This document shows positions 1 through 64,000 of a DNA stretch of 64,000 nucleotides, piece after piece (the stretch's first letter is position 1; each line of letters starts with the position of its first letter). The translations under genes and the position numbers were made by a program. The notes under the pieces were generated by a model. That model worked only from the letters and a program-made list of their open reading frames with translations. It ran no database searches and had not been told where the DNA came from. The stretch is taken from positions 124,001-188,000 of the forward strand of contig NZ_JAEACP010000007.1 of NCBI RefSeq assembly GCF_015999335.1. The letters are read 5' to 3'. The stretch is from Tabrizicola soli (GTDB lineage Bacteria > Pseudomonadota > Alphaproteobacteria > Rhodobacterales > Rhodobacteraceae).

Positions 1-377
1 TCTGGCTGGAACGCCAGGCCCGCAAGGCCGACCCGGCCGAGGCGGCGCGGCCGACGGCGACACGGCGGCTGGTCACGCGCTATACCTCGCTGCTGGAGCG
101 GAACTTCCGCACCGGCATGGGCGTGGCCGATTTCGCCGCCGCCCTCGGCGTCACCCCCACCCACCTGACGCGCTGCTGCAACGCCGCCTGCGGCCGCCCC
201 GCGAGTGCGCTTCTGCAGGACCGCCGCATCTTCGAGGCGCGCAAGCTCCTGTCCGAGACGCGGCTGCCGGTCGGGCGCATCGCCGAACAGCTCGGCTTCA
301 ACTCGGCCGCCTATTTCACCCGCGCCTTCCAGCACCTGACCGGGAAGTCGCCTTCCGCCTTCCGTCGCGGCATCTGA
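1..377 (+). CDS. AraC-family transcriptional regulator, C-terminal part (5' end outside window)
   Basis: The frame is open from the left edge and ends at TGA 375-377, giving about 124 visible residues. The last 85 or so form a two-helix-turn-helix AraC/XylS DNA-binding domain: a first HTH around VADFAAALGVTPTHLTRCC and a second around VGRIAEQLGFNSAAYFTRAFQHLTGKSPSAFR, which matches the family signature. An internal ATG at 117 would start inside the domain, so the true start lies upstream of the window. The effector domain is not visible. It is followed by 236 bases and then a co-oriented transporter operon, which it might regulate; that is inference from position only. Confidence 0.9.
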   Translation, partial: WLERQARKADPAEAARPTATRRLVTRYTSLLERNFRTGMGVADFAAALGVTPTHLTRCCNAACGRPASALLQDRRIFEARKLLSETRLPVGRIAEQLGFNSAAYFTRAFQHLTGKSPSAFRRGI

Positions 378-613
378 CTGCAATCCCTGCGTGAAAGGGC
401 GGAATTCCGACCCTGCCGCATGTCGCGTTCGTTACGAGAAGCGACGAAAGCAGCCGTTGACGTGAGGGCCAAAAAGTTGCGCAATGCAGGCCGGGGACGC
501 GCGGAGACGCGGCTGGCCTGACCTGGGGTTCGCGCCCCGGCGCCGGGGATTGCCGATGGTTCGGGCAACCGGAAACAAGAACGATAACGATACAGCCAGT
601 CAGGGAGAGACAT

Positions 614-2248
614 ATGACCCATCAGACCGATTCCGCCCGGATCCACCCGGCCGCGCGGATGCATGCCGAGGAATTCGCGGCCGGCAAGCTTAGCCGGCGC
701 GAGTTCCTGGCCCGCTCGACCGCGCTTGGCGTCTCGGCCGCAGCCGCCTACGGCCTGATCGGCCTGCCCGCCCCCGCTCAGGCGCAGGAGGCGAAGATCG
801 GCGGCGTGATCCGCTGCGCGATGGAAGTGAAGGGCACCAAGGACCCGCGCACCGCCGACTGGCCGCAGATCTCGAACATCTACCGCGGCTGGCTGGAGTA
901 CCTGATCCAGTACAACGCCGACGGCACATTCGAGGGACGCCTGCTGGAAAGCTGGGAGGCAAACGCCGACGCGACCCAGTACACGCTGAAGGTGCGCCAG
1001 GGCGTCAAGTGGAACAACGGCGACGATTTCACCGCCGATGACGTGGTGCGCAACTTTGCCCGCTGGGCCGACGGCACCGTCGACGGCAACTCGACCGCGA
1101 GCCGCTTCCTGGCGCTGGCCGACGAGACGACCAAGCAGCTGCGCGAGGGCGCGGTGGTCAAGGTGGACGATGCCACGGTCCAGCTGAACCTCTCCTCCTC
1201 GGACGTGGCGATCGTGCCGAACCTCTCGGACTATCCCTGCGCGGTGATGCATTCCAGCTATGTCGACGGCTCGGATCCGGCGACCAACCCGATCGGCACC
1301 GGGCCCTATGTCCCGCAGGAGGTCTCGGTCGGCCAGAAGGCGATCCTGGTGCGCGCGCCGAACCATAGCTGGTGGGGCGGCACCGCGCCCCTGGACGAGA
1401 TCCACTACATCGACTTCGGCACCGACCCCTCGACCATGGTAAACCTTGCCGCCGCGGGCGAGGTCGACTGCAATTACGAGACCACCGGCGACTTCATCGA
1501 GCAACTCGACGCCCTGGGCTGGAAGAAGCTCGAGGTCGTCACCGCGGCCACCCTCGTGGTGCGGATGAACTCGGCCAGTTCGGACCTCTACAAGGACAAG
1601 TCCGTGCGCCAGGCGATCCAGCTCGCGGTCGATCCGAAGGTCGTGCTGGAACTGGGCTACAACAACCTGGGCACCACGGCCGAGAACCACCATGCCTGCC
1701 CGATCCACCCGGAATACGCCGCCCTGCCGCCGCAGGTGATCGACCCGTCGAAGCTGATGCCCGCGGTGCAGGCCGCCGGCCTTGGCGATGCCGAGTTCGA
1801 GGTGATCTCGCTGGACGACGGCTTCGAGGCCGCAACCACCGCCGCCGTGGTGGCGCAGCTGAAGGATGCCGGCCTGAACGTGAAGCATACGGTCATGCCG
1901 GGCTCGACCTTCTGGAACGACTGGCAGAAGTATCCGTTCTCCTCGACGACCTGGAACCACCGGCCGCTGGCGGTGCAGAACATGAGCCTCGCCTATACCA
2001 CCACCGGCTCGTGGAACGAGACCGGGATGTCGAACCCCGAGTTCGACGCGGCCATGGTGCAGGCCCTGGCCCTGGCCGACGCCGACGCCCGGCGCGAGGT
2101 CACGGCCAAGCTGGAGGCGATCCTGCAGGACGAGGGCTATATCATCCAGCCCTACTGGCGCTCGCTTTTCGCCCATGCCCGGGAAGGCGTGAACGTCGAG
2201 CGGCATCCGTCGAACGACCACCTGCACTACAAGTGGTCGCTTGCCTGA
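614..2248 (+). CDS. ABC transporter substrate-binding protein, family 5 (peptide/nickel/opine type), Tat-exported
   Basis: 544 residues, typical for SBP_bac_5 proteins. The N-terminus has a twin-arginine signal (LSRREFLA, about residues 32-39), then a hydrophobic stretch and a likely AQA cleavage site, so the protein should be exported folded to the periplasm. The mature part shows family-5 landmarks: [20 protein letters not shown], then [15 protein letters not shown], and IGTGPYVP near residue 235. The ATG at 614 has GGGAGA just upstream. It heads an operon with two permeases and a fused ATPase (2362-6778). The substrate cannot be read from sequence; peptides, opines or other small organics are possible. 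Confidence 0.93.
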
Positions 2249-2258
2249 TCCGGTGACC

Positions 2259-2282
2259 GGCCGGGCGTTCCACCGCCCGGCC
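2259..2282 (+). other. Intercistronic hairpin after the binding-protein gene
   Basis: GGCCGGGCG and CGCCCGGCC form a 9-bp perfect stem with a 6-base loop, 11 bases after the binding-protein stop. There is no T-run, so it is unlikely to be a complete terminator. Hairpins at this place are commonly invoked to stabilise the upstream mRNA, so that binding protein is made in excess over the membrane subunits. That role is inferred. Confidence 0.55.
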
Positions 2283-2361
2283 CCTTCGCCGATATCTGCT
2301 TGCCCTAGCCGGTGCCGCCACGCGGCAGCGCACCTTGCCCGCATGGAGCAGAGGTAATCCG

Positions 2362-3441
2362 ATGCCAGCCTTCATCGCACGTCGCCTGGGATTGATGGTC
2401 CTGACGGCCTTCGTGCTGACCTTCGTGGTCTTCTTCCTGACCAACCTGCCGCCCAATCTGGAAAAGCTTGCCCGCAGCGAGGGCTCGGTCCGCATGTCCG
2501 ACGAGGCCGTCGCCTCCTGGATCGTGCAGAACGGCCATGGCGGATCGGTCTTCAGCCGCTACGGCCAGTGGCTGGGCGTGGTGCCGGGCTGGACCGCGAC
2601 GGACGACAAGGGCGTGGCGCGCGGCCGCTGCTTCGCCGCAGGCAGCGACCCCGCCGCCGCCCCGCGCTTTTGCGGCGTGCTGCAGGGCGACTGGGGCCAT
2701 TCGACCTTCTTCAAGAAACCCGTCCTGCCCGCGCTGGCCGGGATGCTGGGGGCGACCGGCTGGCTGATGCTCTGGGTGATGATCGTCATGGTGCCCTCCG
2801 CGCTGGTGATCGGCGTCGTCTCGGGGATGCGCGAGGGATCGCGGACCGACCGGGTGCTCTCGACCTTCTCGATCGCCTCGACCGCGACGCCGGAATATGT
2901 CTCGGGCGTGATCCTGGTTGCACTCCTGGCCTCGCCCGTGACCGGCCTGTCGCCGCTTCTGGCGGAATGGGGCTGGATCGAGGGCAAGACCCTGTTCCTC
3001 GGCGCCGCCTCGCCCGACAACATCAGCTTCTGGAGCTTCACCCTGCCGGTGATGACCATCGCGCTTTACGGCATCGGCTATATCGCGCGGATGACGCGGG
3101 CCTCGATGACCGAGGTGATGACCGCGCAATACATCCGCACCGCGCGGCTGAAGGGGGTGAGCTTCGCCCAGGTCGTGCTGCGCCACGCGCTGCGGAACGC
3201 GCTGATCGCACCCTTCACGGTGATCATGCTGCAGTTCCCCTGGCTTCTGAACGGGGTGGTCATCGTCGAGACCCTGTTCAACTACAAGGGCTTCGGCTGG
3301 ACGCTGGTCCAGGCCGCGGGCAACAACGACATCAACCTGCTGCTCGGCTGTTCGGTCGTGGCGGTGTTCGTGGTGCTGGTCACCCAGCTCGTCTCGGACA
3401 TCGGCTATGTCTTCCTGAACCCGCGCATCCGGCTTTCGTAG
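2362..3441 (+). CDS. ABC transporter permease, DppB/OppB family
   Basis: 359 residues from ATG 2362 (MPAFIARRLG), chosen over an in-frame ATG at 2335 because GAGG lies shortly before it and OppB-type permeases begin with this arginine-rich helix. The first transmembrane helix (LMVLTAFVLTFVVFFL) is followed by an unusually long periplasmic segment of about 100 residues with two cysteines (GRCF and RFCGVL). Five further helices and the EAA-type coupling loop (RTARLKGVSFAQVVLRHALRNAL) follow. It forms the inner-membrane channel with the product of the next gene, 9 bases downstream. Confidence 0.92.
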   Translation: MPAFIARRLGLMVLTAFVLTFVVFFLTNLPPNLEKLARSEGSVRMSDEAVASWIVQNGHGGSVFSRYGQWLGVVPGWTATDDKGVARGRCFAAGSDPAAAPRFCGVLQGDWGHSTFFKKPVLPALAGMLGATGWLMLWVMIVMVPSALVIGVVSGMREGSRTDRVLSTFSIASTATPEYVSGVILVALLASPVTGLSPLLAEWGWIEGKTLFLGAASPDNISFWSFTLPVMTIALYGIGYIARMTRASMTEVMTAQYIRTARLKGVSFAQVVLRHALRNALIAPFTVIMLQFPWLLNGVVIVETLFNYKGFGWTLVQAAGNNDINLLLGCSVVAVFVVLVTQLVSDIGYVFLNPRIRLS

Positions 3442-3450
3442 GGGACGGGC

Positions 3451-4614
3451 ATGGACACGCTTTCCTATACCGCCATCCTGGGCCGGATCCTCGCGCAGTT
3501 CCTGCCGGTCTGGATCGCGCTGGCCGCGACCTTCGCCCTCTCCTTCGCCTTCCGGCGGCGGCTCGGGCTTTACGGCAAGCTCTTCGACAGCCCGGTGGGC
3601 ATGATCGGCTTCGGCATCGTGATGTTCTGGGTCTTCACCGCGCTGTTCGCCGACCAGATCGTCACCTTTGACCCCTATGCCCAGTTCTCGGGGATGAAGA
3701 ACAAGCCGCTCGGCACGGTGCTGAAAGGCGCGGCCGAGGGGCAGTACAGCCACTTCCTGCTTGGCGGCGACCACCTGGCCCGCGACGTCTTCAGCCGGAT
3801 GGTGATGGGCGCGCGCTCGGTCCTGTCGATCGCGCCGCCGGCCACGCTGTTCGCCTTCATGGTCGGGATCACGCTGGGGGTGCCGGCGGGCTATTTCGGC
3901 GGCAGGCTCGACACCACGCTGTCGTTCATCGCGAACCTGGTGCTGGCCTTCCCGGTGATCCTGCTGTTCTACCTTCTGGTCACGCCCGAGATCCGGCTGA
4001 CCGGCATCCCGGTCGCCATGGCCGCGGTCCTGTTCCTGTTCCCGATCCTCTTCCTGACCGTGCTTCTGAACGCGCGCTTCTTCACCGATCCGGCGAAGCG
4101 CAACCTCTATGTCGGCGTGGTGCTGCTGCTCGGGTTCTGGGCCTATTCCGGCCTTGCCTTCAACAGCGACCCGCTCGGGGTCTGGCGGATGGACCCGAAC
4201 CTGCTGAACGTCTTCGTCTCGGTGGTCTTCGTGAACGCGCCCACCGTGTTCCGCATCGTGCGCGGCATCGTGATGGACCTCAAGGCGCGCGACTATGTGG
4301 CGGCGGGCCAGACCCGGGGCGAGGGCCCCTGGTACATCATGCTGTGGGAGATCCTGCCCAACGCGCGCGGGCCGCTGATCGTCGACTTCTGCCTCAGGAT
4401 CGGCTATACCACGATCCTGCTCGGAACGCTCGGCTTCTTCGGCCTCGGTGTCGCGCCGGACAGCCCCGACTGGGGCTCCACCATCGACGACGGCCGCAAG
4501 ACGCTCGCCCTCTTCCCGCATGCCGCCGTCGCCCCCGCGATTGCGCTGATGAGCCTGGTGCTCGGCCTGAACCTCCTCGCCGACGGCTTGCGCGAAGAAA
4601 GCCTCAGGGACTGA
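3451..4614 (+). CDS. ABC transporter permease, DppC/OppC family
   Basis: 387 residues, longer than the usual ~300 of OppC. Early hydrophobic segments lie near residues 15-30 and 50-70. A DHLARDVFSRMVMGARSVL segment, diagnostic of OppC-type permeases, begins near residue 110. The coupling loop is MDLKARDYVAAGQTRGEGPWYIMLWEILPN, and the C-terminus ends with DSPDWGSTI and ALNLLADGLRE-like sequence. Extra hydrophobic sequence around residues 190-240 (LFPILFLTVLLNARFF and LLLGFWAYSGLAF) accounts for the added length. It pairs with the preceding permease. Confidence 0.92.
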   Translation: MDTLSYTAILGRILAQFLPVWIALAATFALSFAFRRRLGLYGKLFDSPVGMIGFGIVMFWVFTALFADQIVTFDPYAQFSGMKNKPLGTVLKGAAEGQYSHFLLGGDHLARDVFSRMVMGARSVLSIAPPATLFAFMVGITLGVPAGYFGGRLDTTLSFIANLVLAFPVILLFYLLVTPEIRLTGIPVAMAAVLFLFPILFLTVLLNARFFTDPAKRNLYVGVVLLLGFWAYSGLAFNSDPLGVWRMDPNLLNVFVSVVFVNAPTVFRIVRGIVMDLKARDYVAAGQTRGEGPWYIMLWEILPNARGPLIVDFCLRIGYTTILLGTLGFFGLGVAPDSPDWGSTIDDGRKTLALFPHAAVAPAIALMSLVLGLNLLADGLREESLRD

Positions 4615-4621
4615 TGGCCTT

Positions 4622-4671
4622 CTTCTGTTTCCAAATATCCCACGGGGGTCCGGGGGTGTGAAACCCCCGGT
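4622..4671 (+). repeat. Mosaic intergenic repeat, copy 1 (G-rich hairpin type)
   Basis: An AAATATCC block is followed by CACGGGGGTCC and a hairpin with arms CCGGGGGT / ACCCCCGG (4650-4670). The same layout occurs at 26197-26251 (reverse), 39948-40009 and 56208-56298. It lies between the permease and ATPase genes, ending about 25 bases before the ATPase start. Confidence 0.75.
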
Positions 4672-4696
4672 CCGCCGCCCGCCAAAGGAGATGACC

Positions 4697-6778
4697 ATGG
4701 CCGACTGGGACCCCTCGCAACCGATCCTTGAGATCGACCATCTGTCGATCAGCTTCTTCACCCGCCTGCGCGAGATCCCGGCGGTGATGGATTTCTCCTG
4801 CACCGTCATGCCCGGCGAGGCGATGGGGTTGGTGGGCGAGTCGGGCTGCGGCAAGTCCACAGTCGCCCTCGCCGTGATGCGCGAACTCGGCAAGACCGGC
4901 CGGATCACCGGCGGCTCCATCCGCTTCAAGGGCCGCGACCTCACGACGATGGGCGAGGAGGAGTTGCGCCAGATCCGCGGCTCCGAGATCGCGATGATCT
5001 ACCAGGAGCCGATGGCCAGCCTCAACCCCGCGATGAAGATCGGTGCGCAGTTGGCCGAAGTGCCGATGATCCATTCCGGCATGGGCCGCGCCGAGGCCTG
5101 GAGGCTCGCCCGCCAGATCGTCGCCGACGTGCGCCTGCCCGACCCCGACCGGATCCTCAATTCCTATCCGCACCAGCTCTCGGGCGGGCAGCAGCAGCGC
5201 ATCGTCATCGCCATGGCGCTGATGGCCAAGCCCGCGCTCCTGATCCTCGACGAACCGACCACCGCGCTCGACGTGACGGTCGAGGCCGGGATCGTCGATC
5301 TGGTCAAGGACCTGGCCGAGAAATACGGCACCTCGATGCTGTTCATCAGCCACAACCTCGGCCTCGTCATGGATGTCTGCAACCGGATCTGCGTGATGTA
5401 TTCCGGCGAGGCGGTCGAGACCGGCAATGTGGCCGAGGTCTTCGACGAGATGCGCCACCCCTATACCCAGGCGCTCTTCCGCTCGATCCCCTTGCCCGGC
5501 GCGGACAAGAACGCGCGGCCGCTGATCTCGATCCCCGGCAACTTCCCGCTGCCGCACGAACGCCCGCAGGGGTGCAACTTCGGGCCGCGCTGCAGCTATT
5601 TCCAGAAGGGCCGCTGCGACGCCGCCGAGGTGCCGATGGTCCCCGTCCCCGGCGGCGACCGGCACGGGACGCGCTGCCTGCGCTGGGACGAGATCGACTG
5701 GACCGCGCCCCCCGCCGCGCGGGCGGTGAAGGAAAAGGCCGAAATCGGCCCGGTGGTCCTGAGGATGGAGGACCTGAAGAAATACTACTCGGTCTCGGGC
5801 GGGGCCTTCGGCGGCGGGGCCAGGAAGGTGGTGAAGGCGAACGAGACCCTCAGCTTCGAGGCGCATGAGGGCGAGACCCTGGCCATCGTGGGCGAGTCGG
5901 GCTGCGGCAAGTCGACCTTCGCCAAGGTGCTGATGGGGCTGGAGACGGCGACCAGCGGCAGCATCATGCTCTTCGACGAGAACGTGCAGTCGACCCCGAT
6001 CCAGAAGCGCAACACCGACACGGTATCCTCGGTGCAGATGGTGTTCCAGAACCCGTTCGACACGCTCAACCCCTCGATGACCGTGGGCCGGCAGATCATT
6101 CGGGCGCTGGAGATCTTCAAATACGGCAAGACCGACGCCGAGCGGCAGGCGCGGATGCTGGAGCTTCTCGACCTGGTGAAACTCCCCCGCGCCTTCGCCG
6201 AGCGGATGCCGCGCCAGCTTTCGGGCGGGCAGAAGCAGCGGGTGGGGATCGCGCGGGCCTTTGCCGGCGGCGCCAAGGTGGTGGTGGCGGACGAACCCGT
6301 GTCGGCCTTGGATGTCTCGGTGCAGGCCGCCGTCACCGACCTCCTGATGGACATCCAGCGCGAGAACCGCACGACGCTGCTGTTCATCAGCCACGACCTC
6401 GGCATCGTGCGCTATCTCAGCGACCGGGTGATGGTGATGTATCTCGGCCATGTGGTGGAGATGGGCACGACCGACCAGGTCTTCAGCCCGCCCTACCACC
6501 CCTATACCGAGGCGCTGCTCTCCGCCGTGCCGATCGCCGACACCCATGTCACCCGCAAGCGCATCGTGCTGGAGGGCGACATCCCCTCGGCGATGAATCC
6601 GCCGCCGGGCTGTCCGTTCCAGACCCGCTGCCGCTGGAAGTCCCAGGTGCCGGGGGGCCTGTGCGACCGCGAGGTGCCGCCGGTGCAGGTGCTGGAGGGC
6701 GGCCACCAGATCAAGTGCCACCTCTCCCGCGAGGTGCTGGAGAAGATGGAGCCGGTGATCAAGATCGCCGCGGAGTAG
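4697..6778 (+). CDS. Fused dual ATP-binding protein of a peptide/opine-type ABC transporter (DppD-DppF fusion)
   Basis: 693 residues from ATG 4697, which sits 6 bases after AGGAG; ATGs at 4658 and 4691 are in frame but worse placed. It has two complete nucleotide-binding domains, each with Walker A GESGCGKST, signature LSGGQQQR or LSGGQKQR, and Walker B LLILDEPTTALD or VVVADEPVSALD. Each half ends in the OppD/DppF C-terminal extension with conserved cysteines (GCNFGPRC, GRCD, TRCL; GCPFQTRC, LCD, IKCH). In DppD-type proteins these cysteines can hold an Fe-S cluster. It energises the two permeases from the cytoplasmic face and is the last gene of the operon. Confidence 0.93.
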   Translation: MADWDPSQPILEIDHLSISFFTRLREIPAVMDFSCTVMPGEAMGLVGESGCGKSTVALAVMRELGKTGRITGGSIRFKGRDLTTMGEEELRQIRGSEIAMIYQEPMASLNPAMKIGAQLAEVPMIHSGMGRAEAWRLARQIVADVRLPDPDRILNSYPHQLSGGQQQRIVIAMALMAKPALLILDEPTTALDVTVEAGIVDLVKDLAEKYGTSMLFISHNLGLVMDVCNRICVMYSGEAVETGNVAEVFDEMRHPYTQALFRSIPLPGADKNARPLISIPGNFPLPHERPQGCNFGPRCSYFQKGRCDAAEVPMVPVPGGDRHGTRCLRWDEIDWTAPPAARAVKEKAEIGPVVLRMEDLKKYYSVSGGAFGGGARKVVKANETLSFEAHEGETLAIVGESGCGKSTFAKVLMGLETATSGSIMLFDENVQSTPIQKRNTDTVSSVQMVFQNPFDTLNPSMTVGRQIIRALEIFKYGKTDAERQARMLELLDLVKLPRAFAERMPRQLSGGQKQRVGIARAFAGGAKVVVADEPVSALDVSVQAAVTDLLMDIQRENRTTLLFISHDLGIVRYLSDRVMVMYLGHVVEMGTTDQVFSPPYHPYTEALLSAVPIADTHVTRKRIVLEGDIPSAMNPPPGCPFQTRCRWKSQVPGGLCDREVPPVQVLEGGHQIKCHLSREVLEKMEPVIKIAAE

Positions 6779-6831
6779 CGGCCGTGGCGCGCGATTCGCG
6801 GGCCATGCCCAACGGTCGCTGTGCCTACCCC

Positions 6832-6887
6832 GTAGGGTGGGCAATCTGCCCACGCGCCGCGCAACGTGGGCGCATCGCCCACCCTAC
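6832..6887. repeat. GTAGGGTGGGC paired palindrome
   Basis: GTAGGGTGGGC at the left end and GCCCACCCTAC at the right end are inverted copies. Each half also holds its own small stem (GTGGGC..GCCCAC). Related elements occur at 35256-35338, 53634-53690 and 57172-57195. The right end overlaps the TAG stop codon (6884-6886) of the minus-strand lytic transglycosylase. It lies between convergent genes, so a bidirectional transcription end is plausible. Confidence 0.8.
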
Positions 6888-7495
6888 CCGAGGATCGCCT
6901 TCACGTAATCCTCGGTCTCGGCATAGGGCGGGATCCCCTCATGCTGCTCGACCGCGCCGGGCCCGGCGTTGTAGGCGGCCAGCGCCAGCCGCCAGCTGCC
7001 GAACTTGTCGTACATCATCCGCAGATAGCGCGCGCCGCCGTCCAGGTTCTCGGCCGGGTCGTCGATGTCCACGCCCAGCTTCGAGGCCGTCCCCGGCATC
7101 AGCTGCGCCAGGCCCGTCGCCCCCTTGTGGCTGACCGCGCCGGGGTTCCAGCCGGACTCCCGCTGCACCAGGCGCAGGAACAGGTCCTCGGGCACGCCAT
7201 GCTTGCGCGCGGCGGCCTTGGCGACCTCGAGATACTCGCCCTTGTAGCTGCCGCGGAACTTCGGCACCGCCTCGGCCGCCGCCGCCTCGCCCGCCTTGAA
7301 CTTCGGCGTATACTTGACCGAGCCGCTGTACTGCTTCTTCAGCTTGCGGTCGATCAGGTCCGCCTGCGAGGCGAAGATCGCCGTCCGCGACTTGGTCGAG
7401 CCGCTGAGCTTCAGCCCCTCGGCCATCGCTTCGCCGCCGAGACAAAGCCCGAAGGCCAGCGCAAGCCTGGCGATTGCCGTGCCGGAAGCCGTCAC
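6884..7495 (-). CDS. Lytic transglycosylase, SLT domain, secreted
   Basis: 203 residues from a GTG at 7495. This start is preferred because it places a clean signal peptide ([16 protein letters not shown].., cleavage after EAMA) at the N-terminus, whereas upstream ATGs would run into the ssb gene. The SLT domain occupies the C-terminal half: catalytic glutamate in QRESGWNP, then [13 protein letters not shown] and [13 protein letters not shown]. It cleaves peptidoglycan between MurNAc and GlcNAc in the periplasm. The stop codon lies inside the GTAGGGTG palindrome. It is divergent from ssb, with 222 bases between them. Confidence 0.9.
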
Positions 7496-7717
7496 CTGAC
7501 ACCCCGTCCCCTGTTCTTGTCGCGGGCGACTATAGCCGCGCGCAGGAATTTTTCCAGTCGCGAATCGGCGGGCTTTCCCCACCCCGCCGCGCCCCTGGGG
7601 CGGGAAACCGCCGATCCCGGCCGCATCCAAGCCGAGTTGCAGCGGTGCCGGGGCGCCGGTATAGGATTTGTAAACCATCCGCCCCGATGCTGGCGCGGAC
7701 CAGAACAGGAGAATCGC

Positions 7718-8257
7718 ATGGCGGGGTCGGTCAACAAGGTCATTCTCATCGGCAACCTCGGCCGCGATCCCGAGGTGCGCAGCTTCCAGAACGGCGGCAA
7801 GGTGGTGAACCTGCGCATCGCCACCTCGGAAACCTGGCGCGACCGCAACACGGGCGAGCGCAAGGAGCGCACCGAATGGCATTCGGTCGCGATCTTCAAC
7901 GAGGCGCTGGGAAAGATCGCTGAGCAATATCTGCGCAAGGGGAGCACCGTCTATATCGAGGGCCAGCTCGAGACGCGGAAATGGCAGGACCAGTCCGGCC
8001 AGGACAAGTACACCACCGAAGTCGTGCTGCGGCCCTATTCCGGCAACCTGACCCTCCTGGGCGGGCGGGGCGAAGGCGGCGGCGCGGGCGGCGGTGGCGG
8101 CGGCTATGGTGACCGCGACGGTGGCTATGACGAGGGCGGCCAGGGCGGGGGCTACGGCGGCGGCGGCGCGCAGGGCGGCCGCGGCGGCTTTGGCGGCGGA
8201 TCGCAGGGCGGCGGGGGCGGCAGGTCCTCGGACATGGACGACGAAATCCCGTTCTGA
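7718..8257 (+). CDS. ssb: Single-stranded DNA-binding protein
   Basis: 179 residues from ATG 7718 with AGGAGA 5 bases upstream. The OB-fold begins [21 protein letters not shown], includes [21 protein letters not shown], and ends at about residue 112 with [13 protein letters not shown] Gly-rich linker of about 50 residues follows. The acidic tip MDDEIPF is the conserved docking peptide for replication and repair partners. It binds ssDNA during replication, recombination and repair. Confidence 0.97.
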
Positions 8258-8324
8258 GCGGCTCTGGACCTTGGTCCGCGTATTCCCTATATAATCGGTC
8301 AACAACCAGACCGGGACCATAGAC

Positions 8325-8678
8325 ATGCAGGACCAGATCGAGGGTGCTCCGCTGATCAAGCCCTCCAGCACCGACCATCCGCTGTATCCGGAGATCGTCG
8401 AGGCCTGCCGCACGGTATTCGACCCCGAGATCCCGGTGAACATCTACGATCTCGGGCTGGTCTACACGATCGAGATCGGCCCCGAGAACGAGGTCGACAT
8501 CATCATGACCCTCACCGCCCCCGGCTGTCCGGTGGCGGGCGAGATGCCGGGCTGGGTCGCCAATGCGGTGGAACCCCTGCCCGGCGTGAAGCAGGTCGAT
8601 GTCCACATGACCTTCGATCCGCCCTGGGGCATGGACATGATGTCCGACGAGGCGCGGCTTGAACTGGGGTTCATGTAG
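8325..8678 (+). CDS. sufT: MIP18/DUF59-family Fe-S cluster assembly protein, SufT-like
   Basis: 117 residues. The core [36 protein letters not shown] and [10 protein letters not shown] matches the DUF59 family, with the conserved cysteine in APGCPVA. SufT-type members help mature [4Fe-4S] proteins. A TATAAT hexamer at 8290-8295, 30 bases before the start, is a likely -10 element, so the gene probably has its own promoter after ssb. The symbol follows common usage for the family; no suf operon is present here. Confidence 0.85.
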
Positions 8679-8775
8679 GGCTTTGCCCTGGGTCGTTGCA
8701 AAGTGATCGCCTTGCATCCCTGACAGGCAAAACATTTCCATTGCATTCGTCGTTCGCAAGCCGAATACTTTGCGC

Positions 8776-9438
8776 ATGACCAGAATTGTCGCCATCCTTA
8801 CCGGGGATCTGATCCGCTCGACCGAAGCCTCGCCGCAGGCGGTCGACCAGGCGATGCGGGTCATCCGCGACTGCGCCGCGGCGCTGGGTCCGCGCAGCGA
8901 TTTCACCCGCTTCCGTGGCGATGGCTGGCAGATCCGCCTGATCCGGCCCGGCGACTGCCTCCGGGCCTGCCTGCTCATCCTGGCCCGGTTGCGCGGCACG
9001 CCGGAGCTGCCCGGCTGCCGGATCGCGGTGGGCATCGGCGCGGAATATCCGACCGACGCGGCCGATCTCTCCACCGCCATGGGCCCCGCCTTCACCGCCT
9101 CGGGCCGGGCGCTGGACCGGATGAAGCCCGACCGCCTGCTGGCGCTGGACGGGGAATGGCCCGGCGGCGGCAGGATCGACCTGTTCCAGAAACTCGCCTT
9201 CACCGTCGCCTCGGACCTTGCGGGACGCTGGACCACGGGCCAGGCCGAGGCGATGGCGCTGAAGCTGGATCCCGGCAGCCCGGCCGACGACCGCCAGTCG
9301 AACGAGACGATTGCCGGAAAGCTCGGCATCACGCGGCAGGCGGTGGATGCCCGGCTGCGCGCCGCCGACTACCCGCTGCTGGAGGAGATGATCCAGGCCT
9401 TCCGGACCAGCTTCAGCCCCGAGACCGCCGATGCCTGA
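8776..9438 (+). CDS. SatD-like protein with C-terminal HTH
   Basis: 220 residues from ATG 8776 (an in-frame TTG at 8770 is possible). The N-terminus MTRIVAILTGDLIRSTEA and the FRGDGWQIRL segment resemble the SatD family, whose fold recalls nucleotide cyclases. The C-terminus (ETIAGKLGITRQAVDARLRAADY, about residues 178-200) is a helix-turn-helix. Its stop overlaps the start of a DUF3307 membrane protein by 8 bases, so the two are translationally coupled. Biochemical function is unknown to me; the family name is moderately sure. Confidence 0.65.
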   Translation: MTRIVAILTGDLIRSTEASPQAVDQAMRVIRDCAAALGPRSDFTRFRGDGWQIRLIRPGDCLRACLLILARLRGTPELPGCRIAVGIGAEYPTDAADLSTAMGPAFTASGRALDRMKPDRLLALDGEWPGGGRIDLFQKLAFTVASDLAGRWTTGQAEAMALKLDPGSPADDRQSNETIAGKLGITRQAVDARLRAADYPLLEEMIQAFRTSFSPETADA

Positions 9439-10156
9439 AACCCTCGCCGCGCTCCTCCTCGCCCATGTCCTGGCCGATTTCGTGTTCCAGAGCGGCTGGA
9501 TGGTCGCGATGAAGCGCCGGTGGCAGGGGCTTGCCTCGCATGGCGCGGCGGTGCTGGCGACGGCAATCGCCGCGACGGGCTGCCTGGACTGGAGCCTGCT
9601 GTGGCTCTCCGCGCTGCATGTCGCCATCGACGCCCTCAAGGCGCGGACGCGCGGCGGGCTGCGGCCCTTCCTTCTGGACCAGGCGGCGCATCTGGCGACG
9701 CTTGTCGCCCTTGCCCACTGGCAGCCGACGCTTTGGGAGAGCGGTCTCTGGGCCGGCATCACGGCCCTGCCGGGGCTGATGGCCCTGATCGCGGGGGCCG
9801 TCGTCGCCACGCGCGCGGGGGGCTTCGCGGTGGGTTTCCTGATGGGGCCCTTTGCCGCCCGGCTTTTGCCCGAGGTGACGGCCGAAAGCCTGCCCGGAGC
9901 GGGGCGGGTGATCGGCCTGCTGGAGCGCGGGCTGATCTTCGCGCTGGTCCTTCTCGGCCAGGCGCAAGGCGTGGGCCTGCTGATCGCGGCGAAGTCGATC
10001 CTGCGCTTCGGCGCGGTCAAGGACGACCGGGCGCTGTCGGAATACGTGATCATCGGCACGCTGGCCTCGTTCGGCTGGGCGCTGGTCGCGGCCTATGCCA
10101 CTCTCGCAGCACTGGCTGCCCTGCCCCCGCTTGGAATCCTTCCGGTCTCGCCCTAG
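9431..10156 (+). CDS. DUF3307-family integral membrane protein
   Basis: 241 residues, mostly hydrophobic, with about five to six membrane segments. The N-terminal ALLLAHVLADFVFQSGWMVAMKRR and the later ALHVAIDALKAR match DUF3307, where conserved D, Q, K and H residues lie in the first helices. The gene starts inside the preceding SatD-like gene. Function is not known; the coupling suggests a regulator/membrane-effector pair. Confidence 0.75.
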   Translation: MPETLAALLLAHVLADFVFQSGWMVAMKRRWQGLASHGAAVLATAIAATGCLDWSLLWLSALHVAIDALKARTRGGLRPFLLDQAAHLATLVALAHWQPTLWESGLWAGITALPGLMALIAGAVVATRAGGFAVGFLMGPFAARLLPEVTAESLPGAGRVIGLLERGLIFALVLLGQAQGVGLLIAAKSILRFGAVKDDRALSEYVIIGTLASFGWALVAAYATLAALAALPPLGILPVSP

Positions 10157-10178
10157 ATTGGGGGAAAAGGAGCATCCC

Positions 10179-10532
10179 ATGTTCGGCATTCCAGGCAAGG
10201 CCGCCGTGACCATGACCCCCGCCGCCAGCCGCCAGATCGCGCGGCTGATGTCGCGCCAGGGGTCCTCCGGCCTGCGCATCGGCGTCAAGAAGGGCGGCTG
10301 CGCGGGCATGGAATACACCATGGACTACGTCTCGGAGGTGAACCCGCTGGACGAGGTGGTGGAGCAGGACGGCGCGCGGGTGATGATCGCGCCGATGGCG
10401 CAGATGTTCCTGATCGGCACCGAACTGGATTATGAGACCGGCTTGATCGAGAGCGGCTTCAAGTTCCGCAACCCCAATGTGGTCGAGGCCTGCGGCTGCG
10501 GCGAGTCGATCAAGTTCCGCGACGAGGGGTGA
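10179..10532 (+). CDS. HesB/IscA-family iron-sulfur cluster carrier protein
   Basis: 117 residues from ATG 10179, after AAAAGGAG. It has the A-type carrier pattern: GLRIGVKKGGCAGMEYTMDY for the first cysteine, and VEACGCGESIKF at the C-terminus for the C-G-C pair. The three cysteines bind or transfer Fe-S clusters to apo-proteins. It could be called SufA or IscA; the isolated location does not decide which. Confidence 0.9.
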   Translation: MFGIPGKAAVTMTPAASRQIARLMSRQGSSGLRIGVKKGGCAGMEYTMDYVSEVNPLDEVVEQDGARVMIAPMAQMFLIGTELDYETGLIESGFKFRNPNVVEACGCGESIKFRDEG

Positions 10533-10598
10533 GCGCGTCCCTTTCCCTTTCCGGCCCGACCGGCTAGTCCGAGGCAGACAGCAGGGAGACCCGCGCCG

Positions 10599-11342
10599 AT
10601 GAAGAAGCTAGCCGCCGGAAACTGGAAGATGAACGGCACCGGGGCCGACCTGGCCGAGGTGCGGGCGCTGATCGCCGCCCGGCCCGAGCCCGACTGCGAC
10701 ATGCTCCTCTGCCCGCCCGCCACACTGATCGCCCGCATGGCCGAGGTCGCGCGGGGCTCGGCGCTGAGGGTCGGAGGCCAGGATTGCCACGCCGCGGCCT
10801 CGGGCGCGCATACCGGCGACATCTCGGCCGCGATGCTGCGGGACGCGGGCGCCAGCCATGTCATCCTTGGCCATTCCGAGCGCCGCGCCGACCATGGCGA
10901 GACCGACGACCAGGTGCGCGCCAAGGCCCAGGCCGCGATCGGGGCAGGTCTTGTCGCCGTCGTCTGCATCGGCGAGACCGAGGCCGAGCGCGACGCGGGC
11001 CGGACGCTGGCCGTGATCGGCGGCCAGCTTGACGGCTCGCTTCCCGCAGGGGCCAGCGCGGCCACCCTGATCGTCGCCTATGAGCCGGTCTGGGCCATCG
11101 GCACCGGCCGCACCCCGACCCTGGCCGAGATCGCCGAGGTCCACGCCTTCCTGCGCAGCCGGTTGCGCGGGCTGATCGGGGCCGAGGCCGAAGGACTGCG
11201 CCTGCTTTACGGCGGTTCGGTCAAGCCCTCGAATGCGGCCGGGATCTTCGCGCTCCCCGATGTCGATGGCGCGCTGGTCGGGGGCGCCAGCCTGAAGGCC
11301 GCCGATTTCGCCGCGATCGTGGCCGCGCTCGCCGACGCCTGA
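10599..11342 (+). CDS. tpiA: Triosephosphate isomerase
   Basis: 247 residues, the family's usual length. N-terminal [11 protein letters not shown] carries the substrate-binding Asn and Lys. ILGHSERR holds the catalytic His, [11 protein letters not shown] the catalytic Glu and loop 6, and [11 protein letters not shown] the phosphate-binding end. It interconverts dihydroxyacetone phosphate and glyceraldehyde 3-phosphate. GGGAG precedes the ATG. It appears monocistronic. Confidence 0.97.
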
Positions 11343-11404
11343 GGACGACAGGAAGGGTCGCGGATGGAGCAGCCGCCCGACCCCAAGCCGCCTAGCGTGA
11401 CCCG

Positions 11405-12322
11405 ATGACCGCGATTTCCCCGACCACCCGCCGGCCGCTTCTGCTGGCGAACCTGATCTGCCTGGCCTCGATGGTGGTCTGGGCCGCCGGACTGCCCGCC
11501 GCCGACCTGATCCTGCCGCACATGCCTCCGGTCGCGCTGACCGCCGGGCGGGCCACGCTGGCGGCAATGGTCCTTGTGCCGCTCTGGTGGCTGATCGAGG
11601 GGCGCCGCGCCATCCTTCAGGCCGACTGGCTGACCGGGGCCTGGATCGGCTTCGTCACCCTGGGCCTCGGCTCGTTCTTCATCGTCCTGGCCCTGCACTA
11701 CAACGACGCCGTGACCGTGGCCATCGTCACCGCCGTGATGCCGGTCATCGGCATCCTGCTGGAATGTATCGCCGACAAACGCCCGTTCACCCGCGCGCTG
11801 GCGGTCGGGCTGGTCCTCTCGGTCGGCGGCGGCGTGATCGCCGTCGGCGGGGCCGGGGGCCGGATGGACTTCGGGGTCGGCATCCTCGCCGCCCTCGTCT
11901 CGACCCTGTGCTACACTTGGGGCTCGCGCGAGACGGTGCGCGCCCTGCCCCACCTCACGCCCCTTGGCCGCTGCTCCGTGACCATCACGGGCTGCGCCGC
12001 CATCGCGCTGGCGGCGGCGGCGGGCGACGGGCTGATCCGCGGCCAGTGGCCGGACTGGCAGGCCATCGGGCCGGCCGAATTCGCGGGGCTGGCGGTCTTC
12101 GGCATCGGCTCGCTGGCGATCAGCCAGCTTCTCTGGATCGTCGTGGTCGGACGCCTGGGCATCGGCGCGGCCTCGATGCACAGCAATGCCACGCCCTTCT
12201 ATACCATGGTCATCGTCTTCCTGCTTGGAGGGATCTGGAACTGGTGGCAGACCCTGGGGGCCGCCATCGTCGTCCTCGGCGCGCTGATCGCCCAGGGCCT
12301 GCTCATCCGGGAGAGCCGCTGA
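11405..12322 (+). CDS. DMT-superfamily (EamA) transporter
   Basis: 305 residues with about ten hydrophobic helices in two EamA repeats (roughly residues 15-145 and 155-295), for example ALVSTLCYTWGSRETVRALP between the halves and WWQTLGAAIVVLGALIAQGLL at the end. Such permeases export amino acids or other metabolites; the substrate is not predictable. Its TGA shares one base with the ATG of the following P450 gene, so the two are co-transcribed and probably coupled. Confidence 0.88.
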   Translation: MTAISPTTRRPLLLANLICLASMVVWAAGLPAADLILPHMPPVALTAGRATLAAMVLVPLWWLIEGRRAILQADWLTGAWIGFVTLGLGSFFIVLALHYNDAVTVAIVTAVMPVIGILLECIADKRPFTRALAVGLVLSVGGGVIAVGGAGGRMDFGVGILAALVSTLCYTWGSRETVRALPHLTPLGRCSVTITGCAAIALAAAAGDGLIRGQWPDWQAIGPAEFAGLAVFGIGSLAISQLLWIVVVGRLGIGAASMHSNATPFYTMVIVFLLGGIWNWWQTLGAAIVVLGALIAQGLLIRESR

Positions 12323-13497
12323 TGCAAAGCCTGACGCAGTCGCCCAAGGATCCCGGCTTCGTCCAGGATCCCTACCCGTTCTACGAACGCGCCCGCGCCC
12401 TCGGCCCGTTCTTCCACTGGCAGGACTATGACCTGACCTGCACCGGCAACGCGGCCGCCGTGAACGCGATCTTCCGCGACCGCCGCTTCGGCCGCGAGCC
12501 GGTCTCGCCCCCGGCCATCCCGCCGCATCTCGCCCCCTTCTACGCGGTCGAGGCCCATTCCATGCTGGAGCTGGAGCCGCCGCGCCACACCCGCCTGCGC
12601 AACCTGGTGCTGCGCGCCTTCACCTCGCGCCGGATCGCGGGCCTGGCCCCCGAGATCACCGCGCTGGCGACCGAACTGGCCGAGGCCATGCCGGAGGGGG
12701 AGTTCGACCTGCTGGCCGCCTTCGCCCAGCCCCTGCCCGTCCGCATCATCGCCCGCCTCCTCGGCGTGCCCGAGGCGATGGCGCCGGACCTCCTGCACTG
12801 GTCGAACGCGATGGTCGGCATGTACATGGCCGGCCGCAGCCGTGCGATGGAGGACAAGGCGGTGGCCGCGACCGAGGCTTTCGTGGCCTTCCTGCGCGCC
12901 TATGCCGAGGAGCGCCGCGCCCGGCCCGCCGACGACCTGATCACCCAGCTGATCGCCGCCGAGAGCGAGGGCGAGAAGCTTTCGACCGACGAGCTGATCT
13001 CGACCTGCATCCTGCTTCTGAACGCCGGGCACGAGGCGACGGTGCACACGATCGGCAACGGGGTGAAGGCGCTGCTGGAAAGCGGAACGCCCCCCGAGGC
13101 GCTGGACCCCGAGAGCATCGAGGCGACGGTCGAGGAGATCCTGCGCTTCGACCCGGCGCTGCACATGTTCACCCGCTGGGCCTATGAGGAGGTGGAGGTC
13201 ATGGGCCACCGCTTCCGGCGCGGCGACAAGGTGGGCCTGTTGTTGGCGGCCGCCAACCGCGATCCCGGCGTCTGGGAGGCCCCGGCCCGCTTCAACCCCG
13301 CCCGCCCGCCGAAACCGCTCGCCACCTTCGGCGCCGGTCTCCACTTCTGCGTCGGCGCGCCGCTGGCCCGGCTGGAGTTGCAGATCGCGCTGCCGATCCT
13401 GTTCCGGCGCCACCCCCGGCTGCGGCTGGCCGCCCCGCCGCGCTATGCCGATGTCTACCATTTCCACGGGCTGAAGGCCTTGCCGGTCAGCACCTGA
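12322..13497 (+). CDS. Cytochrome P450
   Basis: 391 residues, typical for soluble bacterial class I P450s. I-helix oxygen-binding motif LLLNAGHEATVHTIG (about residues 231-245), K-helix ExxR in EEILRFD, and heme-ligand loop FGAGLHFCVGAPLARLEL with the proximal cysteine near residue 344. SMLELEPPRHTRLRNLV is the conserved C-helix region. No ferredoxin or reductase partner is adjacent, so redox partners must be encoded elsewhere; substrate unknown. It overlaps the EamA gene, hinting at shared substrate or product traffic. Confidence 0.95.
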   Translation: MQSLTQSPKDPGFVQDPYPFYERARALGPFFHWQDYDLTCTGNAAAVNAIFRDRRFGREPVSPPAIPPHLAPFYAVEAHSMLELEPPRHTRLRNLVLRAFTSRRIAGLAPEITALATELAEAMPEGEFDLLAAFAQPLPVRIIARLLGVPEAMAPDLLHWSNAMVGMYMAGRSRAMEDKAVAATEAFVAFLRAYAEERRARPADDLITQLIAAESEGEKLSTDELISTCILLLNAGHEATVHTIGNGVKALLESGTPPEALDPESIEATVEEILRFDPALHMFTRWAYEEVEVMGHRFRRGDKVGLLLAAANRDPGVWEAPARFNPARPPKPLATFGAGLHFCVGAPLARLELQIALPILFRRHPRLRLAAPPRYADVYHFHGLKALPVST

Positions 13498-13560
13498 ACC
13501 CCTCGCAATCGCCCGGCCGCGCCAGTCTCGGCCGGGACCAGCCCTGAACAGGTCCGGCCC

Positions 13561-14031
13561 ATGCGCCTGAAGATCGACAAGCCCGGCTTCACGGCCAACG
13601 AGCGCATCGTAGCCAATGACATGGGCAATACGATCCTCGGCGCGATGCTGCGGATGCAACAGCATTTCGGCCTGCGGGCGGAGCCGTTCCAGGTGTTCTT
13701 CGTGATCGTGCTGGCCACGGTGCAGAAGCTCCTGCGCAATCCGGACGAGATGGATCCCGCCACGCGCGGCGCCGCGCCGCTGCGGCCGGAACACTGCGGC
13801 ACCATCTCGCGCCGCCGCATCGCCGAGGTGCTGGACATCCCGCTCGAGACCGTGCGCCGCCATGTGGCGCAACTCCTCGCCGAAGGCCTGCTCGAGGAGC
13901 GTGGCCGGGGCGAGCTGTGCAGCCGGGACGGAATCCTGGTCTCGCTCTCGCAGGCCGACATCCCGCTGGATGTCGCCCGCGATTTCGTGTCGGTCGTCAA
14001 TGCCATGGGACGGCGCGGCGCCCTGGGTTGA
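13561..14031 (+). CDS. Winged-helix transcriptional regulator, family uncertain
   Basis: 156 residues. A helix-turn-helix can be read at about residues 80-105 (ISRRRIAEVLDIPLETVRRHVAQLLAEGLLEERGRG), ending in a beta-wing pattern typical of winged-helix DNA-binding proteins. The N-terminal half (ANDMGNTILGAMLRMQQHFGL) is probably a helical oligomerisation region. It follows the P450 gene by 63 bases on the same strand, so it may regulate the EamA-P450 pair. I do not recognise a named family. Confidence 0.65.
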   Translation: MRLKIDKPGFTANERIVANDMGNTILGAMLRMQQHFGLRAEPFQVFFVIVLATVQKLLRNPDEMDPATRGAAPLRPEHCGTISRRRIAEVLDIPLETVRRHVAQLLAEGLLEERGRGELCSRDGILVSLSQADIPLDVARDFVSVVNAMGRRGALG

Positions 14032-14156
14032 GCGGGCGCGGCGCTTCGGCAGGGACGTCTCTGGTCTACTCGTTACTCGATCACTGCCGCCAAACAGATG
14101 TGCCAGAGACGCAGGGCCAGAAATGCAGCAGCGCCCGGATGCAGGCAAGGCGGTAG

Positions 14157-14173
14157 TGACCCGAAACGGGTCA
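14157..14173. terminator. Small hairpin between convergent genes
   Basis: TGACCC and GGGTCA form a 6-bp stem with a 5-base loop, a few bases before the 3' end of the Lrp-type gene. No T-run follows, so termination is only suggested by its place between convergent genes. Confidence 0.3.
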
Positions 14174-14177
14174 TCCG

Positions 14178-14639
14178 CTACAGCGGCAGGACGGTGGTCG
14201 ACTTGATCTCCTCCATGCTGAGAAGCGCGGTCACGTTGTAGATCCGCACCTCGGAGATCAGCGCCTGGTAGAAGGTGTCATAGGCCCGGGCGTTCTTGAC
14301 CCGCACCTTCAGGATATAGTCGATGTCTCCCGCCAGCCGGTGCGCCTCCAGCACCTCGGGCCGCTCTTTCAGCGCCTTGAGGAACTTGCGCTGCCATTCC
14401 GCCTCATGCTCGGAGGTGCGGATCAGCACGAAGAAACAGGCCTCCAGCCCCAGGGCCTCGGCATCCAGGATCGCGGTCGTCCGGGTGATCACCCCCTGCT
14501 CGCGCATCCGGCGGATCCGGTTCCAGACCGGCGTCTTGGACGAGCCCACCTTGCGCGCGATCTCGTCCAGCGACTGCTCGGCATCCTGTTGCAGTTCGGA
14601 CAGGATTTTCCGGTCCAGATCGTCCAGCTGGGCCGCCAT
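14178..14639 (-). CDS. Lrp/AsnC-family transcriptional regulator
   Basis: 153 residues from ATG 14639, chosen because GGGAGGA lies 5 bases upstream and Lrp proteins begin with this LDDLDRKILSELQQD pattern; an in-frame ATG at 14696 would add a basic, non-homologous tail. HTH at residues 20-45 (SLDEIARKVGSSKTPVWNRIRRM), then the RAM ligand-binding domain (RLAGDIDYILKVRVKNARAYDTFYQ). It is divergent from the sulfate-assimilation operon, so control of that operon, possibly by an amino acid such as cysteine, is a reasonable inference. Confidence 0.92.
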   Translation of the reverse strand: MAAQLDDLDRKILSELQQDAEQSLDEIARKVGSSKTPVWNRIRRMREQGVITRTTAILDAEALGLEACFFVLIRTSEHEAEWQRKFLKALKERPEVLEAHRLAGDIDYILKVRVKNARAYDTFYQALISEVRIYNVTALLSMEEIKSTTVLPL

Positions 14640-14731
14640 TCGCTTCCTCCCGCGTTTCCCGGAACCCTGTTCCGCCATGCCGCAGTATCGGAACAATCAT
14701 CCTTATCTGCAAGGGCCACTGGCCATGATAA

Positions 14732-14752
14732 GGGAAAATATCCTATATTCCC
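14732..14752. promoter_or_regulatory. Candidate operator/promoter of the cys operon
   Basis: GGGAA and TTCCC flank an 11-base AT-rich centre in an otherwise GC-rich spacer, 30 bases before the DUF2849 start and between the divergent Lrp gene and the operon. The AT-rich dyad fits an Lrp-type site or a -10 region. This is inferred from position and symmetry only. Confidence 0.4.
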
Positions 14753-14781
14753 CCGACACCCCTGACCGGAAGGGCCCGACC

Positions 14782-15087
14782 ATGAGCCGCCGCTTCACGC
14801 CGAAGATCGTGACCGCCAACCGCCTGCGCGAGGGCGACGTGGTCTATCTGACCGCCGACGACCGCTGGTCGGAGCTTCACCACGAGGCCGAGCTGATCGA
14901 GGACGAGGCCCATGCCCAGCTGCGCCTCCTGCACGCCTCGGCGCAGAAGCTGATGATCGTCGGCCCCTATCTGGCCGATGCCAGGCCCGGCCCGCGCGGC
15001 CCCGAGCCGACCCATTTCCGCGAGGAGTTCCGCACCCGCGGCCCCTCGAACTACAACCACGGCAAGCAAGCCGACCTCGCGAGCTGA
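14782..15087 (+). CDS. DUF2849-family protein, sulfite-reductase operon
   Basis: 101 residues from ATG 14782. It starts MSRRFTPKIVTANRLREGDVVYLTADDRW and ends with HFREEFRTRGPSNYNHG, a pattern I know from small proteins preceding cysI in alphaproteobacteria. No catalytic motif is visible and function is unknown. It is the first gene of the cys operon, and cysI begins 5 bases after its stop. Confidence 0.85.
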   Translation: MSRRFTPKIVTANRLREGDVVYLTADDRWSELHHEAELIEDEAHAQLRLLHASAQKLMIVGPYLADARPGPRGPEPTHFREEFRTRGPSNYNHGKQADLAS

Positions 15088-15092
15088 GCGCC

Positions 15093-16763
15093 ATGTATTC
15101 CTATTCCGACTTCGACGAAGCCTTCGTCCGCACCCGCGTCGCCCAGTTCACCAACCAGGTCGAGCGGCGGCTGGATGGCAGCCTCACCGAGGATGAATTC
15201 CGCCCGCTGCGGCTGATGAACGGGCTCTACCTGCAACTTCACGCCTATATGCTGCGGATCGCGATCCCCTATGGCTCGCTGAATCCCGGCCAGATGCGCC
15301 AGCTCGCTTATATCGCCGACACCTGGGACAAGGGCTACGGCCATTTCACCACAAGGCAGAACATCCAGTTCAACTGGCCGAAACTGCCCGAGGTGCCCGC
15401 GATCCTCTCGGCGCTGGCCGATGTGCAGATGCATTCGATCCAGACCTCGGGCAACTGCGTGCGCAACGTGACCGCCGACCATTTCGCCGGGGCCGCCGCG
15501 GACGAGATCGCCGATCCGCGCCCCTATGCCGAGCTTCTGCGCCAGTGGTCCACCGACCACCCCGAGTTCCAGTTCCTGCCGCGCAAGTTCAAGATCGCCA
15601 TCACCGGCGCGCCGAACGACCGCGCCGTGACGGCGGCGCATGACATCGGGCTGCGCATCGTCCGCAATGCCGCCGGCGAGACCGGCTTCCAGGTGCTGGT
15701 GGGCGGCGGCCTGGGCCGGACGCCGATGGTGGCGATGGTGGTGCGCGACTTCCTGCCGGAAGCCGACCTGCTGCCCTATGTCGAGGCGGTCCTCAGCGTC
15801 TACAACAGCTTCGGCCGCCGCGACAACAAGTTCAAGGCGCGGATCAAGATCACCCTGCACGAGACCGGCAAGGACGAGATCACCCGCCTGGTCGAGGCCG
15901 AGTTCGCCCGCCTGCGGCCGCTGTTCGGCGGCAACGACCAGAAGCTTCTGGCCGACATCCGCGAGGCTTTCGCGCCCCCCGCCTTCCGCAACGCACCGGT
16001 CGATGCCTATGACGCCTTCCACACCGCCGACCCGGTGTTCCGCGCCTGGGCCGACACCAACCTGACCGCGCATCGCAACGACCAGTATGCCATCGTCACC
16101 GTCAGCCTGAAGGCGCCGGGCAAGACGCCGGGCGACGCGACCAGCGAGCAGATGCGCCTGCTGGCCGACCTCGCCGAACGCTACGGCCACGGCGACCTGC
16201 GCATCAGCCACGAGCAGAACGTCATCCTGCCGCATGTCCACAAGTCCGACCTGCCGGTGCTGCATGCGGCGCTGGTCAAGGCGGGGCTCGGCACCGCGAA
16301 CGTCGGGCTTCTCTCGGACATCATCGCCTGCCCCGGCATGGATTACTGCGCACTGGCCACCGCCCGCTCGATCCCCGTCGCGCAGGAGCTGGCCACGCAT
16401 TTCGAGGCGCTGAAGCTGGAGCACGAGATCGGCCCGCTTAAGATCAAGATCTCGGGCTGCATCAACGCCTGCGGCCACCACCATGTCGGCCATATCGGCA
16501 TCCTCGGCCTCGACCGCGCCGGGGTGGAGAACTACCAGATCACCCTTGGCGGCGACGGCACCGAGGATGCGGTGATCGGCGAGAAGACCGGGCCCGGCTT
16601 TGCCTATGACGAGATCGTGCCCGCGATCGAACGCATCCTGCGCGCCTATCTGGGCCTGCGGCAGGAGGCGTCGGAGACCTTCCTTCAGGCCTTCAAGCGG
16701 GTCGGGATGGAGCCGTTCAAGGCTGCCCTCTACGCCTCCGAGGGCGCGCAAGATGCCGCGTGA
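15093..16763 (+). CDS. cysI: Nitrite/sulfite reductase hemoprotein (assimilatory sulfite reductase)
   Basis: 556 residues. The siroheme/[4Fe-4S] ligands are clear: CPGMDYC (C-x5-C) and GCINACGHHHVG (C-x3-C), near residues 416 and 458. The N-terminal half carries the duplicated ferredoxin-like and reductase half-domains (YGHFTTRQNIQFNWP; QTSGNCVRN). It reduces sulfite to sulfide with six electrons, here most likely from ferredoxin, because the reductase gene at 17981 is a ferredoxin-NADP reductase and no CysJ flavoprotein is present. The next gene starts inside its last 11 bases. Confidence 0.94.
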   Translation: MYSYSDFDEAFVRTRVAQFTNQVERRLDGSLTEDEFRPLRLMNGLYLQLHAYMLRIAIPYGSLNPGQMRQLAYIADTWDKGYGHFTTRQNIQFNWPKLPEVPAILSALADVQMHSIQTSGNCVRNVTADHFAGAAADEIADPRPYAELLRQWSTDHPEFQFLPRKFKIAITGAPNDRAVTAAHDIGLRIVRNAAGETGFQVLVGGGLGRTPMVAMVVRDFLPEADLLPYVEAVLSVYNSFGRRDNKFKARIKITLHETGKDEITRLVEAEFARLRPLFGGNDQKLLADIREAFAPPAFRNAPVDAYDAFHTADPVFRAWADTNLTAHRNDQYAIVTVSLKAPGKTPGDATSEQMRLLADLAERYGHGDLRISHEQNVILPHVHKSDLPVLHAALVKAGLGTANVGLLSDIIACPGMDYCALATARSIPVAQELATHFEALKLEHEIGPLKIKISGCINACGHHHVGHIGILGLDRAGVENYQITLGGDGTEDAVIGEKTGPGFAYDEIVPAIERILRAYLGLRQEASETFLQAFKRVGMEPFKAALYASEGAQDAA

Positions 16764-17502
16764 CGGGCGTCACGAAGGCCCGGTCGCCGAGCGCGTCGCC
16801 ACGCTGAACGCGCGCTACAAGCACCACTCCGCGACGGCGGTGCTGGAGCACGCGCTGGCGGACCATGACCTGGGCCAGGTGGCACTGGTCTCCTCCTTCG
16901 GGGCGGAATCGGTGGTGCTCCTGCATCTCGTCAGCGTCATCGCGCCGGAGACGCCGGTCCTGTTCATCGACACGCGGATGCTGTTCCAGGAGACGCTGGA
17001 CTACCAGCGCGAGCTGGCCGAGAAGCTGCATCTCTGCGACGTGCGCACCATCCGGGCCGCGCAACCGCGCGTGGCCTTCGAGGACCCGGACAACACGCTG
17101 CACCAGTTCAACACCGACGCCTGCTGCAACGTCCGCAAGGTCGAGCCGCTGGAACGCGCGCTCGCACCGTTCGACGGCTGGATCACCGGCCGCAAGCGGT
17201 TCCAGAACGCCGACCGGGGCACCATCGACTTCTTCGAGAACGAGGGCGACTTCCGGATCAAGGTCAACCCGCTGGCCCATTGGGGGCGCGAGGATCTTGA
17301 GGAATACATGGTCGAGAACCGCCTGCCCCGGCATCCGCTGGTGGCGAAGGGCTACCCTTCCATCGGCTGCGCGCCCTGCACCAGCCCGGTGAAGCCCGGC
17401 GAGGACCCCCGCGCCGGGCGCTGGCGCGGGCAGGCCAAGACCGAATGTGGGATCCATTTCATCGACGGCAAGGCCGTTCGCCCAAAGGAGAACGCGGCAT
17501 GA
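16753..17502 (+). CDS. cysH: Adenylyl-sulfate (APS) reductase of the CysH family
   Basis: 249 residues from ATG 16753, overlapping cysI by 11 bases. SSFGAESVVLLHL is the phosphate-binding loop. Two cysteine pairs, DACCNVRK and GCAPCTSP, mark the [4Fe-4S] cluster seen in APS-using enzymes rather than PAPS-using ones. The C-terminal ECGIH holds the catalytic cysteine. It reduces activated sulfate to sulfite with thioredoxin and feeds CysI. Many annotations call such proteins PAPS reductase; the cysteine pattern favours APS. Confidence 0.93.
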   Translation: MPRDGRHEGPVAERVATLNARYKHHSATAVLEHALADHDLGQVALVSSFGAESVVLLHLVSVIAPETPVLFIDTRMLFQETLDYQRELAEKLHLCDVRTIRAAQPRVAFEDPDNTLHQFNTDACCNVRKVEPLERALAPFDGWITGRKRFQNADRGTIDFFENEGDFRIKVNPLAHWGREDLEEYMVENRLPRHPLVAKGYPSIGCAPCTSPVKPGEDPRAGRWRGQAKTECGIHFIDGKAVRPKENAA

Positions 17503-17903
17503 GCGTGATCGTGACCGATGCGGGCTTCGCCCCCGCCCCCGAGCGTCGGATCCCGGCGCTGGCCGAGCTGACCGCCGATGCGACGGCCGTCGACCTGCTC
17601 CAGACCGACGATCCCTCGGTGCTGGAGGGGCAGCTGGACCGGCTGACCCTGATCCGCGTCGCCTTCCCCGCCTTCAGCGACGGCCGCGCCTTCACCCTGG
17701 GCCGGAAGCTGCGGATGCTGGGCTACAAGGGCCAGCTTCTGGCGCTGGGGCCGGTGATCGCCGACCAGTACGCCATGCTGCGCCGGGTGGGCTTCGACGG
17801 GGCCGAGATCCCGGACGAGATCGCCGCCCGCCAGCCGGCCGAGCAATGGCAGTTCCGCGCCGACTGGCAGGCGCATCACTATCAGGCCCGGCTGCGCGCC
17901 TGA
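17499..17903 (+). CDS. DUF934-family protein of the sulfate-assimilation operon
   Basis: 134 residues from ATG 17499, overlapping the cysH stop by 4 bases (ATGA), with AAAGGAG upstream. Characteristic segments are LIRVAFPAFSDGRAFTLGRKLRMLGYKGQLLALGPVIADQYAMLRRVGFD and a C-terminal WQAHHYQ. Proteins of this family regularly sit next to cysI/cysH and are thought to be oxidoreductase accessories; no function is proven to my knowledge. Confidence 0.87.
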   Translation: MSVIVTDAGFAPAPERRIPALAELTADATAVDLLQTDDPSVLEGQLDRLTLIRVAFPAFSDGRAFTLGRKLRMLGYKGQLLALGPVIADQYAMLRRVGFDGAEIPDEIAARQPAEQWQFRADWQAHHYQARLRA

Positions 17904-17980
17904 TCCCTTTCCGCTTCGCAAACGGGCCGCAGGGGAAAGGCTTCCCTTGGCGCGCCCGCTCGCCTATGGAGGGCGAAACA

Positions 17981-18802
17981 ATGACCGAGGCCCTGATGAT
18001 GGACGTCGCCCGCACCAAGCCCCACCTGCCCGACGCGCAGACCGTGACCAAGGTCACGCACTGGACCGACCGGCTGTTCTCGTTCCGGGTCACCCGCCCC
18101 GCCTCGCTGCGGTTCCGCTCGGGCGAGTTCGTGATGATCGGGCTTCTGGGCGACAACGGAAAGCCCTTGCTGCGGGCCTATTCCATCGCCTCGCCCAGCT
18201 GGGACGAGGAGCTGGAGTTCTACTCGATCAAGGTGCCGGACGGGCCGCTGACCTCGAAGCTGCAGCACATCCAGCCGGGGGACGAGATCATCCTGCGGCC
18301 GAAACCCGTGGGGACGCTGGTGCATGACGCCCTGCTGCCGGGCAGCCGGATCTGGTTCCTTGCGACCGGGACCGGGATCGCGCCCTTCGCCAGCCTGATG
18401 CGCGACCCGGAGACCTATGACAAGTACGACCAGGTCATCATGATGCACACCTGCCGGGAAGTGGCGGAGTTGGAATATGGCCGGCAGCTGGTGGAGAGCC
18501 TGAAGGACGATCCGCTGATCGGCGAGATGGTCGGGGACAAGCTGCTCTACTACCCCACCACCACCCGCGAAGCCTCGCCCCGGATGGGGCGGATCACCGA
18601 GAACCTGACGAGCGGAAAGGTCTTCGCTGACCTCGGGCTCGCTCCGATGGACCCCGAGGAAGACCGGGCGATGGTCTGCGGGAGCCTTGCCTTCAACCAC
18701 GACGTCAAGGCCGTGCTGGAGAAGTTCGGGCTGCGGGAAGGGGCGAATTCGGAGCCGCTGGAATATGTGGTCGAGAAAGCCTTCGTCGGCGACGGGATCT
18801 GA
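17981..18802 (+). CDS. fpr: Ferredoxin-NADP(+) reductase
   Basis: 273 residues from ATG 17981 (GGAGGG 7 bases upstream). FAD-binding RAYSIASPSW, then the NADP domain with LATGTGIAPFASLMRDP and a C-terminal EYVVEKAFVGDGI, matching the short bacterial Fpr class. It probably reduces ferredoxin for CysI, as suggested by its place at the end of the cys operon 77 bases after DUF934. A strong hairpin follows at 18884. Confidence 0.94.
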   Translation: MTEALMMDVARTKPHLPDAQTVTKVTHWTDRLFSFRVTRPASLRFRSGEFVMIGLLGDNGKPLLRAYSIASPSWDEELEFYSIKVPDGPLTSKLQHIQPGDEIILRPKPVGTLVHDALLPGSRIWFLATGTGIAPFASLMRDPETYDKYDQVIMMHTCREVAELEYGRQLVESLKDDPLIGEMVGDKLLYYPTTTREASPRMGRITENLTSGKVFADLGLAPMDPEEDRAMVCGSLAFNHDVKAVLEKFGLREGANSEPLEYVVEKAFVGDGI

Positions 18803-18883
18803 TCCGTCCACGCGCGGGCGAGGAGGCGTATCCCGAGATTTCAATGGGTTGCAGGTCCACGCTCATGTGACTTTTACCATGAA

Positions 18884-18918
18884 GGGAAGGCCGCGAGGGT
18901 GATCCCCGCGGCCTTCCC
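18884..18918 (+). terminator. Hairpin terminator of the cys operon
   Basis: GGGAAGGCCGCG and CGCGGCCTTCCC form a 12-bp stem with an 11-base loop, 81 bases after the fpr stop. The downstream sequence is not T-rich, so efficiency is uncertain. Confidence 0.6.
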
Positions 18919-18947
18919 CATGTCCTGCGGCACATCCCGGCAATGAA

Positions 18948-18977
18948 GAAGGCCGCAGGATCGCTCCTGCGGCCTTC
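18948..18977 (-). terminator. Hairpin terminator of the Ala-rich protein gene
   Basis: GAAGGCCGCAGGA and TCCTGCGGCCTTC form a perfect 13-bp stem with a 4-base loop, about 24 bases past the minus-strand stop. With the hairpin at 18884 it forms a double barrier between convergent transcription units. Both share the core AAGGCCGC. Confidence 0.65.
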
Positions 18978-19000
18978 GGCTTCGGCGGGTGCCGAAGGGA

Positions 19001-19540
19001 TTACATGCCCAGAGCGGCCTTGACCTGGGCCACGGTGTCGGCGACCAGCGCCGGGTTGGCGCGGGCGGCTTCCACGGCGGTCTTCAGCGTGGTCTTGGTG
19101 GCGTCGTCCAGCGCCGAGCCGTCGATCAGGGCGACCACGGCATCGGCATTGAAGTTCGCCGGGTCCAGCGCAGCGGCAGCCGCGTCGGTGGCGGCGGCGG
19201 CGCCTTCGGTCACGGCGTCGGTCGCAGCTTCGGTAGCGGCGGCGGTGCCTTCGGTCACGGCATCGGCCGCGCCCTCGACGGCGTCGGTCGCGGCATCCGT
19301 CGCGGCCTCGGTCGCGGTGGCGGCGGCTTCGGTGGCAGCAGCGGCTTCCGCCTCGGCCTTGGCGGCGGCTTCGGCGGCGGCGGCTTCGGCGGCAGCAGCC
19401 TCGGCAGCGGCGGCTTCGGCGGCCTTGGCGGCGGCCTCCTGCTCCATCGCGGCCTGTTGCGCCGGCTTGTAGCTGAACTGGTAATAGCCCAGGCCGGCGA
19501 GAATGATGACGATCGCGCCGATGATGACAGTTCTGTTCAT
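19001..19540 (-). CDS. Alanine-rich membrane-anchored protein, function unknown
   Basis: 179 residues from ATG 19540. One N-terminal transmembrane helix ([18 protein letters not shown]) is followed by a low-complexity region of Ala, Glu and Lys ([11 protein letters not shown]-like, about residues 33-75), then Ala/Thr/Asp repeats ([15 protein letters not shown]). A compact C-terminal segment ([22 protein letters not shown] to [10 protein letters not shown], about residues 125-179) looks folded. The middle is probably a long helix spanning part of the periplasm. No family recognised. It is divergent from infC. Confidence 0.8.
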
Positions 19541-19736
19541 GTCAAATACTCCCTTGTCCCGGACTGGGGCCCGGACGCTGGTGATATGGCAGCTTGGCGC
19601 GGCAATGAAAAGCCCATGCAGGTGCCAAGGGGCCGCAAGCCCGGATTTTCGCTGTTTTTCTGGCCCGATGGCCCTGCTGCCGGGTTGCGGCTTGTCCCAA
19701 GGGGGACTAGATTGCCGCCGCCGAACCGCAATGACC

Positions 19737-19754
19737 AAAGGACAACTGCCATAG
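19737..19754 (+). promoter_or_regulatory. Ribosome-binding site and AUA start of infC, with an overlapping 7-codon ORF
   Basis: AAAGGA (19737-19742) lies 8 bases before ATA 19751-19753, the only plausible start for infC. The same stretch is inside a tiny ORF (ATG 19731, MTKGQLP) whose TAG stop (19752-19754) overlaps the ATA. Both the rare start and the overlapping ORF could limit infC translation. Confidence 0.65.
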
Positions 19755-20290
19755 CCCGCCGCCCGCACAATGCCCCGCCGCAACGCGAAACCGGACCCCG
19801 TATCAACGACCGTATCCGCGCTCCGGAGATCCGCCTGATCGGGGCGGATGGCGAAAACGTCGGGGTGGTGACCCCCGCGCGCGCCTTGCAGATGGCTCAG
19901 GACGCGGGCCTCGACTTGGTCGAGATCTCGCCCACGGCCGTGCCGCCGGTCTGCAAGATCATGGATTTCGGCAAGTTCAAATACGAGAACCAGAAGCGCG
20001 AGGCCGAGGCGCGCAAGAAGCAGAAGATCATCGAGATCAAGGAAATCAAGTTCCGGCCGGGCACCGATACGCATGACTACGACGTCAAGATGCGCTCGGT
20101 GATGAAGTTCCTGGGCGAAGGCGACAAGGTGAAGGTCACCCTGCGCTTCCGCGGCCGCGAGATGGCGCACCAGGAACTGGGGCTGGAGCTGTTGAACCGG
20201 GTCGCCGCCGAAGTGGGCGAGGCCGGGAAGGTCGAATCCATGCCCAAGCTGGAAGGCCGGCAGATGGTGATGATGATCGCGCCGAAATAG
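19751..20290 (+). CDS. infC: Translation initiation factor IF-3
   Basis: 179 residues if started at ATA 19751, giving the N-terminus (M)[19 protein letters not shown] that IF-3 of related bacteria carry. No ATG, GTG or TTG in this frame gives that N-terminus; the next in-frame ATG is far inside. IF-3 hallmarks are [41 protein letters not shown], and the C-domain [14 protein letters not shown]. It binds the 30S subunit and rejects non-canonical starts; using one for its own gene is the known autoregulation logic (AUU in E. coli). A strong terminator follows. Confidence 0.93.
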
Positions 20291-20316
20291 GGTCTGCGAT
20301 TTCCGTCTGGACCTAT

Positions 20317-20341
20317 ACGGGGGCGATCTGCCCCCGTTTTT
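20317..20341 (+). terminator. Rho-independent terminator of infC
   Basis: ACGGGGGC and GCCCCCGT form an 8-bp GC stem with a 5-base loop, followed by a run of Ts (20337-20341). It is the clearest intrinsic terminator in the window and ends at the last base of the convergent gene's stop codon. Confidence 0.9.
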
Positions 20342-21336
20342 CATTTCGCCTCGCGCAGCCGGCCGCGCTGGGGGATTTCCTTCAGAAGCCCGCCCACCCC
20401 CATGGCCGCGATATCCGCGCCGGTGACGGGGATGCCGCAGATCACCCGCTCCAGCACCCAGTCGGCCCCGTTCAGCGCGGGGCTCCGCACGCAGCCGGGC
20501 AGGCCGATGACGGGCGTTTGCGCCAGGCTGCCGAGGAAGAGGAGATTGCCGGGGTCCACAGGCATGCCGAAGCGTTCGACGCTGCCCCCGGCCCTGCGGA
20601 CCGCGGCAGGGGCCACGTCCTGCGGGTCGGAGGTGGCCGAGGCGGTGAGGATCAGGACCAGATCGGCGGGCGGCAGGTTGGCCAGCGTGGCGGCCAGCGT
20701 CTCGGTGTCATGCGGGCAGCGCAGATGCGCGGCGAGCGCGACGCCAAGCGCGGCGAGGCGGTTGGCGATCGGCTGGATGCCAAGCTCGCGCGCCTGGGGG
20801 GAAAGCTGCGTCTCGACCAGCACGGCCGTGCGGCGGCGCGCGGGGCAGAGGCGCAGGGCCCCTGCCCCGGCCTCTGCCGCTTTGGTCACAGAGGTCGAGG
20901 GAACGGCATAGGCGATGATCTTCACCGTCGCGGCCATCTCTCCGTCGGCAAGGCGCTGCCAGGGGGCGACAGTGGCCAGCGTGATCATCGGATCGACCGT
21001 ATTCAGCGCCTGCACGCGGTCGGCCAGCACCTCGGCGAGGCCGGGCGCGCTGGCATGCAGGTTCACCCTTCCGGTGCCGACCGGGGCCAGGCGGAGCCCG
21101 GCGAGGTCGGGATCGGCGACGAGGGCGCGGGCGACGGCAAGCGCCGCGGCATCCTCATGCATGTCGCCGGGATCAAGCCGGGCGACGGTAACCTGGGTCA
21201 GGCCGGCCGCTTCGAGCGCGGCGAGTTCGTTCGGGCCGAGGTGGCAGCCCTTGCGCAGCCGGCCCTGCGGCAGGGCGACGGAATGGGCGAGGATCGCGCC
21301 TTCGGCCTGGGTCAGGGGGACGGGGCCGAAGCGCAT
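20341..21336 (-). CDS. Molybdopterin-binding protein (MoCF/MogA-like domain)
   Basis: 331 residues. The N-terminal third (TQAEGAILAHSVALPQGRLRKGCHLGPNELAALEAAGLTQVTVA) resembles the linker domain before molybdopterin-binding folds. The C-terminal half (PADLVLILTASATSDPQDVAPAAVRRAGGSVERFGMPVDPGNLLFLG and VIGLPGCVRSPALNG) matches the MoCF fold. Its ATG directly abuts the stop of the upstream xdhC-like gene, so the two are one operon. Probable role: cofactor handling for a molybdenum hydroxylase. Confidence 0.83.
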   Translation of the reverse strand: MRFGPVPLTQAEGAILAHSVALPQGRLRKGCHLGPNELAALEAAGLTQVTVARLDPGDMHEDAAALAVARALVADPDLAGLRLAPVGTGRVNLHASAPGLAEVLADRVQALNTVDPMITLATVAPWQRLADGEMAATVKIIAYAVPSTSVTKAAEAGAGALRLCPARRRTAVLVETQLSPQARELGIQPIANRLAALGVALAAHLRCPHDTETLAATLANLPPADLVLILTASATSDPQDVAPAAVRRAGGSVERFGMPVDPGNLLFLGSLAQTPVIGLPGCVRSPALNGADWVLERVICGIPVTGADIAAMGVGGLLKEIPQRGRLREAK

Positions 21337-22323
21337 TCAGGCCCGCAGGACCTGGGTGATCTGGGCCATGATGCTGACCGCGATCTCGGCCGGGCTGCGC
21401 GCGCCGATGTCGAGGCCGACCGGGGCGTGGATCCGGGCGATGTCCCCGGGCGGGATGCCCATGGCGGCCAGCCGCTCGAGGCGCCGGGCATGGGTCTTCT
21501 TCGAGCCAAGGCAGCCGAGGTAGAAGGCGGGCGAGGCGAGTGCGGCGCGGATCGCGGGATCGTCGAGCTTTGGGTCGTGGGTCAGCGTGACGACGGCGGT
21601 GCGGGCGTCGGGGTTCAGGGCGGCCATGGCCTCGTCCGGCCAGTCGTCGAGGATGGTTTCGCCGGGGAAGCGGGCCTCGGAACCGAAGGCGGCGCGGGGG
21701 TCGATCAGCGTGGGGGCATAGCCGCAGGTCCGGGCGATGGCGAGGAGCGGCTGGGCGATGTGGACCGCGCCGACAACGATCAGGCGCAGGGGAGGGTTGT
21801 GGACGGCGATGAAGCGGCCGTCCTCCTCGGTGCCGGAGCGGTCGGAGCGGAAGCGGGCGTCGGCGGCGGGATCCTCGCCCGGCGCGAGGAGCTGGCGGGT
21901 CCAGCCTTCCGGCCGGGTGGCGAGGGCGAGCGCGCGGGGGGCGGCGCGGGCCTCGACCAGGGCGGCGAGGGTGGCTTCGGGCAGCGCCTCGGCCCCCTCG
22001 CCCACGGGTTCGACCAGGATGCGGATGGTGCCGCCGCAGGCGAGGCCGGCGGCGAAGGCGGTCTCGTCCGAGACGCCGAAGGTCAAAAGGCGCGCGCGGC
22101 GGTCCTGCAGGGCATCGAGGGCCTCGGTCACGACCGCGCCCTCGACGCAGCCGCCGGAGACCGAACCCTGCATCTCGCCCGTGCCGGAGACGACGAGCTG
22201 GCTGCCGGCCTGGCGGGGGGCGGAGCCCCAGGTCTCGACCACGGTGGCGAGGGCGGCGCCAAGGCCCTGGCGATGCCAGCGAAGCGCGGTTTCGGGGATC
22301 TGGTCATGGGCGGCGCGGGTCAT
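21337..22323 (-). CDS. XdhC/CoxF-family molybdenum-enzyme maturation protein
   Basis: 328 residues. The N-terminal XdhC_CoxI domain is clear: ATVVETWGSAPRQAGSQLVV and GSVSGGCVEGAVV, with CGGTIRILVEP. The C-terminal Rossmann domain has RLIVVGAVHIAQPLL and VVTLTHDPKLDDPAIRAAL with FYLGCLGSKKTHARRLERL. These chaperones insert sulfurated Mo cofactor into xanthine- or CO-dehydrogenase-type enzymes. No such enzyme is encoded in the window. Confidence 0.92.
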   Translation of the reverse strand: MTRAAHDQIPETALRWHRQGLGAALATVVETWGSAPRQAGSQLVVSGTGEMQGSVSGGCVEGAVVTEALDALQDRRARLLTFGVSDETAFAAGLACGGTIRILVEPVGEGAEALPEATLAALVEARAAPRALALATRPEGWTRQLLAPGEDPAADARFRSDRSGTEEDGRFIAVHNPPLRLIVVGAVHIAQPLLAIARTCGYAPTLIDPRAAFGSEARFPGETILDDWPDEAMAALNPDARTAVVTLTHDPKLDDPAIRAALASPAFYLGCLGSKKTHARRLERLAAMGIPPGDIARIHAPVGLDIGARSPAEIAVSIMAQITQVLRA

Positions 22324-22368
22324 GGGCGCGAGTATGTCGCCCGTCGCGGCGCTTTGCCATGAAAAACG

Positions 22369-22396
22369 GAAGGCCGCGGGGGAAACCGCGGCCTTC
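22369..22396 (-). terminator. Rho-independent terminator of the OmpA-family gene
   Basis: On the minus strand GAAGGCCGCGG and CCGCGGCCTTC form an 11-bp stem with a 6-base loop, followed a few bases later by a run of five Ts. It begins 8 bases past the OmpA-family stop. Confidence 0.85.
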
Positions 22397-22404
22397 TAGG
22401 GGTC

Positions 22405-24786
22405 TTACTCGACCGAGGCGGTGCGCATCAGCGGGGTGATCACCCGCACCTCGACCCGGCGGTTGGCGGGCTCGCTGGCCTGGGTGTCGACCAGAAGCTC
22501 GGTCTCGCCATAGCCCTGTACGACCATGTTCTCCGGCGGGATGTCGAAGTATTCGGTCAGGGCCAGCGCCACCGATTCGGCCCGGCGGTCGGAAAGCGCG
22601 AGGTTCATCGCCGCCTTGCCGGTCGCGTCGGTATGGCCCTCGATCAGGAAGACCTCGCGCGGGTTCTCGTCCAGAAGCTTCTGCATCACCCGGCCGAGGT
22701 CGGTGAGGTTGCGCGCCTCGTCGGCGGCGATGGCGGCGGAGCCGGAGGCGAAGGTGATGTTCTCGACATCGATCACCGCGGCCAGCGCGCGCACCTGCGG
22801 GATCTCGCGGATCTGGCGGAGCGAGAACTTGCGGCCCGCCCGGTCGGCCTCGAGTGCCGCCAGTTCGCGCTTCAGCGCGGCGTCGTTGTCCGAGGAGGAG
22901 ATGACGATGCGCTTCTTCGGCTTCGGCAGGTCGCGGACCACCACCACTTCCTCGGGCTCGAGGTCGTCGATCAGCACGATCTCGCGGCCAAGATCGTCAT
23001 AGGTCGCGCGGCGCAGCACGCGGCCGGTCGCGTCGCGGATCGTCACCACCTGGGTCCCGTCGCCGCGCCGCACGATGGTGCGGGTCGAGCCGTCCTTGAA
23101 GGTCTCGGTCCGCACGTTCGAGCCGGGCTGGCGGATGATGGTGTCGTCGTCCTTGAGCACCCGGTAGGTGCCGTCGGGCTGCAGCACGATCACGCGGTCG
23201 CCGGTGTTCGACACCACGCGGGAATCCCCCATCGACGAGACGACGGGCGTCCCCGCGGCGGCTTCGCGGTTGTTCTTGATGATCGCGCCCACCGCGAGCG
23301 CGCCCAGAACCAGAAGCCCGGCCTTTTCCAGGTCCGAAAGGCCGCTCTTCTTGCCATCGGCGAGCTTCCTCGGCGCCGCGGCGAATTCCTCGGCCGAGGA
23401 GCGGGTGTTCTCCCTGGTCACGGTTTCCTCGACCACCGAGGCCACCAGATCGGCCGGGGCCGGGGCGATCTCGACCGGCTGGCCCGCCTCGGACTCGGGC
23501 CGGGCGGCGAGGACTTCGGCGGCTTCAAGCGACGCGGGGTCGATCGCGGTCGGATCGGTGGTCAGAAGCTTGGTCAGGGTCTCGACCTCGGTCTCGCTGA
23601 CCACGGGAGCCTCGACCGGCTCGGCCTCGGCTGTCGGGGCCGGCTCGGCGACGGCGAGACCGGCGGCGGGATCGACGATCTCGCCCGAATCGGTGATGGC
23701 GAGTTCGGCTTCCGCAGCCTGAAGCGCCTGGGCGGCGGCCTCGGGGTCGATCACCTCGCCGGTGGCGGGGTCAACGGTGCCTTCTGCGGAAGCGGCGGCT
23801 TCGGCTTCGGCGGCGGGTTCCTCGGTCACCGGCTCCTCGGCCACGGTCGCCTCGGGCGCGGCCTCTTCCGGCGCGGGTTCCTCGGCGGTTGCCGCGGGTT
23901 CCTCGGCCGCAGGCTCTTCGGCCACGGCTTCATCGGTCGCCGGTTCCTCGGCGGCGGGCTCTTCGGTCACGGCTTCGTCGGTCGCCGGTTCCTCGGCGGC
24001 GGGCTCTTCGGTCACGGCTTCATCGGTCGCCGGTTCCTCGGCCGCGGGTTCTTCGGTCACCGCTTCATCGGCCGCCGGTTCCTCGGCCGCGGGTTCTTCG
24101 GTCACCGCTTCATCGGCCGCCGGTTCCTCGGCGGCGGGTTCTTCGGTCACCGCTTCATCGGTCGCCGGTTCCTCGGGCGCGGGTTCTTCGGTCACGGTCG
24201 CCTCGGGCGCGGGCTGCTCTTCGACCGCTGCGGGTTCTTCGGCGGCGGGCTCCTCCGCGGCAGCGGCTTCGGCCGCAGCCTCGGCGGCGGCCTGGGCTTC
24301 GGCTTCGGCCTGGGCAGCGGCCTCGGCTTCGGCGGCGGCGGCGGCTTCCGCCTCGGCCTGGGCCTGGGCGGCGGCCTCGGCTTCGGCCTGGGCCTGGGCA
24401 GCAGCCTCGGCGGCGGCCTGAGCCTCGGCCTCGGCGGCGGCCTTGGCTTCGGCTTCCGCAGCGGCGGCGGCAGCGGCTTCCGCCTCGGCCTGAGCCTGGG
24501 CGGCGGCCTGGGCCTCGGCTTCCGCAGCGGCGGCTTCCGCAGCGGCGGCCTCGGCTGCAGCGGCGGCTTCGGCCTCGGCCTGGGCGGCAGCCTCGGCCTC
24601 GGCCTGCAGCTTGGCCACGATGGCATCGAAATCGCAATCGGCGTCGGCGCTCGGCGTGCAGAGCACCGTTCCGTCCGGCCCGGTCACGGACCCGTCCTCG
24701 TTCAGCACCTGCGCATAGGTCGGCAGCGTGCCCATGGGGCTGATCGCGACCGACAGCGCGGTGGTGGAGATCAGAAGCTTTCTCAT
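22405..24786 (-). CDS. OmpA-family outer-membrane/peptidoglycan-binding protein with long Ala/Glu repeats
   Basis: 793 residues. Signal peptide [17 protein letters not shown].. ending near TYA-Q (residue 25). Residues 60-178 are almost entirely Ala, Glu and Gln. Residues 200-289 hold six 15-residue repeats ([15 protein letters not shown] type). A hydrophobic segment ([14 protein letters not shown]) lies near residues 490-504. Residues 675-785 form an OmpA C-terminal domain ([40 protein letters not shown]) that should bind peptidoglycan. The low-complexity part probably spans the periplasm. It lies between molybdenum-maturation genes but has its own terminator. Confidence 0.9.
23920..24189. 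repeat. 45-bp tandem repeat inside the OmpA-family gene
   Basis: Six in-frame copies of a 45-bp unit encode residues 200-289, with a partial seventh copy beyond. Most unit differences are single bases (A/T in PATDE versus PAADE). In-frame units of this size can gain or lose copies by slippage without breaking the protein. Confidence 0.85.
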
Positions 24787-24933
24787 GTTCCCAGGTCCCT
24801 ATCCTGATGGTCGAGCGGAAAACGCGGACGATTCGCCCTCGGTTCCCGGCACGGATGCCCATAACAAAGGCATGGGGGGCGTGATATGCGATATCACCGG
24901 CTTGCCAAGCCATAACTTCATGCAAACGCTGGC

Positions 24934-26184
24934 CTATTCGCGAAGAAGCGCCAGAAGCCGCGCCTTTTCGCCACTGTCGCCGGGGTCCGAGACGGCCTGG
25001 CCGAGGGCTTCGAGCGAGGCGATGGAATGGCCGGCGCGGAAGCTGTCGACATGCGGCAGCATGGCGCGGATGCCGGCCGCCTTCGGCGCAAAGCCGGTCC
25101 AGCGCAGGAGCGGGTTGAGCCAGATCAGCCGGCGGCAGGAGAGGTGGAGGCGCTCGATTTCCCTGGCCAGCAGGCCCGCGTCGTCGCGGTCGAGCCCGTC
25201 GGTGATCAGCAGCACGACCGCCCCCTGCCCCAGCACCCGGCGCGACCAGTCGCGGTTGAAGGCGTGCAGCGACTGGCCGATGCGGGTGCCGCCGGACCAG
25301 TCCTGCGCCTCGGCCCCGGCGGCGCGGAGCGCGGCATCCACGTCGCGGGCACGCAGGTGCCGGGTGATATTGGTGAGCCTTGTGCCGAAGGTGAAGGCGT
25401 GGACCCTGGCCCAGCCCTGGCCCTTGCGGTTGGCGACGGCGTGGACGAAGTGCAGCACCATGCGGCTGTAGTCGGACATCGAGCCCGAGATGTCGCAGAG
25501 GACGACGAGGTTCGGCCAGCGGGTGACCGGCGCCTTGCGGGGCAGCCGGGCGATCTCGCCGCCCCGGCGCAGCGCCTCGCGCAGGGTGCGGTGCGGGTCG
25601 ATCCGGCGGCCGGCCGGGGTGGCGCGGCTGCGGCGGGTGACGAGGGGGCGGACGGGGAGCGAGAGGCGGGCGAGCATCCGCCGCGCCTCGGCGATCTCGG
25701 CGGCGGACATCTGCTCGAAGTCGAGGGTCTTGAGGCGTTCCTCGGCCGACATGGTGGCGGAGGCGTCGATCTCGATCTGCTCCGGGGCCTCGCCGGTTTC
25801 GGGCATCGGGGGAAGCTGGCCGTCCAGCAGCGCCTCGGCCGCGCGCTTCTCGGCCGCCTGGGCGGCGCGTTCCTCGGCCACGCCGCGCACCTGGGGCAGC
25901 ATGAGCGACATCATGTGCTCCATGTAGCGCGGGTCGCGCCAGAACAGGCGGAAGACCTGGGCAAAGGTCGCGCGCTCCTCGGGGCGGGAGACGAAGACGG
26001 CCTGGAGGGTGTGGAAGAAGTCGTCCCTGCGGGCGAAGCCGGCGGCCTCTACCGCGCGGATCGCGTCGAGGGTGCGGCCGGGGCCGACGGGAAGGCCGGC
26101 CTTGCGCAGCGCGCGGGCGAAATGGGCGAGGTTCTCGGCCAGCTTGCCGTCTTCGGGGAGGGGGAGATCGGGATAGGTCGGCAT
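24934..26184 (-). CDS. VWA-domain protein, CoxE-like
   Basis: 416 residues from ATG 26184 (MPTYPDLPLPEDG). The C-terminal von Willebrand A domain has an intact MIDAS motif DISGSMS near residue 240, with SGGTRIGQSL and LLITDGLDRDD. The middle is a charged helical region (SAEERLKTLDFEQMSAAEIAEARRMLARL). CoxE proteins work with the CoxD MoxR-type ATPase in maturation of CO-dehydrogenase-type enzymes. Its partner gene lies just upstream, separated by a mosaic repeat. Confidence 0.9.
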   Translation of the reverse strand: MPTYPDLPLPEDGKLAENLAHFARALRKAGLPVGPGRTLDAIRAVEAAGFARRDDFFHTLQAVFVSRPEERATFAQVFRLFWRDPRYMEHMMSLMLPQVRGVAEERAAQAAEKRAAEALLDGQLPPMPETGEAPEQIEIDASATMSAEERLKTLDFEQMSAAEIAEARRMLARLSLPVRPLVTRRSRATPAGRRIDPHRTLREALRRGGEIARLPRKAPVTRWPNLVVLCDISGSMSDYSRMVLHFVHAVANRKGQGWARVHAFTFGTRLTNITRHLRARDVDAALRAAGAEAQDWSGGTRIGQSLHAFNRDWSRRVLGQGAVVLLITDGLDRDDAGLLAREIERLHLSCRRLIWLNPLLRWTGFAPKAAGIRAMLPHVDSFRAGHSIASLEALGQAVSDPGDSGEKARLLALLRE

Positions 26185-26196
26185 CCGTGGCCAGCC

Positions 26197-26251
26197 CCGG
26201 GGGGTTTCACACCCCCCGGACCCCCCGTGGAGTATTTCCGCCAAGAGGAAG
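26197..26251 (-). repeat. Mosaic intergenic repeat, copy 2 (G-rich hairpin type)
   Basis: Read on the minus strand: CTTCCTCTTG, AAATACTCC, ACGGGGGGTCC, then a hairpin with 9-bp arms CCGGGGGGT / ACCCCCCGG. It lies between the coxD-like stop and the coxE-like start, in the direction of transcription. Confidence 0.75.
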
Positions 26252-26253
26252 CA

Positions 26254-27165
26254 TCATGCCGGGGCCAGTTCGCGTTTGACCTCGTCGAGGAGGCGTCTGG
26301 CTTCGGAGCCCTGGATCCTTGCGATGTCGTCCTGGTATTTCAGGATCGCGCCCAAAGTGTCGGCGATGACCTCGGGCGAGAGCGAGATGACGTCGAGGGC
26401 GAGGAGGCATTTCGCCCAGTCGATCGCCTCGGCCACGCCGGGTTTCTTGAACAGGTCCTCGTGGCGCAGGCGCTGGACGAAGGCCACGACCTCGCGGGAC
26501 AGGGCGGCCTGCGCCTCGGGGACGCGGGCGTGCAGGATGGCGAGTTCGCGGTCGAAACCGGGGTAGTCGACCCAGTGGTAGAGGCAGCGGCGCTTCAGCG
26601 CGTCATGCACCTCGCGCGTGCGGTTGGAGGTGAGGATGACGATGGGGGGTTCGGGGGCCTTGATGGTGCCGAGTTCCGGGATGGTGACCTGGAAGTCGGA
26701 GAGCGCCTCGAGCAGGAAGGCCTCGAAGGGTTCGTCGGTGCGGTCGAGCTCGTCGATCAGGAGCACCGGCGCACCGCCGGGTTGCGGGCGCATGGCGGCG
26801 AGGAGCGGGCGTTCGATCAGGTAGTCTTCGGTGAAGAGCTCGGTCTTGAGCGCGTCGCGGTCGGCGCCGCCCTGCGCCTCGGCGGTGCGGATGGCGATCA
26901 TCTGGGCGGCGAAGTTCCATTCGGCGACGGCGGAGGCGGCGTCCAGCCCCTCGTAGCATTGCAGCCGGATCAGGCGGCGGTCCAGCGCGGCGGCGAGGGT
27001 CTTGGCGATCTCGGTCTTGCCGACGCCGGCCTCGCCTTCGAGGAAGAGCGGGCGGCCGAGTTTCAGCGCGAGGAAGACCACGGTGGCCAGCGCGCGGGAG
27101 GCGACATAGCCCTGGCCCGCAAGGAGCTGTTCCACGCCGTCGATGTCCCTGGGAATGGTGGTCAA
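26254..27165 (-). CDS. MoxR-family AAA ATPase, CoxD-like
   Basis: 303 residues from a TTG at 27165 (L/M-TTIPRDIDGVEQLL). This start fits the family N-terminus; there is no nearby ATG or GTG. Walker A GEAGVGKTEIAK, QCYEGLDAASAVAEWNFAAQM, Walker B LLIDELDRTDEPFEAFLLE, sensor 1 ILTSNRTREVHDALKRRCL, and the trailing YPGFDREL. MoxR ATPases act as chaperones with VWA proteins; the CoxD/CoxE pair remodels the Mo-Cu site of CO dehydrogenase. It could serve another Mo-hydroxylase here. Confidence 0.9.
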   Translation of the reverse strand: MTTIPRDIDGVEQLLAGQGYVASRALATVVFLALKLGRPLFLEGEAGVGKTEIAKTLAAALDRRLIRLQCYEGLDAASAVAEWNFAAQMIAIRTAEAQGGADRDALKTELFTEDYLIERPLLAAMRPQPGGAPVLLIDELDRTDEPFEAFLLEALSDFQVTIPELGTIKAPEPPIVILTSNRTREVHDALKRRCLYHWVDYPGFDRELAILHARVPEAQAALSREVVAFVQRLRHEDLFKKPGVAEAIDWAKCLLALDVISLSPEVIADTLGAILKYQDDIARIQGSEARRLLDEVKRELAPA

Positions 27166-27212
27166 TCGCTGCCCCTGCCTTTCGGGCAGGTTGTCCGGGC
27201 GGCGGGCGGCGG

Positions 27213-28088
27213 TCAAGCCGTTTCGGCGGCGAGCCAGTCGCGGAAGGAGCGGAGCGGCGCGCGCGAGGGCGCGGCGCGGGGCCAGACGAGGTGGTAGCTG
27301 CCGAGCGCGGCGACGGGGGGGCCGAAGACCGGGACCAGGCGGTGCTCGGCAAGCTCGCGCTGGATCAGGAAGGTGGGGATCAACGCCAGGCCCATGCCGT
27401 GGATGGCGCCCTGGGTCAGGGTGGCGAACTGGTCGAACATCATGCCGGGCGGGCGCTGGCCGGGGGCGCCGTGGTGCGCCAGCCAGCGGCCCCAGTCGCC
27501 GGGGCGGCTTTCCAGTTGCAGGAGCGGCTGGGCGAGGATGTCGGTGGCGCGGGTGAGCGGCGGCAGGCCGGGGGCGGCGACGGCCAGGACCTCCTCGTCC
27601 ATCAGTTTCAGGTAGTCGACGCCGGGCCAGTCCTGCCGGCCGTAGTGGATCGCGGCGTCGAAGGCGGTGCCGGCGAAGTCGAAGGGGCGGAGGCGCGTGG
27701 AGAGGTTGACCGTGACCTCGGGGTGGCTTTGCGCGAAGCGGGCGAGGCGCGGGGCGAGCCAGTGCATCCCGAAGGCGGGCAGGATCGCGAGGTTGAGGGA
27801 GCCGCCGGTCGGGTTGGCGCGCAAGGTGATCGAGGCGGAGGCGAGGAGGTGGAGGGCCTTGCGGACCTCGGCCACGTAATCCTGCCCGGCGGGGGTGAGG
27901 CGCAGGCGCTGGCGCTCGCGGATCAGGAGGGGGACGCCGAGTTGTTGTTCGAGGCCTTGCAGGGCGCGGCTGATGGCGCCCTGGGTAAGGCTCAGTTCCC
28001 CGGCCGCGGCGGAGGCGGTGCCGAGGCGGTCGACGGCCTCCAGCGCCATCAGGGCCGGGATCGGCGGCAGGTAGCGGCGGGGGAGCAT
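27213..28088 (-). CDS. LysR-family transcriptional regulator (GcvA-like)
   Basis: 291 residues. The N-terminal HTH (RLGTASAAAGELSLTQGAISRALQGLEQQLGVPLLIRERQRLRLTPAG) is typical of the GcvA subgroup, followed by a periplasmic-binding-like effector domain (NLAILPAFGMHWLAPRLARF). It is divergent from glutaryl-CoA dehydrogenase with 90 bases between, and a perfect LysR box begins 2 bases before its start codon, so it probably controls that gene and itself. Confidence 0.93.
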   Translation of the reverse strand: MLPRRYLPPIPALMALEAVDRLGTASAAAGELSLTQGAISRALQGLEQQLGVPLLIRERQRLRLTPAGQDYVAEVRKALHLLASASITLRANPTGGSLNLAILPAFGMHWLAPRLARFAQSHPEVTVNLSTRLRPFDFAGTAFDAAIHYGRQDWPGVDYLKLMDEEVLAVAAPGLPPLTRATDILAQPLLQLESRPGDWGRWLAHHGAPGQRPPGMMFDQFATLTQGAIHGMGLALIPTFLIQRELAEHRLVPVFGPPVAALGSYHLVWPRAAPSRAPLRSFRDWLAAETA

Positions 28089-28089
28089 T

Positions 28090-28104
28090 ATGAGTTTCCC
28101 TCAT
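28090..28104. promoter_or_regulatory. LysR-type operator, T-N11-A
   Basis: ATGAGTTTCCCTCAT is a perfect 5-bp dyad with the T-N11-A form (T 28091, A 28103). It sits 2 bases upstream of the LysR start codon and 75 bases upstream of gcdH, the classical arrangement for autorepression plus activation of the divergent gene. Confidence 0.7.
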
Positions 28105-28178
28105 GAACCCGTGCAGGGGTTTCGATAGAACAGGCCAGCCTTCCATGCAAGGATGCCGGCAAAGATGGAGACCTGATC

Positions 28179-29399
28179 ATGCTGGACAAGCCGAAACTGA
28201 AAGCCAAGGACGCGCCGGACCTGAGCCGCTTCGACTGGGAGGATCCCTTCCGGCTGAACGACCAGTTGACCGAGGAAGAGCGGATGCTGCGCGATGCGGC
28301 GCGGGCCTATGCGCAGGAAAAGCTGCAGCCGCGCGTGGTGGCGGCCTATCGCGAGGAGACGACCGATCCGTCGATCTTCCGCGAGATGGGCGAGATGGGC
28401 CTTCTGGGCGTGACCGTGCCCGAGGAATACGGCGGGCTGGGCGCGTCCTATGTGGCCTATGGGCTGGTCGCGCGCGAGGTCGAGCGGGTCGATTCGGGCT
28501 ATCGGTCGATGATGTCGGTGCAGTCGTCCCTCGTGATGTATCCGATCTATGCCTATGGCTCCGAGGCGCAGCGGCGGAAGTATCTGCCGAAGCTGGCAAG
28601 CGGCGAGTTCATCGGCTGCTTCGGGCTGACGGAGCCGGATGCGGGGTCGGACCCGGCGGGGATGAAGACCGTCGCGAAGAAGACGGCCAATGGCTATGTG
28701 CTGAACGGCGCGAAGATGTGGATTTCCAACGCCCCGATCGCGGATGTATTCGTGGTCTGGGCCAAGTCCGAGGCGCATGGCGGCAAGATCAAGGGCTTCG
28801 TGCTGGAGAAGGGCATGAAGGGGCTTTCGGCGCCGAAGGTGGGGGGGAAGCTTTCCCTCCGCGCCTCGATCACCGGCGAGATCGTGATGAAGGATGTCGA
28901 GGTCGGCGAGGACGCGCTTCTGCCGCATGTCGAGGGGCTGAAGGGGCCGTTCGGCTGCCTGAACCGGGCGCGCTATGGGATTTCCTGGGGCGTGATGGGC
29001 TCGGCCGAGTTCTGCCTGCACGCGGCACGGCAATACGGGCTGGACCGCAAGCAGTTCGGCAAGCCCATCGCGGGGACGCAGATCTACCAGCTGAAGCTCG
29101 CCAACATGCTGACCGAGATTTCGCTGGGGTTGCAGGCGTCCTTGCGGGTCGGGCGGCTCCTGGACGAGGCCAATGCGGCGCCGGAGATGATCTCGATCGT
29201 CAAGCGCAACAACTGCGGCAAGGCGCTGGAAGCGGCGCGCTGGGCGCGGGACATGCATGGTGGCAACGGAATCCAGGAGGATTTCCAGGTCATGCGCCAC
29301 ATGGTGAACCTGGAGACGGTGAACACCTACGAGGGCACGCATGACGTCCATGCGCTGATCCTGGGCCGCGCGATCACCGGGCTGCAGGCGTTTTTCTGA
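28179..29399 (+). CDS. gcdH: Glutaryl-CoA dehydrogenase (acyl-CoA dehydrogenase family)
   Basis: 406 residues. FWxDP-like start ([19 protein letters not shown]) and [11 protein letters not shown] for FAD binding. The catalytic glutamate is in the C-terminal [35 protein letters not shown] and [13 protein letters not shown] are also characteristic. It oxidises and decarboxylates glutaryl-CoA to crotonyl-CoA in lysine/tryptophan breakdown. The divergent LysR gene is the expected regulator. Confidence 0.93.
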
Positions 29400-29446
29400 T
29401 TTGGCCCCTGCCCCCGCCGTGATAACCGGGACCGGCGCCCCTTGCG

Positions 29447-29490
29447 GGCGTCGGATGCCTCCGGCGGGGATATTTTCGCAAAGATGAAAG
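29447..29490 (-). repeat. Mosaic intergenic repeat, copy 3 (CCGGAGGC type)
   Basis: On the minus strand it reads CTTTCATCTTTGC, AAAATATCCCCGCCGG, AGGC, then TCCGACGCC, matching 44514-44556 at almost every base. It lies between gcdH and the glycosyltransferase gene, opposite to their transcription. Confidence 0.75.
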
Positions 29491-29500
29491 CACGGGCGCG

Positions 29501-30529
29501 ATGCGGGTGACGGCCGTCCTGACGGTCAGGAACGAGGGCGCGTTCCTGCTGGAGTGGCTGGCGCATCACCGGGCCTGCGGGATCAGCGATTTCCTGGTCT
29601 TCTCCAACGATTGCGACGATGGCACCGATGCGATGCTGGAGCGGCTGGCGGCGCTGGGCTGGCTGGCCCATGTGCCGAACCCCGGCCCGCATCCCGAGGG
29701 GCCGCAATGGGCGGCACTGAAGCGGGCGGACCGACATCCGCTGGTGACGGGGGCGGACTGGCTGGTGCCGCTGGACGTGGACGAGTTCGTCAATGTGCAT
29801 GTCGGCGACCGGACGATCCCGGCGCTTTTGGCCGCGCTGCCCGAGGCGACGGCGATCCCGCTGACCTGGCGGCTCTTCGGCAATGCCGGGGTGGTGGGGT
29901 TCGAGGACCGGCCGGTGACCGAGGTCTTCACCCGCGCGGCGCCGGCGGTGCTGCACTGGCCCTGGCGGGCGCAGCTGTTCAAGACGCTGTACCGCAATGA
30001 CGGCAGCTATGGCAAACTGGGGGTGCATCGGCCGCGCCGGCCCGATCCCGCGCGCAAGCCGCGCTGGTTCGACGGCTCGGGGCGCGAGTTGCCGGCGGTC
30101 TATCACGGGGCGCGGATCTTCTCGGCCCCGGGGCGGGACCATGGCCGGCTGGCGCAACTGAACCATTACCCCCTCGGCGCGGTGGAGAGCTATGTCCTGA
30201 AAAGCGACCGGGGCCGGGCGGTGCACGGGGGCGACCGGCTGGGGATGGACTACTGGGTGGAGCGCAATTTCGTGGCCGTGGAGGACCGGACGGTGCTGGG
30301 GCTGGCAAGCGGAGCCCTGCGCGGGGAGCTGCATGGCGATCCGGTCCTGGGGCCGCTGCACCGCGCCGCCGTCGCCTGGCGCCGGGCGCGCTTTGCCGCG
30401 CTGATGGCCGAGGAGCCCTGGCGCGCGCTTTACGGCCGGCTCCTGCTGGCGCCTCCCAGCCGGATTCTCTCTCCGGCCGAAGCCGAGACGATCTGGAAGC
30501 CCTGGGCGCGGGCAACCACCAAGGGTTGA
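29501..30529 (+). CDS. Glycosyltransferase family 2-type protein
   Basis: 342 residues. It starts VTAVLTVRNEGAFLLEWLAHHRACGISDFLVFSNDCDDGTDAML, the GT2-like opening of a group that also resembles family 92. A DVDEF motif (LVPLDVDEFVNVHVG) supplies the metal/nucleotide-sugar ligand. HYPLGAVESYVLKSDRGRAV and a conserved GLGMDYW-like region occur near residue 250. No transmembrane segment. Donor and acceptor are unknown; envelope polysaccharide is a guess. Confidence 0.82.
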   Translation: MRVTAVLTVRNEGAFLLEWLAHHRACGISDFLVFSNDCDDGTDAMLERLAALGWLAHVPNPGPHPEGPQWAALKRADRHPLVTGADWLVPLDVDEFVNVHVGDRTIPALLAALPEATAIPLTWRLFGNAGVVGFEDRPVTEVFTRAAPAVLHWPWRAQLFKTLYRNDGSYGKLGVHRPRRPDPARKPRWFDGSGRELPAVYHGARIFSAPGRDHGRLAQLNHYPLGAVESYVLKSDRGRAVHGGDRLGMDYWVERNFVAVEDRTVLGLASGALRGELHGDPVLGPLHRAAVAWRRARFAALMAEEPWRALYGRLLLAPPSRILSPAEAETIWKPWARATTKG

Positions 30530-30709
30530 GCCTTGTGCGTCGACCCATTCGCCGGGGTTGCCGGACCCGGCCGGGCGGAAACAGTCGGTCCGGCTTGTTG
30601 CCGGGCGTGCGGGGAATACCAGGTGCAACGCCTTGTCGTGGCTGAATTTTCGCCCCATTGTGAGCAGGTAAGAGTGCGAATTTTGACCAGTCATTGAAGG
30701 CCGATAGCC

Positions 30710-31603
30710 ATGTCCGATCCGAACGCGCCTCCTGAATGGCAGCGCGCCATGCTTTCGATTGCCGAGGGCGATGGCGACTTCCTGCCGCTGGGTGACCGGC
30801 ATTATGCCTTCTTCGCGGAAGAACGGCCGCTCCTTCTGGTGACCTTCGAGGATGCCGCCGCCCTGCGCGAGCGGCCGGACAACCTGCCCGAATTCTATCA
30901 GATGGCCAGGGCGAGGGGCTGGTCGCTCCTGACCGTCCTGTCGGAGGGCGAGAGCTGGTGGCGCGATCCGGCGGTGTTCCGCTATTTCGACCGGCTGGCC
31001 GACGACGGGTTCCTGGAGGATTTCGACCGGGTGGTGTTCTACGGCGCAGGGCCATCGGGCTATGCGGCGGCGGCCTATTCGATCACGGCGCCGGGGGCCG
31101 AGCTGGTGCTGGTCGCGCCGCGCGCCACGCTGGACCCCGCGCTCGCGGGCTGGGACGAGCGCCACCGCAGCGCGCGGCGGCTGAACTTCCGCAGCCGCTA
31201 TGGCTATGCGCCGGACATGACGGAAAGCGCGTCCCGGGTCTGGCTGATCCACGATCCGCTGCACCGGCCCGATGCGATGCATGCGGCCCTGTTCCAGCGC
31301 CCCTGGGTCACGCCGCTGCGCGCCCGCTATACCGGCGAGGGCACCGAGGACACGCTGAAGGAGATGCGCATCCTGGACCGGATCCTGGAGGCGGCGATGG
31401 AGGGCAAGTTCTCGGCCGAATATTTCTCGTGGCTCTGGCGCGGGCGGCGGTCGAACGGCAGCTACCTGCGCACGATCCTGGCGGCGGCGCGGCTGCAGGG
31501 CCGGCGCCGGCGCGAGATCATGATCTGCCGCTCGGTCACCTCGCGGCTGAACGCGCCGCGCTACGCCCGCCGCCTGGCCGAGCTGACCGGGGGCTATGAC
31601 TGA
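30710..31603 (+). CDS. Uncharacterised protein, Rhodobacterales-type, alpha/beta fold
   Basis: 297 residues, no signal peptide or membrane helix. A central FDRVVFYGAGPSGYAAAAYSITAPGAELVLVAPRATLDP has the look of a nucleotide-binding or alpha/beta-hydrolase core (GAGPSGYAA near residue 111). RARGWSLLTVLSEGESWWRDPAVFRYFD and YRYGYAPDM-like stretches are distinctive. I recall similar proteins in related bacteria being loosely called phosphoadenosine phosphosulfate reductase, but none of the CysH cysteine motifs is present. It follows a glycosyltransferase on the same strand after 180 bases that show nothing recognisable. Confidence 0.7.
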   Translation: MSDPNAPPEWQRAMLSIAEGDGDFLPLGDRHYAFFAEERPLLLVTFEDAAALRERPDNLPEFYQMARARGWSLLTVLSEGESWWRDPAVFRYFDRLADDGFLEDFDRVVFYGAGPSGYAAAAYSITAPGAELVLVAPRATLDPALAGWDERHRSARRLNFRSRYGYAPDMTESASRVWLIHDPLHRPDAMHAALFQRPWVTPLRARYTGEGTEDTLKEMRILDRILEAAMEGKFSAEYFSWLWRGRRSNGSYLRTILAAARLQGRRRREIMICRSVTSRLNAPRYARRLAELTGGYD

Positions 31604-31712
31604 TCACTCGCCGTAGCCGTCGGCGATCCGGTCCAGCCGGGCGGCCGCGATCCTTGCAGGATGGACCCTGATGCCACTGGAAACGGGGGCGGGTTTGCGT
31701 TACCTGCGCCCC

Positions 31713-32753
31713 ATGCAAGCGATCACCCTGCCCCGCCCCGACGACTGGCACCTGCACCTGCGCGACGGCGCGATGCTGCAGGCCGTGCTGCCGGAAACCG
31801 CGCGCCATTTCGCCCGCGCGATCATCATGCCGAACCTGGTGCCGCCGGTGGTGACGCTGGCCGATGCGACGGCCTACCGCGAGCGGATCCTGGCGGCGCT
31901 GCCCGGGGAGATGGGTTTCGATCCCCTGATGACGCTCTACCTGACCGAGGGCACCGACCCCGCGGACGTGGAGCGGGCGGCGGCCTCGGGTCTGGTGAAG
32001 GCGGTGAAGCTGTATCCGGTGGGGGCGACGACCAATTCGCACTCGGGCGTGCGGGACCTGGCGAAGGTGATGCCGGTGCTGGAGCGGATGGCGGCGATCG
32101 GCCTGCCCTTGTGCACCCATGGCGAGGTGACGGACCCAGAGGTCGACATCTTCGACCGCGAGGCGGTGTTCATCGACACGGTCCTCGACCCGCTGCGCCG
32201 CCGGTTGCCGGAGCTGCGGGTGGTGATGGAGCATATCACCACCGAGGAAGGCGCCGCCTATGCCGCCGAGGGTGGCGAGAATCTGGCCGCCACGATCACC
32301 ACGCATCACCTGATCATCAACCGCAACCACATCCTCGCCGGGGGCATCAGGCCGCATTATTACTGCCTGCCGGTCGCCAAGCGCGAGAAGCACCGGCTGG
32401 CGCTGCGCAGGGCCGCGACCTCCGGAAGCCCGCGCTATTTCCTCGGCACCGACTCGGCGCCGCATGTCGACGCGCTGAAGGAACATGCCTGCGGCTGCGC
32501 GGGCTGCTTCACGGCGACCAATACGCTGAGCCTGCTGGCGCATGTGTTCGAGGAGGAGGGGGCGCTGGACCGGCTGGAGGGCTTTGCCTCGCGCAACGGC
32601 CCGGCCTTCTACCGCCTGCCGGTGAACGCGGGCGAGATCCGGCTGGAGAAGCGGGCCGAGCCTTGCGTCTGGCCGGCGAAGATCGTCTCGGACACCGGCC
32701 CCGTCACCGTCTTCGACCCCGGCTTCCCCGTGTACTGGCACGTTCTCCCCTGA
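31713..32753 (+). CDS. pyrC: Dihydroorotase, class II (E. coli type)
   Basis: 346 residues from ATG 31713 ([19 protein letters not shown]). Zinc ligands are the HLH pair in DDWHLHLRD, the carbamylated Lys in [12 protein letters not shown], His in LCTHGEV and MEHITT, and the catalytic Asp in GTDSAPH. The C-terminal region GRxGPAFY-like ([11 protein letters not shown]) completes the family pattern. It closes carbamoyl-aspartate to dihydroorotate in pyrimidine synthesis. pyrE follows 85 bases later. Confidence 0.96.
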
Positions 32754-32766
32754 CCCGCTCCTCGAT

Positions 32767-32807
32767 GACTTCGTCACTCGTCGCCATCGCGAGGAGGAGA
32801 CGAAGTC
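32767..32807 (+). other. Hairpin in the pyrC-pyrE spacer
   Basis: GACTTCGTC and GACGAAGTC form a perfect 9-bp stem around a 23-base loop, and CTCGTCG / CGACGAG nearby offers an alternative pairing. Two mutually exclusive stems could affect pyrE expression, but no T-run or leader peptide supports attenuation. Confidence 0.35.
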
Positions 32808-32838
32808 GAACGACGAGCCCCTCCGAAAGGACCCGCGC

Positions 32839-33516
32839 ATGATCCCCTCGACCTTCCCGCCGAAAGCGGAAATCGCCCGTCTCGCCGCCCGCGCGCTTCT
32901 GGAGATCAAGGCGGTGCATTTCAACGCCGAGACGCCGTTCACGCTGGCCTCGGGCCTGCCCTCGCCGACCTACATCGACTGCCGCAAGCTGATCAGCTAT
33001 CCGCGCATCCGCTCGACCCTGATGGATTTCCTCGCCGTCACGGTGATGCGCGAGGCGGGGTTCGAGGCTTTTGACAACATCGCCGGCGGCGAGACGGCGG
33101 GCATCCCCTTCGCGGCGCTGGTGGCCGAACGGCTGGCGCTGCCGATGACCTATGTGCGCAAGAAGCCCAAGGGCTACGGCCGCAACGCCCGGATCGAGGG
33201 CGCGATGACCGAGGGCCAGCGCGTCCTGCTGGTCGAGGACCTGACCACCGACGGCGGCTCGAAACTGAGCTTCGTCGATGCGATCCGCGAGACCGGGGCC
33301 ACCTGCGGCCATACGGCGGTGATCTTCTACTACGGCATTTTTCCCGATACCGAGGCGAAGCTCGGCGCGCATGGGGTGAAGCTGCACCATCTCTGCACCT
33401 GGTGGGATGTGCTGGCCGAGGCTCGGGCGCAAGGCGCGTTCGACGCGGGCACGCTGGCCGAGGTCGAAAGCTTCCTGAAGGCGCCGCGCGCCTGGCAGGA
33501 GGCCCGCAAGGGCTGA
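32839..33516 (+). CDS. pyrE: Orotate phosphoribosyltransferase
   Basis: 225 residues. The PRPP-binding motif is [14 protein letters not shown] near residue 132; the N-terminal [13 protein letters not shown] and [14 protein letters not shown] are typical. The [14 protein letters not shown] loop carries catalytic lysines. It makes orotidine 5'-phosphate from orotate and PRPP. AAAGG precedes the ATG. Confidence 0.96.
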
Positions 33517-33630
33517 TTCCTCCCCTTTCCGCATCGCGCAGCGCCGGGAAGGCTTCCACCAAGGCCTGCCACGGCTCCAAGGGCTAGCTTGGCGCTTCAT
33601 CCGAGGGGCAAGATGTGGTAGGCTCAATCT

Positions 33631-33653
33631 TGTGGATAAGCGGCTTATGCACA
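33631..33653. promoter_or_regulatory. Inverted pair of DnaA boxes upstream of dnaB
   Basis: TGTGGATAA (33631-33639) is the exact reverse complement of the consensus DnaA box. TTATGCACA (33645-33653) differs from it by one base. They face each other with 5 bases between, about 80 bases before dnaB. DnaA control of dnaB is a reasonable inference. There is no AT-rich unwinding region, so it is not an origin. Confidence 0.65.
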
Positions 33654-33732
33654 GCTTTCCCCCAACCCATTCCACCGCAGGACGTGCTAGGCGGTGGGCA
33701 CCAAAAAGCAGACAAGACGGCAGAGGGCAGAA

Positions 33733-35241
33733 ATGACCGAGATCACCGCACTGAGGCCGATGGTTCCGGCCGCAGCCCCGGCTGCGTCCGAGGCCGAGGT
33801 CCTGCCGCACAACATCGAGGCCGAACAGCAGCTGCTGGGCGCGATCCTGACCAACAACGAGGTCTTCGACCGGATCTCCAGCCTGGTGAAGGCCGAGCAT
33901 TTCTTCGACCCCGTGCACCAGCGCATCTTCCAGGTCGCGGCGGCGCGGATCCAGAAGAACGCGCTGGCCTCTCCCGTCACGCTGAAGGCGTTTCTCGAGG
34001 ATGATCCGGGGCTGAAGGAACTGGGCGGGCCGGCCTATCTGGTGCGCCTCGCCGGGGCGGCGATCTCGGCCTATGCGGCGCGCGACTATGCGCAGATGGT
34101 CTATGACCTGGCGGTGCGGCGCGAGCTGATCCAGCTCGGCCGCGACATCGCGGCGCAGGCGGCCAAGGTCGAGGTGGCGTCCGAGCCGAAGGACCAGATC
34201 ATCGAGGCGGAACAGCGGCTTTACAAGCTGGGCGAGCAGGGCGTCGCGGAGCGCGGATTCCAGAGCTTTCTCAAGGCCGTGACCGACGCGGTGAACGTGG
34301 CGAACGCCGCCTACCAGCGTGACGGCGGCCTGGCGGGGATTTCGACCGGGCTGGTCGACATGGACAAGAAGCTGGGGGGACTGCACCCCTCGGACCTCCT
34401 GATCCTTGCGGGGCGTCCGTCGATGGGCAAGACCTCGCTGGCCACCAACATCGCCTTCAACATCGTCAAGGCCTACAAGCGCGGCCGGCTGCCCGACGGG
34501 ACCGAAGGCGCGGTCGAGGGCGGCGCGGTCGGGTTCTTCAGCCTGGAGATGAGCGCCGAACAGCTGGCGGCGCGGATCCTGTCGGAAGCGGCCGAGGTGC
34601 CCTCGGAACAGATCCGGCGCGGCGACATGACGGAACAGGAATTCCGCCGTTTCGTCGAGGCGGCCAAGGCGCTGGAAGCCTGCCCGCTCTACATCGACGA
34701 CACCCCTGCCCTGCCGATCAGCCAGGTCGCCGCCCGGGCGCGGCGGCTGAAGCGGACGCATGGCCTGGATGTGCTGATCATCGACTACCTGCAGCTGCTG
34801 AAGGGCTCGTCCAAGGACAACCGGGTCCAGGAGGTCAGCGAGATCACGCAAGGCCTGAAGGCGATCGCGAAGGAGCTGAACATCCCCGTGATCGCCCTGT
34901 CGCAGTTGAGCCGTGCCGTCGAAAGCCGCGACGACAAGCGGCCGCAGCTGTCCGACCTGCGGGAATCGGGCTCGATCGAACAGGACGCCGACGTGGTCAT
35001 GTTCGTCTTCCGCGAGGAATACTACCGCGAGCGGGAGAAGCCCGGCGACCACGAACTGGAGAAGATGGCGCAGTGGCAGGCGCTGATGGAATCGGTGCAC
35101 GGCAAGGCCGAGGTCATCATCGGCAAGCAGCGCCACGGGCCGATCGGCACGGTGGAACTCTCGTTCGAGGGCCGGTTCACCCGCTTCGGCAACCTGGCGA
35201 AGCCCTGGCAGGGCTCGGGCGGGCCGGACGTGGGGTTCTGA
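33733..35241 (+). CDS. dnaB: Replicative DNA helicase DnaB
   Basis: 502 residues from ATG 33733 with GAGGG upstream (an in-frame ATG at 33694 is worse placed). The N-terminal primase-interaction domain starts LPHNIEAEQQLLGAILTNNEVFD. The RecA-like C-domain has Walker A GRPSMGKTS, VGFFSLEMSAEQL, Walker B VLIIDYLQLL, the arginine-rich RARRLKRTHGLD and GSIEQDADVVMFVFREEYY. It unwinds DNA at replication forks. No intein interrupts it. Confidence 0.97.
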   Translation: MTEITALRPMVPAAAPAASEAEVLPHNIEAEQQLLGAILTNNEVFDRISSLVKAEHFFDPVHQRIFQVAAARIQKNALASPVTLKAFLEDDPGLKELGGPAYLVRLAGAAISAYAARDYAQMVYDLAVRRELIQLGRDIAAQAAKVEVASEPKDQIIEAEQRLYKLGEQGVAERGFQSFLKAVTDAVNVANAAYQRDGGLAGISTGLVDMDKKLGGLHPSDLLILAGRPSMGKTSLATNIAFNIVKAYKRGRLPDGTEGAVEGGAVGFFSLEMSAEQLAARILSEAAEVPSEQIRRGDMTEQEFRRFVEAAKALEACPLYIDDTPALPISQVAARARRLKRTHGLDVLIIDYLQLLKGSSKDNRVQEVSEITQGLKAIAKELNIPVIALSQLSRAVESRDDKRPQLSDLRESGSIEQDADVVMFVFREEYYREREKPGDHELEKMAQWQALMESVHGKAEVIIGKQRHGPIGTVELSFEGRFTRFGNLAKPWQGSGGPDVGF

Positions 35242-35255
35242 GGACGGCGGAGGAA

Positions 35256-35338
35256 GGTGCGCTGTAGCGCACCCTACGGCGACCGGGGAAAGGTGCGCCT
35301 GGGGGACGGCGGGAAGGTGCGCTGTAGCGCACCCTACG
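35256..35338. repeat. GTAGGGTGCGC palindromes, two copies in direct orientation
   Basis: Two identical 23-base units (35256-35278 and 35316-35338), each GGTGCGCTGTAGCGCACC followed by CTACG. A decayed third unit (GGTGCGCCTG) lies between them. The right copy contains the TAG stop codon (35334-35336) of the minus-strand ATPase. The unit is the same palindrome found at 53634-53690. Confidence 0.85.
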
Positions 35339-37253
35339 CGGGGGACCGGGTGCGGATCGGGTCGGCGAGAAGGCGCAGGCCGTTCAGCACGACGAGAAGC
35401 GTCCCGCCCTCATGCCCGATCACCGCCAGGGGCAGCGGCAGCTCGAAGAAGAGGCCGCCGACGACGAGCACCACCATCGCGCCAAGGGCCAGCGTGAGGT
35501 TCTGCCGGATGATCCGCGCGGTCCGGCGGGCGAGCGCCTGGGCGGCGGCGAGCTTGCGCAGGTCCTCGGCCATCAGCGCCACATCGGCGGCCTGAAGCGC
35601 CACCTCGCTGCCCGCGACGCCCATGGCGACGCCGACATCGGCCCGCGCCAGGGCCGCGGCATCGTTCACCCCGTCGCCGATGAAGGCCACCCGGCCGCGC
35701 GCGGCGGCCTCGTTCACCAGCTTGACCTTGTCGGCCGGCAGGAGGGCGGCGTGGATCTCCCCGGCTGCCAGGCCAAGGCCCATGCCGATCCGCTCGGCCA
35801 CCGGGCGGCGGTCGCCGGTCATCATCAGGATTTCGGCGCCGCTGGCCTTGAGCGCGGCCAGGGCGGGGGCGGAGGTGGCGCGCGGCTCGTCCGCGACGGT
35901 CACCGCGCCAAGGACCCGCGCGCCGCGCCCCATGAGGACCAGCGTCTCGGCCCCGGTCTCCATCGCCTGGAAGTCGGGCGGCATCGCGGCCCCGACGCGG
36001 GCCAGCATCCTGGCGTTGCCGGCCCAGAGCGGCCCGCCCGCGTCCCAGCCGGTGATTCCCTCGGAGGGGAAGGAGCGCATGTCGCTGATCCGGGCGGGGG
36101 TGACGCCGCGCCGGGCGGCCTCGCGCAGGATTGCAGCGGCGATCGGGTGTTCGGAATGGGCCTCGAGCCCGGCGATCAGCGCCAGGAACTCCGCCTCGCC
36201 GCCGTCAAGGGCGTGCAGGCCGGTCACGGCCGCCTCGCCGGTGGTCAGCGTGCCGGTCTTGTCGAAGGCATAGGTCCGGACCTCGGCCAGCCCTTCCAGC
36301 GCGGCACCGCCCTTGAACAGCACCCCCCCGCGCGCCGCCGCCGACAGCGCCGAAAGGATCGCGGCCGGGACCGAGATCACCACGGCGCAGGGGCTGGCCG
36401 CGACCAGGACCGTCGCCGCGCGGTAAAGCGCCTCGCCCCCCGGCAGGCCCCAGAGCCGGAAGCCGACGAAGGACAGGGCCGAGCCCAGGAGGACGAAGAT
36501 CGTGTAGCGCTGGCCGAACCAGTCGGAGAAGCGTTCCGAAGGCGAGCGCATCGCCTGCGCCTCGGTCACGAGGCGGATCATCTGCGCGACCGTGCTGGTG
36601 GCGAGCGGGCGCAGCACCTCGACGGTGAGGATGCCGTCCAGGTTCACCGTCGCCTCATGCACCGGATTGCCCAGTTCCTTGCGGACGGGCAGCGATTCGC
36701 CGGTCACGGTGCTTTCGTCCATATGACCCGAGCCCGCGACGACCCTTCCGTCGACCGGAACCCGCGCGCCGGGCCGCAGGATCACCCGGTCGCCGGGGAC
36801 CAGCGCCTCGACCGCGACCTCCTCGACCCCGCCGGGCCCCTCGCGCAGCGCGGTTTCCGGGCGCAACTGCATCAGCGCCTCGACCGAGCGGCGGGCCTTG
36901 CCCATGGCGCGGTGCTCCAGCGTCTGCGAAAGCGAGAAGAGCGCCAGCAGCACCGCTCCTTCCAGGAAGGCGCCCACCGCAGCGGCGGCCAGGGCGGCGA
37001 CCACCATCAGGAGGTCGATGTCGAGCTTGCGGTCCTGCCACAGCTCCTCCAGGGCCGAGCGGGCGGCGGGCAGACCCCCGGTCAGGAAGGCGAGGAGGAG
37101 CGCGGTCCAGGTCAGGCCGGGCGGCAGCGGCTGGAGGAAGGCGTCGACCGTTGCGATGGTCAGGCCGACCCAGCACAGGACGGTCAGGTAAAGCCGCGCG
37201 TTCTCGCCCTCGTGGGCATGGCTGTGTGCGTGGCTGTGTCCGGCGGTGGTCAA
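35334..37253 (-). CDS. Heavy-metal-translocating P-type ATPase, P1B-4 type
   Basis: 639 residues. The His-rich N-terminus (HSHAHSHAH, residues 6-14) replaces the usual CxxC metal-binding domain. Actuator TGES at 184-187, metal-site SPC at 287-289, phosphorylated Asp 331 in DKTGT, HP in EAHSEHPIA, GDGVND, and HEGGT near residue 614 in the last helix. SPC plus HEGGT defines P1B-4 pumps, which export cobalt, iron, zinc or nickel. Only a few hundred bases from alr, with no metal regulator beside it. The stop codon lies within a GTAGGGTG palindrome. Confidence 0.92.
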   Translation of the reverse strand: MTTAGHSHAHSHAHEGENARLYLTVLCWVGLTIATVDAFLQPLPPGLTWTALLLAFLTGGLPAARSALEELWQDRKLDIDLLMVVAALAAAAVGAFLEGAVLLALFSLSQTLEHRAMGKARRSVEALMQLRPETALREGPGGVEEVAVEALVPGDRVILRPGARVPVDGRVVAGSGHMDESTVTGESLPVRKELGNPVHEATVNLDGILTVEVLRPLATSTVAQMIRLVTEAQAMRSPSERFSDWFGQRYTIFVLLGSALSFVGFRLWGLPGGEALYRAATVLVAASPCAVVISVPAAILSALSAAARGGVLFKGGAALEGLAEVRTYAFDKTGTLTTGEAAVTGLHALDGGEAEFLALIAGLEAHSEHPIAAAILREAARRGVTPARISDMRSFPSEGITGWDAGGPLWAGNARMLARVGAAMPPDFQAMETGAETLVLMGRGARVLGAVTVADEPRATSAPALAALKASGAEILMMTGDRRPVAERIGMGLGLAAGEIHAALLPADKVKLVNEAAARGRVAFIGDGVNDAAALARADVGVAMGVAGSEVALQAADVALMAEDLRKLAAAQALARRTARIIRQNLTLALGAMVVLVVGGLFFELPLPLAVIGHEGGTLLVVLNGLRLLADPIRTRSPA

Positions 37254-37375
37254 GACCGACTCTCCGACATGGCTGATGCGGGGCTACACTCGCCCGGCGG
37301 CACGGAAAGGACAAGGGCAGGCGGCGCGGCTGAATTTCCCTTGACCCCGCGACCGGCCCGGCCGAAACAGCGGGC

Positions 37376-38425
37376 ATGTCGACTGCAACCCTCACGATTG
37401 ACCTTGATGCGATAGCCGCGAACTGGCGTTCCCTGGACCGGATGACCGGCCCGGGCGTGCAGACGGCGGCGGTGGTGAAGGCCGATGCCTATGGGCTGGG
37501 CGTGACGCGGGTGGCGCGCGCGCTGGCCCATGCGGGCGCGCGGCGGTTCTTCGTGGCCTATGCCGAGGAAGGGGCCGCGGTGCGCCAGGCGTTGGGGCCC
37601 GGGCCGCAGGTTGCAGTGCTTTCGGGCCATATGGCGGGCGATACCGAGATGATCCACGACCTGGATCTGACGCCGATGCTGAACAGCCTGGAGCAGATCA
37701 CCCGGCATCTGGAGGCCCTGCCCGGCCATGCCTTCGGGGTGCAGCTGGACACCGGCATGAACCGGCTGGGCGTCGAGATGCTGGAATGGCAGGCGGTGGC
37801 ACCGATCCTGCTGGAGGCGGGGCCGGAGCTTCTGATGAGCCACCTCGCCTGCGCCGATGAGTCGCAGCATCCGCTGAACGAGGCGCAGCTTGCCACCTTC
37901 CATGCGATGACCGACGGCACCGGCCTGCCGCGCAGCCTGGCCGCGACGGGGGGGATCCTTCTCGGCCCGCGCTATCACTTCGACCTGACGCGCCCCGGCG
38001 TCGGCCTCTTCGGCGGCCTGCCGCATGTGGCCGCGCATCCGGTGGTCACGCTCTCGCTGCCGGTGATCCAGACCCGCGAAGTCGAGCCCGGCGAGGCGGT
38101 GGGCTATGGCTGCACCTGGGTGGCCGAGCGGCCCTCGGTGATCGCCACGGTCGGCGGCGGCTATGCCGACGGGCTGCCGCGCACGCTGTCGAACAAGGCG
38201 CGGCTCTGGGACGGCGACACGCCCTGCCCGCTGGTCGGGCGGGTGTCGATGGACCTGATCACGGTCGACATCACCCATCTGCCGGAAGTGCCGCGCAGCC
38301 TGGACATCCTGGGCCCGCATCAGGGCGTGGACGCGCTGGCGGAGGTGGGCGGCACCATCGGCTACGAGATGCTGACCTCGCTCGGCCGCCGCTACCAGCG
38401 CCGCCATCAGGAGCGCGGCGCGTGA
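37376..38425 (+). CDS. alr: Alanine racemase
   Basis: 349 residues. The PLP lysine is Lys35 in [10 protein letters not shown]; the opposite-face catalytic Tyr is in [25 protein letters not shown] and [10 protein letters not shown] are conserved. It makes D-alanine for peptidoglycan. Its stop overlaps the GTG start of the MlaE-like permease by 4 bases, an unusual translational link between cell-wall and outer-membrane lipid genes. Confidence 0.95.
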
Positions 38426-39198
38426 CCGCAGCCTTCGGCGCCCTCGGCCGCCCGGTGCTGCAGGCGCTGGCCGCCCTGGGACGGGTGGCGCTCTTCGCCG
38501 CAAGCGTGCTGGGCCACATCCTGCGCCCGCCCTTCTACCTGCGCGAGCTGGGGCTGGCGGTGCTGCAGATCGGCTGGTTCTCGCTGCCCGTGGTCGGGCT
38601 GACCGCGATCTTCACCGGCGGCGCGCTGGCCTTGCAGATCTATGCCGGCGGGTCGCGCTTCAACGCCGAATCCGTGGTGCCCTCGATCGTCGCCATCGGC
38701 ATGACGCGGGAACTGGGGCCGGTGCTGGGCGGGCTGATGGTGGCTGCGCGGGTGGCCTCCTCCATCGCGGCCGAGATCGGCACGATGAAGGTGACGGAAC
38801 AGATCGACGCTTTGGTGACGCTGTCGACCAACCCGCTGAAATACCTCGCCGTTCCGCGCGTGCTGGCCGCGACGCTGGCGATGCCGGTGCTGGTCGCGGC
38901 GGGCGACGCCATCGGGATCATGGGCGGCTGGCTGGTGGGGATCACGCGGCTGGATTTCAACTCGGCCGCCTATCTGAAGAACACGGTCGATTTCCTGGAA
39001 GGCTGGGACGTCGGCTCGGGCCTCGTCAAGGGCGCGGTCTTCGGCTTCATCGTGGCGCTGATGGGCTGCTACCACGGGATGAACTCGGCGCGCGGCGCGC
39101 AGGGCGTGGGGGCGGCGACGAAGGCGGCGGTGGTCTCGGCCTCGGTCCTGATCCTGGCCGCGAACTATGTCCTGACCGAGGTCTTCTTCACCACATGA
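38422..39198 (+). CDS. mlaE: MlaE-family ABC permease (lipid asymmetry)
   Basis: 258 residues from GTG 38422, overlapping alr. Five to six hydrophobic segments. Family landmarks are [14 protein letters not shown]-like ([19 protein letters not shown]), [35 protein letters not shown], and the closing [29 protein letters not shown]. It works with the MlaF ATPase in retrograde phospholipid transport. No mlaD (MCE) gene follows in the window. Confidence 0.92.
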
Positions 39199-39941
39199 TC
39201 GAGCTGCGCGAGGTCCACAAGCATTTCGGCGCGAACCGGGTCCTGCAGGGGGTGAACCTGACGGTGGCCTCGGGCAGCTCGATGGTGATCATCGGCGGCT
39301 CGGGGACGGGCAAGTCGGTGCTGCTGAAATGCATCCTGGGGCTGGTGCGGCACGATTCCGGCGCGATCACCCTGGACGGGCAGGACGTGACGGCGGGCGA
39401 CCGCGACGCCTTCCTGTCGCGCTTCGGGATGCTGTTCCAGGGCGGGGCCTTGTTCGACTCGCTGCGGGTCTGGGAGAATGTCGCCTTCCGGCTGGTCCGG
39501 GGCGCCAGGCCGCTGCCGAAGGCGCAGGCCCGCGAGGTGGCGGTCGAGAAACTGCGCCGCGTCGGGCTGAAGCCCGAGGTGGCCGACCTCTACCCCGCCG
39601 AACTGTCGGGCGGCATGCAGAAACGCGTGGGCCTCGCCCGCGCCATCGCGGCGGAACCGGAGATCATCTTCTTCGACGAGCCGACCACCGGCCTCGACCC
39701 GATCATGGCCGGCGTCATCAACGAACTGATCCGCGAGATCGTGACCGAGATGGGCGCGACGGCGATGACCATCACCCATGACATGACCTCGGTCCGGGCG
39801 ATCGCCGACAACGTGGCGATGCTGCACGGCGGCGTGATCCGCTGGACCGGCCCGGTCTCGGAACTGGACAGGACGCCAGATGCCTACGTCCAGCAGTTCA
39901 TCCACGGAAGGGCGGAAGGGCCGATCGAGAGCGTGCGCTGA
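39195..39941 (+). CDS. mlaF: MlaF-family ABC transporter ATP-binding protein
   Basis: 248 residues; its ATG overlaps the mlaE stop (ATGA). Walker A GGSGTGKSVLLKC, signature LSGGMQKRVGLARAI, Walker B IIFFDEPTTGLDPI, and the MlaF-typical DMTSVRAIADNVAMLHGGVIRWTGP. It powers the MlaE permease at the inner membrane. A mosaic repeat follows. Confidence 0.93.
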   Translation: MIELREVHKHFGANRVLQGVNLTVASGSSMVIIGGSGTGKSVLLKCILGLVRHDSGAITLDGQDVTAGDRDAFLSRFGMLFQGGALFDSLRVWENVAFRLVRGARPLPKAQAREVAVEKLRRVGLKPEVADLYPAELSGGMQKRVGLARAIAAEPEIIFFDEPTTGLDPIMAGVINELIREIVTEMGATAMTITHDMTSVRAIADNVAMLHGGVIRWTGPVSELDRTPDAYVQQFIHGRAEGPIESVR

Positions 39942-39947
39942 CCTGCC

Positions 39948-40009
39948 CTTCCTCTTGGGCAAAATACTCCACGGGGGTCCGGGGGGGGGGGTGAACCCCC
40001 CGGTCCGAC
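39948..40009 (+). repeat. Mosaic intergenic repeat, copy 4 (G-rich hairpin type)
   Basis: CTTCCTCTTG, AAAATACTCC, ACGGGGGTCC, then a run of eleven Gs facing CCCCCCGG in a hairpin (39979-40003), then GGTCCGACGCC. It lies between mlaF and the PqiA-like gene, ending 15 bases before the latter. The G11 run is prone to length change. Confidence 0.75.
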
Positions 40010-40024
40010 GCCAGTCACGGAGGG

Positions 40025-40456
40025 ATGCCGTTGAAGTACCTGAACCTCACGCTCCTCCTCCTCTTCCCCATCGCCTGGTTCGCCCCCCTCCTGCGCGCCG
40101 CGATCCTGCCGATCTTCGGGATGGACGAGATCAGCGTGATCACCGGACTCCAGTCCCTCTGGGAATCCGACGCCGCGCTCGCCCTTCTCGTCACCTTCCT
40201 TGCGGTCTTCGCGCCCTATGCCAAGACCATCGGGCTGGCGCTCCTGCACTGGAACCTCCTGTCGCCGCGCGTGCTTCCGGCGCTGGAGGTCCTGGGCAAG
40301 CTCGCCATGGCCGATGTCTTCCTGGTTGCGCTCTATGTGGTCATCGCCAAGGGCGCAGGCATGGTGACGGTGGAAGTGGCCTGGGGGCTTTACCTCTTCA
40401 CCGGCTGCGTGCTGGCCTCGGCGCTGATCTCCTGGCGGTCGAGGCGGGACGGCTGA
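40025..40456 (+). CDS. PqiA-like integral membrane protein
   Basis: 143 residues with four hydrophobic helices (YLNLTLLLLFPIAWFAPL; ALALLVTFLAVFAPYAKTIGLALL; MADVFLVALYVVIAK; WGLYLFTGCVLASALIS). The LEVLGKLAMADVFLVALYVV segment matches paraquat-inducible protein A, about half the length of a full PqiA. PqiA/YebS proteins work with MCE proteins in lipid transport, so its place after mlaEF is suggestive. Confidence 0.82.
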   Translation: MPLKYLNLTLLLLFPIAWFAPLLRAAILPIFGMDEISVITGLQSLWESDAALALLVTFLAVFAPYAKTIGLALLHWNLLSPRVLPALEVLGKLAMADVFLVALYVVIAKGAGMVTVEVAWGLYLFTGCVLASALISWRSRRDG

Positions 40457-40464
40457 CCGGGGCG

Positions 40465-40508
40465 CGATTTCCGAACGGAAATCGTCCCGGAAATCGAACG
40501 ATTTCCGG
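40465..40508. repeat. Twin palindrome, copy 1
   Basis: Two nearly identical palindromes with arms CGATTTCCG / CGGAAATCG around AA (40465-40484), then arms CGGAAATCG / CGATTTCCG around AA (40488-40507). They sit between the PqiA-like gene and radA. The same architecture recurs at 45251-45294 and 47326-47369. Confidence 0.85.
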
Positions 40509-40560
40509 CGCGCACGCCCTGCCTTGATGCTGCCCAATATTCCCGGCATTGTCCCGCCTG

Positions 40561-41916
40561 ATGAAACAGAGTGCCTCCTTCACCTGCTCGGCCTGCGGTG
40601 CGAGCCATCGCAAATGGGCAGGCAAATGCGATGCCTGCGGCGGCTGGAACACGATCGTCGAGGAGGCGCCGCTCTCCACCGGCCCCAGGGCGTTGGGGGC
40701 CAGGGGCCGCACGATCCCGCTTTCGGACCTTGCAACCGAGGAAGCGCCGCCCCCCCGCGCCTCCTCCGGCATCGACGAGCTGGACCGGGTGCTGGGCGGC
40801 GGGCTGGTCCCGGCCTCGGCCATCCTGGTCGGGGGCGATCCGGGGATCGGCAAGTCGACGCTCCTGTTGCAGGCCGCCGCAAGTTTCGCGCGCAGGGGGT
40901 TGAAATGCCTCTATATCTCGGGCGAGGAGGCCTCGGCCCAGGTCAGGATGCGGGCGCAACGGCTGGGGCTTTCCGATGCTCCGGTCGGCCTGGGGGCCGA
41001 GACCAACCTGCGCGACATCCTCACCACGCTCGATGCCGAGCGCCCGGCGCTGGCGGTGATCGACTCGATCCAGACCATGTGGCTGGACCAGGTCGAGGCG
41101 GCGCCCGGCTCGGTCTCCCAGGTCCGGGCGGCGGCGCATGAGCTGGTGACCTTCGCCAAGCGGCGCGGCGTGGCGGTGGTGCTGGTCGGCCATGTGACCA
41201 AGGAGGGCCAGATCGCCGGCCCGCGCGTGGTCGAGCACATGGTCGATACCGTGCTCTACTTCGAGGGCGAGCGTGGCCACCAGTTCCGCATCCTGCGCGC
41301 GGTGAAGAACCGCTTCGGCCCGGCCGACGAGATCGGCGTCTTCGAGATGACCGGCGGCGGCCTTGCGCAGGTCCCGAACCCCTCGGCCCTGTTCCTGGCC
41401 AACCGCGATCAGCCCGCCCCCGGCTCCGCCGTCTTCGCCGGGATCGAGGGCACGCGGCCGGTCCTGACCGAAATCCAGGCGCTTGTCGCCCCCTCCACCC
41501 TCGCCAGCCCGCGCCGGACGGTGGTGGGGCTGGACGGGGGCCGGGTCTCGACCATCCTTGCGGTGCTCGAGGCGCGGTGCGGCATTCCCTTCACCGGGCT
41601 GGACGTCTTCCTGAACGTGGCCGGCGGGCTGCGGGTCAGCGAGCCGGCGGCGGACCTCGCGGTAGCCGGGGCGCTTCTGTCGGCCCGGGAAGATGTGGCA
41701 ATTCCGCCAGAAATGGTGCTTTTCGGGGAAATCAGCCTCTCGGGGGCCTTGCGTCCCGTGGGCCAGACGGAAAACAGATTGAAAGAGGCCAGCAAACTTG
41801 GTTTCTCACAGGCGACCTTGCCCTCGCAATCCAAGATCGAGGGCGGCGCGGGCATGCAGATCCGGGCGATGCCCAACCTGATCGCCTTCGTCGGCGAAAT
41901 GTTCGGGGCGGGATAA
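40561..41916 (+). CDS. radA: DNA repair protein RadA
   Basis: 451 residues from ATG 40561 (an in-frame TTG at 40549 is possible). N-terminal zinc finger CSACGASHRKWAGKCDACG, Walker A GGDPGIGKST, the RadA motif KNRFGPADEIG, and a C-terminal Lon-protease-like domain (GGRVSTILAVLEARCGIPF; LNVAGGLRVSEPAADLAVAGALLSA). It is a branch-migration helicase in recombination repair. Followed by cvpA and purF, a common order in alphaproteobacteria. Confidence 0.95.
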   Translation: MKQSASFTCSACGASHRKWAGKCDACGGWNTIVEEAPLSTGPRALGARGRTIPLSDLATEEAPPPRASSGIDELDRVLGGGLVPASAILVGGDPGIGKSTLLLQAAASFARRGLKCLYISGEEASAQVRMRAQRLGLSDAPVGLGAETNLRDILTTLDAERPALAVIDSIQTMWLDQVEAAPGSVSQVRAAAHELVTFAKRRGVAVVLVGHVTKEGQIAGPRVVEHMVDTVLYFEGERGHQFRILRAVKNRFGPADEIGVFEMTGGGLAQVPNPSALFLANRDQPAPGSAVFAGIEGTRPVLTEIQALVAPSTLASPRRTVVGLDGGRVSTILAVLEARCGIPFTGLDVFLNVAGGLRVSEPAADLAVAGALLSAREDVAIPPEMVLFGEISLSGALRPVGQTENRLKEASKLGFSQATLPSQSKIEGGAGMQIRAMPNLIAFVGEMFGAG

Positions 41917-41948
41917 GCCCATGCAAAAGAACGGAATGGGGACTGAAG

Positions 41949-42575
41949 ATGGAAAACTTGACCGCGGTTGACGGTGGTGCGGCGCTCATCATCCTCGTCT
42001 CGGCGATCCTCGCCTTCTCGCGCGGGCTGGTGCGCGAGCTGATGGCGATCGTCGGCTGGATCGGCGCCGCCATCGCCGCCTATTACTTCGCCCCCGGGGT
42101 GCAGCCCCTGGTCAAGGAACTGCCGGTAGTGGGCGAGTTCCTCTCCGACAGCTGCGAGCTTTCGGTGGTCGCGGCCTTTGCCGGGGTCTTCGTGGTCGGC
42201 CTGATCGTGGCCGCACTCTTCACCCCGCTCTTTTCGGGTGCGGTGCAGCGGTCGGCGATCGGTGGCATCGACCAGGCGCTCGGCTTCCTCTTCGGCGTGG
42301 CGCGCGGCGTCCTGCTGATCGCGATCGCCTTCATCGTCTATGACCGGGTGCTGTCGGACCAGGCGATCCCGATGGTGGACAATTCGCGCACCGCGCTGGT
42401 CTTCGCCAATTTCCAGGCCCAGATCGACCAGAACATTCCCACCGACGCGCCAGGCTGGATCGTCGACCGCTACAACGACCTGACCAATATCTGCGCCACC
42501 GGCGCCGCACCCGAGCCCGCCACCCCGGCCCCGATCCCTGCCCCTGCCCCCGCCGCTCCGGCCACGAACGGGTGA
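41949..42575 (+). CDS. cvpA: CvpA-family membrane protein
   Basis: 208 residues from ATG 41949. The N-terminal three-quarters matches CvpA (DGGAALIILVSAILAFSRGLVRELMAIVGWIGAAIAAYYFAP) with four membrane helices. FLFGVARGVLLIAIAFIVYD is the last. A Pro/Ala-rich tail (PEPATPAPIPAPAPAAPA) ends it. CvpA was named for colicin V production and commonly neighbours purF; its actual role lies in envelope integrity. Confidence 0.92.
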   Translation: MENLTAVDGGAALIILVSAILAFSRGLVRELMAIVGWIGAAIAAYYFAPGVQPLVKELPVVGEFLSDSCELSVVAAFAGVFVVGLIVAALFTPLFSGAVQRSAIGGIDQALGFLFGVARGVLLIAIAFIVYDRVLSDQAIPMVDNSRTALVFANFQAQIDQNIPTDAPGWIVDRYNDLTNICATGAAPEPATPAPIPAPAPAAPATNG

Positions 42576-42615
42576 TCGGGCGGCAATCCGGCGTTTCAGG
42601 GCGTGACACTGCGAC

Positions 42616-42637
42616 GCGGCTGACTTAAATCAGCCGC
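42616..42637. terminator. Perfect hairpin upstream of purF
   Basis: GCGGCTGA and TCAGCCGC form a perfect 8-bp stem with a 6-base AT-rich loop, 40 bases past cvpA and 35 before purF. No T-run. It could be a partial terminator or a protein-binding dyad controlling purF. Confidence 0.5.
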
Positions 42638-42672
42638 AACTGCCCTGAACGGCCAAGACAGGATTCGGACGT

Positions 42673-44136
42673 ATGGCTCCTTTCCGCTCTCACCCCTTCG
42701 ATGACGACAAGCTGAAGGAGGAATGCGGGATCTTCGGCGTCGTCGGTGTCGCCGATGCCTCGAACTTCGTGGCGCTTGGCCTGCATGCGCTGCAACACCG
42801 TGGGCAAGAGGCTGGCGGGATCGTCAGCTATCATCCCGACCACGGCTTCAACTCGGCCCGCCGCTTCGGCTATGTCCGCGACAACTTCACCAAGGCCGAT
42901 GTGATGGACACCCTGCCCGGATCGCTGGCGATCGGGCATGTGCGCTATTCCACCGCCGGATCCAAGGGCGCGACCGCGATCCGCGACGTGCAGCCCTTCT
43001 TCGGCGAGTTCTCGATGGGCGGCTGCGCCATCGCCCACAACGGCAACCTGACCAATGCCGCGGCCCTGCGCCGCGAGTTGATCGAGCGCGGCTCGATCTT
43101 CCAGTCCTCCTCGGACTCGGAATGCATCATCCACCTGATGGCGCGCTCGATCCAGCAGAACCTTTCCGAACGCATCAAGGACGCGCTGCGCCGGGTCGAG
43201 GGCGCGTTCTCGGTGGTCGCCATGACGCGCACCAAGCTGATCGGCGTCCGCGATCCCCTTGGCGTGCGTCCCCTGGTGCTGGGCCGGCTTGGCGACCACG
43301 GCTGGGCGCTGTCCTCCGAGACCTGCGCGCTGGACATCATCGGCGCCGACTTCGTGCGCGAGATCGAGCCGGGCGAGATGGTGGTGATCGAGGGCAACAA
43401 GGTGAACTCCACCCGCCCCTTCGCCCCCGCGAAACCGCGCTTCTGCATCTTCGAGAACGTCTATTTCAGCCGCCCCGACAGCATCATCGGCGGCCGCTCG
43501 GTCTATGAGACCCGCCGCCAGATCGGCGTGGAACTCGCGCGCGAGGCCCCGGTGGACGCCGATCTCGTCTGCCCGGTGCCCGACAGCGGCACCCCGGCGG
43601 CCATCGGCTACAGCCAGGAAAGCGGCATTCCCTATGCGATGGGGATCATCCGCAACCAGTACATGGGCCGCACCTTCATCGAGCCCACCGACCACATCCG
43701 CAACATGGGCGTGCGGCTGAAGCTGAACGTCAACCGCGCGCTGATCAAGGGCAAGCGGGTGATCCTGGTCGACGACTCGGTCGTGCGCGGCACCACCAGC
43801 CGCAAGATCAAGGACATGATCCTGGAAGCGGGCGCGGCCGAGGTGCATTTCCGCATCGCCTCGCCCCCGACCGCCTGGCCCTGCTTCTACGGGGTCGACA
43901 CGCCGGAACGCTCGAAACTCCTCGCCGCCACGATGAGCGAGGAGGAGATGCGCGACTGGATCGGGGTCGACTCCCTCAAGTTCATCTCGCTCGACGGCCT
44001 CTACCGCGCCGCCGGCGAGGCCGCGGGCCGCGATCCGGCCAACCCGAAGTTCTGCGACGCCTGCTTCTCCGGCGACTACCCGGTGGCCCCGTCCGACAAG
44101 ATCGAGGAAGGCTTCCAGATGAAGGCGGCGGAGTGA
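42673..44136 (+). CDS. purF: Amidophosphoribosyltransferase
   Basis: 487 residues. An N-terminal propeptide of 17 residues precedes Cys18 (EECGIFGVVGV), which becomes the catalytic nucleophile after self-cleavage. Glutaminase domain LGLHALQHRGQEAGGIVSY, then the PRPP motif VILVDDSVVRGTTS and the cysteine-containing C-terminus (CDACFSGDYP). It catalyses the first committed step of purine synthesis. Its last 4 bases overlap the next gene. Confidence 0.97.
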   Translation: MAPFRSHPFDDDKLKEECGIFGVVGVADASNFVALGLHALQHRGQEAGGIVSYHPDHGFNSARRFGYVRDNFTKADVMDTLPGSLAIGHVRYSTAGSKGATAIRDVQPFFGEFSMGGCAIAHNGNLTNAAALRRELIERGSIFQSSSDSECIIHLMARSIQQNLSERIKDALRRVEGAFSVVAMTRTKLIGVRDPLGVRPLVLGRLGDHGWALSSETCALDIIGADFVREIEPGEMVVIEGNKVNSTRPFAPAKPRFCIFENVYFSRPDSIIGGRSVYETRRQIGVELAREAPVDADLVCPVPDSGTPAAIGYSQESGIPYAMGIIRNQYMGRTFIEPTDHIRNMGVRLKLNVNRALIKGKRVILVDDSVVRGTTSRKIKDMILEAGAAEVHFRIASPPTAWPCFYGVDTPERSKLLAATMSEEEMRDWIGVDSLKFISLDGLYRAAGEAAGRDPANPKFCDACFSGDYPVAPSDKIEEGFQMKAAE

Positions 44137-44501
44137 GCGCAGAGGTTGCGGCCTATATCGCCGCCCTGCCCCCCGACCAGCGCGAGGCGCTGGCCGACCT
44201 TCGCGCCCGGCTCAAGGCGCTTCTTCCCGACCACATTGAGGTCATGTCCTACGCCATGCCCGGCTTCCGCCAGCCGGACCCGAAGGGCAGGATGGTCGCT
44301 GGCTACGCCGCCTTCGCGAAGCATCTCGGCCTTTACCCCCATTCCGGCAGCGTGATCCCGCAGATCGAGTGCGCGCCGTTCAAGGCCTCGAAATCCGGCG
44401 TCCTTTTCACGCCCGACCGACCGCTGCCGGATGCCCTGTTGAGAGCCATCATCGAAACCCGCCAGGCCGAGATCGCTGCGGGATATGGCCGCAAGGGCTG
44501 A
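44133..44501 (+). CDS. DUF1801-family protein
   Basis: 122 residues from GTG 44133 (GTGA overlap with purF). VAAYIAALPPDQREALADLRARLKALLPDHIEVMSYAMPGF and ASKSGVLFTPDRPLPDALL match DUF1801, related to YdhG and frataxin-like folds. Function is unclear; iron handling has been suggested for relatives. Confidence 0.85.
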   Translation: MSAEVAAYIAALPPDQREALADLRARLKALLPDHIEVMSYAMPGFRQPDPKGRMVAGYAAFAKHLGLYPHSGSVIPQIECAPFKASKSGVLFTPDRPLPDALLRAIIETRQAEIAAGYGRKG

Positions 44502-44513
44502 CGCACCCTTGCC

Positions 44514-44556
44514 CTTTCATCTTTGCCCAAATATCCCCGCCGGAGGCTCCGACGCC
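44514..44556 (+). repeat. Mosaic intergenic repeat, copy 5 (CCGGAGGC type)
   Basis: CTTTCATCTTTGC, CAAATATCCCCGCCGG, AGGC, then TCCGACGCC. It is the same sequence as 29447-29490 read on the other strand, apart from a few bases. It ends 17 bases before the SDR start codon. Confidence 0.75.
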
Positions 44557-44573
44557 GCCAGAAGGACAAACGC

Positions 44574-45242
44574 ATGACCCAGAAGATCGCCGCCAAAGTC
44601 GCTCTCGTCACCGGCGCCTCGCGCGGCCTTGGCTCCGCCCTCGCCGGACAACTCGCGCTCCGGGGCTGGCAGGTGGTGGCCGTGGCCCGCACCGTCGGCG
44701 GGCTCGAGGAGCTGGACGACCGGGTGAAGGCGGCGGGCCTGCCGGGGGCGGGCGGGCTGACGCTCGCGCCGATGGATGTGACCAAGGACGATGCGATGCG
44801 GCATCTCTGCCGAAGCATCCACGACCGCTGGGGCGGACTGGGGCTCTGGGTCCATGCCGCGATCCATGCCGCGCCGCTGGCCCCGGCCGGGCATCTCGAC
44901 CAGAAGGACTGGGACAAGTCTCTGACCACCAACACCCGCGCCACCGGGATGCTGATCCCGATGGTCGAGCCGCTTCTGAAGGCGCATCGGGGCACGGCGC
45001 TGTTCCTCGATGATCCGCAGGCGGGAAAGCCCTTCTTCGGCTCCTATGGCGCGACCAAGGCGGCGCAGATCGCGCTGGCGCGAAGCTGGCAGGCCGAGAA
45101 CGCGAAGCACGGCCCCCGCGTGGTGATCGCGACCCCGGCAGGCATGCCGACCGCGACCCGCGCCCGCTTCTTCCCCGGCGAGGACCGGACGAAGCTGGCC
45201 GATCCCCAGGCAGAGGCCGCCCGGATCATCGACGCGCTCTGA
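44574..45242 (+). CDS. Short-chain dehydrogenase/reductase family protein
   Basis: 222 residues from ATG 44574 with AAGGA upstream. Rossmann TGASRGLGSALAGQLA and catalytic YGATK in FFGSYGATKAAQIALA are visible. The usual NNAG motif is replaced by VHAAIH and the catalytic-Ser region reads ALFLDDPQAGK, so the canonical Ser is not obvious. PRVVIATPAGMPTATRARFFPGED follows. Substrate unknown; activity may be altered. Confidence 0.87.
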   Translation: MTQKIAAKVALVTGASRGLGSALAGQLALRGWQVVAVARTVGGLEELDDRVKAAGLPGAGGLTLAPMDVTKDDAMRHLCRSIHDRWGGLGLWVHAAIHAAPLAPAGHLDQKDWDKSLTTNTRATGMLIPMVEPLLKAHRGTALFLDDPQAGKPFFGSYGATKAAQIALARSWQAENAKHGPRVVIATPAGMPTATRARFFPGEDRTKLADPQAEAARIIDAL

Positions 45243-45250
45243 GCCGGGGT

Positions 45251-45294
45251 CAAATTCCTTCGAAGGAATTTGCAAATCCTTTCGAAAGGATTTG
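45251..45294. repeat. Twin palindrome, copy 2 (perfect)
   Basis: Two perfect 22-base palindromes directly abut: arms CAAATTCCTTC / GAAGGAATTTG (45251-45272) and CAAATCCTTTC / GAAAGGATTTG (45273-45294). They lie between the SDR gene and the convergent PLP-lyase gene, whose stop begins 6 bases later. They could end transcription in both directions. Confidence 0.88.
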
Positions 45295-45299
45295 GCGCC

Positions 45300-46406
45300 C
45301 TACCCCGCCAGGGCACCCCTGATTCCGCGCCAAAGCTCCTCGACCGGCTCGATCCCGGCCGACAGGCGGATGAAGCCCTCGGGCACCGCATCGCCCCAGC
45401 GCGCCCGGCGCTCGGCCGAGGAATGGGTCGCGCCGAAGCTGGTGGATTGCGCCAGATAGGGACAGGCGGACAGGAACCGCTCGGCCACCCCGGCATCGGC
45501 CAGGGTGAAGCCGATCAGGAAGCCGCCGTTGGCCATCTGGCTGCCGACCAGCCGGTGCGAGACATCGCCCGGCAGGCCCGGATAGCGCAGCCCGCGCACG
45601 GCGGGATGGGCGGCCAACCGTTCGGCGATGGTCCCGGCCGAGGCGCACATCCGCTCCAGCCGCAGTTCCAGCGTCTCGAGCCCCCGGTGCAGGAGCCAGG
45701 CCTCGAAGGGCCCCAGCACCGCGCCGGAAAGCCGCCGCCAGTCGCCCACCCGGGCCATCAGCACCGGATCGCGCCCCGCGACATGGCCCGCCAAGAGGTC
45801 GGAATGGCCGCCGGGGGCCTTGGTGTCGGCGGCGACGACCAGGTCGGCGCCAAGGTCCAGCGGGCGCTGCAGGAAAGGGGTCATCGTGGTGTTGTCCACC
45901 ACCACCCGCGCCCCCGCCGCACGGGCCCGCGCCGCGACCGCGCCTATGTCGCAGACCTCGAGACCGGGGTTCGACGGCGTTTCCATATAGACCAGCGCCG
46001 CCCCGGTGAAATCGGCCGTGTCATAGCCCGTGGTCGGCAGGAAATCCGCCGCGACGCCCAGCCCGCGCAGGAAATCCGTCGCCAGCACTCGGGTCACGTA
46101 GTAGCCGTCGGCGGGCAGGATCACCCGGTCGCCCGCCTTCAGGCAGGCGAAGAGCGCGGCCGAGATCGCGGCCATGCCCGAGGGGAAGGCGACGGTCTCG
46201 GCTTCCTCCAGCAGCGAGAGCTGCGCCTCGAGCTCGCTCCAGCCCGGATTGCCGGCGCGGGCATAGCCATAGGCCCCGGTGCCGTTCGCGGGCAGATGGA
46301 AGGTCGTGGCCGGGGTGATCGGCGGGGCGACCGGATCGCCGGGGGCGAGGCCCGCCTTGCGGTGGTGCAGAAGCCGCGCGGCGCGGCGGGCGTTGTCATC
46401 GTTCAT
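45300..46406 (-). CDS. Cys/Met-metabolism PLP-dependent enzyme (cystathionine lyase/synthase-like)
   Basis: 368 residues. N-terminal GLAPGDPVAPPITPATTFHLP; FPSGMAAISAALFA; METPSNPGLEVCDI; VVVDNTTMTPF; the PLP lysine in AADTKAPGGHSDLL (the usual ATKY is DTKA here); C-terminal FIRLSAGIEPVEELWRGI. It could cleave or form a C-S bond, or act on another gamma-substituted amino acid. It is the last gene of the methylated-amine operon, 3 bases after the preceding stop. Confidence 0.88.
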   Translation of the reverse strand: MNDDNARRAARLLHHRKAGLAPGDPVAPPITPATTFHLPANGTGAYGYARAGNPGWSELEAQLSLLEEAETVAFPSGMAAISAALFACLKAGDRVILPADGYYVTRVLATDFLRGLGVAADFLPTTGYDTADFTGAALVYMETPSNPGLEVCDIGAVAARARAAGARVVVDNTTMTPFLQRPLDLGADLVVAADTKAPGGHSDLLAGHVAGRDPVLMARVGDWRRLSGAVLGPFEAWLLHRGLETLELRLERMCASAGTIAERLAAHPAVRGLRYPGLPGDVSHRLVGSQMANGGFLIGFTLADAGVAERFLSACPYLAQSTSFGATHSSAERRARWGDAVPEGFIRLSAGIEPVEELWRGIRGALAG

Positions 46407-46409
46407 GGG

Positions 46410-47309
46410 TCACTCCAGCCGGGCCGGAAAGCCGGGCGCGCGCAGGTCGGTGCCGAGAAGGTCCTCGAGCAGTCTGGCGATCATCGGCGACTGCGCCTCG
46501 CCGCCATAGGCCGCCTTCGCGGCGATATAGGTCTGGTGGGTGATCGAGGCGAGATCCAGCGGCACGCCGAATTCCTTGCCGAAGCCGAGGGCGAAGCCCA
46601 GGTCCTTCAGCGCCAGATCCACCGAGAAGGCGATATCGTAGGATCCGTTCAGGATCAGCGCGCCCTCGGTCTCGTGCACGAAGCTGTTGCCGGAGGAGGC
46701 CTGGATCGCCTGCCAGGACTGGCCGAGATCGAGCCCGCCGCGTTTGGCCAGCATCAGCGCCTCGGAGGTGGCCTTGAGATGGATGAAGGCCAGCATGTTG
46801 GTGATGACCTTGATCACCGCCGCAGACCCCAGCGGCCCCATGTGGAAGATGCGCTGGCCGAGGGTCGAGAGCGCCGGGCGGTGCATCTCGAAAAGCTCCC
46901 GCTCGCCGCCAACCAGCACCGTGATCTCGCCCCGCGCGGCGAGATGGACGCCGCCCGTCACCGGCGCCTCGAGAAGCCGCACCTCGCCGGTCCGCGCCAG
47001 GCCGGCGAGCCGCAACACGTCGTCGCGGCCGAGGGTGGAGTTCTCGATCCAGGTGGCGCCGGGTTTCAGGCCGGTCAGGAGTTCCGCCAGCACCGCCTCG
47101 GATGCGGCGGGGGAAGGCAGGCAGGTGAAGACATGGTCCACCTCGCCCGCCAGCGCCGTGACCGAGGGCGCAACCCGCGCCCCCAGCGCCGCCTGCCGTT
47201 CGGCAAGGGCGGGGTTGCGGTCATGGACGGTGACCGCGTGCCCGGCTTTCAGCAGGCTCGCCGCGAGATGGCCGCCCAGATTGCCAAGCCCGATATAGCC
47301 ATAGCGCAT
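46410..47309 (-). CDS. NAD(P)-dependent oxidoreductase, 3-hydroxyisobutyrate dehydrogenase family
   Basis: 299 residues. Rossmann GYIGLGNLGGHLAASLL; substrate loop EAPVTGGVHLAARGEITVLVGG; catalytic Lys in GSAAVIKVITNMLAFIHLKATSEAL; C-terminal LALKDLGFALGFGKEFGVPLDLA. Beta-hydroxyacid dehydrogenases of this family oxidise small 3-hydroxy acids or reduce the semialdehydes. It lies between an aldehyde dehydrogenase and a PLP lyase, suggesting turnover of a carbon skeleton left after demethylation. Confidence 0.91.
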   Translation of the reverse strand: MRYGYIGLGNLGGHLAASLLKAGHAVTVHDRNPALAERQAALGARVAPSVTALAGEVDHVFTCLPSPAASEAVLAELLTGLKPGATWIENSTLGRDDVLRLAGLARTGEVRLLEAPVTGGVHLAARGEITVLVGGERELFEMHRPALSTLGQRIFHMGPLGSAAVIKVITNMLAFIHLKATSEALMLAKRGGLDLGQSWQAIQASSGNSFVHETEGALILNGSYDIAFSVDLALKDLGFALGFGKEFGVPLDLASITHQTYIAAKAAYGGEAQSPMIARLLEDLLGTDLRAPGFPARLE

Positions 47310-47325
47310 CGTTTCCTCCCCGCGC

Positions 47326-47369
47326 CGATTTCCGGACGGAAATCGTGCCGAAATCCGTCCGGATTTCGG
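47326..47369. repeat. Twin palindrome, copy 3
   Basis: Arms CGATTTCCG / CGGAAATCG around GA (47326-47345) match copy 1 at 40465. A second palindrome CCGAAATCCG / CGGATTTCGG (47348-47369) follows after two bases. It fills the spacer between the aldehyde dehydrogenase stop and the oxidoreductase start inside the operon. Confidence 0.85.
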
Positions 47370-48800
47370 TCACTCTCCGTAGCCGACGATGCCCTTGACC
47401 TCGCAGAAGTCATGGATGCCCCAGTCGGCATATTCGCGGCCGTTGCCGGACTGCTTGTAGCCGCCGAAGGGCGCGGAGGTGTCCCAGTCGGGATAGTTCA
47501 GGTTCACGGTCCCGGCGCGCAGCTTGCGGGCCACCGGCTTCGCGTCCTCAACCGGACCGGCGATATAGGCGGCAAGGCCGTAGACCGTGTCGTTGGCCTG
47601 CCGGATCGCGTCCTCGATCGAGTCGTAGGGCTGGATCGCCAGCACCGGGCCGAAGATCTCCTCCTTCGAGATGGTCATCGAATTGACCACATCGCCGAAG
47701 ACCGTGGGCCGCACGAACCAGCCGCGGTTCAGGTCCGCCGGCCGGCCCACGCCGCCGGTGACCAGGGTCGCGCCCTCGTCGATGCCGGCCTGGATCAGGC
47801 GCTGCACCTTATCGAACTGGAGTTTCGAGACCAGCGGGCCAAGGACGGTGGCCTCGTCGCGCGGATCGCCGGTGACGATCGCCTCGGCGGCCTCCTTCGC
47901 GGCGGCCAGCGCCTCGGCCTGCCGGGCGCGGGGCACCAGCATCCGGGTCGGCGCGTCGCAGGACTGGCCGGTGTTCGACATCACCGCGTTGACGCCCGCC
48001 GCCACCGCCTCGGCGATGTCGGCGGTGGGCAGGATGATGTTCGGGCTCTTGCCGCCCAGTTCCTGCGCCACGCGCTTCACCGTGGGGGCGGCGGCGGCGG
48101 CGATGGCGGTCCCGGCGCGGGTCGAGCCGGTGAAGGAGACCATGTCGACCTCCGGGTGCTCCGACATCCGCGCGCCGACCTCGGGACCCGCGCCGTGAAC
48201 CAGGTTGAAGACACCGGGCGGCACGCCCGCATCATGCAGCACCTGCGCGAAGAGCGTGCCGGACAGGGGCGCGATCTCCGACGGTTTCAGCACCATGGTG
48301 CAGCCCGCGATCAGCGCCGGGGCGACCTTGCAGGCGATCTGGTTCATCGGCCAGTTCCAGGGCGTGATCAGCGAGCAGACGCCGATCCCCTCGTAGACGA
48401 TCCGGGTCGAACCCCGGTTGTATTCCCAGACCATCTCCTCGGCGGCCTTGATCGTCGCCTCGATATGGACCTGGCCGGCCCAGGCCTGGGCATTGCGCGC
48501 CCAGGTGATCGGCGCGCCCATCTCGGTCGACATCACTTGCGCGAAATCCTCGTAGCGCGCGTTGTAGACCTCGAGAATCCGCTTCACCAGCGCGATGCGG
48601 TCCTTGACCGGAGTATAGGTCCAGCCGTCGAAGGCCGCGCGGGCGGCCATGATGGCGCGGTCGGCGTCCTCGCGGTTGCCCATGGCGACCTCGCAGACGA
48701 TCTCCTCGGTCGCAGGGTTCTCCACCCCGAGGCGTGCGGTCGAGACCGGATCGACCCACTGGCCATTGATGTAGAATTTCAGCATGTTGGCGGGGATCAT
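47370..48800 (-). CDS. Aldehyde dehydrogenase family protein
   Basis: 476 residues from ATG 48800, with GAGG 6 bases upstream and 7 bases after the MttB-like stop; an ATG at 48785 is also possible. LITPWNWPMNQIACKVAPALIAGCTMVLKPSE for NAD, VSFTGSTRAG, catalytic Glu in VAQELGGKSPNI, catalytic Cys in NTGQSCDAPTRML, and EIFGPVLAIQPYDS. It probably oxidises an aldehyde released in the pathway of the operon, such as a methylated-amine skeleton or formaldehyde adduct. Confidence 0.94.
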   Translation of the reverse strand: MIPANMLKFYINGQWVDPVSTARLGVENPATEEIVCEVAMGNREDADRAIMAARAAFDGWTYTPVKDRIALVKRILEVYNARYEDFAQVMSTEMGAPITWARNAQAWAGQVHIEATIKAAEEMVWEYNRGSTRIVYEGIGVCSLITPWNWPMNQIACKVAPALIAGCTMVLKPSEIAPLSGTLFAQVLHDAGVPPGVFNLVHGAGPEVGARMSEHPEVDMVSFTGSTRAGTAIAAAAAPTVKRVAQELGGKSPNIILPTADIAEAVAAGVNAVMSNTGQSCDAPTRMLVPRARQAEALAAAKEAAEAIVTGDPRDEATVLGPLVSKLQFDKVQRLIQAGIDEGATLVTGGVGRPADLNRGWFVRPTVFGDVVNSMTISKEEIFGPVLAIQPYDSIEDAIRQANDTVYGLAAYIAGPVEDAKPVARKLRAGTVNLNYPDWDTSAPFGGYKQSGNGREYADWGIHDFCEVKGIVGYGE

Positions 48801-48807
48801 TGCGACC

Positions 48808-50361
48808 TCACTTGAAGCAGATGTTGAAGCGGGCGCGGATGGCGCGGTCGATCTCGGGATCGACGCGGCAACCCGCCCTGGCGAGGATAGAGTTCTTGCG
48901 CGCGATGGCCGTGTCAAGCAGCAAGGGCTTGCCGGCCTCGTTCCATTCCTTCGGCGACATGCGGTTGCCGACATTGGGGTAGATGTATTCGGTCTGCATC
49001 AGCTTCAGCGTCTGGTCCGAGCCGAGGTAATGGCCCGGCCCGCCGAGGCAGACCTCCTTCATCGCGTCGAGGCTGGTCGAGTCGGGCGTCACGTCGATCC
49101 CCCGCACCAGCCGCATGGCCTGGCCCAGAAGGTCGTCGCCCAGGACCAGGCTTTCCAGGCAGAAGCCCAGAAGCGAGGCATGCATCCCCACCGCCTCGTA
49201 GCACATGTTGAGGCCCGCGAGCCCGGCCAGCGCATTGGTGATCCCCTGTTCCCACCCGGCCTGCATGTCCGGCAGCTTGGAGTCCGAGATCCCCGAGGCC
49301 GCCCCGCCGGGCAGGTCATAGTAGCGGTGCATCTGCGCGCAGCCGGCGGTCAAAAGCGCCTGTTCGGCGCTGCCGCCCGACATAGCCCCGGTGCGCAGGT
49401 CGCTGACGAAGGGCCAGGTGCCGAAGATCGCCGGCGCGCCGGGCCTGATCGCGTTGACATAGACCACGCCCGCCAGGCATTCGGCCACCGCCTGCACGAT
49501 AGTCAGCGCGATCGGCGCGGGGCTGGTCGCGCCCGCCTGCCCGGCCGAAAGAAGGAGCATCGGCATCCCGCGCCGGATGCAGTCCTCCATGGTGATGCAG
49601 GATTCCTCGGCGAACTTCATCGGCGGGACGACGAAGCAGTTGGAATTCGAAACGAAGGGCCGCTTCAGCCATTTCTCCTCGCCGCCCGCGACCATGTATA
49701 GCATCTCGAAGCAGTCGGCGACATGGGACGGGTCGGAGAAGGAGGTGCCGACATGCTTGGTCGTCCCCGCAAGACAGCCGTAGAGAGTGTTGAGGTCCAT
49801 GTCCTTGTTGTCGGGGACATCGCGGCAGACCATGGTGCGCTGGTAGAAGTGGATGTTGTCCAGGTTGTCCACCAGCCGCGCCGCGTCATACAGGTCCTGC
49901 GCGGTCGAATCGCGATAGTCCAGCGTCACCGGATCGACGATATGCACCGCCGCCCCCGCGGTGCCGTAATGCACATTGGTCCCGGTCAGGTGCAGGTCGT
50001 GCTTCGGGTCGCGGGCATGGAGCGTGATGTCGCGCGCGGCCTTGGCCAACATGTCCTCGACCAAGGCGCGGGGAAAGCGGATGCGGCCGTCGTCGCCCTG
50101 GATCGCTCCCGCCTCGGTCAGAAGCTTCACGCCCGAGGGCGAGGCCTGGGAGAGGCCGATCTGCTCCAGCGCATCCAGCGCGGCGGCATGGATCTGCTGG
50201 ACGCCTGCCTCGGTCAGGGGCTTGTACTGCCCTCCCGGCAGGCCGCCACGGACGGGGCGGATGTCTTCGGCCAGAGGGGCCGCGCGCAGCGCCACCCGGG
50301 CCTGGCGGCCCCCGGAACGGCGGGCGCGGGCGGGTTCGCAGATGTCACCAATCTCGGTCAT
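48808..50361 (-). CDS. Trimethylamine methyltransferase (MttB)-family protein, non-pyrrolysine
   Basis: 517 residues from ATG 50361 with AAGGGG upstream. MttB-family features: TEAGVQQIHAAALDALEQIGL, HYGTAGAAVHIVD, QAGATSPAPIALTIVQAVAECLAGVV, and GGPGHYLGSDQTLKLMQTEYIYP. The frame is uninterrupted, so there is no amber pyrrolysine codon. Relatives demethylate quaternary amines (glycine betaine, proline betaine, carnitine) by passing the methyl to a corrinoid protein. No corrinoid protein (MttC) or RamA gene is in the window, so the acceptor is unknown. Confidence 0.92.
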   Translation of the reverse strand: MTEIGDICEPARARRSGGRQARVALRAAPLAEDIRPVRGGLPGGQYKPLTEAGVQQIHAAALDALEQIGLSQASPSGVKLLTEAGAIQGDDGRIRFPRALVEDMLAKAARDITLHARDPKHDLHLTGTNVHYGTAGAAVHIVDPVTLDYRDSTAQDLYDAARLVDNLDNIHFYQRTMVCRDVPDNKDMDLNTLYGCLAGTTKHVGTSFSDPSHVADCFEMLYMVAGGEEKWLKRPFVSNSNCFVVPPMKFAEESCITMEDCIRRGMPMLLLSAGQAGATSPAPIALTIVQAVAECLAGVVYVNAIRPGAPAIFGTWPFVSDLRTGAMSGGSAEQALLTAGCAQMHRYYDLPGGAASGISDSKLPDMQAGWEQGITNALAGLAGLNMCYEAVGMHASLLGFCLESLVLGDDLLGQAMRLVRGIDVTPDSTSLDAMKEVCLGGPGHYLGSDQTLKLMQTEYIYPNVGNRMSPKEWNEAGKPLLLDTAIARKNSILARAGCRVDPEIDRAIRARFNICFK

Positions 50362-51187
50362 TGGGGGTCCCCTTGAGAAGAAGTGCGTCGATCTCGTCGC
50401 CACTGGCGGCGCCGGCGAGGGGGGCGAAACTGCCCTGCCCCAGCATCGCGCCGACGGAATCGCGAATGGCGGCATGGGCGAGGCGGGCGATCTGGCTGCC
50501 GGTGGAGATGCGGCGGATGCCCATGGCGGCAAGCCCGGCCACGGTCATGGCCTTCAGCGGCCCGGCGGCCAGGGCGTTGACGGGTTTCGTGACGGCGGCC
50601 AGCACCTGCGCCAGCTCCCCGCGGCCGGGCGGAACCGGCAGGTAAAGAAGGTCGGCCCCCGCCGCCTCGAAGGCCTGCAGGCGGCGGATGCCCTCGGCCA
50701 GGGTATAGGTGCCGTGCATCACCCCGTCGGCGCGGGCGCAGAAGACGAAGGGGCGGCCAAGCGACCGGGCCGCTGCCGCCCCGGCCCGGATCCGTTCGAC
50801 CGCAAGGCCGAAGTCATGGGCGGGCGCGCCGGGGGCGATCCGGGTATCCTCGACGCTGATCCCGGAAAGCCCCGCCTCACCCGCCAGCCGCACGGTTTCG
50901 GCCACCACCTCGGGGGCATCGCCGAAGCCGTTCTCGAAATCGCCCGAGACCGGCAGGCCGGTCGCGGCCAGCAGGTCCTGGGCATGGGCCAATGCCTCGT
51001 CGCGGCTGACCCCGCCCAGGTCGGGGCGGCCGAGGGTGAAGGCATGCGCGGCGGAGGAGGTCGCCAGCGCCCTCGCCCCCAGCGCCGCCATCATCCGCGC
51101 GCTGCCCCGGTCCCAGGGGTTCGGAATGACGAAACAGCCCGACTGGTGCAGGTCGTGAAAGGCCTGGTGCCGGGCTGCGAGCGTCAT
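50345..51187 (-). CDS. Isocitrate lyase/PEP mutase superfamily protein
   Basis: 280 residues. FHDLHQSGCFVIPNPWDRGSARMMAALGARALATSS, LPVSGDFENGFGDAPEVVAETVRLAGEAGLSGISVEDT, and FCARADGVMHG are typical of the carboxy-PEP mutase/oxaloacetate-decarboxylase branch. The Asp and Glu in GDFENGFG likely bind magnesium. Its 3' end overlaps the mttB-like gene by 17 bases and its 5' end overlaps the dehydrogenase gene by 4, so it is firmly in the operon. Its exact reaction is unknown; a C-C bond lyase is the family norm. Confidence 0.9.
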   Translation of the reverse strand: MTLAARHQAFHDLHQSGCFVIPNPWDRGSARMMAALGARALATSSAAHAFTLGRPDLGGVSRDEALAHAQDLLAATGLPVSGDFENGFGDAPEVVAETVRLAGEAGLSGISVEDTRIAPGAPAHDFGLAVERIRAGAAAARSLGRPFVFCARADGVMHGTYTLAEGIRRLQAFEAAGADLLYLPVPPGRGELAQVLAAVTKPVNALAAGPLKAMTVAGLAAMGIRRISTGSQIARLAHAAIRDSVGAMLGQGSFAPLAGAASGDEIDALLLKGTPNDRDW

Positions 51188-53622
51188 GCGCGGACCCTTT
51201 CGCTGGCCGGATCGTGCATCGGCGCCAGGCTGGCGATCGCCTCGTGCCGCTGGCCCGCGACCTCGATCTCGTAGCGCGAGGACAGGATGTCGTCCTCGCT
51301 CTGCCCCTTGGCCGGGACATAGCCCATGCCGATGGCGCCGCCAAGGAAATGGCCGTAGTTGCCAGAGGTGACGGGCCCGACGATCCGCCCGTCGCGGACG
51401 ATGGCTTCGTTGTGGAACAGAAGCGGCTCGGGGTCTTTCAGGCGGAACTGGACCATGCGGCGGTCCAGCCCGGCCTGTTCCTTGCGCAGCACCGCGTCGC
51501 GGCCGATGAAGGCCGGTTTCTTGCGGCTGACGGTGAAGCCGAGGCCCGCCTCCAGCACATGATCCTCGTCGGTGATGTCATGGCCCCAGTGCCGATAGGC
51601 CTTCTCGATCCGGCAGCTGTCCAGCGTGTGGAGCCCGCAGAGCTTCAGGTCCGGCTGCGCCTCGATCAGCGCCTCGAAGACATGGGCGGTCTGGTCGGCC
51701 GAGACGTAAAGCTCCCAGCCCAGCTCGCCGACATAGGTCACGCGATGGGCGCGGGCGATCCCGAGGCCGATCTCGATTTCCCGCGCGGTGCCAAAGGGAT
51801 GCGCGTCATTGCTGAAGTCGTTGGGCGAGACCTTGGCCAGCACCTCGCGCGATTGCGGGCCCATGAGGCAGAGGACCGATTCCGCCGCCGTCACATCGGT
51901 GATGACCGCGAAATCCTCGCCGACCCGGGCGCGCATCCAGGCGAGGTTGCGCTGCAGGGTCGCACCCGGGACCACCGCGAGATAGGCGGTCCCGGACAGG
52001 CGCGTCACGGTAAGATCGGCCTCGATACCCCCGTTTTCATTCAGGAACATCGTATAGACGATCCGCCCCGGCGCCACATCCATCTGCGCCGAGGAGATCC
52101 GGTTCAGGAAGGCGCAGGCGTCGCGCCCCTCCACCCGGATCTTGCCGAAGCTGGTCATGTCGAAGAGACCCGCAGCCTCACGCACCGCCATGTGTTCGGC
52201 CTTCTGGTTCTCGAACCAGTTCTGCCGCTTCCAGGAGTAGCGGTATTCCCGCTCCTGCCCCTCGTTCGCGAACCAGTTCGCGCGCTCCCAGCCCGCCACC
52301 TCGCCGAAGACCGCGCCGCGCGCCTTCAGATGGTCGTGGATCGGCGAGCGCCGCACCCCCCGCGCGGTCTCGACCTGGCGATAGGGGAAATGGTCGGCGT
52401 AAAGAAGGCCCAGCGTCTCGGTCACCCGCTCCTTCAGGTAGCGGCGGTTCTTCTGGAAGGGCTGGGCGCGGCGGATATCGACCTCCCAGAGGTCGAAGGG
52501 CGCCTCGCCCTCGGTGATCCAATGCGCCAGCGCCTGCCCCGCACCGCCCGAGGAGACGATGCCGATCGAGTTGTAGCCGGCCGCGATCCAATAGCCCTTC
52601 AGCTCCGGCGCCTCGCCCAGGTAGTAGCGATCATCGGGGGTAAAGCTTTCGGGACCGTTGAAGAAGGTGTGGATGCCCGCGGTCTCGAACATCGGCATCC
52701 GGTTGGTCGCCATCTCGAGGATCGGCATGAAATGCTCCCAGTCCTCGGGCAGCGTGTCGAACTCGAAGTCCTTGCGGATGCCCTCCATCCCCCAGGGCTT
52801 GGCCTTCGGCTCGAAGGCGCCCAGCATCATCTTGCCGGCGTCCGACTTGTAATAGGCGCATTCGTCGGGAACCCGCAGCACCGGCAGGTCGCCCAGGCCC
52901 TGCACCGGCTCGGTCACCAGGTAGAAATGCTCGCAGGCGTGCAAGGGCAGCGTGACGCCGTTCTGGCCCGCCAGCTCGCGCCCCCACATGCCGCCGCAGT
53001 TGATCACCACATCCGCCTCGATATGGCCCGGCCCCGCCTCGCCTACGTAATCCACCCCGGTCACCCGGCCGTTCACGGTGGTCACGCCGGTGACGCAGGT
53101 CATCTCGTGGATCTTCGCGCCCCGCATCCGCGCGCCCTTGGCCAGCGCCATGGCGATGTTGGCCGGATCGCACTGGCCGTCCAGCGGCAGCGCCACCGCG
53201 CCGACCACGCCGTCGATGTTCAGATGCGGATATTTCGCCTTGGCCTCGGACGGGCTGATCTCATGCACCTCCACATCGAAGATGCGCGCGACGGTGGCCT
53301 GGCGCAGCAACTCTTCATGGCGCTCCTTGGTCAAGGCCACAGAAATCGAGCCGACCTGCTTCATGCCGGTGGCAACCCCGGTCTCCGCCTCCAGCCCGCG
53401 ATACAAATCCGCCGAATACTTCGCCAGCCGCGTCATGTTCGCCGACCCGCGCAGCTGTCCGATCAACCCCGCCGCGTGCCAGGTGGTGCCGGAAGTCAGC
53501 TTGCGCCGCTCCAGCAGCACCACATCGGTCCAGCCCGCCTTGGCCAGGTGATAGGCCACCGAACAGCCCGAGACCCCGCCTCCGATGACAACTGCGCGCG
53601 CCTTGGTTGGAATCCCGTTCAT
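51184..53622 (-). CDS. FAD-dependent demethylating dehydrogenase with GcvT domain (dimethylglycine/sarcosine dehydrogenase-like), paralogue A
   Basis: 812 residues. N-terminal FAD domain: VVIGGGVSGCSVAYHLAKAGW, then SGTTWHAAGLIGQLRGSANMTRLAKYS, typical of the family that oxidises N-methyl groups. The C-terminal half is GcvT-like (EAAGLFDMTSFGKIRVEGRDACAFL; YTMFLNENGGIEADLTVTRL; YVGELGWELYVSAD; KPAFIGRDAVL), which passes the carbon to tetrahydrofolate. The product would be methylene-THF. It overlaps the PEP-mutase-like gene by 4 bases. Confidence 0.93.
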   Translation of the reverse strand: MNGIPTKARAVVIGGGVSGCSVAYHLAKAGWTDVVLLERRKLTSGTTWHAAGLIGQLRGSANMTRLAKYSADLYRGLEAETGVATGMKQVGSISVALTKERHEELLRQATVARIFDVEVHEISPSEAKAKYPHLNIDGVVGAVALPLDGQCDPANIAMALAKGARMRGAKIHEMTCVTGVTTVNGRVTGVDYVGEAGPGHIEADVVINCGGMWGRELAGQNGVTLPLHACEHFYLVTEPVQGLGDLPVLRVPDECAYYKSDAGKMMLGAFEPKAKPWGMEGIRKDFEFDTLPEDWEHFMPILEMATNRMPMFETAGIHTFFNGPESFTPDDRYYLGEAPELKGYWIAAGYNSIGIVSSGGAGQALAHWITEGEAPFDLWEVDIRRAQPFQKNRRYLKERVTETLGLLYADHFPYRQVETARGVRRSPIHDHLKARGAVFGEVAGWERANWFANEGQEREYRYSWKRQNWFENQKAEHMAVREAAGLFDMTSFGKIRVEGRDACAFLNRISSAQMDVAPGRIVYTMFLNENGGIEADLTVTRLSGTAYLAVVPGATLQRNLAWMRARVGEDFAVITDVTAAESVLCLMGPQSREVLAKVSPNDFSNDAHPFGTAREIEIGLGIARAHRVTYVGELGWELYVSADQTAHVFEALIEAQPDLKLCGLHTLDSCRIEKAYRHWGHDITDEDHVLEAGLGFTVSRKKPAFIGRDAVLRKEQAGLDRRMVQFRLKDPEPLLFHNEAIVRDGRIVGPVTSGNYGHFLGGAIGMGYVPAKGQSEDDILSSRYEIEVAGQRHEAIASLAPMHDPASERVRA

Positions 53623-53633
53623 TGCCGTTCCCC

Positions 53634-53690
53634 GTAGGGTGCGCTACAGCGCACCGCGCTTCAAAATGGTGCGCTATAGCGCACCCTACG
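53634..53690. repeat. GTAGGGTGCGC paired palindromes
   Basis: Left copy GTAGGGTGCGCTACAGCGCACC (53634-53655) and right copy GGTGCGCTATAGCGCACCCTAC (53668-53689) face each other across 12 bases. The right one provides the TAG stop (53686-53688) of the upstream dehydrogenase gene. The unit matches 35256-35338. Confidence 0.85.
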
Positions 53691-56112
53691 CCTTGATCCG
53701 TTCGTTTTTCGCATCCCAGGCCGGGCCGTCCGGTAGAACGGTCGCCTTCACCCGCTCGCCGAAGATTTCCACCTCGACCTCCGTCCCGGCCACCGCCAGA
53801 TCCGCCCGCAGCATCCCCAGCGCCAGCGAATGCCCGACCCGGTAGCCCCATGCGCCCGAGGTGGTCTCGCCCACCACCGCGCCCTGATGCCAGAGCGTTG
53901 ACATGTAGGGCGCATCCGCCTCGCCCGCCTCGACCTTGAGCGAGACGAAGCGCTTCTTCACGCCCCGCTGCTTCTCGGCGGCAAGCGCCGCCTTGCCGGG
54001 GAAATCATGGGGCCAGTCGATGAACCGCTCGAGCCCGCCCTCCAGCAGCGAATAGTCGGTAGACAGGTCGCCCTTCCAGGCGCGGTAGCCCTTCTCGATC
54101 CGCAAGCTGTTCAGCGCCTTCATCCCGAAGGGCTTCGCGCCCCCCGCGAGCAGTGCGTCGTAGATCGCCGGCGCGTCGTCCCGGTCGCAATGGATTTCCC
54201 AGCCGAGTTCCCCGGCGAAGGAAACCCGCACCAGCGCCACGTCCTTGCCCGCGACCTTCGCGGCATACTGGACCGAGAGCCAGGGCAGCGTCAGCTCGGC
54301 CTCGCTGATCCCCGCCAAGAGGTCGCGCGCCTTCGGGCCGGTGACGATGAAGCAATGGATCTTGTCGGTCCAGTCCTCCAGCGTGACGCCTTCCGGCAGG
54401 CCCCTGCGCAGGATGTCGGCGTCGTGGCTTTGCGCGACGGCGGCGGTGATCACGCCCACGTCCTCGTCGGAGAACGGCAGGCAGGTCATTTCGGTGACGA
54501 TCCGGCCGCGGTCGTCGGCGAAATACAGCAGCCCCGTGCGACCCGGCTGCGGCAGTTTCGAGGCGGTGAGCGAGGCGAGATGCGCCCTTGCCCCCGGCCC
54601 GGTCAGCCGCAGGCGGGTGAAGCCCGGCAGGTCGAGAACGCCCACCCCGTCCCGCACCGCCTCGCATTCGGCCTTGATACGGGCCTCCCACGGGCCCGCC
54701 CTGCCCCAGGTCTGCGTCGCCTCCCAGGAGGTATCGTCGCCGGCTTGCGCGAACCATTCCGCCCGTTCCCAGCCGTTGTAGGGCGCGAACTGGGCGCCCA
54801 TCGCTTTCAGCCTGTCATGCACCGGCGAGAGCTTGCGGTCGGGCGCTGCGGGCCAGCGGGCCATCGGGAAATGCATGCCGTATTCGTGGCCGTAGACCTC
54901 TTTCCCCTTGGCCACCAGATAGTCGTGATCCTCCCAGCCGGTGAAGCGGCGCGGGTCGCAGGACCACATGTCCCATTCGGTGCCGCCCTCCGTCACCCAT
55001 TCCGCCAGCACCTTGCCCGCGCCACCCGCCTGGCAGATGCCGAAGGTGAAGACGCAGGCCTCGAAGGCGTTCGGAACGCCGGGCATCGGGCCGATCAGCG
55101 GGTTGCCGTCGGGCGTGTAGGGGATCGGGCCGTTGATCACCTTGGTGAGGTTGGCCTTCTGCAGGAGCGGCACCCGCGCCATCGCGTCGTTGATGTGCCA
55201 TTCGATCCGGTCCAGATCGTCGGGGAACAGCTGGAAGGAGAAATCCTCCGGCATCGGGTCGTCCGGCGTGGCCCAATGCGCCCGGCAGGGGTTCTCGTAG
55301 GGGCCGAGGTTGAAGCCCATCTTCTCCTGCCGGAGATAGTAGGAGGAGTCCACATCGCGCAGAAGCGGCAGCTTGTGGCCCTCGGCCTTCGACCAGGCCT
55401 CCAGCTCGGGGATGGTGTCGAACAGGAGGTACTGGTGGCTCATCACCATCATCGGCACCCGGCGGCCGAACATCGCGCCGACATGGGCCGCATAATAGCC
55501 GCCCGCGTTGACGACATATTCGGCGCGGACCTCGCCCTTCGGCGTCGACAGCACCCATTCGCTCCCGGTCCAGCGCGCCGCCGTCACCGGGCAGAACCGC
55601 TCGATCCGCGCGCCCAGCTGCCGCGCCCCGGCGGCCAGCGCCTGGGTCAGCTGTGCCGGGTCGATGTCGCCGTCATAGGGGTCATACAGGGCGCCCTCCA
55701 GATCATGCGTCTCGAGGAAGGGATATTTCGAGCGGATCTCCTCGGGCGACAGGATCGACAGGTCCATCCCCTGATAGCGCCCCATGCCCTGGACGCGCCT
55801 GAACTCCTGCATCCGCTCGCGGCTGTGACCCAGCCGGACCGAGCCGGTGACATGGTAGTTCATCGGATAATCCACCGCCTCGCCCAGGCCCCGGTAGAGG
55901 CCGGCCGAATAGCGCTGCATGTTCATGATCGACCAGGAGGCCGAGAAGGTCGGCACGTTCCCCGCCGCATGCCAGGTCGAGCCCGCCGTCAGCTCGTTCT
56001 TCTCCAGCAGGAGGCTGTCCGTCCAGCCCGCCTTCGCCAGATGATAAAGCGCCGAGGCCCCGACCGCCCCCCCCCCGATGATCACCACCCGCGCCTGCGC
56101 AAATTCCGCCAT
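53686..56112 (-). CDS. FAD-dependent demethylating dehydrogenase with GcvT domain, paralogue B
   Basis: 808 residues, same architecture as the neighbour at 51184 but quite different in sequence. FAD motif VVIIGGGAVGASALYHLAKAGW, then AGSTWHAAGNVPTFSASWSIMNMQRYSAGLYRGL. The C-terminal GcvT part has DGVGVLDLPGFTRLRLTGPGARAHL, SFAGELGWEIHCDRDDAP, and EKGYRAWKGDLSTDYSLLEGGL. The first gene of the minus-strand operon, divergent from the LysR gene at 56321. Two paralogues would suit two successive N-demethylations. Confidence 0.93.
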   Translation of the reverse strand: MAEFAQARVVIIGGGAVGASALYHLAKAGWTDSLLLEKNELTAGSTWHAAGNVPTFSASWSIMNMQRYSAGLYRGLGEAVDYPMNYHVTGSVRLGHSRERMQEFRRVQGMGRYQGMDLSILSPEEIRSKYPFLETHDLEGALYDPYDGDIDPAQLTQALAAGARQLGARIERFCPVTAARWTGSEWVLSTPKGEVRAEYVVNAGGYYAAHVGAMFGRRVPMMVMSHQYLLFDTIPELEAWSKAEGHKLPLLRDVDSSYYLRQEKMGFNLGPYENPCRAHWATPDDPMPEDFSFQLFPDDLDRIEWHINDAMARVPLLQKANLTKVINGPIPYTPDGNPLIGPMPGVPNAFEACVFTFGICQAGGAGKVLAEWVTEGGTEWDMWSCDPRRFTGWEDHDYLVAKGKEVYGHEYGMHFPMARWPAAPDRKLSPVHDRLKAMGAQFAPYNGWERAEWFAQAGDDTSWEATQTWGRAGPWEARIKAECEAVRDGVGVLDLPGFTRLRLTGPGARAHLASLTASKLPQPGRTGLLYFADDRGRIVTEMTCLPFSDEDVGVITAAVAQSHDADILRRGLPEGVTLEDWTDKIHCFIVTGPKARDLLAGISEAELTLPWLSVQYAAKVAGKDVALVRVSFAGELGWEIHCDRDDAPAIYDALLAGGAKPFGMKALNSLRIEKGYRAWKGDLSTDYSLLEGGLERFIDWPHDFPGKAALAAEKQRGVKKRFVSLKVEAGEADAPYMSTLWHQGAVVGETTSGAWGYRVGHSLALGMLRADLAVAGTEVEVEIFGERVKATVLPDGPAWDAKNERIKA

Positions 56113-56207
56113 GACCGCCTCCCCTGAACGCCGCCACTATCCCCCGCCCGGCTCCCGCTTTCAATTCGGCCGGACCTCGGGTATTGATCGACAACCCCGA
56201 TCAGCAC

Positions 56208-56298
56208 CTTCCTCTTGACGGAAATATTCCACGGGTGGGCCGGTGCGTTTCGCCACTGGTTCAAGAAACCACCGGCTTGGGGGGTATGAAACCCCCGG
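56208..56298 (+). repeat. Mosaic intergenic repeat, copy 6 (G-rich hairpin type, with an insertion)
   Basis: CTTCCTCTTG, GAAATATTCC, ACGGG, then about 45 extra bases containing their own inverted repeat (CCGGTG..CACCGG), then GGGGGGTATGAAACCCCC. The insertion interrupts an element otherwise like copies 1, 2 and 4. It ends 22 bases before the LysR start and faces the same way. Confidence 0.65.
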
Positions 56299-56320
56299 CG
56301 GCCAGCAACAGGCGCGACCC

Positions 56321-57175
56321 ATGCAGATCGACCTCCTCGACACCTTCCTCGACCTTGCCGAGACCCGCAGCTTCCACCGCACCGCCGAGCGGCTGCGGAT
56401 CACCCAGTCCACCGTCTCGGCCCGCGTCGCCTCGCTGGAGGAAGCGGTGGGCTCGCGGCTCTTCGACCGCTCCCGCGCCGGGACCGACCTCACCCCGGAA
56501 GGCAAGCGGTTCGAGCCGCACGCCCGTGCCCTGCGCCACGAATGGAACCAGGCCCGCCGCCGCATCCGCATCCCGCAGGGCGCCGAGCAGTTGCTGCGGC
56601 TGGGCATCCAGAACGACCTCGCCGCGGTCTATCTGGGCGACTGGGTGGCCGAGTTCCGCGCCGCCCTGCCGCAGACCGCCTTCTACATCGAGCCGGATTA
56701 TTCCAACCAGATGTGTGCCGACCTCTTGACCGGCATCCTCGACTTCGCGGTGATGTTCTCGCCGAAGCCGCACCCGGACCTGCATTTCGAAAGCGTGGGC
56801 GACGTGATCTACCGGATGGTCTCGACCGAGACGGCGCGGCTGGCCGGCGTGCGGCCCGACCGCTTCGTCTTCGCCCATTTCTCGCCCGCCTTCGAGGAGA
56901 TGCACCGCCAGCTCACCCCCGATCTGGCCGCCTCGCCGGTCTCGGTCGGGCAGTCGGGATCGGTGGTCTCGCTGCTGACGGCGATGGGGGGATCGGGATA
57001 TGTGCTGGAAAAAACCCTGGGCGAGCTGGTCGCGGCGGGCCGGTTCATGGCGGTGGAGGACGCGCCGGAGCTGCGCCAGCCGGTCTTCGCGGCGATCCAC
57101 ATCCGGCACCGGACCCAGCCCCTGCACCGCCGGCTGACCCAGCTGGTCGCCGGCCATTTCCGCGCGGCCAGGTAG
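56321..57175 (+). CDS. LysR-family transcriptional regulator of the methylated-amine operon
   Basis: 284 residues from ATG 56321 (MQIDLLDTFLDLAETRSFHRTAERLRITQSTVSARVASLEEAVGSRLFDRSRAG). The effector domain begins near residue 90. It lies divergent from the operon starting at 56112, so it is the likely regulator. Its TAG stop (57173-57175) falls in a GTAGGGTG palindrome. An in-frame ATG at 56243 would place a basic non-homologous leader in front of the HTH. Confidence 0.92.
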   Translation: MQIDLLDTFLDLAETRSFHRTAERLRITQSTVSARVASLEEAVGSRLFDRSRAGTDLTPEGKRFEPHARALRHEWNQARRRIRIPQGAEQLLRLGIQNDLAAVYLGDWVAEFRAALPQTAFYIEPDYSNQMCADLLTGILDFAVMFSPKPHPDLHFESVGDVIYRMVSTETARLAGVRPDRFVFAHFSPAFEEMHRQLTPDLAASPVSVGQSGSVVSLLTAMGGSGYVLEKTLGELVAAGRFMAVEDAPELRQPVFAAIHIRHRTQPLHRRLTQLVAGHFRAAR

Positions 57176-57195
57176 GGTGGGCAATATTGCCCACC
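57172..57195. repeat. GTAGGGTGGGC palindrome, single copy
   Basis: GGTGGGCAAT and ATTGCCCACC form a perfect 20-base palindrome (57176-57195), preceded by GTAG holding the LysR stop codon. It lies between convergent genes. Confidence 0.8.
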
Positions 57196-57276
57196 TCATG
57201 CTTGCCCGCGCGCGGCGGATGCGACAGCCTGCATGATTTCAATGCCTTGCCTGCGGACATTAACCTTTTGGCAAGG

Positions 57277-59226
57277 CTACTTCCCGCCCGGCGAAGCCCG
57301 GGATTGCGCCCAGCGCAGGAGCAGGTGGTCGGCCATCAGCCCCATGAAGGCCACCGCCAGCCCCAGGACGAAGCCCTTGCCCACGTCGGCCGAGGAGAGC
57401 GCGCGCTGCATCTCCTGGCCGAGGTCCTGGGTGCCGATGAAGGCGGCGATGATCACCATGAACAGCGCGAACATGATCGACTGGTTCGCCCCAACGACCA
57501 GCGTCGGCAGCGCCAGCGGCAGCTTCACATGCCACAGGAGCTGGCCCCGGCTCGCCCCCGACATCTGCGCCGATTCCACGATCTCGGGCGGGACCCCGCG
57601 CAGGCCCTCGATCGTGTAGCGGACGATGGGCACGGTGGCGAAGACCATGACGGCGGCGATGACGGCGACGTCGTTCACGCCGAACAGCATGATGACCGGG
57701 ATCAGGTAGATGAAGCTGGGGAAGGTCTGGGCCGTGTCGCAGACCAGCAGGAAGCGCCGCGCGCGGGTCTCGTTCGCGGCCCCGACCAGCCCGAGCGGCA
57801 CGCCGATCATCAGCGCCAGCGCGACCGCGACGAAGACGGTATAGGCGGTGATCATCGCCCGGTCCCACCAGCCCGACAGCGCGATGGGCAAGGCGAAGGC
57901 GAGGCAGACCAGCGCCGAGCGCAGGCCGCCGGTCCGCCAGCCCAGGCCCGCCAGCGCCAGAAGCACGGCCGAGGTCGGCAGCCAGAGGAAGGCGTCGCGC
58001 AGCGGGATCAGGACCCAGGTGATCAGGAACCAGCGCAGCCAGTCGGTCACCGGGTCGATCAGGTCGATGACCCGGCCCACCACGGCATCGACCGGCCCGG
58101 CCAGGCTGAGGGCCTGTTTCCGCTCGACCTCAGCGAAATAGGGATGCAGCGCGGCCAGCGCGAAACCAAGCGCGACGAGGCCCAGCCAGATCGCCAGCAG
58201 GCGGTGGCGATGGAGCCAGGGCCCTTCGGCATGGGCGGGCTGTTTCACCGCCCAGGCCTTGGACATCCGGTCCAGCACGATGGCCAGAAGCACGATAGTC
58301 ACGCCGATTTCGACCGACAGCCCGATCTTCAGCGCCTGCAGGAGTTGCAGCAGCTTCTGCCCCAGTCCCGGCATGCCGATGAAGCTGGCCAGGACCACCA
58401 TGGCCAGGCTTTGCATGATCACCTGGTTGACGCCGATCAGGATCTCGGTCCGGGCCGAGGGCAGCCGGACGCGGGTCATCAGCTGCAGGCGGGTCGCGCC
58501 GCTCATCTTGCCGCTCTCGATGATCTCGGGCGGGACCGAGCGCAGGCCGAGCAGCGTCATGCGGATCATCGGCGGGACCGAGAAGATCACCGTGACGATG
58601 GCCCCGGCCTTGGGTCCGACGCCGATGAAGACGACGACCGGGATCATGTAGGCGAAATGCGGCAGGGATTGCGCGATGTTGAGGATGGGGTTCAGGATCC
58701 GTTCGGCCAGCCGGTAGCGCCAGGCGAGCGTGCCGAGGGCGAGGCCGAGGAGGACGGAGAGCGGCGCGGCGACGACGATGACCGACAGCGTCTCCATTGC
58801 CCATTTCCACTGGCCCATGACGGCGATCCAGACGAAGGTCCCGGCGGCCAGCGTGGCCAGCCGCCAGCCGCCCAGCGCATGGCCCGCCATCCCGGCGGTG
58901 GCGGCGATCACCACCCAGGGGATCGGCCCGACATTCGGCCAGCGCGACTTGCCGTAAAGCATGTTCGCGGTCACATCGAGGCAGAATTCCACCGCGTCCG
59001 AGACGGCGCGGGTCAGGGCCATCAGGCCAAGGTCGTCGCGGGCGAAGGCGAAGGCGGCGTTGATCCAGTCGGCGAAGGGCAGGATGAGGCCCTCCGGCAG
59101 GCGCAGCAACCCGGCGGGAAGCGCGTTGCGGAAGAGGACCAGCACCAGCGCGGCCAGCAGGATCGCCTGCGCGATCCGCTTCTGCTCCAGTCGGAACGGG
59201 GCTTGCGGGAGAGTGGCCGTCATCAT
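57277..59226 (-). CDS. ABC permease of betaine/TMAO type, internal tandem duplication
   Basis: 649 residues, about twice the usual ProW length, with two copies of the binding-protein-dependent permease module. Copy 1 coupling loop: PPEIIESGKMSGATRLQLMTRVRLPSARTEIL (about residues 230-260). Copy 2: PPEIVESAQMSGASRGQLLWHVKLPLALPTLV (about 550-580). Each is preceded by ILNIAQSLPHFAYMIPVV or CDTAQTFPSFIYLIPVI. About a dozen or more membrane helices overall. Known TMAO transporters of marine Rhodobacterales (TmoW) are, as I recall, of this fused kind. Its start overlaps the ATPase stop by 4 bases. Confidence 0.91.
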   Translation of the reverse strand: MMTATLPQAPFRLEQKRIAQAILLAALVLVLFRNALPAGLLRLPEGLILPFADWINAAFAFARDDLGLMALTRAVSDAVEFCLDVTANMLYGKSRWPNVGPIPWVVIAATAGMAGHALGGWRLATLAAGTFVWIAVMGQWKWAMETLSVIVVAAPLSVLLGLALGTLAWRYRLAERILNPILNIAQSLPHFAYMIPVVVFIGVGPKAGAIVTVIFSVPPMIRMTLLGLRSVPPEIIESGKMSGATRLQLMTRVRLPSARTEILIGVNQVIMQSLAMVVLASFIGMPGLGQKLLQLLQALKIGLSVEIGVTIVLLAIVLDRMSKAWAVKQPAHAEGPWLHRHRLLAIWLGLVALGFALAALHPYFAEVERKQALSLAGPVDAVVGRVIDLIDPVTDWLRWFLITWVLIPLRDAFLWLPTSAVLLALAGLGWRTGGLRSALVCLAFALPIALSGWWDRAMITAYTVFVAVALALMIGVPLGLVGAANETRARRFLLVCDTAQTFPSFIYLIPVIMLFGVNDVAVIAAVMVFATVPIVRYTIEGLRGVPPEIVESAQMSGASRGQLLWHVKLPLALPTLVVGANQSIMFALFMVIIAAFIGTQDLGQEMQRALSSADVGKGFVLGLAVAFMGLMADHLLLRWAQSRASPGGK

Positions 59227-60245
59227 GCCGCCGGTCCCAGCAGCAGGTCGAGCGCCGCCTTGCGGTCCAGAAGCCCGGCGATGCGGCCCCTGTCGGCCAG
59301 CGGGATCAGCGCCCGGCTGTCGCCGACGATCCGGCGGGCAAGCGCATGCAGCGTCTCGCCGGCCGGCAAGGGCTCGCCGTCCACGGGACGGCCATCCACC
59401 GGCAGCGCCAGCGCGCCCGCATGGACGACGCGGGTGCGGTCGATGGCCTCGGTGAACTTGGCGACATAGGGTGTCGCGGGGGCCATCACGATGCGCTCCG
59501 GCGTGTCGATCTGTTCCACCGCGCCGTCCTTCATGATCGCGATGCGGTCGGCCAGGCGCAGGGCCTCGTCGAAGTCATGGGTGATGAAGACGATGGTCTT
59601 GGCCAGCATCCCCTTCAACCGCAGGAATTCGTCCTGCATCTCGCGCCGGATCAGCGGGTCGAGGGCCGAGAAGGGTTCGTCCAGGAACCAGATGTCGGGT
59701 TCCACCGCCAGACTGCGCGCGATGCCGACGCGCTGCTGCTGGCCGCCGGACAGCTCGCGCGGGAAATAGCCCTCGCGGCCCTTGAGGCCGACCAGCGCCA
59801 GCATGTCGCGGGCGCGGGCGATGCGCGAGGCGCGGTCCTGGCCGCGCATCTCCAGCGGGAAGGCCACGTTCTCCAGCGCGGTGCGGTGGGGAAGCAGGCC
59901 GAAGCTCTGGAAGACCATGCCCATCTTGCGGCGGCGCAGGTCGATCAGCTCGGTCTCGCCGAGGCGGCCGATGTCGCGCCCCTCGACCGCGACGGTGCCG
60001 GCGGTGATGTCCAGCAACCGCGCCAGGCAGCGCACCAGCGTCGACTTGCCGGAACCGGAGAGGCCCATGACCACCAGCATCTCGCCGCGCCTGATGTCCA
60101 GCGACACGTCGCGGACGGCGGCAATATGGCCCGTGGCGCGCAGGTCCTCCATCGTGGTCTGCGGCATCAGGCGCAGCCGTTCCGGCCGGTCGCCGAACAC
60201 CTTCCAGACATTCCGGCAGGAAATCACCACATCATCTGCTGTCAT
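59223..60245 (-). CDS. ABC transporter ATP-binding protein, ProV/betaine type
   Basis: 340 residues. Walker A GLSGSGKSTLVRC, signature LSGGQQQRVGIARSL, Walker B WFLDEPFSALDPL, and switch FITHDFDEALRLADRI. The C-terminal 90 residues are a degenerate CBS-type regulatory region (VVHAGALALPVDGRPVDGEPLPAGETLHALARRIVG), as in ProV. It drives import of a quaternary amine or TMAO with the adjacent permease and binding protein. Confidence 0.93.
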   Translation of the reverse strand: MTADDVVISCRNVWKVFGDRPERLRLMPQTTMEDLRATGHIAAVRDVSLDIRRGEMLVVMGLSGSGKSTLVRCLARLLDITAGTVAVEGRDIGRLGETELIDLRRRKMGMVFQSFGLLPHRTALENVAFPLEMRGQDRASRIARARDMLALVGLKGREGYFPRELSGGQQQRVGIARSLAVEPDIWFLDEPFSALDPLIRREMQDEFLRLKGMLAKTIVFITHDFDEALRLADRIAIMKDGAVEQIDTPERIVMAPATPYVAKFTEAIDRTRVVHAGALALPVDGRPVDGEPLPAGETLHALARRIVGDSRALIPLADRGRIAGLLDRKAALDLLLGPAA

Positions 60246-60269
60246 GGGTCCGCTCCCTTGGGCGAAAGG

Positions 60270-60293
60270 GCCACCCGGCCGGGGCCGGGTGGC
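60270..60293 (-). other. Intercistronic hairpin after the betaine/TMAO binding-protein gene
   Basis: GCCACCCGGCC and GGCCGGGTGGC form an 11-bp stem, 41 bases after the binding-protein stop and before the ATPase gene. The same layout as at 2259: a GC-rich hairpin right after a binding-protein gene, possibly boosting its expression over the following subunits. Confidence 0.55.
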
Positions 60294-60334
60294 AGGTTGG
60301 CGTCACCGGAGGGGACGACGGATCGAACGGGCGT

Positions 60335-64000
<3,666 letters not shown>

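Follow-up and report, generated by a model that had tools for sequence, protein, structure and literature searches.

MttB-family methyltransferases have been described with either dedicated or shared corrinoid partners. MtgB of D. hafniense (PDB 2qne, 9yce), which contains no pyrrolysine, was reported together with a dedicated MtgC and MtgA (PMC12478193), and docking predicts that its residues Y94, N199, R309 and H345 bind glycine betaine (PMC6855144). In R. pomeroyi DSS-3, several MttB proteins draw on one MtgC and one MtgD, together with MtgE and RamA, and this shared hub of split methionine synthase and glycine betaine demethylase has been shown genetically: mtgC and mtgD mutants fail to grow on glycine betaine even with methionine (PMC12478193). 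Two of the MttB proteins are upregulated on N-osmolytes, and the authors of that PNAS study anticipated more substrates for the extra MttB proteins; its Results describe mtgC and mtgD mutants and no MttB-gene mutant. E. limosum likewise has several MttB enzymes per corrinoid protein, with a single MtqC serving MtpB, MtcB and MtyB alongside MtqA (PMC12155760). This organism is however an anaerobe, its substrates are proline betaine, carnitine and gamma-butyrobetaine, and it is likened to our locus by description and not by sequence.

We analysed a 64,000-nucleotide stretch of the Tabrizicola soli genome (the window; contig NZ_JAEACP010000007.1), which carries an operon of seven open reading frames, all on the minus strand. 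A first-pass annotation had described these genes as overlapping or separated by very short gaps, and the tight spacing was confirmed. When the chosen starts are translated, fad1 and fad2 lie 63 bp apart, fad2 overlaps pep by 4 bp and pep overlaps mttB by 17 bp, followed by gaps of 7 bp (mttB/ald), 60 bp (ald/hib) and 3 bp (hib/cgl). A divergent LysR gene (56243..57175, plus strand; PF00126 and PF03466) precedes the operon and is its probable regulator. A possible promoter ahead of fad1 (56136..56164, minus strand) is a consensus match only; the consensus occurs at 2 sites in 45000-57400 compared with a mean of 0.9 in shuffled sequence. The gene families initially proposed agree with the Pfam, NCBIfam and solved-structure matches.

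The mttB gene (48808..50361, minus strand) encodes a member of the MttB superfamily, scoring 373 bits against PF06253 (cut-off 25) over positions 1-490 of 500. It matches PDB 2qne and 9yce at E about 1e-55, and shares approximately 29% identity with D. hafniense MtgB over most of its length. As had been claimed, there is no pyrrolysine codon: the frame is free of TAG and Ile358 sits at pyrrolysine position 334, an isoleucine that is invariant in 17 sequences (the window protein and 16 close relatives). The protein also stays under the cut-off for pyrrolysine trimethylamine enzymes, with 338 bits against TIGR02369 (cut-off 525). Gly110 and Tyr364 of M. barkeri MttB correspond, counted by eye, to Gly136 and Tyr388 here and are likewise invariant in the 17 sequences.

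In a tree of 23 hand-picked sequences the window MttB falls in a distinct orthologous group (support 100/100), whilst five paralogues from its own genome cluster with D. hafniense MtgB (100/99). Of the 149 Rhodobacteraceae genomes sampled, 87 carry a member of the group, which also occurs in some rhizobia. Among the papers listed by literature searches was the R. pomeroyi hub study, but none recognisable as a prior description of this group. The four predicted betaine-binding residues of MtgB are replaced in the group: Y94, N199, R309 and H345 become G, F, G and E in 124, 124, 123 and 123 of 124 members, respectively. The five MtgB-like paralogues by contrast keep N199 (5/5), R309 (4/5) and H345 (5/5), and Y94 in two cases. 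Because the predicted Asn, Arg and His contacts are Phe, Gly and Glu, the window MttB probably recognises its substrate in a different way from that predicted for glycine betaine in MtgB. A structure predicted from the 17 sequences had a mean pLDDT of 52.5, too low to support a fold search or conclusions about the pocket.

Both fad1 (53686..56112, minus strand) and fad2 (51184..53622, minus strand) encode N-demethylating FAD/GcvT dehydrogenases of the dimethylglycine dehydrogenase/oxidase superfamily, with the domain order DAO, FAO_M, GCV_T, GCV_T_C. Fad1 matches PDB 5l46 at 546 bits over near-complete length, and Fad2 matches 5l46 at 428 bits and 1pj5 at 390 bits. They thus resemble dimethylglycine dehydrogenase/oxidase nearly end to end, FAD- and folate-binding domains included, and are two of ten PF16350 proteins in this genome; the likeness is one of sequence.

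The four remaining genes, all on the minus strand, are candidates for processing the carbon skeleton. HIB (46410..47309; PF03446 and PF14833 beta-hydroxyacid dehydrogenase) is an NAD(P) dehydrogenase of the 3-hydroxyisobutyrate dehydrogenase type, whose closest solved chain is 3cky, a 2-hydroxymethylglutarate dehydrogenase. The other three appear accessory. Pep (50345..51187; PF13714 PEP_mutase, 223 bits) belongs to the PEP-mutase/isocitrate-lyase superfamily and is closest to 4lsb, a lyase/mutase. ALDH (47370..48800; PF00171 Aldedh, 487 bits) is BADH-like but reaches the cut-off of none of the 25 models listed, TIGR01804 included (408 bits, cut-off 669). CGL (45300..46406; PF01053 Cys/Met lyase) is a PLP enzyme of the cystathionine gamma-lyase type that passes the curated PRK07582 cut-off (510 bits, cut-off 440).

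Conservation of this neighbourhood was assessed in two sets of loci. Set A comprised the best 80 of 586 relatives plus two plasmid loci, and is tilted to close kin because the best-matching were taken; set B comprised 40 more distant loci. Gene families in relatives came from a home-made ORF caller and include some antisense ORFs. Labels were given by eye to hydantoinase-like, MDR quinone-reductase-like and homocysteine-methyltransferase-like genes in relatives, to cysS, cimA, nrdJ and an outer-membrane protein in set B, and to the transporter binding protein. Near mttB, lysR was found at 58 of 66 eligible set A loci and one of 40 in set B, fad1 and fad2 each at 53/66 and 6/40, and hib at 58/70 and 1/40. 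The recurrence of lysR, fad1, fad2 and hib with mttB is more than chance. The other genes were less constant, with ALDH at 37 and CGL at 24 of 70 eligible set A loci, and pep at 9/66 in set A and 9/40 in set B. In set B the window-type mttB usually stands without flavoproteins, HIB or LysR close by.

There is no corrinoid gene in or near the operon, in line with the first-pass annotation, and an MtgC-like gene was found near mttB in none of 64 eligible stretches of set A (best 80 of 586 and two plasmid loci) and none of 40 in set B. The orphan state is thus usual; as an exception, one genome (G133) has a corrinoid gene about 5 kb from its window-type mttB. A corrinoid protein is however encoded elsewhere, as a search of the whole genome recovered one PF02607 MtgC-like protein, alongside eight MTTB proteins, and MtgD-, MtgE- and RamA-like proteins, the last a single RACo-type activase. 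Corrinoid protein, pterin methyltransferase and activase are therefore all encoded, the hub proteins being named from Pfam domains and context (FolP and MtgC-E partly by eye) and not by comparison with R. pomeroyi sequences. These are the same kinds of parts as in the R. pomeroyi hub, and one genome-wide hub readily explains the lack of a local corrinoid protein. The locus differs from that hub in that its MttB shares one operon with a pair of flavoproteins and with putative skeleton-processing genes, an arrangement mostly absent from set B.

We also checked co-occurrence across the family, where MtgC is present in 140 of 149 genomes. Window-type MttB was found in none of six genomes that yielded only a MetH-type corrinoid protein compared with 87 of 143 others (Fisher p = 0.0045), or in none of five (p = 0.011) when G118, which holds MtgD, was left out, although related genomes are non-independent samples. 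The comparison by MtgC presence over all genomes was not significant (84/140 versus 3/9, p = 0.16). The three MttB-bearing genomes in which MtgC was not found all hold MtgD, at 74-84% identity. In one of them, G136 (97% complete), there was neither MtgC nor any PF02607 match, which may reflect an assembly gap.

Taken together, these results make it likely that the locus is a LysR-controlled catabolic operon for a quaternary amine, demethylated stepwise with the help of a shared MtgC hub. MttB would move the first methyl group of a trimethylammonium-type substrate to Co(I) of the lone MtgC-like protein encoded elsewhere, the MtgD-like protein would hand it to tetrahydrofolate, and the RamA-type activase would repair the cobalt. 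The two flavoproteins would then oxidise the tertiary and secondary amine in turn, releasing their methyl groups as methylene-THF and leaving a primary amine. The HIB-type dehydrogenase would process the remaining skeleton, in some lineages possibly joined by ALDH, CGL, the PEP-mutase-like protein, a choline-dehydrogenase-like enzyme or an aminotransferase. The first-pass annotation had likewise proposed that methyl groups are stripped and the skeleton then broken. The set of enzymes lends good support to stepwise stripping, and skeleton breakage is plausible for HIB, a common partner of mttB in close kin, but weaker for the inconstant CGL, ALDH and pep.

That inconstancy leaves some room for two adjoining units, a recurrent lysR-fad1-fad2-mttB-hib unit and unrelated metabolic genes, CGL above all. 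At E<=1e-90, 17 of 149 genomes, this one included, have a CGL, which adjoins mttB in five; in the rest it lies away from mttB or the genome has no window-type mttB. Gaps of 3-60 bp nevertheless suggest co-transcription, and in Leisingera about 4 kb separate a PRK07582-type CGL from an MttB of 42% identity, so we hold this division to be possible but not the expected one. It is compatible with the preferred reading as to the demethylation unit.

It is rather unlikely that the locus is a second glycine betaine operon, with MttB as MtgB2, fad1 as dimethylglycine dehydrogenase, fad2 as sarcosine dehydrogenase and an ABC transporter feeding the pathway. Such an operon would also be compatible with the hub and would differ from the preferred reading over substrate only. 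Gene neighbourhood, and not sequence, suggests that the window MttB is the orthologue of R. pomeroyi SPO2134 (MtgB2), because SPO2133 is a 178-aa outer-membrane protein (PMC9938194), the gene directly upstream of window-type mttB likewise encodes such a protein at 14 of 40 loci (191 aa in the representative), and MtgC lies 26-28 kb from it in genomes G043 and G031. R. pomeroyi itself seems absent from the 394 genomes searched, as its megaplasmid stretch had no match above 76% DNA identity. SPO2134 is upregulated on glycine betaine, choline and carnitine (PMC12478193), which fits glycine betaine equally well, and fad1 is most like dimethylglycine dehydrogenase. A betaine/choline-type ABC transporter adjoins the operon in this genome, but its permease and ATPase were near mttB in none of 64 eligible loci from set A (best 80 of 586 and two plasmid loci) and none of 40 in set B, and we rejected it as part of the system. 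The MtgB pocket comes from docking and its Y94 is kept in just two of five MtgB-like paralogues; against this, the predicted residues are otherwise mostly kept in those paralogues and replaced in at least 123 of 124 group members. HIB, ALDH and CGL moreover have no evident role between betaine and glycine.

Other substrates were also considered. The DGTA head group, hydroxymethyl-trimethyl-beta-alanine, is an acid of the HO-CH2-CH(R)-COOH type, which HIB-family dehydrogenases oxidise. A new MttB substrate class of hydroxylated quaternary amines such as this, lacking the carboxylate geometry of glycine betaine and serving the catabolism of head groups from algal betaine lipids such as DGTA, is nonetheless a long shot. 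Trimethylhomoserine (DGTS), with CGL as gamma-lyase, is chemically attractive but was rejected, as CGL is seldom linked to mttB and the predicted carboxylate ligands are missing. Taurine betaine was rejected because the TPP enzyme beside an R. pomeroyi megaplasmid relative (47% identity) is Xsc-like but below cut-off (401 versus 620 and 394 versus 676 bits), and homarine because the literature search gave no usable support. Direct methyl transfer by a corrinoid-independent MttB relative, the other suggestion of the first-pass annotation, would accommodate the distinct pocket, the 104 eligible stretches (best-matching and distant) free of MtgC-like genes and the near-complete G136 without a detected corrinoid protein, but it need not be assumed, has nothing positive in its favour and is highly improbable given the hub parts encoded here, the near-ubiquity of MtgC in the family, the MttB proteins known to share one corrinoid protein in R. 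pomeroyi and E. limosum, the conserved Gly136 and Tyr388, and the MtgD of G136.

The shared hub is already known from R. pomeroyi (PMC12478193); new here is an MttB orthologous group, found in more than half of the sampled Rhodobacteraceae, with a replaced pocket. Since its probable orthologue SPO2134 belongs to a tractable marine model, the pocket and operon make the substrate question directly testable. The group combines a near-invariant pocket unlike that of MtgB with an operon that, in close kin, predicts three successive demethylations. The orphan MttB is thus not an oddity but is widespread in Rhodobacteraceae and present in some rhizobia. A corrinoid gene hardly ever lies close to it, a pattern consistent with a single B12 protein shared by many methyltransferases, each specific for its own substrate.

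Seven genes on the minus strand at 45300-56112 overlap or, by their ORF coordinates, lie no more than 63 bp apart, and domain searches confirmed the family assignments of the first-pass annotation: two DMGDH-type FAD/GcvT proteins (fad1 and fad2), a PEP-mutase-like protein (pep), the MttB homologue (mttB), an aldehyde dehydrogenase (ald), a 3-hydroxyisobutyrate-dehydrogenase-type protein (hib) and a cystathionine gamma-lyase-type protein (cgl). The divergent regulator gene lysR lies beyond fad1 at 56243-57175, and a weak promoter-like site immediately precedes fad1. By domain search the window MttB is a full-length PF06253 member, and alignment confirmed that it lacks pyrrolysine, Ile358 occupying the position of that residue in the methanogen enzyme.

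The operon was also said to lack the corrinoid partner that MttB enzymes need. We looked for partner genes in two sets of related stretches, set A (the best 80 of 586 relatives detected by pattern, plus one Sinorhizobium meliloti and one Shinella plasmid locus) and set B (40 hand-chosen stretches of at most 20 kb from the 87 genomes with an orthologue, mostly at 62-74% MttB identity). To be scored as present, a gene had to match over half its length above an identity threshold (44-60%), at any place in the stretch; loci with insufficient flanking sequence were excluded as ineligible. No gene like mtgC, which encodes the corrinoid protein of Ruegeria pomeroyi, lay near mttB in the eligible stretches of set A (0/64) or set B (0/40); in G133, a further genome outside those counts, one lies approximately 5 kb away. 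The local absence stands, but it is most simply explained by parts encoded elsewhere. Domain searches of the whole T. soli genome (4.68 Mb, 57 contigs) found eight MTTB proteins but a single protein carrying the corrinoid cap domain PF02607 and one RACo-type activase. By eye, one of the genome's two pterin-binding proteins looks FolP-like and the other MtgD-like; of its two homocysteine-methyltransferase-type proteins, one is encoded approximately 1.5 kb from the corrinoid gene. Matched by kind only, these are the parts of the R. pomeroyi hub of MtgC, MtgD (pterin methyltransferase), MtgE and RamA (activase), which serves both methionine synthesis and glycine-betaine demethylation (PMC12478193). 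R. pomeroyi mtgC and mtgD mutants are methionine auxotrophs that cannot use glycine betaine even with methionine added, and the authors of that study expected other substrates for PF06253 proteins, which number up to seven per genome (PMC12478193). Eubacterium limosum likewise runs three MttB enzymes on one corrinoid protein, MtqC (PMC12155760). The operon's headline puzzle is most simply explained by the hub published in 2025.

Distribution was scored across 149 genomes of Rhodobacteraceae, with each genus code represented once. The orthologous group of the window protein (window-type MttB; at least 62% identity, partial pieces counted) occurred in 87, that is, 91 genomes with a match minus four with a best match below 50% (G025, G059, G119 and G125). 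MtgC was found in 140, G119 being counted on a 65-aa piece. In six of the nine genomes without it, open frames of 910-1293 aa pointed to a MetH-type corrinoid protein; window-type MttB was absent from all six but present in 87 of the other 143 (Fisher p = 0.0045, kinship ignored). G118, which is 84% complete and among these six, has MtgD and could be part of the hub group; excluding it gives p = 0.011. The comparison of MtgC-positive with MtgC-negative genomes was not significant (84/140 versus 3/9, p = 0.16). The three genomes with window-type MttB in which MtgC was not detected (G008, G068 and G136; 82, 76 and 97% complete) gave one weak PF02607 match in G008 and none in the others. Each of them has MtgD, at 74-84% identity, so a missing contig probably accounts for the undetected MtgC.

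In set A (best 80 of 586 plus the two plasmid loci), lysR (58/66 eligible), fad1 and fad2 (53/66 each), mttB and hib (58/70) form a recurring unit, with ald (37/70), cgl (24/70) and pep (9/66) less frequent. Some relatives carry, in or beside the operon, a choline-dehydrogenase-like GMC enzyme or, judged by eye, hydantoinase-like, MDR quinone-reductase-like or homocysteine-methyltransferase-like genes. At L076 and L079 a homocysteine S-methyltransferase-like gene, again by eye, is inserted between fad1 and fad2, and T. soli has a similar gene elsewhere (L103). The order is lysR-fad1-fad2-pep-mttB on the Shinella plasmid and lysR-fad1-fad2-mttB on that of S. meliloti Ak57, where fad2 matches in three overlapping pieces and is perhaps broken. 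Set B MttB genes mostly stand without these partners (fad1 and fad2 6/40 each, pep 9/40, hib and lysR 1/40 each, ald and cgl 0/40). An aspartate-aminotransferase-type aminotransferase shares the stretch in 25 of 40, and at L106 and L111 this aminotransferase sits between fad1 and fad2, followed by pep and mttB.

A betaine/choline-type ABC transporter at 57277-60245 is convergent with lysR. Its parts are a 649-aa permease with two transport domains, a ProV-like ATPase and, from the same strand beyond these coordinates downstream, a binding protein identified by eye. Permease and ATPase were found near mttB in 0/64 eligible stretches of set A (best 80 of 586 plus two plasmid loci) and 0/40 of set B.

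A tree of 23 chosen sequences placed the window-type group (100/100) apart from MtgB, the Desulfitobacterium hafniense glycine betaine methyltransferase, and five T. soli paralogues (100/99); the L008 branch was very long, and L001, its open frame read short, was left out. Docking predicts that MtgB contacts glycine betaine through Y94, N199, R309 and H345 (PMC6855144). Among 124 aligned window-type sequences (the window, set A with its best 80 of 586 and two plasmid loci, set B and L151) these positions are G (124/124), F (124/124), G (123/124) and E (123/124), respectively. Paralogues L002-L006 retain N199 (5/5), R309 (4/5), H345 (5/5) and Y94 (2/5), and divergent L008 keeps none of the four. 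Gly136 and Tyr388 of the window MttB correspond, by eye on the alignment, to Gly110 and Tyr364 of Methanosarcina barkeri MttB, which hold the water beside pyrrolysine. We read these residues as the mark of a specificity that is conserved but different, rather than of an enzyme that has lost its function.

A second T. soli MttB, which groups with MtgB, is encoded alongside two divergently oriented FAD/GcvT proteins at G000:C34:70615-77247 (L006, L157, L158). On the R. pomeroyi megaplasmid (L091, 11929-21249) a related MttB (47%) is encoded together with a class III aminotransferase, two FAD/GcvT proteins and a TPP enzyme that resembles Xsc but scores under the Xsc cut-offs, all in one operon. 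In Leisingera caerulea (L096, 5553-17402) another (42%) adjoins a Rieske-type oxygenase, a possible reductase, a GMC enzyme, a mandelate-racemase-family protein, a PRK07582-type CGL and an acetolactate-synthase-like enzyme.

Its neighbourhood makes R. pomeroyi SPO2134 the probable orthologue of the window MttB. SPO2133 is a 178-aa outer-membrane protein (PMC9938194), and an outer-membrane protein (191 aa in the representative) lies directly upstream of mttB in 14/40 set B loci. In G043 and G031, MtgC is 26-28 kb from mttB, a distance that fits SPO2160; elsewhere it lies farther away, closer (G133) or on a separate contig. Both SPO2134 and SPO2108 rise on N-osmolytes (PMC12478193). Nothing argues more strongly for a betaine-related substrate than the rise of SPO2134, which is equally the main support for the alternative that the window MttB acts on glycine betaine itself.

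In the proposed pathway, MttB would move the first methyl group of a quaternary amine onto MtgC, MtgD would then yield methyl-THF, and the two flavoproteins would take off the next two as methylene-THF. This enzyme set thus points to a substrate that carries three N-methyl groups and ends as a primary amine. HIB, whose nearest solved relative is 2-hydroxymethylglutarate dehydrogenase, would then process the skeleton, joined in part of the relatives by other enzymes. The operon finding is real and informative; it stays of interest because the orthologous group is widespread, its pocket is nearly invariant and unlike that of MtgB, and a probable orthologue of the window MttB is open to direct testing.
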